A stretch of DNA of 64,000 nt from Tetrahymena thermophila SB210 (taxonomy: Eukaryota; Ciliophora; Oligohymenophorea; Hymenostomatida; Tetrahymenidae): the NCBI RefSeq assembly GCF_000189635.1, contig NW_002476280.1:1-64000 (forward strand). Direction: 5' to 3'. A model generated the notes under the pieces. That model was not told where the DNA came from, searched no databases, and saw only the letters and a list, made by a program, of their open reading frames with translations. Both the position numbers and the translations under genes were made by a program. Each line of letters begins with the position of its first letter. Positions within the stretch are counted from its first letter, which is position 1. Below, piece after piece: positions 1-64,000 of this stretch.

Positions 1-23
1 ACCCCAACCCCAACCCCAACCCC
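1..23. repeat. Telomere, C4A2 repeats
   Basis: The window opens with three to four tandem CCCCAA units (TTGGGG on the other strand), the telomere repeat of Tetrahymena macronuclear chromosomes. They directly abut unique AT-rich DNA. This is the physical left end of a macronuclear chromosome, with the repeat tract trimmed in the assembly. Confidence 0.97.
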
Positions 24-481
24 TATATATTTTACATAATATTTTCCTTATTTACATTTAAAATTTAAGAAAAAATATGATTTTTTGGATTTAATTTTTA
101 TATTATTTATCTAATAAATTATAAAAAGATAAATAAAATTGCAATTAATTAATTTTTAAGTATCAATCTGACAGCTTACTAAGGATTAAATTCTATTATA
201 AAAATTAATATATCATTAATGAATTTGTTAATTAGGAATTTATTGGTTCATTTAAATGGAATAAAATAGAATTTACAGTTTTTTAAATGTATAATATCTA
301 AATATCATGACATCTTAATAAATAGTCTATTTCATTTTATTTAATTTTATATTTACATATCGAACATAAAAAAAACAGTAATTTTTTAGTCAATAATACA
401 TTATTAATAAAAAAAAAAAAGAGTAATAAATTAAATTTAATAAGTTTCAGCAAAAAAAGTTATAAAATACTTTAAGTGTAA
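24..481. other. Subtelomeric AT-rich spacer
   Basis: Unique AT-rich sequence between the telomere and the first gene. I see no degenerate telomere repeats, no tandem arrays and no open reading frame here. Confidence 0.6.
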
Positions 482-1653
482 ATGACTTCGTATTCAAGCA
501 CTCCCAAGACAACTGTTTCAAACCATTTTTAGAAACAAATGAGTTAGCTGTTAAGCTCAAACATTACTATTGATGTGAAAGAGTTTTAGAAGATGTATAA
601 CAATTTATATGGAATTACTAGACCTGTAAATTTAACATCATCAGAAACTACTGAAAAGATACTAGCTAACTCTTCTATTCCTTATGATCCACCATAAAAT
701 ATTCATAAAGCTTAATTTTATAGATAGCTAGCTTTAGATAAAATTGATAACAAAAAGATTGTAGAGAAAGCTGATAAAGAATCTAAAAAGGAGGTTGAAA
801 ATGCAATAAAGAGATTGTAGAATAAGAAATTGAAGAAGTAAATATAGGAAGGATAAAAAAAAAACCTTGAGAAAAAGATCAAAATGCTTGACGATAATGT
901 CCAATATATAGTTGATCTCTATAAAACTGTAAACAAACTTAATGAATTCTTCATGTTTTTTTAGTTAGATAAAACAATTTATTTATTTTTGGAATAATAT
1001 TTGAATCAGTATGTTAAAATAAAAATAATCAATATTAAAAATAGATCAATGACGCTAGAGAAAAATTGGATGAAGAAGCACGTAAAAATTAATAAAGACT
1101 AAAAAATTTGCGTAAAGAATCATAGGAAAATATTAAAAAGATTCGTGAAGACATAATTCTTTAAAAAATTTAAGAGAAAAGAAAGTTACAAAGCATTTCT
1201 TAAGTAAATATTATGGAAATAAGGAGAAGAAATGAATAGGAGCAGGAGTAAAATATGAAAAGGCGCTTAGAAATGTTAAATAGGAAGAAACAATCTTAAA
1301 ATAAACTCGTTCAATATCACAAATCTAAAATATAAAATATAAAAGATTAATCTGTAGTTGATATCAAATAGCAAGAAGAGACTGAAGAAAAACTTTTAGA
1401 AGCCTAAAAAATTCTACGAAAAATTGTAGAAGAAGAAGAAAAGCTTACAAATGATATGAGATTCAATGAAGAAGAAAAGTATCGTATGAAATCTGAATTA
1501 GGATTAGTTTTACCTAATTAAAAGCATCATGCTTCACATTATGATTCACAAGGCTTCCAAACTCCTAATAATCTTTCTATAGCAAATTAAAACTAGCATG
1601 CATAATCTAATAGAGAAAAAGTAAGCAACAATACTTTTCTTACTAGTTTGTGA
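482..1653 (+). CDS. Coiled-coil protein of unknown function
   Basis: Two exons (482-928, 1045-1653) joined in phase 0 across a 116-base GTAAAC..AATAG intron give about 351 residues, ending in TGA. The protein is dominated by Lys, Glu and Gln in long charged runs (about residues 85-310), typical of a helical coiled coil; the ends are Ser/Asn-rich. There is no signal peptide or membrane segment. I recognise no catalytic domain, so no function is assigned. It is the gene nearest the telomere, only about 460 bases away. The start is the first ATG of the open frame and is preceded by AT-rich leader typical of this genome. Confidence 0.75.
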
Positions 1654-3112
1654 ATAATCAATAAGAATTTAAACTAAATAAAAAATATTTATTTTTCAAG
1701 TATTTAGGTTTATATTAATTTTATAAATCAGCTCAACATAAGCTTGTTTTAGTTTAAATCATTCAAAATTAAATAATCTATATTTGTCTTACTAGCTCAA
1801 TTTATTTTATGATATTTATATGTCCAGTAATTATTTTTAATAAAGAAAAATAAGCTATACGTGTTTTTGCTATATAAAATTTAGGTAATACTAATACAAA
1901 TTAATTACTGAGATAAATTAATTTAGCAATAATATTTTTACTTAATTAATTTTACTAAATAAAAAAATAAATCATTTAGTAATTAATATAGATTTTAATT
2001 GGTAAATCTTATCAAAATCAACATTTTTTTCAAAATTAGCTTTGTCTAATATTTTATCTTTTTTGAAAATCTTATGATTAAAATTTTTTATTAAAAATGA
2101 ATGAAATTTAATTTAAAAAAAATTAAAATATTGCTTTTTATATTTTTAAAAGAGTATCTACCTTATTTATTTAAATTAATAATAAATAATAAACTAATGA
2201 TCAGAGTTTGAATAAATATTTGTTAATGGATTTAATTTATGAAATAATTATATTGTGATTCTTACTAAAATAGATTCATATAATCATATATATTAAATCT
2301 CTCTATTAAGTATATCAACAATTTTTAGATTTAACCTCTTTTATAATTAATAAAATAATCCATTTCTTAAGCCACAAAGCTATTACTAATTATTTTATAT
2401 GGAAAAAAGAGAAACTTTTATGTATTAAACTTAAAAGTAGTACTGAATATAATAATATTATTTCTATAATTTTCATGCAAAAAATTTTTATTTTATTATT
2501 AAAATAAATCCTTTTAGTAAACTTTTTAAATTTAAAATATTATTAAACAAATTACCTTTTTTGAATCTAGATTAAATTTACTTTTTATTGGGAAATATTA
2601 TTAAGAAAATGGTAAGGTTGTTAATTATTTAATAAAAACTTTACATCTAACTAAAAATTATATTTATTAAAAATACTTTTTATGAGTTCTTAAAATTTTA
2701 TTTTTATTTTTTTGAAATTGTTAAAGTAAAATAAAAAATTATCTTTTAAAATGACTTTGTTTGTATTGCTCTACTTACTTTAGATATATAGGCTTCTATT
2801 AAAATTAAATATTTTTTAAGAAAATTAATTGCAAATATTAATATCTTTTATAAAAATTAAATCATGTTACTTGTATATAAAAATCCACTTTTTCAATTGT
2901 AAGAGTTTCATTTTAGTATTTTTTTAAGTAAATAGAAGCAACAAACCTTAGTATAGTTTAATATATTTTTTTGTAAAGACATTTTTGTATTTTGCTAATA
3001 AATAAAATTTGTAATTTAGATAATTGATTTGATATTTAATTTTAATCAAATTTATTTCTGAAATTAGCAAATATTTAAGAATCTAAATATAATTTGTTGA
3101 TAAATTTTTAAA
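1654..3112. other. AT-rich intergenic spacer
   Basis: About 1.5 kb of highly AT-rich DNA with no sustained reading frame on either strand under the ciliate code. It probably contains the 3' end of the coiled-coil gene and the promoter of the hydrolase gene. Confidence 0.55.
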
Positions 3113-4123
3113 ATGAAAAGGCTACTATTGATAAGTTTAATTGCATTGACTGTTCTAGCAGGTTAATATGAAAACTAATACCAACCTGTGATTGGAGTTT
3201 TGACTCAACCTTCTAATGATTTGAATTAAACTTTATATCCAGCTGACAAGTATTCATACATTTCTAGTTCTTATGTCAAATGGTTGATGGCTAGTGGTGC
3301 TAGAGTTGTTCCTATTCCTTATGATAGTACTGAAGAAGAATAAGATTATTATTTAGCTAAAGTTAATGGTTTACTTTTCCCAGGTGGAGATGCATCCTTA
3401 TGGGTTGATGAAGAAACTCATACTGGATTATCTTAAATGACTTTGACAGGATAAAGATTAATGAACAAAGTTATAGAATTAAATAGAAATGGAACTTACT
3501 TCCCATTACTAGGTACTTGCTTGGGTTACGAACTTATTTCAATTGCTCTTACTAATGATGACAAAGTCTTAGACCTACTTAATTCTACTAACCATGTCCT
3601 TAACACTCAAACTTATCATAAATAATAAAGTTTGATGTATTCTTCTTTAAACAGCAAGTAATTAGAAGCTATTAGTAATTAAAAGGCACTTTACTATAAC
3701 CACAGATATGGAATAACATTAGATCACTTTAGAAATTAAACTGTATTAAACTCATTCTTCAGATTAACAGCTTTTGCTTTTGATAACAATGATACAGCCT
3801 TCGTATCTTCATTAGAGGGTAAGGATATTCCCATTTTTGGTAATTAATTCCATCCAGAAAAGAACTCTTATGAATGGCTTAGCTCAGTCCATGCTAATCA
3901 CTCTCCAGAAGCTATTAATGTAGCTTAAGCAATGGGAAATTTTATTGTTAATTAAGCTAGAAAAAATTAAAATTACTTTTCATAAGATGAGCTTGAGCAA
4001 TACAACATCGAAGCTTTCCCATTAAAAACAGTTTATGAATCATTTGTTTCTGTTTATGTTTTTAAAAACAAAAATTTCACAGAGACAATCTCAGCTCCTA
4101 GTAATTTAAAGAATAACTTATGA
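3113..4123 (+). CDS. Gamma-glutamyl hydrolase (peptidase C26), secreted
   Basis: Intronless, 336 residues, TGA stop. Folylpoly-gamma-glutamate hydrolases remove glutamates from folate polyglutamates and belong to the class I glutamine amidotransferase fold. The sequence shows an N-terminal signal peptide (about residues 1-17), the family's early GVLTQP strand, a GLLFPGGD loop, the nucleophile elbow LLGTCLGYE with Cys about residue 136, and the catalytic His in FHPEK at about residue 247. Length matches eukaryotic family members (about 310-340). In ciliates such enzymes are expected in lysosomes or the medium, which fits the signal peptide; that location is inferred. Neighbours are functionally unrelated. 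Both catalytic residues are intact, so it is probably active. Confidence 0.93.
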
Positions 4124-4920
4124 TATTGATATAAAAATTATTTTATATTATTAAATGCTCATTTATATAAAATTTTATCATAAAAAATCGTAAATAGTTA
4201 TTTTAAATATTCTTTAAAATTAATTTTAAATAATAAAAAGCAGACAACGAATAAAATTATTTATTGATTCTTGAAATTTATTTTATTTAACATTTGAAAT
4301 AGAAGTTAAAAATTTTTAAAGAATTTATTGAAATAAGTAAATTAGTAAATTAGACTACTTATTAATTTTTCTAATAAATATATTGATTCATTTAGCTATC
4401 TAAAAAATATTATTTTTAATTGGAGCTAACTCCAAAAACTTCATAAAATCAATCTTATTTCGTATTTATTTTAATTTAAGAAGACTTATATTAATCAAAA
4501 GATTCTTTGAAAAATTATATTTTTTTATTTCACTGATAGTCTTTTATTGAATTGGTGAGGAATGAGAAATGGGAAATGTAGGTAGGTCGTAGGTATATTA
4601 CTAATTCTATAGATTTATTTTTACTAAATTTTTAAAATGAAATTTATTTTTTCCAAATACTTAATATTATTTTTAAAAAAGAAATAATTTTAATCAATTA
4701 ATTTTATAATTAAATTGATATCCAAAACAAAATAAAAATATTATATTTAACTAATAATTCTGATGTCTTATTTTAGTGCAATGTATTATTAAACTAATAA
4801 AAATAATCAAAAAACTCTTATTTTTATATAAAATTATGAAGTAATTATTATTATAATTTATAGATATATTATATATATTTATTCATTTAATTTAATTTTG
4901 CTTAATTTATTTATTTAGGT
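4124..4920. other. AT-rich intergenic spacer (convergent 3' ends)
   Basis: Separates two genes whose 3' ends face each other. I see no open frame of interest. A short G-rich stretch (about 4553-4595) is the only compositional feature. Confidence 0.5.
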
Positions 4921-6174
4921 TCAATCATTTTCTTCATCGAGAGAATCCCATGGACTATTTTCCTAATCTTCATCTAGGAAATTCTTTTTTAACTCTTTTC
5001 TTCTTTCTCTAATTTATGCATTAATTTTATAGGTTAAACTTATTGACTCTTCTTTAGTTAAAACTAACGGATTGACTTTGGTTACTGGTTTTAGTTTATA
5101 CTTCATCCCTTTTATTTCTTCCATTAGAGACTATTTTACTTCTTAAGCAATAATTTTTGGTTTTGCAGCTATCAGACTGCTATTTCCTTAGCTTTAATAA
5201 GCATTTAGAGTTTACTAGTTACCAGAATCATTTTCTAATAATTTAACAAGGGGAGGAGCTTACGGGATGATAGGAGCAGCTCCCAAAATAGTTGAATTTC
5301 TTTATTTGATCATACTAGTTTTGGTTGTTGATGATTAACGAAGTCTTGAGGTTGACTAGAATGTATTTGCATTTGTCTGGCTTACATGAATCAAAGCTGC
5401 ATTTTAAGTATTTATAACAGAATTTTTTCTTAGCATTTCAAAATTTGCTTCAGGATTAGATATAGGTTAAAATTATTACTTTTGTTGAATCATGTTTTCA
5501 TGAATTTCCTTTTTTCTTTTGTATTTGCTTAGAAATTCATTTATAACATTATTTTTTATTCCTCCAACATTATTTTCATAATCTTTCTTTGAGACGCCTG
5601 CCTTCCTTAATATATCTTTTTCTGCTTTCTTTAACTTTCCATTTAACAAACGTGTCTCTTCTTTTTCTATATTAATATCCTAAAGTGGCTTATCATTTTC
5701 AAAGTTTTCTCTCAACTTAGAATCCTGAGCTAATTCAGGATAATTCATTTCTTCTATTTCTTTCAGCTCTTTTTCTTGATCTGTAATAAACTAAATTTCT
5801 TGATAGAGTAAATCAGCTTCCTATTTATTACTGAATGAGAATCCTATTAATGTTTGAGTATTGCTTAAGCGGAAGTAATAAAAAAAGTCATTTAGTTTGA
5901 AATAGAACTCATGGAAAAATTTGTAGAGATACAAACGAAATGTGACATCAAAGGTGTTCAAATCAAACATATAAAAAACATCTCTTCCTTCTTTTAATTC
6001 ATCTGATATTGATTTATCTAGCCCTAAAGCCAAACCTCCTTATAAATTTGAAAAGGACCATCTATTGTTTGAAAAGAACCATATTCTGCAAGCAGCAATA
6101 AATCTTATTTCGATTTATTAACCCATTCTTTGTTTGATGTGATCAAAGATGTCTCTTGAAACAGATAAATTCAT
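4921..6174 (-). CDS. WASP-like Arp2/3 activator (WH1, WH2, acidic tail)
   Basis: Single exon, 417 residues, no in-frame TGA before 4923. Domains in order: a WH1/EVH1-like N-terminal domain (about 1-125; it aligns by eye with WASP WH1, including the FRL..TQTL..FSF strand pair near its end), a charged helical stretch, a short proline-containing segment (PIIPQAPP), a WH2-like motif SLMEEIKGMKYKLKPV (about 349-364), a basic connector (RERRKELKK), and an acidic C-terminus with a single Trp at residue 409 (SPWDSLDEEND). That is the WH2-connector-acidic order by which WASP-family proteins bring an actin monomer to the Arp2/3 complex. The polyproline region is much shorter than in animal WASP and no GTPase-binding CRIB motif is evident. 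Likely roles are endocytosis or phagosome formation; this is inferred. Confidence 0.8.
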
Positions 6175-7248
6175 TTAATCTTTAAATCAATTATGTAATT
6201 TTAGCTAAAAATATATATTTTTATCAGCAAATATTGCAAAAACTAAATGCAAAATGGTTAATTTGAAAAATTTTTGCTTCTATTAGATTTATAAAAATAG
6301 AATATTGCTTCTTTCTAATATCTTAAATTTTAATAAATTTCTTTGCAAACTCAATAGAATTTAATATTTAAGGTTAATATTAAAATTAATTCACAAAAAT
6401 TAGAGATTAATTATCATTGTATATCAAATAAACTGTAATCTCATTAAATTGCTTTACAGCAGTAATTAAATTTTAACAAATTTAAACATTCATTTTTATT
6501 TTAACGAATAATTTAATTTTTAATAAATAAAATATTTTTTAAAATTATAAATTTAAAAAGGTAGGTTGAGTAAAAAACAAATATTTGATCAGAATTAAAT
6601 AAAATTAGTATTTTATAATTATAAATTGATATTTTTAATTAGTCAATTTTATAGAACTAACTCTGTTTCTAAATTAATTTAAACTCTTAATTCTTAAAGT
6701 AGTACATTTTATTTATTTATTATTTTATTTAAATATTCCTAAAAGTTTATGAGCAATTTTTATTAAATCCCATATTCAAAAAAGTAAAATATTGTCTTAA
6801 AAAAAAAATGCATGATGGAAGGATTGACTTCCTTCATTGTCAGACCGACAACCTTTTAAAAATTTACTAAAAAGTTCGTTAGGTGCTATAACATTATTAT
6901 TATTTTTCTTTTGTTTTTGAATAGATTTTGATTGTTTCTTTGAGATATTCACTCTATTTTATTTAATTTATCCAATAATAATAATTGAATTACAATCTGC
7001 AAAATTTTTAATAATATATTGAAAAATCTATCATTTATTTTTGTTTTATTCTTATAGAATTTTTATAAAAGCATATGATTGTAAAATAGATAAAAAATAT
7101 GATAAATTAAATAAAATAATTCTAAATTAATAATTTGAATTGATTTAATAAATTTTCTTTTTAAAATTAATGCCATAAAACAGTAAATAAATGCTCACAA
7201 AATTTAGAATGATAATATTTTATTCTTTAATATAAAAATTAATAAAGA
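6175..7248. other. Intergenic spacer containing a small GC-richer, foldable patch
   Basis: Mostly AT-rich DNA without a coding frame. The exception is about 6811-6895, listed separately as a possible small RNA. Confidence 0.5.
6811..6895 (+). ncRNA. Possible small structured RNA (tentative)
   Basis: A patch of clearly higher GC content in an otherwise AT-rich spacer with no coding potential. It can form two adjacent hairpins: GAAGG/CCTTC (6818-6822 with 6831-6835, 8-base loop) and TTGTC/GACAA (6837-6841 with 6847-6851, 5-base loop). A CCCATA element about 45 bases upstream (near 6768) resembles the proximal element of ciliate snRNA-type promoters. A run of T follows the second hairpin. No known RNA family is recognised, and both strand and ends are guesses. 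Confidence 0.25.
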
Positions 7249-8740
7249 TCATTATTTTTTTTTCTTTGATTCGCCCTTAGAAGTAGTACTATGCTCTTTC
7301 TTTTCAGGAGATTACACTTCATCTGTGTATCTTCTCTCTCTGTCAATTTTCTGTAATAATAAAAAATTAATTAAATATATTATAAGGTTTATATGTCAAG
7401 TTAGAAATAAATTACTGCTTCTTGAGGATCTTCAGAGCAAAACAGACAGAATTAGAATATAATCAAAGTAAATAAAATTAAATATCCCTTCCAAGATAAC
7501 AAGATATTTATAATACCTTCAAACTTACTTTTGTTGTATGCCTTAAATTTTATTTTAATTTAAATTTTTTCAGTTTTTTAATTATTTTAATATTGCTTAC
7601 ATCAAAATCTATTGAGGTGTCAAACTCGTCTTTTATTTTTTTTCTCAAATTTTCAAGCTTTTAAAATTACTCATCTTCTGAAAACAAGCTTGCTTCTTCA
7701 TTCCAATTTCTAATAAGAGCTTGGTATTCATCATAATTGCTTTGTGCAATACCTCCTTTAATTAAAACTATTGCATCAACTTTAGGTAGATCTTTACCGA
7801 TCTTACGGAATTCAACTATTAAACCCTGGTAAAATTAAAGACGTTCAACAAATAATAAATTCAATTATATTTATAATGTACCTAATGAGCAGTATCTAAA
7901 GCATTTTCACAAGCTTTTCCATTATGATAAAATAATTAATCAGACTTATATTCAAATTCAATATATAAATCATATGCAGCAAAAGGACCTACTTCTTTGA
8001 CAATATCTACTTCAGGAACAACTAAACTATCACCGAATAAAATACTGAAAACTCTTTTGTTAGGTTCAGTGAAATAGAGCTTTAAATAAGTTAATAAAAA
8101 TTTTTGCATTCTTATTAAGATATTCGAAGAATATTTTTGATCATTAGATTTGCTTAGTTGATCTATAAATAATATTTTATTTTGTAAATATATTAATTAC
8201 TTCGCAGAACTTTAAAATAAGAGTATATGTTCCGAATTCTTTGACTGGGAGTGAATATGCAAAGTTTTCATCAGAGTGTCTTTCAGTTTTGTATAACTAT
8301 TAGTCATCAGTATACTTAATAGTCTTTTTCATAATGGACTAGTTGTAAGTATAGTCAGCAATTTTTGTATTCTATGTGTACAAATTATCCTTTTTAAAAA
8401 TTATATAGAATATTAATTTCTCATTTTTTTCCTGACCAAATATTTTAAGTCATGTATAAGTTATTTGATCTTAAATCCTGTTTGATGTTTTAATCAAATT
8501 TATATATATTTAATACTAAATCCATATCAGACAGTACGTTTTTAGCTGCTTTAAAAATTAAAAAATAATTTAATTTTATATAAATCATTATACAGCAGTA
8601 TAAGTGATTCCATCTGATGATGACTTATAAGGGGCAGTGGAACCGCAATCTAAAGCAACGACAATTTTATCTTATCTCAATGGAATTGCTGAAACTAGAT
8701 TAATTATGGTTAAAGCTAATAATAAAATCTAAACTCTCAT
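7249..8740 (-). CDS. Malectin-domain type I membrane protein, probably ER
   Basis: Six exons on the minus strand (8740-8594, 8371-8201, 8079-7882, 7825-7601, 7541-7416, 7350-7249) splice in phase to 322 residues; all five introns are GT..AG and AT-rich. After a signal peptide (about 1-20) comes a malectin-type carbohydrate-binding domain: VVALDCGS near the start, [18 protein letters not shown], a TYTLILKF strand, [10 protein letters not shown], and a terminal IVLIKGG. In animals malectin binds Glc2-N-glycans during glycoprotein folding in the ER. A charged helical linker follows, then one transmembrane helix encoded by exon 5 (residues about 255-275) and a Lys-rich cytosolic tail. ER residence is inferred from the family and topology. 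The first intron (222 bases) is the least certain boundary. Confidence 0.88.
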
Positions 8741-10045
8741 ATCTATTGATTTCCTTAATAAAACTTATATCTTTTCTTTAAAATTTTTATGAGAAAAAAT
8801 CTTATTTTTTATCAAAAATAATAAATAAATTAAAATTTTCTTTATTTTTTATTAAGTTTTCATACAAGTGTAAAAAACTTCATAATAAATATCTTTTTTT
8901 TCAACAAAGAAATTTGGATAATCATTAGTATGACCTATTTATTTTATATAAAATATATTAAATAGTTATTTTCTTCTTAGCTTAAATAAATGTATTCATT
9001 CATTATTTACTTATCATTTTTGATAATCTGATTTTATGGATTTATTTTTTCATGCTTATCATTTGAATCTAAATATTTTTATTTTTTTATGATGAAAAAT
9101 AAAAAAAATTAAAAGATGGTTTAAAAATTTTTGATTTTATGAATATTTACTCTTCATAATAATGTTTATTTTTAAAATATTTTTCATTTTATAAAGAATT
9201 TATTTTCTTTATTTTAAATATTCCATTTTTCTGTAAGAGAATTATTGATTGAGCTTATTTAAAAATTTTTATACTATTAAAATAATTAAAAAACTCTGAA
9301 GATAAAATGAATCTAATTATTTAATTATTTTTTTTAAATTTGAATTAAAAAAATCATTAAATTGTATTAAGATTGATTTTCAAATTTAATTAAATAATAA
9401 TTCAAAATTCTCATAGTAAAAATAAGTTTAAAACTATGAAAAGTATTAAATTTTATTTTAATTTTATTTATTTAACTAAATTATTTTATTAATAAATTAA
9501 ATCAGGACTAAATTCATAAATATCCAGTATGGACTCTTCATGATCAGTTTATTATTATAATAAGATTTAATTAATAAATAATATATAGACTATAGATTTA
9601 ATAAATTATTAAATTATTAGATTATTTCACAGAATATTTTTATATAAAAAAGAGATTCGATAAAAGGATACTGTATTTTTAAAGTCTTTAGATTGTATCT
9701 TTAAATCTCAAATTATTTAACTAGTAAAAATAAATAATATTCATATAGTGAATTTGTATTTTTTTTTCTACTAAATATTTTTAATTTTTATTTTTCTTGA
9801 AAACTATAATCAGTAAAGCTAGTCAAAAATTTAAATAATTTAAACGTAGTAATTTAATTCAAAACTATTGGTGAATATAACTACTACAATATTAAATAAG
9901 AACAAAATCTCTACAGCAAAAACAAAATAATCCATGTTTGTTCATTTATTTAAGGATTCATAAATAATATAATTATAAAATCTTATTTTGACACAATCTA
10001 AAAGTTACTGGCTATCTCTCAAAATTAATAAAATAATCTCCAAAT
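8741..10045. other. AT-rich intergenic spacer
   Basis: About 1.3 kb with no supported gene. It contains homopolymer-rich AT sequence only. Confidence 0.5.
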
Positions 10046-10842
10046 ATGTTAAATGTACTGGAACAATATTTATCTAAATTTCAACAGATAAAAATCATAA
10101 ATAGGATTTATTTTAAAAATTTTATATCTAAAACTATTAACTATAAAGAAAGAACACCAGAACTTGAAATATGCTCAAGTTATTTGTGGCTATATTAAAA
10201 TATCTACGAAACCAAATATTTTTTAGATATCTATTCTGAAATACTTTCTTACAATTATTAATATGCTATTTTTAAAATTACATTCATTTTAACTTACTTT
10301 TCTTTGAATAAGAAAATTCATAATCTTCCTTTGTTAAATTAGAAGAATATTATAATAATCAAGATAAATTAAGAAATTTGGATTTTTATAATTTTTATAT
10401 ACTTTTGATGGCAATTTTGTATTTTAAAAAATATTTTATTGAGTTTTTTTAAGGTATTATTAATAAATATTTTATTATTTAAAAGAGAAGAATATATTAC
10501 AAAATCGCTGAAAAATTCAGGTCAAAAAGTGTTTATTTTTTTTGGAAAAAATAAATATTTTGCTTGGCTTACTTTTGATTTTAATAAATTTACTTATATA
10601 AAAAGAAATGTAATTCAAATGGGAATATTTACTAAAAATAAAATTTAGCACACAAAGTGGTCGATGATATTTTAACAAAAATAGAGAAAGCATTGTAATA
10701 GAAAACAATTAGGAGCCAGCTTATTAATGCTATATTAATGGATAGCAAAATTACTTTATTAAATTTTAGATACAAAAAATTATAATTTAAGCAAAGATGT
10801 TTGTAAATTATTTAATAAATACCAATTCTTTCTTAGCGTTGA
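10046..10842 (+). CDS. Possible small multi-exon gene, uncertain
   Basis: The best-supported piece is 10649-10842. Read in the ciliate code it gives about 64 residues with normal codon use (VVDDILTKIEKALQQK near the start) and ends in TGA. A candidate upstream exon ends at 10520 and would splice to it in phase 1 across a GTCAAA..TTTAG intron. Further upstream an ATG at 10046 opens a 120-codon frame closed by TGA at 10406, but I could not connect it convincingly. There is no recognisable domain. It lies only about 190 bases before the next gene. In DNA this AT-rich, chance frames of this size occur, so treat it as a candidate only. Confidence 0.28.
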
Positions 10843-11028
10843 TATAAAAAATAAGATAAAAGAGTAAAAAGAATTAATTTGTAAACAAAAAAAATCAATT
10901 AAATTATCAATCTTAATTTCTTAATTTGAAAACAGAAGTAATTTTTAGACATTTTTTAAAGCTAAACTCTGTTTTTTCTAAGGTACTTGGCAGTGTAACA
11001 ATAGTAAATCTGATTGATATTGCTTTAA

Positions 11029-14000
11029 ATGGATTTTGAAACAATTTAATAGCTTTTAGTCTCTTACTAAAATGGTACTTAGATTTCTAATGAGCACCTA
11101 TAAGCACTTAGAGATAAAATCTTGTGTATCAGAGAGTTCCAAAATTTGCGTAAATAGTTAGATGGAGATAACAAGGTGTTCGACTAATGCCTGAAGTATT
11201 TAAAGTATGAATTTTACCCTAAAAATAGACTAATATTCTATACTGGATAAAAGAAGGAATAGTTTTATTTTGTGTTGGAAGGAAGCTGTGGATAATTTTA
11301 ATAAAAGGAAGACTCTAATATAAATAAAGAAATTCATTACTTTGGAATACTTTAGGAACTTTAGTCTAATCTGAAATAGGAAGAGTCCAAATTAGCTCAA
11401 GTAGGAACATTGTAAGAGGAGTAAAATACATTATACTCTATTAAGATTTTGTAGTAAAAAATATCTGTTGCTGAAGCAACTCTATAAGTTTATAGGAAGG
11501 ATATAGACTAGGCTAAGCTTAAAGAGGCTATTTTATCTGTAGAAGATAAGCAACTACGTCATAAGCTCTATTAGAAGCACTTTTAGCTTAACAATCTGTG
11601 CTTATATACAAAGGAAAAGGTGCTTATTAGTGGAGATAATATTGATTAGATCAACTTAAATGGGAAGGATAATAAAAATACAGTGATTACTTTAGAAGAT
11701 AGCCATATAATAAGCATCAATATAGATGACTATTCTCGCGTTTTTTAACATATTGTAAAACAAATATAGCAAAGCTAAAAGATTATGAGAAACTATTTTC
11801 CTGATGTCAATGAAGAAATAATATAATTTCTATCGTATGAGTTTACTACACATTATTTCGAAAGAAACGAAGTCATCTACAGCTAGAATAGTTCAAATCC
11901 TTAGTCTTTTTTTATTCTTCTATAAGGAACTATTGAAATAAGAAAATATATTGAAAAAGGAAAGAAGTAATAAAATTGTAATAATAATTCTCAAATTGTT
12001 GACAGTAGCAGTAACACTATTAAATAAAAAACTGACCACACAATAACTTCTCATAAAAAATAATAAATTAACAATAATGCAGAAAATTAATTTGAATAGT
12101 AAATTGTAAGCGAAAAATAATCCAACTAACAACAAGATACATAAAATAGAAATACTGAAATCATTAAAATTGGAGTAGCAAAATAAAAAGAAGATGGTTA
12201 AAAGGCATTTAATGTTAACGATCCTTTTCACTCAATCATAGTTTATTGCGGATAGCAAGTTTTTGGTACTGAGTGCCATGGAAAAATGAATGAGTACTCA
12301 GCCGTTAGCATATCAACTGAAACAAAAGTTATCGCTCTTGATAAGAAAAAATTTGACTTGTATGACCATTAATTTAATTTTAGAGGATTTTTAAAGAGAT
12401 AGGCAATAATATAAAATAAATTCTACTAAGAAAGACTATAAAGGTTGGCAGATTTTTCAAAGAAAATGCTGGATGAGTAGATAAAAAATAAATAACTTAT
12501 CTAGACTTAAGTTAAGCAAAACATAATTCCTAATCAAATTTCTTGTTTAACAAATACTTCACCAATGAAGCTTAACCAGAAAGATTTGCAATAAGATTTA
12601 CTAGAACAAAATGAGAGCAATAACAACGTATTTGATTTTTAATAAAAATTACACCACTAGTCAATAATAAAAACAATATTTTCTTCTCAAGGATAAGAAA
12701 TATCCTTCAAAGATCTTATAGAAAAGCTAATTCAAACCAGAAGTAATAAATAAGATTTATAAATTAATTAAGAAGATTAGGCTGAAGAAATATAATCAAA
12801 AAAAGAGCCACAATCTTCTTAAAACTCCCCCAGAAAATAAAATTAATAATTTTAGTTACAATAGTAACATTCTTCAGGTGTAAATAGAGGCTTTGATTTT
12901 GAAATGAATGACGATAAAAAACGTAGAACTAATATATTAATTGATCACAAAGTAAAAAAACAATTAAATTATAAAAAAATAGAAAAAATAACTGATTACT
13001 AAGGCAATAGCACCCTACAAAAGAATGATTAAAAAATACCCTTGAACAGTAGTAATATAAATAATAGCAATATCAACAATTATAAAGGCGATGATTTGGC
13101 AATCTACTTACAAAAATAAAAACAAAGAAATCAATACGTTTAGAGAGAAGGTTAACTTCCGTGGTTAGATCAGTTTGGCTTTAGGAAAGAAATGGAACAT
13201 GCAGCAAACTCACTTAGCTTAAATTAAATTTAAAAGAAAATTGATTACCAAAATTAAATGATCAAATAAATACAAAAGAGAAACAGCCAAGATTTATCTC
13301 CCATAAATTCAAACCGAAAAAGAAATTCTACATTAGAAAATATCAATGAAGGTAGCTCGTAGACTAATTTTCAAAATGAAGTTTAATAAATACCTGAAAA
13401 GATTTCTCAATAAAAAAGTTTTGTTAACCTTGATTTAATTAACAAGTAAATTCATATCATAAAATCAAGCATAAGCACTATGAAAGAGCAAGATTAGCAA
13501 GAATAAGAATAGATTTAAGATATGAAAAGAATTTTTTCAACAAACAGTATTTTGCTAAATCGTTCTCAATCAAATAGTCACTCCACTTAAAAGTGTAATT
13601 AAGAATTACAGTCAAATCTTTCGCAGTCCTACATAGCTAACTTTAACAATGAAGTAGTTAGCTCTTCTCATAGATCCCAAAGCTAAAATATCAGCTCTTG
13701 CAGCCTTAATTCACCAGGTTAGAAGACTATTTTAGAATCTTTAAATTCTCCGAATAGCTTTGTGCAACAGCAAAGAAATAGAGAAAAGATTAGAAAAACT
13801 AAAAAATTTAATTCTGCAATAATAAGTAACTGTAACAACCTTCAGCATATTTAATAATAACCAAATAGCATCAAGTCTTCTTCTTAAATTAATATTCATA
13901 ATGAGTTTTGTTCTTAAAAAGAAATCCCCTCTCTCAGTATCTTTTCGCCTCTGCCAAAAAAATAAAGAGCTCTTTAATCCCATCATGTTGAATAGTAAAA

Positions 14001-14421
14001 AACAGAGCTTCCTTTAATTGAATGTACTCCATCAATAAAAAGCCAAGTTAATCTTCTTAAAAAGAGAAATTTAATAGCAGAAAATTTCTCGCCCTCTATC
14101 AATACAAGGCTAAATATCTCTTAAAAGATTGATAAATCTCCAACTTCTATATCTGCCTCACATAACCATCTTCTTACAGATAGATTGGTTATAAGTGATA
14201 CCTATAAAGATTATTCAGTATTACATGTTAAAAAGTTATCAGAAAATTTTAGTATAAACTCTCCTCATTCTTGTTCTTCAGTTAGGTAGATAATAAATAG
14301 ATAACTTAGTTAAGACTAGCTTACACCCTCTACTCTTGCTCCTTCCCCTCTTACATTTTCTCATGGTCAATAAATCTCATTTTCAAATTTCAAATAAAAA
14401 TCTTCTCACTTTATCAGATGA
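11029..14421 (+). CDS. Protein with two cyclic-nucleotide-binding-like domains, Q/N-rich
   Basis: A single uninterrupted exon of 1,130 residues; an in-frame TGA lies just upstream (11011) and ATG 11029 is the first Met. The N-terminal helix and YPKNRLIFYTGQ...FYFVLEGS (about residues 60-90) are the opening beta strands of a CNMP-binding (CAP-ED) domain. A second copy begins at about 266 (FLSYEFTTHYFERNEVIY, then FFILLQGTIEIRK). It is interrupted by roughly 75 low-complexity Gln/Asn/Lys-rich residues and resumes at about 396 (VYCGQQVFGTECHGK, ETKVIALDKKKFDLY). The rest is a long Gln/Asn/Ser-rich region with scattered charged blocks. No transmembrane helices, kinase or channel pore are visible. 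Such soluble multi-CNBD proteins are numerous in ciliates and mostly uncharacterised. The canonical phosphate-binding Arg motif is not clear in either domain, so ligand binding is uncertain. Confidence 0.85.
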
Positions 14422-15810
14422 AATTTAATAAATTTCAAATAAAATAAAAAAGTAAAAAATATTAAATAATGAATGATATTTAAATATAAATTTATATCAA
14501 ACTTATCAAAATAACTTATTATTATATTTTTATATATAACTTTTTACAAACTCTATAATAAATCTTTATTGATTCTCTGAAAAAATTTAAATATATACCC
14601 AAATCTTCTATCAACAATAACTTTAGATGTTAACTTGGCTAGTTTGACGAATTACAAAATAGCCAAACAATTCAAAATAAATTGAATACAAATAAATTAT
14701 TTATGAGTAACTTAATAGATTAGAGAAACTATTCACTTTTTGAAATCCTGATGTATCAAATTTATCAAATTATTTAAAATTTGTTTATTTAATTGTTACA
14801 AATTCTTTAATTTTCTTAATTGATTCTATAAAAAAATTTAAATACATTCCTAAAATAAAAAATTTTCTTTTATCAACTTTAAATATTAAATTTGTTTAAT
14901 TGTTTGACGAATTACATAAGCGTCTGTATAGAAAATTTCAAATTGAATATATTTAAATTGTTTATAATTAACTTTTATATTTTATAAACTATTTGCTACA
15001 TCAAATTACATAAAATAAACTGATTTTAGTCCATAAATATTTTAACTTTGATATCAAAATAAAATAATTTATTTTAAAAATAAATTAAGCAAAAATAATT
15101 TGTGGGTAAAAAATTTTTTTTATTTATATTATTTAAATATAAAGGATCAATTAAATAATTTGTAATATATATTTAGTAAACAAAAATCTTTACTACTTGC
15201 TTATAATTTTATTTAGATCAGATAAAATTTAAATTTTTCAAAAGTATTCTTTTAAAATTTAAAGTAAAATGAAAAACTAAAAAATTTCACATAAAAATTT
15301 CAAATAAGAAGTTTGATAAAATATTAAATTAAAAAACATTTTTTTAATTGTTTAACTTTTCTAATCTATTAATTAAAAAAATATATAAAATAATAAGTTA
15401 TTAAGTTTTATTGAAAGGCTTTCAACTAAAGATTATTAAGTTTTTTGTTAATAAATTAGATCAGAAAAAAAAAAAATTTAAATTATTTGGTTTGTAGATA
15501 TTAAAGTATCAATTTTTACAAATTTCTGATGATTAAATAGGTTAATATAGATGAGTTGAAACATAATTAAACAGAAACAAAAGTAAACTAAAAATTAGAT
15601 ATCAAAGTAAATGAATGAATAAATGAATGAATACAAATCATATAAAGTTAATAAATAACACAAACAAAATTATAAAGTTATTAACTCTCATTATTGAAAT
15701 ATGTTGATATAGAAAATGAGATAAGTTAGAGAGTATAAAAGTAGTATTAATATGCACCATTTATTTTAGTAGTAGAATATTATATTTATTTAATTGTATT
15801 TGTTGTGCTC
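14422..15810. other. AT-rich intergenic spacer
   Basis: Lies between two converging genes. It contains short GAAT repeats around 15605-15630 and otherwise only AT-rich sequence with no gene I can support. Confidence 0.5.
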
Positions 15811-16362
15811 TCATTATTCAGCTTCTAACTTTTACTTCCATAATTCAGTGTATTTAACTATTTCTTTAACCATCTCTCTTTGGAAAGGCATTATCTCATT
15901 CAGTAATGTTAAGGCTATTGTGATAGGAGTTATTACTGTGGCTTCAAACACACGGAAAGCAGGGAATTTCTTTTCAATGTAGTAATGGCCTAAGAACTAG
16001 AAAACTTAGAATATGAAGACAGCCAAGGGGAAAAAGTAGAAAGGGAAAACATTAGAAAGGAATGGTTTAATTAAATGAGATAATCCAAGATAGAAGATGG
16101 TGATTGGAATTGAAATCTTAGAGTATACCAAAGTGAAAAAGGCATACCAGGTGTATAAACCTATGAGTCCTAAATAATCTTCCATTTGAGCTGTCAAAAG
16201 GGAGAAAGTAGCAATGTAGCAAAATAAATGAAGTACTCTGTTAGTATTCTCTAAGTGGTAATAGTTGGCGAAGGCCATTTCATCCTCAAGACATTTTCCT
16301 TTAAATAAACCCTAGTAAATTCTCCAGTTTAAAGGTTAAGAAACTAAGTCGACAATCCACAT
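15811..16362 (-). CDS. Mpo1-like (DUF962) multi-pass membrane protein
   Basis: Intronless, 183 residues, TGA stop at 15811. Yeast Mpo1 is an ER dioxygenase for the alpha-oxidation of 2-hydroxy fatty acids from phytosphingosine breakdown. The sequence has about four hydrophobic helices, an early YYHLENTNRVLHLF block (His 36 and His 45) and the family's second histidine motif LGHYYIEKKFPAF about two thirds along; both His motifs are thought to bind the catalytic Fe2+. Total length agrees with the family (about 170-200). The first ATG (16362) is used; Met 29 is an alternative start just before the first His motif. ER location is inferred. Confidence 0.85.
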
Positions 16363-17640
16363 CTTTCTTCTTGCTTTATGTATGTATGTATTTATAGAGG
16401 TAGTTATTTGCTTTTTTATAGTTAACTATCTGATATTTAGTAGACCTTAATTTGCAAACTAATATATATTTTTTTAAATTTATTTAATTTTTTACAAATT
16501 ATTTATCAAAACCACTTTTTACCCTTAGTATTTAAAACATGCCATTAATCAAAATTCCTTTTAAAATACTGTTTATTTGTGTCAACAAAAATTTAGGCTT
16601 TTTTTTTCTCTAACCCTATGGTTGTCTAATAATATAATAAACTGTAAGTTAAATCAACTAAAATTAAATAATAACACACTCAGTTTTTTGAAATAATAAA
16701 ACTAATAATCATATAAAAAAATAAAGTATAATTTTTATTTAAAACTATTTCACCTTTTACAAAATTCTTTTTAATTGTGTCATAACTATTGTAAGCTATG
16801 TAAAAAATTACTTTCATATTTCCCTTAAATTAGTTGATACATTCATAATTAGAAAAATTCAAATGAATTTTTTTTATAATTAACCCTTAAGATAATTGCC
16901 AGCGACAACAAAATTAATAAATTTAATATTATTAATAGCTTACTAATCTAATTATTTAAGTCTAACCTAAGATTGATACTCATAATCTTGTAATTTAAAG
17001 AATAGATTGATTTGATATTATATTATTATAAGGCAGTAAGTAAGTAATACTTCTTTTTAAAATTTGCTTATTAAAATTACTCATATATTTAATGTCAAAC
17101 ATTTAATTTTAAAATTATAATATAAAACTCATTAATTTTTAGCTAATTGTATAAAAAAACTATTCCTTTTTTTAGTTTTGTAACAAATATTTTAGAAACA
17201 AAAGCTTGAATCAAATTTAATCAAAGTTAATTTAGTTGTCATCAAATCTTTAACAATTTGATTGAAAATTTACTATGAAAATTAGATCAACTATTACTTA
17301 GATAATTAAGCTTATCTGTTAGATTGATTTAGTTCGAACATAATTTACCTAAATTTTAATCAAATTTGCGATGATTTGTTTATTTATGTAAATTCATAAA
17401 TAGATTTATTTTTTTTTTTCAGCCTCATTATATATTTATCTTTGAAATTTGAGGATAAAACAATTTTATTTTGTTAAAGTCCTAATAAAAAATAAAATTT
17501 TGAGTGCTTTATTTAAATAAATGAGTAAAATGTTGTTTAACTATTATTTTTTAGAAATTAATAATGCAGTTTACAATATTATATATTATAATTTCACTAA
17601 AAATAACCACAATTATGAATTTAATATCTAATTTATTTAG
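16363..17640. other. AT-rich intergenic spacer
   Basis: The promoter side of the Mpo1-like gene, followed by about 1.2 kb of AT-rich DNA without any coding frame. A TATG microrepeat occurs at about 16378-16390. Confidence 0.5.
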
Positions 17641-17675
17641 TACGTGTCAAGGAAAATGCCTTTTTTACCCCTCTG

Positions 17676-17721
17676 GCCCATAAACGCCCCGAATGTTAAT
17701 TCTCTGCTAGATCATATAAAA
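17676..17721 (+). promoter_or_regulatory. snRNA-type promoter: PSE-like GCCCATAA plus TATA
   Basis: GCCCATAAA at 17676-17684 matches the proximal sequence element core (CCCATAA) that I recall for ciliate telomerase RNA and U6 genes. A TATA-like CATATAAAA follows at 17713-17721, about 30 bases downstream. Those genes place the PSE near -55 and the TATA box near -25, which would put a start at about 17735-17745. The element sits in an isolated GC-rich island (about 17655-17708) that encodes no protein. Confidence 0.45.
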
Positions 17722-17737
17722 ATTCAAATTTTGAAAG

Positions 17738-17897
17738 AAAAATAAGCAATCAATTTTATGATATTTGTTCTATTATTTAGCAAAATGGAAATAGTTTACA
17801 AAATTACTTGTTCATTTGAGCTGGTAAATATTGTCAAAATATTATTTCATCTTTCTTGTTGACAATTTACTATAATAAAATTTATTTATCTTTTTTT
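17738..17897 (+). ncRNA. Candidate Pol III-type small RNA with a long hairpin
   Basis: Predicted from its promoter, structure and terminator. Downstream of the PSE-like and TATA elements the sequence can fold into a strong hairpin: GTAAA..TTGTCAA (17824-17837) pairs with TTGACAATTTAC (17859-17870), 12 base pairs with a 2-base bulge and a 21-base loop. The region ends at a run of seven T (17891-17897), a typical Pol III terminator. No telomerase template (CAACCCCAA), U6 ACAGAGA box, or clear C/D or ACA boxes are visible, so the family is unknown. Length would be about 150-160 nt. The exact 5' end is a guess. Confidence 0.42.
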
Positions 17898-18403
17898 AAA
17901 AGTGTTATTGAATTTGCTCAAAAATGTCAAAAACCAAAGCAAATTAACTTATTAACAAAATATTTTTAAGAAATAATGGATCCTATGCACAAAAAAATAT
18001 AATATTTCATATCTTTGATAATTCATTTCTTCATACAATTTTTGTTTGAATAATATATTGTAAAATAATTTATAAGTAAATTAAAAGAAAAAATATAAAA
18101 AATTGTATCACTCCTTAAACAGGTGTATACAGATTTACAAAAATTATGAGAATTTATTTAATGATATTTTTATATGTATGATAGATAATATTTGTTTTAT
18201 GTTGAAATAGTAATTTCGAGTTTATGAAAGTTTGTTTGCCTAAGAAATTTTACATATAAAATTGTATAAATATTTATAAGTTCTGTCTGTTTTTGTTTTG
18301 ATTTTTTAGATTAAATTATAATAATGTATTTTTAAAGTTGAATATTCTTATTCCTATAAGTTTATATCTTATAAAAAAAAGTAGTATGCTTATTAATAGG
18401 GGG
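17898..18403. other. AT-rich intergenic spacer
   Basis: No reading frame or repeat of note. It includes the 3' flank of the E2 fusion gene. Confidence 0.45.
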
Positions 18404-19942
18404 TCAAGAAGATATTAAAACTAATCTTTCATCTAAAGAGTCGAGAAGTTTATTAACTCTTTCTACTTCTTCCTATAAGGAATGAAGATAAGCGTCTTTT
18501 TCTGATGAAAATTTAGAGCTTATTTGTTAATTGTGGTCTTCGATAAGTTCATCGTAAAGGCATTCTTCTCCCTTTTTAGCTTATTCAATCCAAGCCTATG
18601 CAGTTGCTTTTATAGCTTCTCTTTTTAACAAGAAATGTGTGTATATGACTTACTGAAATTCGTATGGAGGATTTTCAATCATATCTCCTATTGCGTGCTA
18701 AATGTTATAATACTTGACTATATTGCTATAAGCTCTATTACACTTATCTCCTTGTTCGCTTCCTTTCCATTCTTAATAATAAGGCTCATTAAAGTAAACA
18801 TCTTCATTCATTATGAGACTTTATATACTGATTAAAATCTGATAAATATTTGAGTTAGTTGGGTCCCAATTTTCAGATTAATCTCCTTCCCAAGTACCAA
18901 GAAGTGAAATACACACCAACCCATCTGCATATAAATTAGGATTGAATCTAATTGAATTATCTTTAGTAGAAACTATAGAAACCTTAGGAGGATTCTAAGG
19001 ATAATCATCAGGAATGAATATATCAAAGAAATATGCACCATGAGCATATGGAGTATCTTCTGAACCAAAAATAAGTGCTCTCATTACATCCAGCCTTTGC
19101 TCATCATAAACTAAGAATATGCTATTGCTACTTTAAATGGGAAGTGATTTAGCTAACTATTTTAGCTCATTTTTAAGTCTCTAAACTTTGACATGAGTTG
19201 ATACTAAAACTGATTCAGATTTAGAAGCTATCTGCTTGTAGAAGTACTTAATTGTATTTGTTTACTCTGTTTCCTATTAATTTTCAGTTTATTGCAAATT
19301 TTCCTTTTATTAATTTAATATGATCTCATTTTTATTCAAACCATCTCCAATAGTTACTTTTAAAGGGTGGCTTAATTTTTTTGTTTCACCATCTTTCTCA
19401 TTTGGTTTATTACCATTGCTCTCTATTGTAATAGATTCTGAATTTAAACTGTTCTCTTCTGCCTTTCTCACCTGTTTTTCTTCTTGTTTTTTCGTAGGCT
19501 AATTAGCAATCACTGGATTGAGTATTCTAGAGCTACGTATTTTCATAGGAGCCATTATACGAGTATAATTTTATAGGCTGTTTTCATGAATTTTATCAAC
19601 AGGACCATCGTAAAATTCTTCTATCCATAATGAAGACTCGTGCATTCTTAGCAATACAGACTCTTTGCATAGGCTAGGTGTATAGGTACGGTTCTGAGGC
19701 AGATTTTCCCAATGATCTAGTTACTAGTTATTGTTTATTACAATTATCTTAAATTCCAAATCAAATCCTTCTGGAATACGCAACTGTTGCTCACTACGCC
19801 AAATCGGATACAGTCCTTCATACGTAGATAACTAAAGACCATTTGCAGGTTACCAATCACCTAGCTGAGGATGATTACCAACTAATAAGACTTTTTATCC
19901 AAAACTGGTATGAACCTTAGCTTCAAATCTAATATTAATCAT
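18404..19942 (-). CDS. CBM20 starch-binding domain fused to an E2 ubiquitin-conjugating domain
   Basis: Intronless, 512 residues. Residues about 3-105 form a CBM20 module: VLLVGNHPQLGDWQP carries the conserved first sugar-binding Trp, and a FKIIV strand plus a second Trp (HWENLP) follow as in starch- and glycogen-binding domains. A charged linker (about 160-260) leads to a UBC domain (about 270-470) closest by eye to the BIRC6/UBE2O type. It has HGAYFFDIFIPDDYPQNPP, then IRFNPNLYADGLVCISLLG with the catalytic Cys at about residue 344, then the characteristic TW..D..ENWDP and FNEP blocks. The HPN motif is replaced by RFNPNLY, as in BIRC6. A C-terminal coiled coil follows. The architecture suggests ubiquitin transfer at glycogen or starch-like polymers; that role is inferred. 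Confidence 0.88.
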
Positions 19943-20975
19943 TTTTATACTGAAAAGAAAGTGCCTTTAAACAAAAACTAAATATCTGAAGTGTGTCTTT
20001 TTTAACTACTGCTCTTTTTAAATTTTTCTACTAAATTGATTGTTTATTAGTATCTAAATTTTATGTATCTTACTATATTTTATAATTGAAAATATGCAAT
20101 TTATTATTAATACTATAGTATATACTAACCTAGAATTTATATAGAAGAATGAAACAAATTCTAATCTAATCTATTCACTTGATAAAAATCTTAGTAGAGG
20201 CTTGAGGATCACTAGCCATAAGAAGAATAAAAACATTAATTTTTAAATTTCTATTTACTACAATTTAGAATAGAAAGAGGAAATTCTGACTACATAGAAT
20301 TCTTCTGTTGTTTTTTTATGAATTTATAGATAAGCAAGCAAACAAACAAGCAAAAATTAACGTTAAATTCTGAAAAATATTTCTTTATATTAGCATACAA
20401 TTTAGAAGACTGCTATAATTTTTATCTTATTTTCAGTGTATTAAACTATAAATCACTTTGAAAAAAAAAATAAAATAATAAATATTATTTTTTTAAAATG
20501 ATATTCAATTTAGATCAATTATTTATTTATTTTAAGCTTAATTTGAAATTCCATCAAAAATTAAAAATAAATTATTTAATAAATTTATTTTTTTTAATTT
20601 AATTTTATTTTGAATCTACGAAATATTGAAAATATCTTTTAAATTAAAGTTAGAAAAATATTTTATATAAAAATTTATACTATGCCATTTTTAAGTAATT
20701 AATAAATTAGATCAGTTTAGTCTTAATGAAAATGTTTGGTACACGCGGATTTTTAATTGATAGAATTAAAGATTATAAATACAGTTTTGATGACTTGGTA
20801 ATGTTAAATAAATAGAATTTAGAAGGTAGTTATCGATAAATAATATCATTGTTTTAATATATACACATAGAGATATCTTTTCACAAATATAATAATTATA
20901 TTAACACGTTCATACTTTAGCTATTGAATTAAAAGAAACCATCAATATTAGCAGAAGAACAAAAAGAAATATTAA
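19943..20975. other. AT-rich intergenic spacer, divergent promoters
   Basis: Separates the minus-strand E2 fusion from the plus-strand SRP receptor subunit and should hold both promoters. It contains a short CAAG/CAAA repeat around 20333-20352. No coding frame is seen. Confidence 0.5.
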
Positions 20976-22112
20976 ATGGGAAATATAGAAAGCGAAAGCG
21001 TTCAATAGAACGTAGATAATGTTATTAATGAAAACGTTGCACAGACTGCTGGTTCTGGATTTAGTTTTACTCCAGTTTTAGTAGCTTTGCTATTGATAGC
21101 ATTGACTTTATATTTTATATTAAACCGTAGTGGAAAAAAGCCTCCAATGGTTAAGAATAAAGGAAACGCTGTATTTATTATGGGAGAGTGTGCTGCAGGA
21201 AAAACTGCCTTACTTTACTAGGTAATCAAAAATTTATTTTTTAGAAATGTGAGAGTTAATTTCATAATTTATTGTTTAAAAAATAATAGCTTGCAAATGG
21301 ATAAACTACTTAAACTTGCTCTTCTATTGATCCAACTGAAACCAACATAGAAGTTAAATTCAATGAAGTAAAATATTATATTTAAGAAGTTGACTATTAA
21401 TAGTAGTAGTATTAATAAGAATAAATTTATTACTTAATAGGATGAGTCAAAAAAAATTAGTTTTGTTGATGTCCCTGGTCATAATTACACTAAGCATAAA
21501 TTCATTAATGAATTAGGAGCAGCTAGAGGTATCATATTCTTGATCGATAGCTCTAACTTGTAATAAATAAAATTTTGAAACTAGCTATATTCAGATTATA
21601 TTAAATACATTTAAAAAAAAGGAATTCTTATGGTAATTCAGTTGATTACTTGTACCATATAATGATTTAGAAGGTTTTCCAAGATAAAGAAATTCCAGTT
21701 TTGCTTTGTGCTAACAAGGCTGATTAACCAAAAGCTTTAAAACTTAAAGATTTCGAATATCAAGTCGTTAAAGAATTGTAATTACTCCTTTATTATTAAA
21801 TCAATAACTACTTAAATTTACTACTAGTCCATCAAATAAATCTATTTTAAATAAACAAAGTGAAAAAGTAAAGAGATCAAAGAAAGCTATTTAAGAAGAG
21901 GAAAACGATTAGATTGAAGACTACCTTAAAGTAAATTTTCATTAAAAAATATAAAAAAATAAATATTTATATATTTGTATTAAAACATATAAAATAAGCA
22001 TTAAGATTAAGAGTTTAGCTTCCAAGGTACAAATATTACTTTATGCGAAACAAGTGTTGTTAATAACGAAATTAAGCCTATTAAAGAATTCCTTCAAAAT
22101 ATTTTCTCTTGA
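20976..22112 (+). CDS. Signal recognition particle receptor, beta subunit
   Basis: Six exons (20976-21221, 21290-21367, 21441-21559, 21622-21777, 21828-21930, 22014-22112) splice in phase to 266 residues. SR-beta is the ER-membrane GTPase that anchors SR-alpha and helps deliver ribosome-nascent chains to the translocon. One N-terminal transmembrane helix (about 31-51) is followed by a Ras-like domain: P-loop GECAAGKT, the G3 motif DVPGH, and the G4 motif NKAD. A Lys-rich loop (about 200-233) precedes the last strand, as in animal SR-beta. Length is typical (about 240-270). All five introns are AT-rich (50 to 83 bases). The intron at 21778-21827 has the least certain boundaries. Confidence 0.9.
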
Positions 22113-24512
22113 TAACTTACTTTCTGCCAATTTTAATATGTACATATTTATTTGTGTAGCTTGCATCTAATTTAACCACCTTAATTACATTTTTGAATTT
22201 CTTTTAGTTCTGTATCAAACAAATAACTAATTTCAGTAATAAAAAGAACTAAAAAAAATTTTATTTGCTTTCTAATTATATATATATATATATATTAAGC
22301 TACACATTTTTTAGTAGTGTGTAAAACTCAATTTATTTATTTATTAAAAGTCTTAAGTATTGATCATAAAGAATAATAGTAAAATATGAATATATATAAA
22401 TATTAATTTTAATTAAAATACAAAATATTAAAGATAATATTGAACATTTTGGATTTTATGATAATTAATTCCTTTTTAATCCATATTCTAAAAAATAAAA
22501 ATTATTTTTTATTGTTAAGGAAATACTTAAATGAAGCCATATTTTTTGAATTTTTGATTTTAAGTTATCGATTTAAAAAATATATTTACAAAATAATAAA
22601 TTTCTAATGTTTTATAAGTTAATGGATCTCTTAACTTGTTTAAAAATATAAATATTTTTAATTTTTTATCTTTGTTATTTTAAAAATATTTTCAAAAAAA
22701 TTATTATTGAATATTTTACTTAATAAATGTAAAATTAAAACGAAATAGAAAAACTAAAATTTTCAAATAATGTATGTAAAATAAAAATCATAAAAATAAA
22801 AAAAATATCGTGGTAAAAATTAAATAATCTTCACTCTAAAATTTAAAAAAATATTAATTTAAGAAAAAAATAAATATTAAAAGCTAAGTAAATTCTATTT
22901 ATTTTTTTACTGATAATTAATTAATATCTGGGTAATTTAATTTATTTAATTAATTTTTATTATCTTTTCTTTAATTATTTAGTTTTATTTTTATTTAATT
23001 TTTCTTCTTTTTATGAAATTTTTATTTATTTGTTTAGTTTATTAATTTTTTATTTAATTGTTTATTTAATTAATTAGTTCTGTCTGTTAAAAATCTTTTC
23101 TTCGTTGTAAATATTGATCGATCTATCTATTTCTCTATTTTATTTTGACTTGTCTCTTTTCTTGTATCTAAACTTAAAATAATTTTTTTAATAATTTTAA
23201 CATAAAAATAGGATAAAGAAGTAAAAGGGAAGAAGCTTTTATCATTTTTTGATAAATCCTAGTAATTTTTTTTTAGGATGGGTAATCATATTTCATTAGG
23301 ATTTTTTGATTTCAAAAACTTATTCGATTTAAAATGATTAAAAACTATATTGATACATAGAAAGACATCTTGCCAAAAATTTATATAACAATCTATGTAC
23401 TACCTCATGATCTATGATTATCTATCCTAATAAATGAGTTGCAAAACTGAGAAAATACCACACTAACCACAAAAAATGCTTTCTGAGGAATTAAAGAAAG
23501 ATTAAAAACTTCGAAGGTTATCGATAGTAATCTTATAAAGGGCTTCAAGTCTTTAAAAGACACTATTGCCTGCAAATTAGACTGTGGGATTTTTTATTAA
23601 TCAGGTTCCACATTAATATCTAAAAATGCCGGTTTAAAAAACTTTAATATCAATCGATATTATATGCTAATTCATCTTTCTTTCATTTTTTTAAGATTAG
23701 TGCATTTATTAACTCAATTTTTTTAAAAAATACAAAATTTAATTAATCAAAATTTTATATTAAAGTTTTTACTTCAATTTGCAAATTTAAATGTCATGAA
23801 GAAAAAAAAATTGACAAAATAAATAAATCTTTAAACATAATTAACATGATTTTTATTTTTGATATCTTAAATATGTTAAAATGATACATAGACGTTTAGC
23901 CAAGTCTTCAAATAAAAACAATATAATATTTAAGACAGCCACCATGATAAAATTATATAAAAATAAAGACATATAAATAATCAATAAATAAAATTATTTA
24001 TTATTTAATTAATGAAAAACAAATTCCACAAAAATTAAATTTTAAAATGTATGATTTAAAAATAATAAAAATAAAAGCATTTTTATGGTAAATATGAAAA
24101 AAAAAAACTTTATTTTAAATAGTGTAAAAGTAAATAAAAATGAGGATTGATAGATAGATTTACAGATATTTGATTATTGTAGAAAATAAAATGCAACTAT
24201 TATTTATACTAATTAGAGATGAATAAATATATACATACAGATTATATAGAAATATTTTATTATTAATATACTTTATCAATTTTTTTAAAGTTAATATCTT
24301 TATTAACTTGAGAGAGATTAGGAAAGGCAAAAGAGAAGTAGTCTTTTAATTAATTAATTAAATTCAAATTTTATTAAACAATAAATTTTTTTAAGGACTA
24401 TTGTTTGTAGTTAATTATACAAATATTTAATTAGGAAAAGTTATTACCATCAAAAGTAAGATAATTTTTAATTTTTTTTTAAATGAGAGATGTTATTTGT
24501 TATAATTAAAAA
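22113..24512. other. Long AT-rich spacer with a TA repeat and hairpins
   Basis: About 2.4 kb. It contains a (TA)9 tract (about 22277-22295) and two adjacent perfect hairpins: TTTATCA/TGATAAA at 23238-23256 and ATCCTA/TAGGAT at 23256-23279. There is also a less AT-rich patch (23340-23640) with a weak candidate gene, listed separately. Nothing else coding is supported. Confidence 0.5.
23434..23799 (+). CDS. Weak candidate small protein, 121 residues
   Basis: ATG 23434 to TGA 23797 is open in the ciliate code in the only less AT-rich patch of this spacer. The first 75 residues have balanced, protein-like composition (MSCKTEKIPHQPQKM at the start); the last 40 degrade into Phe/Ile/Lys-rich residues as if the frame had run into non-coding DNA. 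There is no domain, signal peptide or homologue that I recognise. It may be a decayed gene, an exon of an unrecognised gene, or chance. Confidence 0.22.
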
Positions 24513-27377
24513 TCATTTCTTTTCAGAAGTTTTTTAGACGGCTTTTTGTTGAGAAGCTTGATATTGTTACAGAAGTTATTAATTAATAGATTTGTTATTA
24601 AGTCCGTGATAATTTGGGAGTACTTCTAGATTAAGTTTTGGAATTTTACTTTTATATTTTTTATGTCCCATCATTTTGTTAGCCTAACTTCCACTTTCTA
24701 TAAGAGAAGTATCTAACTTGTTAAAAGAATTATCTGTAGCTAAGGTGGATCTCTTTGCATTTATATCAACAGAAAGACTTCTTACTATTTTATATTAAAA
24801 ATAAATTAATTAGAAAAACATATTACTGTTAATTAATAATTTTACTTTTTTCATTTGTTATTTTAGGTACATTTTCATCAGCAAGCATTGAAGGAGCAAA
24901 GTTAGGATTGGGTTTTATTTTTTATGTTTCAGGTATAGTTTATACGTTTGCAATTATGTTAGCTTTATTATTAAAGTCTTTCAACACATTATTTTGGTTT
25001 GTAGGCTGTTCAAATATCTATGTACTAATATTTTTTTTATTACTATTTTCTAAGTATAGGGATTGGTCTTTATTAGAAGTACTTATGTTATGCTATTAAG
25101 TGTAATAGTTTGTTGTGCTTATATTTAATAGACTATTGTTTTGCCCTTAATACTATGGAGTTGCACTAGAAATATTCATATTTTATGGTAAGAAATAGGA
25201 CTATTTAGTTGATTGCATTTAGTTTTAAATTGAAAGTGGAGGAATGTTTTCATTTGTTGGGAGAGTTTAAGCGATTTGCTTGACAGTTGATTGCTAATTG
25301 TAAGTGTTATTAAGGTTGCTCATACTTGTATTAGTTGTGTTCATTACATTTGTATTTACATTAGTTATTTTGCTATTATTTGAATTGCTGGATTTTTTAT
25401 TTTCAAGGAGCAGAGATTTTAAAATCTATTATAAAAATTAAAAAAAAAAACATTAATTTTATTTTAAAATTATTTTTCAAAAAAATATTTTTTAAATTTC
25501 CTTAGTCAAAAAGTAAAAAAATTACTTTATTTTCTTCGACTACTAATTTAATTTTGCGTTCTAAATGCTCAATGTAATTTTTAGATCTTTTGAGTTCCTC
25601 TTCCATAGCAACATATCTAATAATTTAAAATTAAAAACAATTAAAAATCAAATTCAAATGTATTTATTTATTTTATTTTTAACTGATTTTTTATTTTTTT
25701 TAATCAAAAATATCTTTTGATTAATAATTTCAAAATTCAATTCATTCCTTGTGTATTTAAACACCTTTAATTAATTGTAACAATATATTACTTTGGATCT
25801 TTGTCAATAGATTTTGTTGAGAAATTGCTGCTTAGCGCATTAAATTCTGGATTATTATTTAGATTTATGCTTGATGCCTGATAATTTCCAGATATATTCA
25901 TCGATTTATTTCTTGAATGTTTGTGTTAGGGAAGTGGTGCTATCTTTTAAGCATCTTCATATGATTGTTTATTTTAAACTGTATTTTTACTTGATGCAGA
26001 TATAGAACTGATTAAATTATTAGGAATTCCATCTGTGGAAACATTTGAAAATGGCTAAATTACAGGCTTTTCTTTAGGCGCAGAGTGCTGTAAATTATTG
26101 TAAAAGTTAGTTTAAGAAGTAGTTTAAAGATTGATTGAAGTGTTCAATTGTTGTTAAGCTAAATTTTGATTGAGTGCGGAATTAGTTGAACTTAATGTAT
26201 TAGTGCGTAAATGGTGAATATAATCATCGCCTTGGCTTGTAAATAAATTTTATTATTGAGATTGATTGCTATAATCTTCAGGATGAGGCTAACTCATACT
26301 TTTGGTGATAGAAACAAATTAGTTTGGAGGTTAATTGAGGGAATTAGTAACTAGTGAATCATTGTAATATTTTTAAAAGGAAGTCTAATTATTATTCATA
26401 GACTAATTATTTAATTAATTGCTTGGAGTTGCTGAAGAGTTATTATTTCCGATGCTTGTTTAGTGCTAAGGATTATTCTTCACATCAGAATAAAAGTTTT
26501 CATATGAAGTACGAAAATCTAGTTAACTTATTTAGAATGAATTTGGGTTATTTTAATAAGGGGTACCACTGCTGCTGCCTCCCTTGCTAGATTAGGTTGC
26601 CAAATTTATTTATTACTAATTTTAATTTGAATGTTGAGCTATATTAAGAAGCTTTTGCTAATCTTAGACTCCTAACTCTGCTGGATGCTAGCTGATTTTT
26701 TCAAATTACTAATCTTCATTCACTATATTATAAATTAAATTAAGATAAAAATATCATCATTATTATTATTATAAAAATAAAATAAATGTATATATTATAT
26801 AAGTATCTATCTATCTATTTATTAATTTATTTATTTAATATTTCTGAAAATTGTTGTTAGGATTATGTTTCAAATTAAGTTAACACTCTATATAAGGAGC
26901 GAAACAAAAAAAATAAATAAAAATCATTAGAAAAAAAAATTTTACTCTTCTTTAAGCAATCTCTAAATATTTTTGTAACTTTATCATCGCTAAGAAGGAG
27001 TTAGATCAAATTTCTAATGCAGTTCACATTTGCTTCTTTTTCATTTCTCCCAAACCCTAAATTTAGTTAAGTAGAAATAAGTTAATTTTTTTAGTCTTTA
27101 ATGTCAATAATGCATACCTGTTGCTTTTTTCCCGTTGCAAACATAAACTGATTCATAGCTTTTGTTATTTAAAAATCAAAACAGTTTTTAGACTGTTTAG
27201 TAACTATAAAATATTTTACCATTTATATGATGTAATTTTGCAGTTCTTTTCTATGGAAAACTCAGAATAAGAAATAAAAGAGTTGAAGACCCTTAACAAA
27301 TCATCTTCATTAAGAGTGCTAATTATACTCAGTAGGGGTTAAGATAAAATTTTGTTATTGTTATATTGACTGCTCAT
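24513..27377 (-). CDS. dsRBD-like, Q/N-rich coiled-coil protein
   Basis: Seven exons on the minus strand: 27377-27220, 27158-27118, 27056-26946, 26722-25792, 25616-25526, 25425-24846, 24784-24513 (about 727 residues, all phases consistent). Exon 6/7 junctions could instead be 24827 and 24780. The N-terminus (about 1-105) ends in a helix-strand-strand-helix pattern, CYESVYVCNGKKATGFGR then EKEANVNCIRNLIQLLL, that resembles a double-stranded-RNA-binding domain; the match is by eye and moderate. A long Asn/Gln/Ser-rich segment follows, then a short coiled coil (MEEELKRSKNYIEHLERKI) spanning exons 5-6, then more low-complexity sequence and a basic C-terminus. Composition suggests an RNA-granule-type protein, which is inference. 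A long open frame exists on the opposite strand but is a shadow. Confidence 0.72.
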
Positions 27378-29050
27378 GCAAGATTATCTACTAAAATTAT
27401 TTAAGGTTGACTATAAATGAAAGCTATAAGATATTTATTTGTCTTTCTATTTGAATTATATGGAAGAGGAGCCTTTCCAATTAATTAATTTTTTTCTTAA
27501 AGTATTAAATATTTTGTTTGGTATATTAATTATTATCAATTCGATACAATCTGTTTGTATAAATAATCAAATTTATTAATTAATTGCTTTAACTTAAAAT
27601 CAAAATTGAAAAAAAAAAAAACAAATAATTTTTAACTGATAAAAAAACATTCACTAATTTGATTTACACTTTTTACTATCTAATTTGCTACTTAATTCAA
27701 TGATAGTGTTAGATAAAAATCTTATATTTATTTGAATGGCAACCATATGTCATATCTACTTTAATATTTAGTCAATTCTTAAACTGAAAAATGGATTTTT
27801 TGTATGTAGATAAATTAATTAATTTTTTTAGTATTCTTTTTTCAGTAATTAAGCAATAAAATAAATACAAATTTTGAATAAAAAAACAATTAAAAACAAA
27901 ATTAATTTATAAAATATATTTTTTAATCAATTTTTTATAGAATAGAATATATTTTTAATACAAATAAACTTAAATTACATACAAAATTCTTTTTAATATT
28001 TCAAATTAGTTTATTAAGTAAAGTTGATATAATTAAAAAATAATTTATGTCATGAATATTAATATTTATCACATTATACATACAAATGCACTAATTAAAT
28101 ATTAAATATATTTTATAAAATATATCATCAGTCATTATTTTATATTTTTTTAATACAAATTCAATATAAAACCTTTTATTAATTTCAAATTTTTTTATCA
28201 TAATCTTGGAAAAATAAAATAAATAATTCAATAATTTAATATATTAATTTTAAAAATTTTTGTTTATGACCTTAACTCCTAAGTATATAATTTCTTGTAA
28301 TTTAAATATTTTATTAGTTTTTATCTTGTTTTTTAAAATATATTTAATCAGTGATCGACCATTAATTATTCTAAAATATAATATTTAAAAAAATAAATTT
28401 AAAATTAAAAAATTTGAATATATTTTGATATTCTCATTCAAATTAGAATTATGAAAGGATTTTAATAAAACATCTAGTTCTATGAAAATTAAAAGTTAAT
28501 CTTGATTAAATATAGAAATGCATGTATAATTTGATTAATTTTTTTAATGATTGATTATGTCTTTTTGTTTGAAAAAAAATAAATTGGAATTAAATAAATA
28601 TATCTTTTGCTTCTAATCAAAAGTATTAATGCTAAAGTTAGTTAAGATTGCAATATTTTTTAGTTGAATATTTTTAATTTTTCATATAAATAAAAGTAGG
28701 CAATAAAAAACATAAGAAGAATCACACTTTTAATAAATTGTATATGTAGATCTTTTAAATTAATTATATGCTTTGAAAAACAAATATTATAAAACAATAA
28801 TAATTGATAAATAAAGGATATTTACACACATGCACATTTACTTATGTATCTCATATAAATCACTCTTAGAATATACACAATTATGACTTATATTTAATTT
28901 ATTGTATTTAATTAGTAAAATTTAGTATTTTGAATTATGCTTAATATTTATTTTTAATGTATAGTAAAATTAGTATAATTTGCTTAATTAATTATTGATT
29001 TGCTTGCTATCTTATTATTAATATTTTTAGATAAAAATTATTATAGTTAT
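27378..29050. other. Long AT-rich intergenic spacer
   Basis: About 1.7 kb, one of the most AT-rich stretches of the window. No sustained reading frame, no repeats longer than short A/T runs, no RNA-like GC patch. Confidence 0.5.
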
Positions 29051-31194
29051 TCATTTATCTTGAATCCATACATGCTAAAGAGCTTCTTCTAAGGATGGCC
29101 TTTGCTCAGGATTAGGTGAAAGTAAATATCTCAAAAAATCATAAAGAAGAGAAGATTCCCTAAGCAAATTAAAATTCTATTTAATTTCAAGAATCTTTTC
29201 ATTTAGCTCATGCTTTTTATTAGAAATATTATTATTGATTTTGATGACTGAATATTTAAAAATATTATAAAAATAATTACAATTTTCTTAGTAGCTGAGT
29301 GGTTCGAACTTGATAATTGCATATCTCTAGATAAATTATTTTAATCCATGAATACAGATGTTTAGAAGCTTTCAATATACTTATTATTCAAAATTGATCC
29401 ATCGTTATTTAGACAGCCATCTTCATCATCTTCATTTTCAAATACTTTCTTAATCTTTTTAATTATAAAAGTAATCATGGTAAAAACAATTTTTATGCTA
29501 TTTTTAGATAAATTCAATCTCTTTTAAATATTTACAATGAAAATAATTTCCTTCTTATCCTAGGTTTTAAAAAGGGTTTCTCCTGTAAGTAGCTCATACA
29601 TTATACATCCTAATGACCATACATCAGACTTAGTAGTATATTCTATCCCTAGGATTATTTCTGGTGCTTAGTATCTTAAATCTCCATACTCAAAATTATC
29701 AAAATTGCATGTGTAAGAAGTTTCAATCTACTAACTATGCTCAAAATCGCTTATACATATCTATATAAATGAATTAGTTAATATGTGTTTAGATTATAGA
29801 TAAAAATTATATTACATTAATAGTTTATTTAGTAAAGTAGTAATTGATTGTCTAAGGAGTCAAATTAAGGTGTATTATAGATAAATTGTAAAGGTTCTCT
29901 ACTATCTTAAATGCTTTCTGCATAATCTATTTATGGATAAAATTTTTTAGTTTTAATAAAAGAGAATTATTGTATTTGTGGTAATATCTTTATCAAATTT
30001 TTATTTGTAATTTTTTAGATTTAGTTTAATTCTCTTTTCATATTTTTTTAAATTAATATTTACAGTCTTAATTGAATTTAAGGAGAGGAATCTCTTATTA
30101 ATATTTAATATATTCTTCCCTATATAGTCAGTTACCACGAATAATTTATTCTGTTTTTAAATAATATATTTTAAAATTACATTGATTGGAATAAGAAAAC
30201 TTACTCTATAATAAAAAAAATCTCTCATTTTGCAAATTCCACTTTAATGAAAAGATAAATTGAATTCATAGAGATGAAGATAATTTGTAATCTCTTTCAA
30301 TCCCAGATTGAAAGATGGTTCATATATCTTAATTGTAACCTATTCATTCTTTGATTCCTAATTGAGAGAAATACCCTAAAATTAAATAAATGAATTAATG
30401 GTTTTAATAGATTTATTTCATTTAATAAAAAACTCACTGTATAAACTGAAAAAATATCATTTTATATTTCCAGAGATTCAATTTTGTATAAATCTACTAT
30501 ATATGAACCAGCTTTTACTTATGAACTGTTAAATTTATTTTCGAGAATTACCTATCATTTGAATATTAAAAAATAGAAGTTAGTTAAAGATTTTTTTAAA
30601 TTTGAAATATATATATGCTAATTATTTTGTATATATTTGTTAGAATTGATTTCAAATAAACATTTTTAAAATGCTAATTACAGGTATAAAGATCTTTTAA
30701 TAATTATGAGAAGAGCAGCTATTCTAAATGAATCTCTCAGAGGAAAGTGGACATTCTGTGTTAAAAGTGTTCACTAATTGATTTTCTTCCATGCTTGGAT
30801 CCATTTCGTTTACTTTTGAAAAATTCTCTCTATTACCTTTAAAATTAGTTATTTTTTGCTCTTTTTTAGGCAGTTATTCACTCGCTTTTAATGGAATTTT
30901 ATTTTGGCTTTGTTTAAAGCTTTGTCTCTATTCTTATTGAGAGGATGCTTAAAATAGCTGCTAATAACTTTTCTATTAATTATCTATTTTTTATTATTGA
31001 AGTGGCAAAGTGTTTTCTTTTTCATTGTTTGATTATTAATTTTAAGTACTTTTTTATAGCCCCTCCATCAAAAATTAGCCACTATTATTCAAAGTAAAGT
31101 ATTCGCTTGCTACTTTTGAGTTGATTTTGTGCTTTATAATCTAATCAATTAATATTTTGTTTTTCTAATTATGATTTAAAAGGTCTGATATCAT
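29051..31194 (-). CDS. Pseudokinase (catalytic Asp lost, DFE for DFG)
   Basis: Eight exons on the minus strand (31194-30682, 30551-30438, 30375-30205, 30150-30064, 29926-29816, 29760-29536, 29454-29281, 29212-29051) all splice in phase 0, giving 518 residues. A Gln/Ser/Lys-rich N-terminus (about 1-185) precedes a protein kinase fold. VTIK keeps the beta-3 Lys (225). The catalytic-loop HRD is HLN (314-316), so the catalytic Asp is Asn. The metal-binding DFG is DFE (337-339). The P+1 region LRYQAPEIIL and the helix-F segment [16 protein letters not shown] are well conserved. An acidic Asn/Ser-rich insert splits the C-lobe (about 410-460) before [16 protein letters not shown]. Phosphotransfer is unlikely; a scaffold or allosteric role is inferred. 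Confidence 0.87.
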
Positions 31195-31608
31195 ATTTCA
31201 GCTATTTTTACTTTAAAAATCAATGTTAATAATAATCTAAGCTTTGAAATTAATTTATTATTTAATTTCAGTATGTATTCCAAAAATGTTGTTTAAAAAC
31301 AAAAAAATAAAATAATATTTTTTATTTTACCAAAAGAATTTATTTATCAATTTAATGTAATCTGTGTGACTTCTTCATATTTTAAAGTTTTAATTTAAGA
31401 AAATGGTTTTTAATTATATTGTATTATAATTAATCAATTCTTATGCAGACCTTTTGTTCTTATATTAAATAATTTAATATTAAATTTTTTCTAATCAATT
31501 CTTATGACTTTTTGTTCTAAATTATTAAGTCTCTATTTGACTTTTAATAATAATTATTAAATAATAAAGAAGTAAAGAAGAACCTTTATGAATGAAAATT
31601 TACTCTGA
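31195..31608. promoter_or_regulatory. Bidirectional promoter region with a direct repeat
   Basis: The 414 bases between two divergent kinase-like genes contain a near-identical repeat: AATCAATTCTTATG followed by a TTTTGTTCT box, at 31432-31460 and again at 31493-31518, the second with a 3-base deletion in the middle. Start-to-start spacing is 61 bases. It could be a shared regulatory element; function is not shown by sequence alone. Confidence 0.4.
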
Positions 31609-33127
31609 ATGGAATTTGGTTAAGAATATTTAGACTTTAAGTAGGAAAATTAATAATTGACAGATGTTAATGATACTTTATCTTTATCAAATAATACAGT
31701 TTAAATATATTCTTAGAGTTGCCTAAAATCATTTCATAACTATAATAATTTTGATAGTCTTTATTTAGATCGTTAATATGAAGATGAAATTGAAAATGAA
31801 AATATACTTTGCTAAAATTTTGAATCAAAATTATCTGAAATACACAATTAAGAAGTTTAAGCATGCGAAAAAATGGTAAATAATTATTTTAATTCAATTT
31901 TAGATTCATTTTTTTCAGCTTAAATTCTTTAATTTTATACTATTAAAAAATTATGATTAGGAAGTTGGTGAAATATTTTATCTGAGAAGAAAACTTGCTA
32001 ACACATAAAATATATTTAAAGGATACTCTGAATATTTGAACTAAAAAGTAGTTGGAGTATTGTTTAGTGTAGATACTTAGGAATATTAACAATTAAATAT
32101 GGCTAATTTTTATATTAAATAAAAGAATGTAACACATTTTTTCAACTTGGAGATGTATTAGATCCCAAATAAATCTGTATAATCTTAATATAGCATAAGA
32201 GAAATTAAAGAAAATTGTAATGAATAACTTTCTATGTATTCGATTTAAAGATACTTCAAAGGTAGTTTAGAAGATTTTATTTTAAAAAGATAAAAAATAA
32301 AAATGGAATTTAGTGCTATTGAACTTGAAGATATTTTTTATAGACTATTGTAGATAGGTAGCTGTCTTGAAAGTTTATTTTTATATCATTAAGACTTCAA
32401 AGTTTCAAAAATATTACTAAATTTTAACAGCAAAACTTTGCAATACGATAAGTAATCAATAGTTCTTTCATCACTATAAGACATTTACAAATTTAATTCT
32501 AATGATAAATTTTTTGATAATAATAACTATGACATTGAAAAGATCAATAATTTTAATGGGTATGTCACACCAGAAGTTGCAGATTTTGAACCTAAAATAA
32601 TGATTTTCAAATAAAACTCGTTTGCAATAGGTCTTTTTATGCTAAATTTGCTTATTTTAGATATATTTAGCCCATCCAGATTTATTGATGGATATTAAAA
32701 AGGTATTTATTTTTTATAAAAAGAAAATATAAGTGATAATGTTAGAAAAGGGGTAAATCTTTTGTTATAATAAGATTAATAACAAAGGTATACTTGTTAA
32801 AATGTCTTAAAAGAGATTTACAAGGAAAAATTTTATATAATTCCATTTAATGATATAGATAATACTTAACTATAAATTAAACATTAAGAATAGTCTCCAA
32901 ATAACTTTAATGAGGATAATTCCCAATTATTTGAAACAACTAACATTTAGTTTGGTAAAAATTAAAATGATGATAGTCCTTTAAATGATGAATTTGATGA
33001 CACAAAATAAGTTTGTGTGGTTGAAACAGGCTTCATATAAATAACAGAACCATAGGAAGTGTGCATTTATTGTAATCAAATAATCTGTTAAAAAAACTCT
33101 GAAAAAAATCAAAAGCAACTTTCATGA
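31609..33127 (+). CDS. Degenerate kinase-like protein
   Basis: Two exons (31609-31875, 31961-33127) across an 85-base intron give 477 residues. The middle resembles a kinase C-lobe: a helix-E-like IFYRLLQIGSCLESL is followed by HQDFKVSKILLN, which keeps the Asp and the Lys of the HRDxKxxN loop but loses Arg and Asn. No DFG is present. GYVTPEVADFEP looks like a remnant APE region and NSFAIGLFMLNLLI like helix F. No glycine-rich loop or obvious beta-3 Lys was found. The C-terminus is Asp/Asn/Gln-rich and ends with a CIYC...C cysteine cluster. It is divergently paired with a clearer pseudokinase, which supports the assignment, but the kinase relationship is by eye and only moderately certain. 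Confidence 0.6.
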
Positions 33128-33611
33128 TTTTGTATAATAACTATCTATATAAATCTTCTCATATTTAATAAATAATAGTTTTTAGAAACCAGTATTGTAG
33201 CCAAAAATAAACAACTTTTCCATTTAAAATATATTATATAAAAATACTTTATATTAAAAATATTACCAATAATTAATTATACTTAATAAAATAATAATTA
33301 CAATATTAAAAATACATTATTACAATAATTTAATGAATTAGCAAACAAATTATTTATTTATTTTTCTTCAATCAAAAAATCTATTATTTAAAAATATGAA
33401 TTATATTTATTACTCATTTGTTTTATTTTACTATTTCTAAATTGAATAATATTTTTATTTTATTTTTTCTATTAATCCAAATTAATTATATAATTTAATA
33501 ATAATTATCTTTGAAATATTTAATAATTGTTAATGTAAGTAAAAATAATGAATTTAATATTTATTTGAAAATCAATAAAATAACTCAAATTAGATTTTTT
33601 TTTAAGATAAA
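33128..33611. other. AT-rich intergenic spacer
   Basis: No gene or notable repeat seen; presumably the promoter of the next small gene. Confidence 0.45.
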
Positions 33612-34337
33612 ATGGACTAATCAGAATCAAGCGATAGTACATAACTTTTAAAAACTATGACATTAGAGGAGTTAGATTTTGAAAGTTTTAGCGAATAAGC
33701 TTTATTAAACTTAAGAAAAGAGTTATTACATTTAGGAGCAGATTGTGAATTTTAGAGAGTCTTCATTAAAGATTTTGGCTTAAACAAAATTTAGTTTTAT
33801 TTGCAAGATAGGAATAGCGAGTTTTAGGAATTTAAATTCATCCTTAAAAATTGCGAAGTAGGGAGTATAGATTAATTCAATAATTGTAATTAAACTATTC
33901 AATTAGAAAGAGACTATATTTTTAATGAGATAAATGGAAATCAATTTTCTATGGTTATGTTTAATGAAGATACTAAATAAATATAATTATGCATATATTC
34001 AGCTATTCAAAAAATCTTACATTGTCTGGAGCATAATAAAAAACAGTTTATTTTAAACTCTGAAATGTAATATCAATCTATGTAACATTTCTAGTAAACT
34101 TAGTGCTATGACAGTTTAAGTTAACAAGACAAATAAAATTACAAATTAAAATACAATTTTAAAGTCCAACCATTACTATATTGTGAAAATATCACAACTT
34201 ATTGCTTTTCATTCTAAAATGGTGATTAATTTGACGATGAAGAAATTAATGATATAGAACGTGGGGAGCAAGTAGATTATTCTAAATACTTCGAGTTTAA
34301 GATAGGAAATAATTAATTTGAATAAATAAATAACTGA
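33612..34337 (+). CDS. Hypothetical protein, 241 residues
   Basis: A single exon, ATG 33612 to TGA 34335. It is acidic, with alternating hydrophobic strands and many Gln and Asn residues encoded by TAA, TAG, CAA and AAT. There is no signal peptide, membrane helix or recognised domain. It lies downstream of and in the same direction as the degenerate kinase-like gene, but separated by about 480 bases, so an operon-like link is not implied. A MTLEELDFESFSEQALLNLR segment near the N-terminus is probably helical. Reality of the gene is supported by a long open frame with coding-like composition. Confidence 0.65.
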
Positions 34338-34528
34338 AAAACTGCCTATCTATCATTTTTAATTCAAGAAAATAAGCTATTTCTATTTGAAAAGCAAACT
34401 ATATTTAACTAACTAGATATAGAAACATAATAAGTTATTAAAAATTAGTTTTTGCTAACATAAATTAATGATTTTTTATAATTAAATTGATAAAAATATA
34501 TGATTATATTAGAAGCTATTTTTATATT

Positions 34529-36783
34529 TCATAGCTTTGTATAAAGTAAGGAACTTTATTGATTTTCTCTTTTTTCATTCAAATAACTCTTTTTGTGCTT
34601 TATTTATTCATTTTCTGTTTGTGTATTCAAATATGATTTCAACGGATAGTTTTCATTTGATTTTTAGCCTGTTAAGTAATTTGTTAAATAGTTTTGGCAT
34701 GTAACTAAAGGGTTCTTTGAATAATTAAGAGTTGATTATTAATTTGTAAGAGGTTTGTAATCTGGAATAGTGCTACTCTTCAAATACTGTTAAATATTAA
34801 TATCTCTTAAGCCAAGAGGTAGGGTTGAGTTTGTATAGCTACTTTGAGAAGAAGAGGGAGTTGTAATAGGTAAAGTTGAAGAAACAAAAGATGTAGAAAA
34901 CTTTGTGTTAGAAGTTGAGCTCTAAGCATAATCTTTAAAGTTATTAACTTAGCAGTTTGTAGGACTACTTAAAGGTTCAGCAACATTATCTAAAGTTAAT
35001 TAGCTCTAAACGTTTTCTTTGCTTTATGTAATTGAACTATAATTAATAGGACTCATAAGAGAATTGTAAGTTGCATACTAAGGATAATATTAATTCGGTT
35101 AGGGCGAATTCAAGGTAATTCTACTTTCTTAAAGAAGACTTTAGCTCAAATTAGTCTTAGGAGTTTGAGCTGTATGTGAAGTGAGGGGAACAAATAATAT
35201 TTTTGACTAGGTTAAATTATTTTTTAGCTCATCACTAGTTGGGATATAACTTAGTTATGACTTAATTCTATTCTCATTTTACAGTTCTTTTTTAGTAAAA
35301 TAATCTCCAAAATAAGTCGCTTTGCTTCCGTCTTAAATGATAAAATTACTACTTGCAAACAAAGTCTCCTTCCTAAAACTGAAATTCTAAGCAAAAGATA
35401 TGAAACTATTTTATTATTTTATTATTTAATTTAATAAAAAATAAAAATTAATTTGCTATTTCTAAAATAAATTTTATAACTCTTTATTGTATACAATTAT
35501 GAATGTATAAAAATAGATATAAATTATTATTTCAATAACTAATTTAAAACCATCTTTTTTTATTCGATTAAAAAATTACTTTTCTCTTTAATTTTAGAAT
35601 GGTTATTCATCTACGATTTCAGATCTGTTTTCTTTTTCTAGTATTGGATCTTCATATTCAGGGTATTAGAATGAGGATGCATAAAGTTCATCATATAACT
35701 TGGGGTAGTTTCTGATATGAAATTGAAAAATTATGGTTTTTAAATATTTAAATGTATTTTTATTAATCTTGTTTAAATTACTTTTCGTATTATTTAGAGC
35801 ATCTATTGAAGCTAGGAGTTTAAACTCTCTTATTTGAAAATTTAAAATCTGATTCTTCATAGCTCCTTGCTGTCACTGGAGATTCAAATATTTTAAGATT
35901 TGATTCTGTATATGAATGTTTGTGAGGACTTAGTCTTATTTCTTTAAAGCCAATAACTTCTTCTTTTGCTTTTGATAAAAAGCTAAAATTTTGCTTTCCC
36001 TCATTTAATTTGTAAGAGTCAACTTCAAAACTTTTATCTTTATTTAGGAAAAATCCTTATTTAGTTGAATCAAGGTTGGTAGTTTCTTTCAGAACACTAG
36101 ATTATCTTTCACTTTCTACCTTGCTCTCTGTTGCAAGTTAGCTTGAGCAACCCATCAGATTATTTACTAATTCTATAATAATATAAAAAAGAGATAATAA
36201 GTAATATATAAGAGTTATTAACACTCTTTTAAATAGTTTAATTTTTTTTAATGGTTGTATAGTTGTTGGATAAATGAAATTACAGTCCATGCTTGCTATA
36301 AAATTATTTTTTTCTTTCTAGGAAGCATGAAAAGAGTAATGAAATAAAAGTAGAACTATTATTATTACAAGTTGTTAAAGATGCAGGAAGAGTTTAACAC
36401 TTTTCAATTTATGTTTGCTTGTTTTATCCTTCATTTTCTTAGTAAAATTTGACTAAAATTAAGTTATGTTTTTCTTCACATGATTATTGCTTTATTTTTT
36501 CTATCATCTCTAAATAATTTATAGTCTTTAAGTTGCTACTTGGACTTATTGTGGACTTTACTTAGTAACTGGTTTATTTTTGATCTAATTTTTATTCACC
36601 TTTAGGACTCAGAAACTTCTAACCTGGTAACCCATGAAGCTTGGGAGAAGAATCAGTATTTACTCTAACTTTAGAGTAATACATAGAATTGTCAAGTTAT
36701 TTTTTTTGATCATAGGTGGTATTGATATCCTTAACTTATCTGCTTAAGATAAGCCTTGATTAAGGTTAGTTTTAATGCAGCAT
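34529..36783 (-). CDS. Ser/Asn/Gln-rich protein with internal MGCSS sequence
   Basis: Four exons on the minus strand (36783-36369, 36172-35782, 35711-35580, 35405-34529) join in phase to about 604 residues. No catalytic domain is recognised. The protein is low in complexity with charged islands, for example LPGQKFLSPKG near residue 65 and NRSEIVDE in the short third exon. C-terminal 300 residues are rich in Ser, Thr, Asn, Gln and Pro. Within exon 2 an ATG at 36155 begins MGCSSQ, a textbook N-myristoylation and palmitoylation signal. If transcription or translation began there, a 461-codon membrane-anchored form would result. The upstream exon has good coding composition and splices in phase, so I favour the longer form with moderate confidence. 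Confidence 0.62.
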
Positions 36784-38941
36784 TATTTTTCAATTATTTT
36801 ACTTAGTTTATTAATTTATTTGTTTACTTATCAGTTTTTAAGAATATTAATTGGAATAAATAATATAAATTTGATTGTTAAAATTTAAGTAATATATATA
36901 TTAATACTATCAGAAGGATTTTCTAATTGATATTATTTAATTTTTCATTATCATTAAATAAAACATCAAAATAAAATAGTGTTAAACAATATTAAATTTT
37001 ACAAAAAAGTAAGACCGCTAAAAAACTCTATATAGCTAGGTATTGCTAATAAATAACTAACTTCGACTTATTTATTTAGAATTTTATTTTTTATTATATA
37101 ATTAAGGTATTATTACTTGAATATACTAATAATATAAGGCGCAATTTATCCGTTAAAAGCCTTGACTGAATAATTAATTTAATAATTTTTAATTTTAATT
37201 AAAATAATATAAAAAATAAAAACAATTTTAATTGTAAATATAAATTTAGAATTATTTATATTTTTAAATTTTTTTGTGATTTTTTTAATTCTTTTTAATA
37301 ACTTATGTTAGGCCTATTTTCATATTTAAAACTTAAATAATTAATTTTTTATTAAAATTGTAATTATTTAAATAGAATAATTTATTATATTAAAAGAATA
37401 TGTTTGAAATTTAAAGTATTAATGATGTAAACAAATATATGAGAACGATTATAAAATATTAACTAAATTTAACATCTAAAATATTATCCAATTAATAATT
37501 ATCTTTTATATATTATTCATTTATTTATAAATTTTTTATAAAAATTATTTTTTTAAACTATTTTCATTTATTTTAAATTAAATTTTATTGGGCTTTTTAA
37601 TTTGTTTTTTGTCAAAGTTATATCTTATTATTTCATTTTAAACAATATTTTTTTATGATTAAATGTTCATTTTGATTTTCCACATGGAATTCAAGTTATT
37701 AGAGTTAGAATATATCTCTAAACCGCAGTTACTTACTTTTAGGTCAATTTTTTAAATATAGCTACTAATTTTTAGGATAAAAATTTGGTATTTATTTTAT
37801 TTATTATTGTGGCTAATTATGAAAGTGTTTATTTTTGTTATCATCTAAAAATTTATCAACTATTTAATGATTTTTTGCATTTTTTAGTCTATTTTAAGGC
37901 TAATTTTAAGTTATATTTTTATTTAATATATTTTAAAACAAACTTTCTATTTGATCATCTACTTTTTCTTTGTTTTTAAAAGAAAAAGTTTATATTTATT
38001 TTCATATTACTGATTAATAATATTATTATCTGATATGCTTAGATTAATTTTATTAACAACTACCAATAAATGTATTTATTAAACTTTTTTATATTTATTA
38101 AAAATCTATTGTTTTAGATTTTTCTTTATTTTTGGCCTATTTTGCACAATTAAAGCTTTTAGATTATAAATACTCCTCATTAAATTATTTTAAAACTTTT
38201 TAAATAGCATTTTTACAATGTCATAATCATCGAAAATTGTTTTTTATAATTTGTTATTAGAAATTATTTGAAAATAAAAAAAGAAAGATAAATCTCCAAA
38301 TAAATAATTAATTTAGCTATATATCGATTTACTTTAATGCAAATGATTAGTAATATTGGTCTTAATAATTGACTAACTACAGTATTTAAGTGTTCAAATA
38401 ATTCTATAATATGAATTAATAATTCAAATATTTTTATTAAGTTATTTTATTTTGTGTTATTTTTAAACAATAAAAGAATTATTATTATATAACTTCTCAA
38501 ATATTTTTAATATTTATCTGGAAAAATTATTTTAATTATTTGAAAGAAAATAAATTCATTTAAGATAAAAATAGAAATTTATATTATTTTACACTTACTA
38601 AAAATAATTTATTTTTTTTAAAATTGGAAATTTAAACTTATAAAAATATTTATTTGCTTTTTAAAAATAAACGAGGCAAAAATTTTTTTTTAGGAAGTTT
38701 TGCAAAATAAAATTTTTTTCTCAAAACTAACAATTTTAAATAAGATGTATGAAATGTTTAATCCTTGATAGTGATAATACCTATTAAGAATTTTTATTAA
38801 AAAATAAATTGTATGTATGTGATAATATAACAAAGGAGTTCCTAAAATTTAAAATTAAGTTTTGACAAATAATTAGCATTATCTAATAAATTTTTATTAT
38901 AATTTAACAAAAATTATCAATATTAATATTTTGTTTTTAAT
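36784..38941. other. Long AT-rich intergenic spacer
   Basis: About 2.2 kb between a minus-strand and a plus-strand gene. Only AT-rich DNA is seen; a 64-codon standard-code frame at 37785-37979 is Phe/Tyr/Leu-rich and not convincing. Confidence 0.5.
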
Positions 38942-41900
38942 ATGGTTATTAAAGATGAAGAAATCAATTAACAAGAGAAAAAAGCTCAAAAACAAAAAGA
39001 TGGTAAGCTTGAATAAAGCATTGGCAAATCAAGACAAGATTCAAAAGGATAGTTTAAAGAAAATATGATGCGCTTTTTGTTTATATTTATGCCATATACA
39101 CTTATGCTCTTAGTAATAGCCATTGCTTACTCTGTTTCAATGAAGTTTATTTATATCTAAAATATGTAAATATGTTTAAATTAGTCGAAACGTTTGAATT
39201 AAACTTTTTTGGTATATAAGGTAAAATAATTTATAAAGTACTATGCTCAATTATTTTAGAGATTACCTCAAATACATAAATTAATCTGAATAATTGAAGG
39301 TTTCAATTGGATTCTAAAGGATATCATCTTAAACCCAAACGATTGGGTCATTTATAAGAAAGATTTAATCAAAGATTAGCTACAATGACTTCAGTAATTT
39401 ATTCTTCTTTTTTAACTTAGAATTGTTTGTAAGATAAAAAGATACATTAAGTATTTTAGATATTTTTAAGCTTAGAATATGACGAAAATATCAATAAATA
39501 TAGTCTAACTAATTCATATTTTTAGTTACTCATTTATTTTATTCATTAATTACTGATAAAAAAGTATTTAATTTAATTAACATTAGTTATTGACTAAAAT
39601 TTAATATCCACTCAGTATTCTGATAAAAAGTGGAATTTTTTAACTTCAAACGACTTCAACATAGATGATATTTGTCAAGCCTAAGATTATTTGACCTAAA
39701 TGTAGAATTAAAATTAACAGAGCGACTATAATTATTGTAATTTTGCATTTTATTATATTCAATAATACATTATCATCATTTAATCCAATCAATAAATTAA
39801 TCTGCTTTTGTAAAAGTAAATCAGTAGTATTTTACTTGGGGAAACCCTTAGGTAGGGTACTGGAGTGAATTAAGTGATACTCAAAAGCAGTTTATTATCT
39901 CTTAAATGGCTATTTTGTAATCTTTATCTCCTGCTTACCTCTTAAACTAGAAGTATGAAGAAATAAAAACTATGGCTTATTATTTGGTAAATGGGAAAGA
40001 TGGAATGAGTGTAACAACTACTTTAGTGTAAAAATAATTAAATTAATACCATAAAATTGCAATTAAAGAAAAAAACAAATGAGTTATTTTTCAAATTAAT
40101 TAAGATTTTAAGTGTATTTCCTTTTTTTTGGAAATAACTTTCGAAAAATTTAATTTTTCTTAATGTTAATTTTTATAAAATTCTTCTTATTTTTTTAAAG
40201 TATTTTTTGACTTTATTAAATTATTTTAGGCCAAGGCTTTTATCAGATAATTATTGGAATCAACCATAATTTGGAAGCCCTTTTTCCTGCCAAATCAATC
40301 AGAACGGTAAGAGAAGAGGATACTTGTTTAATAGCACATCTTAATTTAATGGTTTTTAATACATGAACCCAAATTATACTTATTGCTTTAACCCTTAAGA
40401 TCCAAAGAGCTAAAATAATTGCATGTGTGAATATGAAAATATCAAACGATTATATCCTTTAGATGTCCGTTGTAGACCATGGTATTTGAGCTCCAATTCT
40501 TCTTCTTATGTGTAATTTACAATTTTTTGATTAACCATTAAAAATTTATATATTATACTTATATATAAAGCTCATTTAGTGATCCTTATATTGATTATGA
40601 TACTAATTCACTTATTTCTACTGCAACATTTAAAGTTGTAAAATAAGACTAAAGTAATAATTTATTTAACGAAGTTACTCTATAAGGAAATGAAAAGGCT
40701 GACGCAGTTCTAGGATTAGATTTCAACTTATAAGAGCTTTAATAAAGATATAAATAACAAAATAATTCTACAACAGAATATTCATATATTGTTTCTGCTG
40801 CAACAAAAAATTTTGATGATTTCTAAGGTAACTACGAATACACAGCTATTACCCATCCACTTATAAAAGGTAAAATCAAGTTATTTTAAATAAGAAAATT
40901 TCAAACAAAGATAAATATCAACAATAATCACTTTTTTATTTTTAAAGCTATTTTCAAAAAATTAGCTTGCCTAAATTGGTAAATTAATTTTGAAAGATAA
41001 ATCTTTATTAAATTTGGTAATATTAAATTAATTACCTTACAAAATTCATTTTATATAAAAACTTTTATTTGTAAATTTGATTTATTCTTAGATATTTACT
41101 TATAATTAAAGTTAAAAATAAGAGTTTTGTTTAATTAACTTAGTTAGATTAACTATTTATTTAAATAGTGAGAAAAATTAATTTAATTATTAATATAATT
41201 ATTATTTTTTTCAAACTTAAATTTATTTTACATAAAATATTTATTAAAATTCAATTGTAAAATAGATCAAAAAGCAAAAATATATGAATTAGAGTTCTAA
41301 AATTCAGCAAATAAAGAAGAAGAAATTGAATTATATTTAAACAAAACATCTTTTATGACAAACACAAATATAAGATTAAATAATTGCACAAATCAACTAA
41401 ATTCTAATTCTTAAAATCATTACGAGTACATAACTAAAAATGGGTAAACATTTCTAACACTTTTTTCTGCTATATAAATATGTTATGGAAATCTTTACGA
41501 GTAGAAAGTACTAACTGTAGGATATATTGCTCGGTGCATAGCATAAACTGTTTATGACAAATATATCTCCCAAATCACATAATCGATAAAGAGAATGAAT
41601 TAACTATTTACTTACGTTGTAGTTAGTTCTTTTAGCTTTTTATTTATATTGCTTTACTTCATGCTAAAATAACTTTTAATGCATAACTTTGATATTCCTA
41701 TTTCAATTTTAAATAATTTCTTGTAGTCAGCTGATTCTAAGGAGTAATTTTTATATCTTTTATAAATATTTTATGAAATATTTTTATAAATTAGCATTCA
41801 CGAGCTAAATTAGATGATACAAAATGGAAAGTTCAAAACTTAATATGAGCTTTAAAATATTATAACAGCAATTAATTAAATAGTTATTTCTGTTTAAATA

Positions 41901-43516
41901 TAAGTTGAAAAAGAAATGGATTCTGACGAAAATATTGAAAATTTGGATAAAGTAATCCAATAGTATGTGGAAGCAGCCAAAGTTTATTTTCTTGTTGATC
42001 ATAAAATTGGATAGAGTTTATGGTAAATATTTTGAAGAATTAAATTAAATATTTTAACAAATTTTACATTTAGTATGAATAATTTAGGATTTATTCATAT
42101 ATTGAAAAAAGAATATCCAAAAGCTTTAGTTTACTAATAAAAAGCTAACATTATTTCAGATGAAATACTTTAGGAATTCTTTAAGGATCTAGATAACTCT
42201 AAAAGCCTTCCTGAAAAATAAATGTTTTTGTGTAAAAAATTTAATTTATTTATGAATTTGCATGCTTGCAGGAAGTTTTAGTTAGCTTAATTGATTATTA
42301 GAAATATTTCTTTAGGATGTTAAGGATAGGCATTTTAATAGTACTATCAAATTGCTCTTGAGGAAGATAAAAAAGAGCTTTTGCATGATTTTATGATGAG
42401 TTTTAATTAAAATACAAAAAATTCAGTAAGTTTAAGAAAATAAACATCTCTTTAAAATGATTTTTTTGATATGCTGTAAAAAAATAACAAATTTGATAAT
42501 CCAGATTAATTAAAATTATATCTTGATAAAAAGCAAGAAATTTACTAAAAAATAAATAAATTATCACAAAAATAATAAAAGAGTTAAATAGATATAAATT
42601 AAATTATCTCAGTGAATGATGAAAATATCTTATCAGGGAAATTTTATGAAACAAAACAAAATTTGGAATTAATTTAATCTCCATAAATTAATTCAAGAGA
42701 GAGTCTAGTTAATTATCGAAGTAGAAAATTCTATTTTTCGAATAGATTTTTTGAAAAATAAAACTATGCTTAAAAAGAAAAAGATGATACTAAAATAAAC
42801 GAACTATTTTCAAATGAAAAAAATTTTATTGCATAGGCTCTAGATATCCTTTATGAAAGTTTATAAATATTTTAATAAATTAACACTTAGAGTTTTAATA
42901 AATATAAAAGATATGAAAATAAAGTTATGAGCATGCTTACATTGATCTTAATTTGTAAATGCCATATCATTTTGTAAAAAAGAGAAGTTATAATTGAGGA
43001 AACACTTTAAGTTATTTACAATATATATTAGAATATTAAAACTAATGATTTTATCAGTCTTTAACACAATTAAATTCCTCTAAATGTTGTAATGGCAAAA
43101 TATTACTTAATTCTAGCTTAGATTGAATTATCTAAAAAAAATTATAAAAAATCTCTCAAATATAACTTAAAAGCGTTGAACTTTAATAAATTCCATCCAA
43201 ATTAATTTCTTTGCATTTAATATTCAAATTAGATAAAGAGATACTATGATCCTTTAGATAGTCTTGAGGCTCTCTAAAACATCTACTAAATAATTTAGGA
43301 AGCAAATATAAAGCTTAGCTCTTTTTAATTAGAAACTTTGTAAAGCGATATTTAGAACCTTTAATCAGCTGCCTAAAATTACTGTAAAATATTTATAATT
43401 TTTATTAAAAATATTTTTTTTTAAAATGATAATTAATTTAAAAAGGTGAGCTAGGATTTTTTGAGGTTTTTTTCAAATTAGAGAAGTGGGCAGATACAAA
43501 AATAATTCCTTTGTGA
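38942..43516 (+). CDS. Cache-domain membrane receptor with TPR-like cytosolic region, copy 1
   Basis: First of four tandem paralogues; multi-exon. Exon 1 (38942-39165) encodes a charged N-terminus and the first transmembrane helix (MPYTLMLLVIAIAYS). Extracellular exons follow to about 41500, with conserved DYLKYINQSE, YFTWGNPQVGYWSELSD, a Cys pair, RCRPWY at 40468-40485 and DPYIDYDTNSLISTATFKV, the pattern of a dCache-type ligand sensor. CYGNLYEQK lies just before the second helix (about 41615-41670). HNFDIPISILNNFLQ starts the cytosolic part, which has the DH..GQSLW signature and then TPR-like helical repeats (NNLGFIHILKKEYPKAL) from 42074. The last intron (43384-43445) leads to a short exon with FFEVFF. 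No kinase or cyclase domain is present. The full intron set is not resolved. Confidence 0.8.
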
Positions 43517-43771
43517 CTTTAAGAAATATTATGATAAAGGATAAATATTCTAAAATAACTTGAACTAATTAAAACATAGAAATTTAAATACTAATTTTGG
43601 TATTTTATTTATTAAATAATTTACATATTTATTTATTTATAAAAATTATTAGTTGTTGATTGAAAATAAAAATATTAAAAAATAAATTAAATTGATTTAA
43701 ACTACAAAAAAATATATTGAGAATACTTTAAATAAGTATATAAAAAATTAATTCTATCTTAAATATCAAAT

Positions 43772-46256
43772 TCAGAATTAGTTAGTTGAAATGACAGCCA
43801 TTTTTTCAGTATCGCTTTATCTAATTTATACTTTTTAACGAATTTTGTTTTCTAACTTAATTTTAAACCATAAAAATGCAACTAGATTGCAAGCAGCAAT
43901 AAAACCTAAAATCACAAAGAAAATTATGTACATCTTTTTATGTTCATCTTCGTTTTCGTTTTCTTTAATGTATTAAGTATTTTATTTATTATCTTCGATA
44001 ACTGCTTCGTTTACTAATGGTTTGTAGATTGTGAAGGAATCAAAGACTTCCAAAGAATCTGAAAGAATATGCTCAAAAACTAAATGAGTAGAATTTTTAA
44101 CAGTTACTGTACTAAATCCTAAAGTTCTATCGCTTGTAACTGTAAGCTATCCTCCAGGATCTAATTATTGTTAAGTTTAAAATCAGTTATAAGAATATAA
44201 TCAAAAAAATTTTATTTTACATCCTGAATCCTTAGGGAAGTAATGGTAGGTACCACCTGAACCATCAACTACATAAACTGGAGCTTCAGGTGATTCATAC
44301 AAAGAGCAACTTTTCATTTTGCACTATTCTGTTTATTTGAATTTTGGTTATCCTTTATAATTAGGTTAAATTCTTTCATAAGCATGAACATGTCCAGCAA
44401 GATAAATATCAACTTTGTGTTTATTTAAAAGATCTTCTAACTATTTTTTTCAAAAATTTTAATTATTTTTCAATCAAAACACAAAAAAAATAAAAATTAT
44501 TTTTAACATTCCAAAAATATTATCCTTTCTTAGGAGATATTATTTCCAAATAAACATTAATCTCAAGTAAAGTATAATTAAGAAAAATACTTAATTTTTA
44601 GAAAAAAATCAATAATTTTTAATCAAAAGTAAATAAAATAGTTTGCTTTTAATTAAAATCAATGATTAATATAAATAAAATATTTTTTTGTATTGAAATA
44701 AATTTATCTAAATAAAAAATATCCTTAATAATTATTGGAAACACTTAAGTTATAAAAATGAATGAATGAATTAATATTTACATCAGAAAATATTTCAGGG
44801 TTTGAATAACAAGCACTGGTAGCAAAATCTTCGAAGCAGTAGATATTTTAGTGAGAATAAACAATAGACCATCTATACTTGCCTTTCATTTCAGTCATGG
44901 TATCATCAAACCATTTAAGAAGTTACTATAACCATTACTTATCAATTCCAATATTTTGATTGGTTTTTGGGTCTTTAATATATTTGTTTGTATTCATTCC
45001 TACAAGCAATAAATCACCTATGCTTAAGGTATAGTAGTCACTTTCAGAAATAGATGATCTAGGATTTCTAAAGAAAGATTTGTAATAGCTATAATTATAC
45101 CATTCTTCGTGATTACCAGCAATAGTCTAAATTTTAATTATAATGGATTTGCATTAAAAATATGTATATGTGAGATATTTATGAAAATAATTACCACATA
45201 AGGAATGGTTGCATAGGAAAATTCTGCAGCTTTTAAGAAGTTTACTCCTCTTTAGCCACTGTCATCATTAAGATCGTAGGCATAATCTCCACCAGCTATA
45301 ATACCAACAAAGTTCTTTCTCTCTTATTTGATCTGTTTTAACAAATAATATGAAAAATACTTAAAAATAAAGAATTTATAGTAATATTACATATTTATCC
45401 ATGATGTACATATTGTCTTTACCAAATTGTCTGTTGCCATATTTAGTATTAGGATTTATATCATAATCAGCGACCCAAGCAAATTTGAATTCTCTTTCCT
45501 TAAGTTTGGAATAGTCAATGTGGTAGAACTCAAATAATCCTCTTTATTTAATTCAAAAATTGTATAAATATTAAGTAGAACTAAATATGAATCAATTAAT
45601 TAATTTATTTACTTATCTTTTAATACTGGAGTAGAGTCATCTATTTTTTATTTTAAAATAAAATAAAGTTTACTAAAAAAAATGCTAATTTATTAATCAA
45701 ATTAGTCTTTGTAGATATATAGTAAATTACCTGAAAGATAGAAACACTTATAGGAGATTAAAGAATCAGGTTTGAATTTAAGAATAGAAGCATCAAGCTA
45801 ATATTCATATATGTACATTTCAAAATCTTCAGTTCTTGTCTCTGTTTTAGCAATTCCAGTAGTGTCCTTAGGTTAAACTTTTTGATAAAAGCTATATTAA
45901 TTTGTTAAAAATTTGATAGTTTTTTTTACAGAATCTCTTGATTTAGACAGGATTCAAGGTTAATTTAACTTTTAAATCCAAGCTTGTATAAACTTCGCAA
46001 TAGTTTTTGGGACAATTAGCCTTATTTTTTAAGTTAGTGTTGAATAAAATTTTAATAATTTTACTTTAGTAAAGTAAGTAATAGTATAGTCGTGGCGGGT
46101 AGCTTTTAGAAGTTTTTCTTTGTCGTATTAAGTGGAAAGATCAAAATTATCTCCTAAGCTTAGCTTAATTCCATTAGGTTAGCAACTTGGATCAGTGCCT
46201 TAGGAATAAATCAAAGCACACAGACTAAGTAAAACTAAAATTAAATATTTTGTCAT
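43772..46256 (-). CDS. Purple acid phosphatase (metallophosphoesterase) with C-terminal membrane anchor
   Basis: Multi-exon on the minus strand; first exon 46256-46065 with a signal peptide, second starting at 46020, stop at 43772. The catalytic block is clear: AGGDYAYDL (metal-binding GDxxY), AGNHEEWYNYS (GNHE), an IVYSHQNIYC segment carrying the next His, and LAGHVHAYERI (GHxH). Together these ligands build the Fe/Zn dinuclear centre of purple acid phosphatases, which hydrolyse phosphate monoesters at acidic pH. After the enzyme domain a linker and one transmembrane helix (MYIIFFVILGFIAACNLVAF) precede a basic cytosolic tail, so the active site should face the lumen or outside. It lies between receptor copies 1 and 2 and ends about 255 bases from the 3' end of copy 1. 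Internal exon boundaries are only partly resolved. Confidence 0.88.
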
Positions 46257-47856
46257 TTTTTGGTTTTTTGAGGCTTTTAGAAAATTTTTTAATTAATAAA
46301 TTATAAATAATTGATTTTTTCCACTTAAAATAATAACCTTTTAAGTATTAATTATGAAAATTAATTTAAAAAGAAACATAAAATTAAAAGGTTCTACTTT
46401 TTAAAAAGAGAGTGTGGCATCAAATTTTTTATTACAATTTATCTGTTCTACAAACATATTTATTTACTTAACTTTTAATGAATAACAAAAATAAACCACA
46501 GTTTTAGTATATTAAGTAAATTAAGAAAGCTTATTTTCTTTTTTAAGTATCAAAAATAAGTAAAATATATTTCTAAAGCTCAAGTAAATTTTCATAATTA
46601 ATATAAATTAATTTTTAAAACTTAAATCTCTAAATTGTTACTACATAAAAAATATAAAAAAATAGCATAAAAAAATCACATCATAATTGGTTCTAGCATG
46701 CTTTTTATTTAGTTCATTAATTTTATTATAATAAAATAAGTTAAGTATGCTTAACTTTGCAAATAGACTAATCAATCTAAAATTTTTTACATTCATAATA
46801 CCTATTTATTATTAAATATTATGTTTTAATATAAAAGTTTAATTTAATTTATGGACCCCATATTAATATTTAATAATAATTAAATTTATGATTATATATA
46901 TTTAGTAATATTCAAAGATTTTCTATTAAGTGCTAGTCTAAAAATAAATACCATTAATAGATAGATAAATAGATAAATAATACATATATTTATTTTCATA
47001 AATTTTCAATTTTTTATTAGAATATTTCTAATTTTAGCTTATAATCATTAACTAAGATCCATCAAATTATTTTATGTGATTCTTATGAAAGTTGAATGAT
47101 AAATTTGCCTTTTTAAAAATAATTTTGCTTTTAGTACTTAACATAATTCATATCTTAAGAGGGATTTTATTAATTTTTAAAGGGATTTAAAGATATTTTC
47201 AAATTTAAAAATAAAATTTTAATGATTTTGCTTAAATGGTATGAATTAAGATTTCTATTTATAGTATTAGCATTTATTAGTATTTTAATTTATATTTATT
47301 TATCTTAATAGATCTATAAAATAAGAAAGTAAAGCTGTGGTAAAAGGCTTGGATATTACTATTTGGGGTATTTAATAATAAATTTAGCAGTTTATTTTAT
47401 TCAATTAATTTATGGAAGTAGATAATTTATATTATTTTATAAAATTTAATATATTGTAAAAAAAATTTTGAATAAAAAAGTTGAAATTATTTTAAAAATA
47501 CTTTTAAAATAATGTGAAAAAATTGAATATCCTAAAAAATTTAAGCTCAAAAAACTGTAAAGATTAAGTTAAAATTTAGTTAACTATATCTATTAAATAT
47601 AAATGTGATCGATTTTATTTTAAGATAATGAGTTTTTTAATAAGTAATTGACCTACTTTAATATATTCAATTTCTTTAATTAAATTATTGTTCGTTTGTA
47701 AAATAAGGTCCAACAAAACTTAATATAAAGACATTTAAAGATAAAAAGCAAGGATTATAATAAATAGTTTTTTTAATTAAAATGTAGAAAAATGAATAAT
47801 ATTACAATACTAATAGAAAGATCAAAAATGGATAGTTTTTATGGAAATACGTTAAC
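46257..47856. other. AT-rich intergenic spacer, divergent promoters
   Basis: About 1.6 kb upstream of both the acid phosphatase (minus) and receptor copy 2 (plus). It contains a GATA-type repeat (about 46960-46978) but no supported gene. Confidence 0.5.
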
Positions 47857-50800
47857 ATGATGAGAAATGAATTAATTTAGAATAAAAAAAAAGATAAAAA
47901 AAGTAAATGTTATATATTAAAGCTTAAATGCAAGTACTTTTGTAAATTATCTGATGAATAATGTAGATTTATTATTGTTTTTGGCCCTTTATGCTTATCT
48001 TTATTCTTAGGAGTTTTATTATATTTGGGGATGTGCTAGTTTCTCTACCTCTCTCAAATGTAAATTCATTTTATTTTTATTAATTTATATAATTTTTTTC
48101 ATTCTTCAATGAAATTATACACATACTAAAGGAGAATTTATTAAAAATTTAAGGTAGGATATGAGTAGAGATTATATTAACGATGCCAACCAAAACTATT
48201 TACTTTTATTGGCTTAATCAAAGGTAAACACAATAAGATCTAACTTATAAAGGATGGCAACCTCTTCATAAATATTAGGGAAGTTTAGCCAAAAATTGTA
48301 ATCAAAAACTCTAGATCAACTTGGTAAGAAATTTATATAAAAAGCGAAAATTTTAGCACTTCGAAACAATAAAGATATTCATTCATAAATAGTTAATTTT
48401 ATTACTTTAATATTAATATTAATAGTAAGTTGGTAAAGCTAAGGAGGTGATTTAACTTAAATGCAGTAAATAAATGGGAAATATAATTTTTTAGTTGCTA
48501 ATGACTTCAATCAATAGGATCAGTGCTAGTACATTTAATATTTCAAAAATAAAATCCAACAAGACCCAACTGCAACTTAAGATTATTGTAAATAAATTTT
48601 AAAAAATATAAAATCAAATAATTTTTTGTATTTAGATAAGTAGTAATATTTTGGATGGTCTTCACCATAAATTGATAATTGGAGTGATTTAACTTTAGAA
48701 TAAAGATCGTTTCTTCTGAAATAATCGCTAATAAATGTATTTTTTACATCTATGCAAGTCAATTAATAAACTTAGTAAATTTTTCCAAATCTTTATAATG
48801 TGGTAAGAAAATCTGATTCACTGTAGTCAAGGATATAACCAAAGTATATATTTTTATTATTACTTATTTAAAAATAATTAATTTAATTTCAATTAATTTT
48901 GTTACTTTTGCTTGAATTTGAAGATAAAACTTTTATTTTTATTATTAACTAGGGAAAGATTAAATCAACAAAATATGTTTTGGTACTAATTTCCGTACTC
49001 AGATTTTAGCCAAATTTGTTCTTATGATTCAAATCTAAAACACTACTCTTACTTAAATGTAGATCAATTTGATGGATTTCAGAATAAAGATGAATTTAAT
49101 TAAAGTTGTAAAAAAAAAGAAAATTCTCCTCAGTGTTCATGTATTTATCTTTAGAACAAAAGACTCTATCCAATCGATTGGAGGTGCAGAATTTGGTATC
49201 AATAAGCATCATAAAATTATTACTTGTAAAATTTAAAAGATTTATAAAATTATTTAATTAAATTTTTACTACTAAAAGAACTATCTCTTCTATGTATATT
49301 GATATAAACTCTGGAAATGCAATAAACAGCTTTGTTTTTAAAACAATATCTGCATCATAATCTCCTTAAAATATAAAGGAGGAGTAAAATTTATCTGAAG
49401 ATAGTATAAGTAGTCTAGATTTGAACATAAGCTAATTGATATAGAATGAGAACTAGTAAAGTAGCGAAGATCAATACTCTCTAATTTTTCTTCCTTCATC
49501 AAGCAATGATAGTGATTTTAAGATCTTTTATCATCCAAAGTATAAAAGTAAGTTTTCCGTTTAAAAATATAAAGAAATTAAATATTTTTTAGATTAGTAA
49601 AATATAGAAACTCTTCTATCATTGCAGTTTCATAACAATATGAATTAGTATAATGACTTCTTAGAATAAGTTTCTGAATACATGAGCTAGACTTAGAATA
49701 GAAAATAAAATTGCAACTTTAGCTAAGAGGAAGGATTTTAGTTTCAAATGATTGTTGAAGGCAAATAATACTTTTCTATAATAGAGAGAATGTACCTTTG
49801 TATTGGTAATATTGACTAGTAAATATCTGTTTTATTTGGTTATTTTGTTAGAGTGATTTCAACTGAAATTTCATCACAAACAGTTAATTAAATAAACTAA
49901 AGAATGTTATAAATAAAGCAATACTATGCAATAGGAACAAGTTTAGCATTTTTTTTTGTGCTTGCTCTGATGTATACACTTTTAAAATACTTTCTCAAAT
50001 ATAATTTTGAATAACCTCTTAATATCTTAAATACTTTCATCCAGCAAGCCAAACCGAAGGAGTAATTCTTTAAAATTTTAAAGTTATTTCATATTCATTT
50101 TCTCTATTAAATTAAATATAATCAGCATTTATTTGTTCTATCAAATGATTCAAAACTAGTAGATGTGTACTTAGTATGAGTTGAAGAATCTATTATAAGC
50201 TATCAACGATGTTGTGATTGGAATTCAAACAAAAGTTGAGGAAAAAATTGAACAATCTTCAACTTGTTTTGATGACACATAATATTTTAACTAAATTTTT
50301 CAAAAGTATATTTAAGGTCTGAAGACATTTAAATCTGTAGATCATGTGGCTGGAAAAGGGCTATGGTAAATAAATAAAGTTTAAGTAAAATACATTTAAT
50401 TTTACAAATTTTTTACAAGTTATATAAATATAGGCAATTTATATGCACAAAACAATAACTTCATATAAGCAATAGTGTTCTATTAAAAAGGGTTAGAAAT
50501 TTCTGAAAAAGTACTCTTTGACACAAAGCTTGAGTAAAATGCAGGAAATTTTAATCAAAGAATTGAGAAAATGTGTTCAAATAAAGCTCTTAAAAAATTT
50601 ATGAACATACTTGCTAGTAGAAGATATTTGTTTGGAAATGCTTTAGCATGCAGTTTATTATAGCAAGAAGAGGATGATATTATATTCGATAACCAATACA
50701 ACATATAAAATTCTGAAAATAGCAAGATGAAGATTAACTCATCCTTAAAAAAACTTATGAAAACTTAAAAAGAAAAAGATTTAGGAGATTAAATATTTAA

Positions 50801-52041
50801 TTCAACACTTTAATAGATTAAAAACCAAAAAAGCTTACCTACTGATAAATCTTAAATTTAAAGGATAAAGACAAATGAATTCAATAATTCAATTAATATA
50901 TCTATTTAGTTAAATATTTAGAAAATTTAATCAAACTAAATAAAGCGAACATTTACTCCTAATTCAAATAATAGCACATTTAAGAAAGCATTAAAGAATA
51001 AACATAACTCACTTAGAAATTCAAATTTACCTAGAATATTTTTAGATAGACATACTAGCTAAGCAGATAAAAATGGAGATAAGAAACAAAACAAATTAGA
51101 ATAAAATAAGAATAATTTAAATCAAAATTTTGAGAAAGAGTTCATCTTAAAGAGAGGTTAGTTAAAAAATCACTGTTACGGGAATTTAAATTTCTTAATG
51201 ATGCTAAAGAATGACTTGTTCCCTTAAAAAGAGAATTATAATTAACCTCTTCCTAAATATTTAATTAGAGAAGAAGGAGAGTTTAACATTTCTATTGTTG
51301 AAGAATGCATAGACTAATTCTCAGAGTCTCAACAGATTTTTTATAGCCTTTCAAAACAATCTTCTAACTTGTATGAGTGCTACTATTACGAAAGCATTTC
51401 AATATTAATTTAACTTAAATGCTTTACATGCTAGCTAATAATTTAAAATAAAGAAAAGATAGTACTAGAACACCTCATTCAGATCAAAAAGCAAATAAAA
51501 ATTTGTAAATTAAACTATATAAACCTGCAATCTCTCCTGAATTCAGGATAAGCTTATATTCCATTTCATATTATTAAAATGAAGTATTATCTTGTCAAGG
51601 GATTACTTTTCTACAAGTTAAATATTTATCATAAATCTCTGTACAACTTACTCAAATCTTTAAGTGTAAAATTTGAAAAGGATCATGCAAAAAATAGCTC
51701 TATAAAATACAAGAAAGCAGAATAAGAGATTTCTGAGTTTTATGATGTATTCGATGTGAGTTGCTGTCTGAAAATTATCCATCAGATAATAAAGAATCAG
51801 AATATTTAGCTAAACTCGCTACATAATAAATATTTAAATGACGATTTGAACAGCATAAACTTAGATCTAATTTCAAAATGTAAATAAATAAATATGTTTA
51901 GAGTTAATGTTACATTAAAAAAATTTTTTTTATATTTCAATAGAAGATATTTATTTTCAGGAGGTTTTCTTTAAAGAAAAAGAATTAAATAATCTAAAAA
52001 GAAACACAATTTTTAAAAAGCCAAGAAATTAAAGCAATTGA
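47857..52041 (+). CDS. Cache-domain membrane receptor with TPR-like cytosolic region, copy 2
   Basis: Starts at the first of two adjacent ATGs. The basic N-terminus is followed by a transmembrane helix (VFGPLCLSLFLGVLLYLG, about 47970-48025). The extracellular part carries DYINDANQNYLLLLAQSK, NGKYNFLVANDFN, YFGWSSPQIDNWSDL and RCRIWY at 49182-49199 (Ile replaces Pro of the family motif). MYLCIGNIDQQ replaces the CYGNLYEQ block, so this copy is the most diverged here. A second helix (LAFFFVLALMYTLL) leads to KYNFEQPLNILNTFI, NDVVIGIQTKVEEK and the DHVAGKGLW signature. The cytosolic region is Lys/Asn/Gln-rich and helical. The last intron (51880-51943) is followed by a short exon encoding QEVFFKEKELNN and TGA at 52039. 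Exon boundaries inside are not fully resolved. Confidence 0.78.
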
Positions 52042-53036
52042 TTGATTGATTGATATGAGCTTAATTAAGTTTAATCTCAAATGAAGTTTTCCACAAAAAT
52101 TATAAAAATTGTATAGTTGGTTAAATTATTTATCAAAATTAAATATAAATATAATGTTATGTATAGCAGCAGCAAAAAGTTAGTTATTAAAAACTGTAAG
52201 ATCGATCTACTATTTCTTTGGAGGATTAATTGTAAATTGAAATAAGAAAACCACAATGAAAAATAAAAGCATCCAAATTTTAAATTTATTCATTTTATTT
52301 TTCAGAATTTAAATATTCAAATTCATAAGTTTATTTTTTATCTTAAGCTAGTTAAATAGGAACTAGATAGTTATATTTAAAGGTTAATTGAAAGTATTTT
52401 AAGCTTAATTATTGACTTATTAGTCTTCAAATGATAACCTATTTAGTATGTGTTGTAAAATTAAAATTATTGAAATAATCAAATAAAAAGAGATTATTAT
52501 AATAAATAAATTATTCTTCTATTTTTTGATTCGAAGCTTTTTTGCTTAATCAACACAAATGATGTGTTTTGTTTTAAATAGTTAAAAATTTTAATTTTTA
52601 GCATAAAATGCAAAATTCAAAAATTAACTTCCCTAATTTCCATTATAAATTTTAAGAAAATATTATAATTTTAAAATACTTAGTAAAATCTGTAAGTATT
52701 GTAAAAACTGGAGTGAGAGTTAAGTGTTTTTTTTTTTTAATGATTAAATTGATTGAATATTATTAATTTGAAGAAATGGTTCCTTCCATATAAAATAGGA
52801 GTATACTCAATTAATTAACTAACCATATGGTTAACAAAATATTAATAATTGAAAATTTTTTAAAGTATATTATTTATATTTATAGTAAATTAAGATAGTG
52901 TATTAAACAAGAGTGGTAATTTTAGTATATATCTATCTATCTATACACCAATTAATACACTCAAGCAATTTCCACTAAGATAGAAATCTTATAACTGATT
53001 TCTTGCCAAAAGATCTATCAAGGTTAATCAAAAATT
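52042..53036. other. AT-rich spacer between receptor copies 2 and 3
   Basis: About 1 kb. It begins with a GATT tetranucleotide repeat (about 52037-52053). On the minus strand an ATG at 52293 opens a short hydrophobic sequence (MNKFKIWMLLFFIVVFLFQF) followed by Asn/Pro/Lys residues. It could be a tiny membrane protein, but the frame then runs without a natural end under copy 2, so I do not call it. Confidence 0.4.
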
Positions 53037-56000
53037 ATGAGTAAATTAAGGACCAGAATTTTAAGCTACATATTTTGTAAGATGAAGTTTAGCGAGAAAA
53101 ATAAGCGTTAATTGGAACTGTTTGTTCCTTTCTTTATGGTTCTTTTACTTGTGATATTCATATTTTCAATTATGATTAAGTTTGTCTATCTTGACAAATT
53201 GTAAATTAATTTTAGATATTAGTATAAAATATGGGTGTCTTAAAATTTTAAGATACTACAAATATATTCTAATGCATTAGCCGATGCTATAATTGTCATT
53301 TCTTGTAAAAAATAGGAAATAAAATATCTAGGATCATTTTGTAGATAGATTCAAAGATTACATTAGCCAAGTAAATAGAGCTTAGTTAGACTACTTAGCT
53401 GTTTCATATTAGCAAGTTATTCTTTCATAATAGACCATAGGACAATTTATTTAGGAAATTACTAGCAATAATGTTTAATTAGCAGATGTTGGTAATTTTC
53501 AACTTAGCTTAATATCATATTTCTTAAAATTGCGCAAAATTAAATAAATTATCATTATGAGATAAAGAGATATTTATTTTTAAAGATTGACTAAATCTAT
53601 TTAAATAATATTTTAAAAATATAGTAACTTGGAAAGGTAGCCGTCTTTATGACAATAGCCCTGATGCTTCTTAAAAATATAATTTCATGAATTTTAATAT
53701 GTTTTCTGCTAAAGAAATTTGCTAAAAGAAACAATTTCTTTCTCTGCCAAACAATTAAAGTAAAACAAATATAATATAATGATAAAGGCTTTTTTTATAA
53801 GAAAGTTTAACAAATTTTAATTGTTTTTTATTTAAATACTTGAAGTCAGTTAATTATTTGGATGGTATAACTGGAACGAAGATTAGTGGTTTTAATTAAG
53901 TCTTGATCAAATTGATTTTTTAGTAAAAACTGACCTTGCCTTCTCAGTCTTCAAGGCTATCCAAGCAAACTAATAGTATAAAAGTGTTCAAATTATAGAT
54001 GGTTATGTTTAAAATTCTTCAGATGATACAATTTATGAAGGAAATCCAAAGTAAATATTTTCATATTAATATTTAAATTTATGTATTTAATTAACAACTT
54101 AGACTATGGCTTTACTAAAGTAATAGCTTTTGGAATTAAAAGAATTATGGTGGTCCATTCATTTATCCTAATAATAATTCATGTTAAAATTAAAATGAAT
54201 ATAACCCTCCTCCAGATTATAATGGATTTTATTAAATAAACTCTACAAATTAGCAATGCTCGTTAAAATCATCTACATCAGAATGTAATTGTTAATATTA
54301 CAATTAGAAAAGGTTTTTTCCCTTAGTATTTCGTTGTAGGCCTTGGTATGAATCTTCTATTTAAAATGAATACGTGTAATTTACAAAGATAGTTTTTATA
54401 AAATAATAACAACTAATGTCTTTTATTAATATTTTTATTTTTCATAGGACACTCTCTTAAGCATATATAGATCTATATTCTTCTTAGCAAATAATGACTA
54501 GCAGCTTTAAAATTGTTGATAGTTCTTAAACTAAAAATTTGGATTCTTAAAAATAAGCTCCTCCAAAAGCTGTTTTAGGATTTGATTTAGAGTATTCTTA
54601 ATTTAATGATTTTTTATATGGCTCAAATGATTACAGTTCTGGTCTTTATTCTTATCTAGTTGCTCCTAAAAGCCCAATTTATCAAAATGATGTTTAATAA
54701 TCATAGGAATACGCTGCTATTATACATCCTAATCTCTTTTCTAGTTCAAGTAAGCTTCTTCCATAATAAATTATATTTAATAAATATTCAATACATCAAT
54801 TTTAATTAATTATTTAATAGAACTTGGATAAATTTAAGATATAATTGAGTTAGAATTTTAAAATGGAAATCAAAATGAAATTTTTTAATATAAATCATAA
54901 CTGGGATCTATATTTTTGAATAATAATATAAGAACAAATGGATGCAACCTGACTCAATCGAGTAACTAATAGTATTAGCTCAACATTTAAAAAGATGGCT
55001 AAAATTACTACACTGTAGTTAAAACTCTACAAGTATGCTATGGAAATTTATATGAATAGAAGAGTATCGTTGTTGGTTATTTAGTTACTAATTTAGCTAG
55101 TAGCTACTAGCAAAAACTATACTCTCACATTGACTAAAATCTTACAAATATGCAAACTTATATTGTCATTGCACTATTACTTACTTTTTTTGCAATCATC
55201 ATCCTTCTCTATTTGCTAATGGAAAGGTTTCTAAAATACAATTTTGAAGAACCAATTTCCATCATTTCTTCTGTTATGAATAAGGCAGATCCATAAATGT
55301 AATTTATTAACATTTAAATTTTCTTAGATTATTTTCTAAACAAAATATTTATTTATTACAAATTTATGAAAACATTTTAAATAAATATTTGAAATAATTA
55401 ATTTGTTTTTTATTTAAAATCTCTATTTTTTAATGAAAAGTATTTTAATGAATATATATTATAAATTTAACTAGGATTTACAGGTTCCATTATGTAGTAT
55501 AAAAAGATGAACTAAAAATATCTTAGGAATTAAAAAACTTAATTTCTGCGATTATTGAAATAATTAGTTTAGTTGAAGAATAGGTTTAAGATTCAAATCA
55601 AAATAATGATAATGAAATAATCTAACGAAATTATCAGAGAGCTTTACAAACTTTCGAAGTAGTAGATCACTAAACAGGGATTGGTTTATGGTAAATATTT
55701 TTATATACCGCATTTTAGGTTAAAGGTATTTTTTATTGAAAAAGCTTGAACAATTTAGGAAACATAAGAATGATTAAGAAAGATTACAAAACAGCAATAT
55801 AGTATTATAAATAAGCTTGCTTACTTTCGAAAATCTAATACGAAGAAGAAATAAAAAAAGATGAGATAAAAGTTTCCAAAAATGACTATTTGCTGAAAGA
55901 TTCAATTTTTCCTTAAGATTATGTGAAGAAAAAATTTATGAGAATTCATGCCAGTAGGAAATATCAACTAGGATCAACAATCCTTAAATATCTAAAAGAT

Positions 56001-58770
56001 CAGAGTTAATTTATGTTTGTAAATTAGTTAATAAATGATATGGCATTATAGGAAGATTTGCAAATAATAAATGATACAATACTAAAGAAAAAAAACTTAG
56101 AATAGATTCCTATCCCACAAAATTAGGAGCTCTAATCTAGGAAAAAATCTACAAATATAAAAAGAAATAATATGATGGGCGGAGCTGCGTCTTTGTCTTA
56201 GTTACCCAATTTAATTATGACTAAAGAAGGAAATCCAAATATAATTGTTAGTAACTAATCTCAAAAAAAAGTAAATTAAATATCAATAAATACTAAAATA
56301 AATATATTTTTATTAATTAATAGCAACTCATAGGATCTTTTTAAAATTAATTTTCTACTCCTTATATAGTTAATAATGTTTTTATTAATAATCATAACAA
56401 CATTCCTTACAGTGCTAATAATTTATAAAATACTATAATTTAAAACAATCCTGCTCAATTAGCAGATTTAGATAAAGAAATAAATTTGTAAAATTTAAAT
56501 AATTTGGTATCAGCTAATCAAAATAATAGCCAATTTAATAATGGAAACATTACCTTTTAAAATATGAATCCGTAAATAGTTAACTAATTAAATTTTGGAG
56601 ATGAGTTGCATGATAAATCTTTTATGGGTATTTCACAACGACAAAGCTAATCAAATTTGTTTAACAACAATTATAACAATGGTAACTTTATTAGCAATAC
56701 AAACAGAATTTCTAACAGCAACCACAAATTGCAGAATATAAGTTTAAATAATAACATTGGGAGTAATAATTTAAATATGAATAGCAACTCTTAAAATATT
56801 AGATTTAATTCTAAGAGACAGTCTTCGTACGTTAGAAAACTGCATTCAAGTGGAAATGTTATGGGTAATGATTTCTAATAGTCTAAAGGAATCAAAAATT
56901 TAAATAAGGAAATTCATAATGCAGCTAAAGATGCATAAGATGAAGAAGAAAAAGCAAATAAATTACTCTCTGAAAGTTTAGAAAAATTTTCATTATAAAA
57001 TTATCCACATTTTTTTACTGAGTCATTTGCTGAAAAATATAAACCTCTAATATTAAGCAATATAGATAAATCATAGGCTCTTTTTGATGTGTATTTTCAC
57101 TCATAAAAGATGTATAGCACATAAGCTATTGAGCTTCTAAATGAAAGTTTCACTATTTTTAACACATTAGGAGATTATTGCTCTGATAGTGAAAAAAAGG
57201 AAGCTCATGAATACTATGGATTCTCTATTCTAACTTTATTAACAATTACAGAATTGCACATTTTACTCAATCAATAGTCAACAATAATCGAACCTCTACT
57301 GGCCTCAATTAAGAAACAAATCTTTACTAAAATAATTCCTCTCGAAGCTTTAGACTTAAATAATATAATTTCACAAATGAATCATTATAATCTACACTAG
57401 CAGTATGTTAATTAGCAACAATTAGTTATAAATAATAATCTTAACACCAACAACTCATTTAATGTATTATTCAATTAGTATCCATAACCAAGTATAACAA
57501 CGATGCTGAATATAGAAAATAATATAAATAATAACAGATTCTTGACAGAATAAAATATAGATATGAATTTTTTTGATACGAATGCAAATAACAATAACAG
57601 ATTAAATAGTTAAAATACATTTTTCAATGTTTTACCACAACTCGATTAAAATCAGTAAAGCAGTGATAAATCCAAAAGACTTACAACTCAGTCAAGTAAC
57701 TCAGCTCAACAAACTGTATAGCCTCTATAAAATCAGCAATAATACCAAAAACTAATCAAGTAATAAAGTGCCACTTTGATGAGAAATAAAACATTTTCAA
57801 TCAATGGAACGCAAACAAATATTCCTATAAATGTACCTTTAATTCAAAATACTACACTAAGTAACAATACACAAAATTAAACATCTACACATAATTTATA
57901 TCAATATTAAAACGTATCTTAATTCAATGATCGCTATAGGTAACCTACCGATATAAATGATATGACTATATTAAAATAAAATAATCCCTATCTAATCAAT
58001 AATAGAAGTAGTAAGTTTAATGAAATAAAAGAGAATACTCTAAATTCAGATATTTTATTGACAAAATACTACATTTTAAAGGGAAATATCAGAATGTTAC
58101 AATTCAAATACAAAAAAGCACTTAAAAGCTTTGTTAAAGGAATAAAATATTTCTTTCCTAAGTTATAGTCCTTAGAAAGGATATAAACTATAATGAAAAA
58201 TGCATAAAATGGAATACATAAATTGGAGGAATCTCCCTAAACTTTGTCTATAATACATGAAGAAAGTACAAGAAATCAGTAAAAATATTTTTATGATCCA
58301 AATGACATTCTAATATGCTTAGAAAATATCAATCATATAGTTTAAGAAGCTAAAATTTCCTTAAACGAAAACTAACTAAATAATCTGCTTAAAGACATTT
58401 AAACATTAAAAAAACAGTCTTCTGAAACAGGTAACTAGTTTTTAATCTTTTGTTTTTTAATTTTAAATCATATGATAAATTAATTCGATAAGAAAAAAAT
58501 AATTATCTTATTTAGTCATTATTTTTAAACATTTTAGACAATTTTTTTATTGTTTAATAAGTAAATTCATCTTTTTAAAATTGAGATTCTATCAAAATAA
58601 ATTTGCAAAAAAATATCCATTTGATTTTTGAAAATAAATAAATTTGTTGCTAATTTTATACACATTTTTTTAATTTAATATCAAAATAAATAAAAAATAT
58701 TTGATTTTTTTTGTTATTAAAAGTAAGCTTACACTTTTTTGAAGTTTTCTTTAGAGACACTCTTGATTGA
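53037..58770 (+). CDS. Cache-domain membrane receptor, Asn-rich cytosolic region, copy 3
   Basis: Largest complete copy. N-terminal transmembrane helix FFMVLLLVIFIFSIMIKFVY (about 53130-53195). Extracellular Cache-like region with RCRPWY at 54332-54349, QAYIDLYSSQQIMTSSFKIV, VLGFDLEYSQFNDF and EYAAIIHPN; TLQVCYGNLYEQK precedes the second helix (about 55150-55225). KYNFEEPISIISSVM and the DHQTGIGLW signature begin the cytosolic part, then a TPR-like hairpin (LNNLGNIRMIKKDYKTAIQY). Unlike copies 1 and 2, a very long Asn/Gln/Ser-rich segment (about 56200-57960) is inserted between TPR-like blocks, which resume at ILKGNIRMLQFKYKKALKS (about 58075). A 293-base final intron (58431-58723) leads to a short exon with HFFEVFFRDTLD. 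Internal introns are only partly resolved. Confidence 0.8.
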
Positions 58771-59413
58771 ATTAATTAGCTTTGAAATTATTGTAAGATA
58801 TAAATAATCAGTTCATAGAAGGAAATAAATTAATAATTATCTGATTAAATTCAGGTGATTTAAAAGTGTTGATTTGAAGTATGAGATTATCAATCAATTT
58901 ATGATTAAAGAGATAAATTAATATACTCAATAGATGGTAAATGAGAATAAATATTTTGAAAATGAATTAAATGACAGTTGAAATATTTTAGAAATTTTGT
59001 TTTAAAGAAAATTGAATATAATTCAATAAAAATAAGCTAGTACTATGCCCACCCACCCTATTTATTTATTTATAATTAATATATTCATTATTCATTCATT
59101 AATTAATGTTATTTATTTGTTCAAATTAGTTTGTGGTATTTATAAAAAATGTACATTTATATCAAAATTTTAATAATACTGAGCTTTGATGTTTTATGAA
59201 AATTCTTAATTTTATTTTTTCAAGTAATTAATTATCATCTGCTAAATAACTATTTCAATTATACTAAGCATGTAATTATTTAATTTAAGTAATGCTTTTA
59301 TTGGTCTGATTGATTGATTCTAACAAATATTTAATTATTTTAAACAACATTATTAAGTAAAATTAGTATTAAGTAAAGTTAGGATTTTAAATATTAAGCT
59401 TATTCAAAGCATA
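58771..59413. other. Spacer between receptor copies 3 and 4
   Basis: AT-rich apart from a short C-rich patch (GCCCACCCACCC at about 59048-59059). No coding frame. Confidence 0.5.
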
Positions 59414-62400
59414 ATGGCAAAATAGTAAAGTATAAAAGATAAGATAATTAGTAAAAGTAACACACCAAAGGAGGTAAAAAAATAAAAATGCTTCGGTTTC
59501 TCAGAGTCTACGAAAAGATAGTTTTCCGTTTTTTTACCATTTTGTGCTGTTTTAGTTTTAGTTATTCTAATCTAATCATTATTAATATAGCTAGTATACC
59601 TATAGCCTTTGTAATTAACTGAATATTTATTATCCTACAATAGCAGCTTTTTTAAGGAAAGAGTATATCCAAACTGCTAAAATAATTTTAATTAATTTCT
59701 TAAATATTTTCTTTTTGCCCTATAAAATTTACAAATAAATACATTTATAATATTAGCATATTATGATAATATTAATTTATATCAAAAATACACTAGATAA
59801 AATAATATTGAAGATGCTATATGGGGAAAATACTAGTAATACTTGTAATCAATAGCTTATGGAGATAAAGTTACAATTATGCTGTCTTATTAACGAGTAG
59901 TTACTCCAATTTAGTCGATATCTTTATTTGTAAAAAAGTTAGTTGTAAATAAAGTTAACTTAGCTGATTTAGGTAATTTTAATTTATGATTTTTTTATTG
60001 AAATATTAAAGATCTAAAGTATATTTTGATTCATTAATATGTGTAATTACAAGCACATCGTTTAATCACTAATATTTTCAAACAACAATAGCTAGAGGAA
60101 TTTTAATAACATGTTAACTAATAAATTATATAAATAAAATATTGATAGACATCTTTATATTAAATAGCTAATTGGAATCCTGATCAAACAAACTCATACT
60201 CTTATAGGTAAATGCAATCTTCATAACCAAACTTCAGAAATGTAAATGATTTCACAGCAGCAGATTTATGTCCTTTTGATAGCTTTTATAATGATAATTA
60301 AGGAAGTTCAACAGTATAAGAATATAGTAATTCATAAAACATCATTTGATAAAAGAAATAATTATTCTAAAAAACTTAAATTATAGAAAGAAGATAGTAC
60401 TTTGGATGGTCTAATTGGTAGCAAAATATTTGGGAAAGCTTAACTGAAGAATAGCGAGATTATTTATTGTATGTTGATATGGCAATGTCTGTTGGGAAAA
60501 TTATATATTATAATTAAAAATTTGAAGCAATTCAAAAATATAGTTTTTATAGTGCTCGTGAGTAAGACGATACTTGGTATGGCTTCCATCCAGGGTAATT
60601 TAAGCTCTTTTTTCAAAAACTCTATAAAAAATATGATTATTTCAATAGTTATTTAATAGGATAAATATGAAAGTTTTTGAAAAATCTTTTAAAATGTAAA
60701 AATTAATTAAATTTTTTTGGAAATATATTTAGAGAAAGATTAATGAGCAAAGGAAAATTATGGAACACTAAGGAATTCGGAGGTCCTTTTAGTTGTAACA
60801 TGTAATCGAATGGAGGATATTTAGAATACCAATTACCCAAATCGGATTATTTTAATGGGTATGATTTTAACCGTTAACCATGCGCAAAGACCAATTAAGG
60901 AACATGTTAGTGCCCATATTATACTTAAAATAGAAAATTTCCAATTGTTTGGAGATGTAGACCATGGTATTTAGCCAGTGCTTAAAACGCTTATATGTAA
61001 CTTCAAAATATATATATATAATTTACCAATAACAAGAATATTTAATAAAAATTATTATTCTTTTGTAATGGAGCTAAATTAATTTAATTAAATTTAAATA
61101 ATCTAAAATTGAATAATCAATATTCGCTATCTCAATACATTTTTCTTTCAAAATTTTTTGAAAAAAATAAATGAATAAATACAATTAATTAATAACAAAT
61201 TATTATAAAAATCTTTATATAAATAAGTACTTTTGCTGATGCATATACAGATGTAAATACAGGCTAATTGATAACTACATGCAGCTTTAAGGTTGTAACT
61301 TAGTAAGTTAATACAATAGATGACGAAAATTAGCAATCTCCTTATATGATATAAAGTATCGACTTAACTCTTGGTAATCTTTAATCTATGTATGGAAAAG
61401 GTGACGTTAACTAGGAATACTCTTATCTTGTTGCTCCTTTAACTTTTAACTATGATACAAATGTTGGGCATTATAATTATACAGCTTTTTATCATCCTTT
61501 AAATAATGGTAATTATTTTGGAAACAGTTTTAAATAAATTAACTATTTATTTTTTTTAAAGGCACGAAATAGACAATTCTTTATTTAGAATTTGCTAACT
61601 CCTCAAATTAAGATGAGGAAGTGAAACTATACAAAACATAAACTGCATTCATGTTAAACGAAAATATTAGAGAGGATGGCTGTAGCCTTTTTTCAAGCTC
61701 TCCTTCTTCGGGAATAGATAACGAAGATTCATCAAGTTCATCTTCTTCTCAACAGTAAAGTGATAATATTAAGGGGATGTATATTTAAAAAAATGGAACT
61801 AATTTCTACACAATATTCTCAACTATTAAAGTATGTTATGGAAACCTTTAGTAACAAAAAAGTTTGGTTGTAGGTTATCTTGCTAGAGCTATATCTGAAG
61901 ATAGAAAGTATTAACTCACTTAAACTATTAGAAATAATTTACAATTTATGCAAATGGTTATCATCTTAACATTAATTGGATGCTTTTTGATAATATTTAC
62001 AATATTGTTTTTTGTATTGTAAAAATTTTTGAAATATAACTTTGAAGAGCCAATATAGATTTTATCTAAAGTTATCATGGAAGCAGGACCATAAGAGTAT
62101 TTATTTACTTATCTATGAAAAATCTTAATTTATTTTCTTAAAATTAGAATTCATCAACTACAGAATGCGATTGAAAGTGGCTAAGTGAGGACTCAGCTAG
62201 AATTAAAAAATTTGTTATCAGCTATTAATAATGTGGTCATAGGAGTTCAGAAAAAAGTTTAATAAGATCTTGATGATAATAATAGCAACAGCAATGATGA
62301 TTAATTATAGGAAATAATATTTAAAGATGCTCTTTAAACTTTTTAAACTGTTGAGCATAAACTAGGCATGGGAATGTGGTAAAAATTTAAATCAAATAAT

Positions 62401-64000
62401 ACAAAATAATTTATTTCATAAAAAATACTTAAACAAGAACAAATGATGCTTTCTTTTATTATGTTAAATGTATCAACATTAACTTGTTAGTTTTTTGCAT
62501 AAATTTTATTTGCATAATAAAATATCTGATTTCTAGGTCATTAAAATGAATTAGTAGAAAAGTTTTAATAAATCATATTTGCATTCAAAAGCAATTATTT
62601 TGCAATAACTTAATTTTATTATTAATTTCTTATGAAATAAAAAAATAATCCTTTAACTATTTTAAAATGCTCTTTTTATCAATTTTGCTTAAAATGATGA
62701 ATCTAAACAATTTTATTGAATATAGTTTAAATAATATTGGGAACATTTACATGAGAAAAGGAGACTACAAGACAGCTTTAAAATTATATAAATCTGCTTT
62801 TTTGTTGTCTTAGGAATAGTACAAGGAAGAAATTAAATAAAATCAAGATGATTAGTAGCATAAAAATAACCATGAATTTTTGATAACTGATTCTACAAAA
62901 AGAAATTTTATGAGGATTTATGCATGCAGACAATATTAGATTGGTTGCACATTATTAAAAGCTGCTATTTGTTCTATTAAAAAATATGACACTGTCATTG
63001 AAAATTAAATTAATTAAATTATTTATGAGGAAACTTCTGCAAATTAATTAATATTAAACGAAAGAATTGTCTCAGATGAAGATCACAATAGAACAGAAAA
63101 TAATAATTATTTAATAAAATCAGAAGCTAGTCAATAAATAAATGATGCAAATTTTTCTTAAAATAGGAATTTATTATAACCTTCTATCAAAAACCTAGAA
63201 GAAAAAGATAGAGAGTCTCCAATAGTTAAAAAGAGATTGAAAAACAAAAAATCAAATACAGAAATAAGTACATAAAAAATAGCAACATTTAAAAATTTGA
63301 ACGCAGTCAAGGAGCAGTCATAAGAAGAAATTTACCCTAAAAATGTTATTAAATCTGATAAAAGAAAAAAAACATTAATTAAAATAAATGAATAGCACTA
63401 AAACCCTCCAAATTAAAATCAGGAAAAAGATGAAATTTAATCAAATGAAATTGTTAAAAGAATATCTTAAGGAATGAAAAATAGCGGATATGAGAATGAG
63501 AACGTTTTTTCAGATCGTTATTATTAAAAGGTGTAACATAAATTAAATAACTCTCAAGAAAATTAAGGAAATCCTGTTTTAATGAATTAAGGAGTCATCT
63601 TTGATGATAAAAATAGTTACTTAATGTAGGCATATGATTTATTTTTCGATGTTAAATCTATTTTTGATAAGCTAGGAGATTATTGTTCATAAAACTAATA
63701 CTATGAAGCATATGAATATTACAGTTTATCAATAATAAATCTTCTCAAATTAGCTCAGTGTTAGTTACTGCTTGGATGTAGAAATTTTGTAGTAAAAGAA
63801 CTACTTAATTAAGCAAAAGAACAAATTTAGCTCAAAGTTAAAAGATTTTAAAATTCGTATGCTAACACTATACCTCAAGATGTTCTTTTGTAAAAGTACT
63901 ATTTATTGAAAGCATAGCTCAGAATTACTGAAGAAAATTACCCTAAATGTCTTAAAAATTTATTATAAAGTATAAACTTTTGTTTTGATTTACGTTCAAG
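59414..64000 (+). CDS. Cache-domain membrane receptor with TPR-like cytosolic region, copy 4 (3' end beyond window)
   Basis: Incomplete at the right edge. The basic N-terminus precedes a transmembrane helix (FLPFCAVLVLVILIQSLL, about 59530-59585). The extracellular region has YFGWSNWQQNIW-type blocks near 60400, several Cys, WRCRPWYLAS at about 60950-60979, then ADAYTDVNTGQLITTCSFKVV and YTAFYHPLN. KVCYGNLQQQKSLVVGYLA (about 61830-61890) leads into the second helix (about 61940-62010). Cytosolic KYNFEEPIQILSKVI, NNVVIGVQKKVQ and the DHKLGMGMW-like signature (EHKLGMGMW) follow, then a TPR-like pair (NNIGNIYMRKGDYKTALKLY) from about 62725, a Lys/Gln/Asn-rich linker, and further helical repeats up to 64000. 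No stop is reached. Confidence 0.78.

Follow-up and report, generated by a model that had tools for sequence, protein, structure and literature searches.

Gene models and locus

The window, by which we mean the whole stretch of DNA analysed, comprises the first 64 kb of the 131308-bp contig NW_002476280.1 (C234) of the Tetrahymena thermophila genome (101 Mb in 445 contigs). When it is read in the ciliate code, with TAA and TAG as Gln, long frames are open across the window. Four intron-rich genes lie on its forward strand (Table 1), the last of which extends beyond the window, so that flanking sequence was used to complete its model. For the splice models we used translation table 6 and a predictor of our own making, which was trained on the window and steered by the membrane helices and other named peptides; the models are computational, with uncertainty in the small terminal exons and at the 3' end of gene 2. 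One in-frame intron of gene 2, before 50424, is inferred from its paralogues, and the product of this gene would have approximately 1150–1250 residues.

Table 1. Features of the receptor-like genes and the intervening gene (positions on C234; TM, membrane helix)
Feature	Position	Strand	Remarks
Gene 1	38942–43516	+	splice model, 10 exons, 1116 aa; last short exon uncertain
Gene 1 TM1	39074–39130	+	
Gene 1 Cache-matching part and membrane-proximal ectodomain	40230–41603	+	introns included; ectodomain profiles against PDB, splice models
Gene 1 RCRPWY	40468–40485	+	
Gene 1 TM2	41604–41660	+	
Gene 1 juxtamembrane helix	41844–41876	+	YELQNIITAIN
Gene 1 TPR	42075–42158	+	
Gene 1 C-terminal YDP block	43242–43361	+	
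Calcineurin-like phosphoesterase gene	44409–47147	−	non-family; outer bounds of open frames; between genes 1 and 2
Gene 2	47782–52049	+	splice model; most divergent of the four; 3' end uncertain, open frame to 52049
Gene 2 TM1	47971–48027	+	
Gene 2 Cache-matching part and membrane-proximal ectodomain	48953–49927	+	as for gene 1
Gene 2 RCRIWY	49182–49199	+	
Gene 2 TM2	49928–49984	+	
Gene 2 juxtamembrane helix	50175–50207	+	
Gene 2 TPR	50424–50504	+	
Gene 3	53037–58584	+	splice model, 11 exons, 1531 aa; long N/Q-rich inserts
Gene 3 TM1	53121–53177	+	
Gene 3 Cache-matching part and membrane-proximal ectodomain	54103–55161	+	as for gene 1
Gene 3 RCRPWY	54332–54349	+	
Gene 3 TM2	55162–55218	+	
Gene 3 juxtamembrane helix	55524–55553	+	
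Gene 3 TPR	55746–55829	+	
Gene 3 YDP block	58289–58408	+	
Gene 4	59414–64000, on to ~64315	+	splice model, 1186 aa
Gene 4 TM1	59531–59587	+	
Gene 4 Cache-matching part and membrane-proximal ectodomain	60733–61956	+	as for gene 1
Gene 4 RCRPWY	60953–60970	+	
Gene 4 TM2	61957–62013	+	
Gene 4 juxtamembrane helix	62197–62229	+	
Gene 4 TPR	62727–62810	+	

The models of all four genes bear out the single domain order that a sequence-only reading of this DNA had proposed. Each model has a short N-terminus, a helix, an ectodomain of 484–494 residues, a second helix, a conserved juxtamembrane block, one TPR, and a helical-looking tail. The two helices flanking the ectodomain are strongly hydrophobic (Kyte–Doolittle 2.08–3.18); gene 1 has a third, weaker hydrophobic stretch in its tail (1.59). 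Seven introns lie at equivalent places in the four models and in the same phases (2,1,1,2,2,1,2), and an eighth, in phase 2, was predicted for genes 1, 3 and 4, the corresponding stretch of gene 2 being read through in frame. A tblastn search with gene 3 recovered gene 4 (E 1.8e-26), gene 1 (2.5e-20) and gene 2 (4.3e-15), as well as paralogues on other contigs down to 7.6e-25, values that exclude a chance resemblance. The proteins share 28–38% pairwise identity, and the duplications behind the four genes therefore look old. After the TPR, conserved helical-looking blocks are accompanied by low-complexity inserts, and a YDP-like motif (YDV in gene 2) ends the proteins.

That reading had also described the genes as a tandem family beside a telomere-bearing chromosome end. 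Four paralogues on one strand are indeed present, but the array is not strictly tandem, because the phosphoesterase gene (PF00149, E 4.4e-7 for a piece joined by eye) sits between genes 1 and 2 on the other strand. The link with the telomere we reject: CCCCAA repeats occupy bases 2–19 of the contig, 39 kb away from the receptor cluster, and whole-genome tblastn searches gave no family match in those first 39 kb. Nor did the remaining 67 kb yield further members, since a profile of the four genes run over positions 63001–131308 matched only the end of gene 4.

A family on four contigs

All strong tblastn matches of gene 3 fell on contigs C103, C214, C208 and C234, as did every match obtained with a C103 member as the query; weak gene 3 matches on C323, C434, C40, C17 and C114 correspond to relatives. 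Defined by the exon with the RCR(P/I)WY signature, the family comprises 26 genes, of which C103 carries 15 (signatures 4.0–9.3 kb apart), C214 six, C208 one and C234 four, a count taken from search tables and, as for any large family here, a lower bound. The local expansion suggested earlier therefore holds for the four paralogues at this locus but understates the family, most of which lies elsewhere. A search with the juxtamembrane–TPR block matched 26 of 26 genes (15, 6, 1 and 4 by contig) when its matches were paired by us with the tblastn loci; most of these matches span the juxtamembrane helix and reach as far as the first helix of the TPR, and all 17 modelled members were seen to contain the TPR itself. 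The codon pattern for RCRPW[YF] occurs at 46 sites in the genome and its reverse at none; 24 sites belong to the family, whose C208 member and gene 2 the pattern misses, and 22 lie elsewhere.

In a tree of 17 members, three recent pairs are supported at 100/100 and the deep forks are poorly resolved. The C234 genes group weakly (73/31), and gene 2 and the C214 member at 118k sit on long branches; we therefore draw no history beyond recent local duplications. The three recent pairs are under constraint: dN/dS is 0.22–0.44 in the ectodomain, membrane/juxtamembrane and TPR parts, where intron read-through contributes to the membrane/juxtamembrane (TM2+JM) values of the C103 pairs and only 94 codons underlie one TPR value. 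These ratios argue against pseudogenes. In the same pairs the rate of evolution is no higher in the ectodomain than in the tail, which gives no hint of diversifying specificity. That TPR and other genes have expanded and been duplicated in tandem in Tetrahymena is known in general, according to passages of PMC6564038.

The ectodomain and its putative ligand pocket

The coding sequence of the ectodomain is spread across several exons. Scanned as single proteins against Pfam and NCBIfam, the family gave negative or weak results for Cache domains. No window protein matched any Pfam Cache model at E≤1, and PF22673 matched five of 13 members at that threshold, with a best value of 0.0072 that is similar to the 0.0056 reached in one member by the unrelated family TssO. 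Family profiles did find matches when compared with the PDB. With a profile of the four window ectodomains, ranks 1–4 were ligand domains of methyl-accepting chemotaxis proteins (6pxy, E 2.6e-4; PctA, 5ltx, 0.009). With a profile of 13 members, the nine best matches (E 2.8e-5 to 0.8, five below 0.02) were bacterial Cache-type sensors, namely methyl-accepting chemotaxis sensors (6pxy, 2.8e-5; 6iop, 2.9e-4; PctA, 6.4e-4 and 7e-4; others 0.042–0.8) and one diguanylate cyclase sensor (0.015); rank 10 was the unrelated MacA at 1.3. The matches span only 35–108 residues around the RPWY–YxD motif, which is the ligand-binding signature, in structures that we take to be dCache folds. These profile matches, with a best E of 2.8e-5, support the Cache ectodomain proposed from sequence alone and establish, at the level of sequence comparison, that it is homologous to dCache sensors around the signature of the ligand pocket. 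One scan of a prokaryote collection with one peptide pattern, a narrow test for a closer bacterial source, gave 23 pattern matches, none of them confirmed.

Pocket positions were mapped through the PctA alignment of the 13-member profile and read in 17 members. R126 and W128 are present in all 17, Y129 is Tyr in 13 and Phe in four, and Y144, D146 and D173 are kept in 15, 14 and 15, respectively, an apparent conservation favoured by the fact that members were found partly through the exon with the pocket signature. At the position of Y121 there is no Tyr in any of the 17 members (Leu in seven, Ile in seven, Val in two, Thr in one). In PctA-type sensors, the carboxylate of an amino acid is bonded by R126, amino-acid and amine receptors have D173 in common, and Y121 is one of the positions at which the amino-acid and amine motifs differ, as given in passages of PMC10104139. 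The family agrees with the PctA amino-acid motif at R126, W128, Y129, Y144 and D173 and fails it at Y121. Because this Tyr is lost throughout, we do not assign the proteins as dCache amino-acid sensors; the pocket appears to be retained but altered, and the loss argues for an altered specificity. The residues kept at positions 126, 128, 144 and 173 suggest a ligand bearing a carboxylate and an amine, for example an amino acid or a derivative.

Seven cysteine columns of the ectodomain are conserved in 16–17 of the 17 members. In genes 2, 3 and 4 the tail has a higher density of N-glycosylation sequons than the ectodomain, and the two parts are alike in total cysteines, so that neither feature supports an outward orientation of the ectodomain.

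The predicted cytosolic side and relatives with a VWA domain

The juxtamembrane block has a Pro shortly after TM2, followed by an ELxNLIxAI-like helix. Pfam finds a single TPR per protein, with best E values of 0.0053, 6e-6, 2.7e-6 and 2.6e-5 in genes 1–4; the element expected from the sequence-only reading is thus found in each, but as one repeat, which exceeds the curated cut-off only in gene 3 and is clearly below it in gene 1. A Pfam-A scan at E≤1, which covered gene 4 up to the window end (all but its final 87 residues) and gene 2 short of its terminal stretch, gave no kinase, cyclase, MCP signalling or other enzyme domain in the four proteins; the expectation that kinase, cyclase and methyl-accepting outputs would be missing agrees with this for the parts scanned. 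Over these parts the scan also detected no VWA domain.

Two relatives, at 787 kb on C114 and at 341 kb on C40, have TM2, the juxtamembrane block and the TPR in common with the window family and continue into a VWA domain (PF00092, E 2.7e-11 and, for a partial match, 1.5e-5, both over the cut-off). The match between the four-gene profile and the C40 protein starts in the proximal ectodomain and extends through the TPR (i-E 1.2e-15, a value subject to a large bias correction), and C179 at 391 kb matches the VWA stretch of C114 (1.4e-10). The window family ends at about the point where VWA begins in the C114 and C40 relatives; at their C-terminus these relatives resemble the YDP motif only weakly (i-E 0.47 in C114).

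A second family of sensors

One of the 22 pattern sites outside the family, at 745 kb on C130, reads YDPRCRPWY and includes the Tyr found in PctA. Joined by eye, this one sequence matches Cache-type structures in the PDB with E 2.9e-8 at best, matches animal CACHD1 (8s7c) with 0.002, and gives 2.6e-4 with PF22673, below the cut-off. Used as a query, with matches within 1.5 kb merged into one locus, it detects 50 loci: 19 on C134, eight on C53, seven on C130, five each on C323 and C434, and two each on C324, C52 and C94; 47 of the matches cover the signature. Sixteen loci have, each separately, a match to the TPR block 1.6–2.8 kb downstream on the same strand (E 3.7e-6 to 0.029), and 34 have none downstream at E≤0.05. 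These 16 are among 30 matches to the block outside the 26-gene family, the other 14 lying elsewhere. From the spacing we infer that sensor and block of the second family belong to one transcript. The two families together amount to 26 plus approximately 50 loci on 12 contigs, some of which carry one or two, and both sensor and TPR block are seen at 42 of 76 loci.

Discussion

As modelled, the window proteins have two membrane helices, a juxtamembrane block that looks helical and a tail in which a single TPR can be recognised, and no enzymatic domain was found in them. We consider it probable, at roughly 60%, that they are two-helix, ligand-gated surface receptors with a scaffold-type output, perhaps for amino-acid-like compounds. 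The part between the helices would face outward, and a small ligand would bind the membrane-distal Cache pocket and shift the second membrane helix together with the juxtamembrane helices. This movement may alter what the TPR/helical platform binds and so recruit effectors, which would make the output one of scaffold type. We read the juxtamembrane–TPR block as probably one signalling module serving many sensors and expanded by tandem duplication, because it follows at least 16 of the approximately 50 second-family loci and, together with VWA, occurs in at least two relatives. Only tentatively do we extend this to a bacterial-type chemoreceptor repertoire rebuilt in a ciliate, in which dCache receptor loci, at least about 76 in all, spread over 12 contigs and mostly arranged in tandem, would signal through a single TPR scaffold module, in some cases with VWA, in place of a kinase and would form the main system for sensing amino acids and metabolites, largely invisible to Pfam Cache models.

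A role as obligate partners, in which the TPR tail docks on a separate membrane enzyme or channel, is a possible though less favoured alternative that overlaps with the receptor reading. TPRs bind proteins, the VWA relatives point to complexes, and a co-receptor would suit tails in which no enzyme domain was found; alpha2delta and CACHD1, Cache proteins of animals, associate with channels, and the second-family match to CACHD1 also counts for it. These are likewise eukaryotic surface proteins with Cache modules, and VWA accompanies a related receptor body in the two relatives found here. The animal proteins, however, have VWA outside the cell and a short tail or none, whereas here VWA, where present, follows the TPR and lies on its side of the membrane.

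A rather doubtful proposal concerns the relay and would be compatible with ligand-gated receptors: the juxtamembrane block could be a diverged HAMP domain in a protein resembling a bacterial chemoreceptor with its output swapped. Its place after TM2, the conserved Pro and the ELxxLIxAI helix pattern fit, and of the windows moved along the family alignment and compared with six E. coli HAMPs, those on TM2/juxtamembrane scored best (E 0.083–0.092; next elsewhere, 0.17). Yet hhalign of the 17-member block against the same HAMPs was not significant (E 0.18; 0.07 with two relatives added). Pfam HAMP was absent from the pieces scanned at E≤1 or 10 and from the six frames of the genome at E≤1, in a search that was positive in 12 of 14 control genomes, and the Pro-to-Glu spacing, counted by hand, is 34 residues against 28–29 in HAMP. 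The block appears to be HAMP-like in layout only, homology to HAMP not being significant.

It is unlikely that the proteins have a vestigial pocket and a structural or adhesive role, acting in cell recognition, mating or food-particle capture with the TPR tail anchored to the cortex. Long N/Q-rich inserts, conserved cysteines, the want of a detected enzymatic output and the rank of TPR as one of the seven domains most common in species-specific genes of Tetrahymena, which are often in tandem (passages of PMC6564038), would suit such a role. Against it, R126 and W128, and in most members Y144 and D173, belong to the best-kept positions while window members are only ~30% identical.

The proteins share with the bacterial dCache chemoreceptors (PctA and its relatives; 5ltx, 6pxy, 6iop) a membrane helix, a Cache ectodomain with an RxWY...YxD...D pocket and a second membrane helix. 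They differ in the seven conserved cysteines, in the residue at position 121, and in having a TPR/helical tail where no MCP signalling domain or HAMP was detected. To our knowledge, receptors for dissolved food and signals in ciliates are a largely open matter beyond a few GPCRs. The GPCR-type chemoreceptors of Tetrahymena, as described in parts of PMC3226668 and PMC5497023, are likewise candidate ciliate surface sensors, but of GPCR architecture. Among the best matches listed for open-licence PMC articles, as represented by titles and the openings of abstracts, we found no report of Cache–TPR receptors, a scope that does not establish absence from print; the word 'cache' is absent from the text of PMC6564038, which treats gene expansion in Tetrahymena, and ciliate terms are absent from PMC9901441. 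The 26-gene family and the similar genes constitute a candidate chemical-sensing repertoire, and with so many expanded genes that have in common a non-enzymatic output block and a ligand pocket that can be recognised, ciliate sensing would become directly testable. If the receptor reading is true, a prokaryote-type sensor domain has been coupled to a new eukaryotic output.

The genome also contains dCache_1 loci (PF02743, E 1.3e-6 to 2.3e-4, none over the cut-off) that differ from the window family: the four-gene profile gave no match to them at E<0.01, and one C9 piece was scanned without a TPR being found. They resemble the family in being Cache sensors of the same genome, and are situated at 995 kb on C17 and at 95–109 kb on C9, where three lie close together.

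Related loci on other contigs

Genome-wide, PF02743 scores highest at three neighbouring dCache_1 loci at 95-109 kb on C9; in the long tail of the single piece scanned with Pfam, no TPR match was found. On C344, the stretch of L063 that follows a membrane helix resembles the juxtamembrane-TPR block of the family (i-E 6.7e-8), and Pfam places TPR_1 in this protein (E 4e-8). The additional Cache gene on C402 matches the Cache/TPR family profiles only marginally.

Features in the window and on other contigs
Feature	Location	Strand	Basis
Peptidase C26/glutamine amidotransferase-like protein	window 3113-4123	+	PF07722, E 7e-17
Large cyclic-nucleotide-binding-domain protein	window 11029-14421	+	single exon, 1130 residues; PF00027
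CBM20 and ubiquitin-conjugating enzyme domain frame	window 18404-19942	-	single exon; Pfam matches
L013-L016, dCache_1 loci	C9:86001-122500		PF02743
L063, protein with juxtamembrane-TPR-like block	C344:27901-30600		family block match; TPR_1
L064, additional Cache gene	C402:55901-58900		PF22673, E 4.8e-11, above cut-off

Other genes in the window

In one frame, Pfam detects a starch-binding CBM20 (PF00686, E 1.6e-24) together with the domain of ubiquitin-conjugating enzymes (PF00179, E 1.5e-22); the product is possibly an E2 targeted to glycogen. The cyclic-nucleotide-binding domain of the 1130-residue protein is matched at E 1.2e-10.
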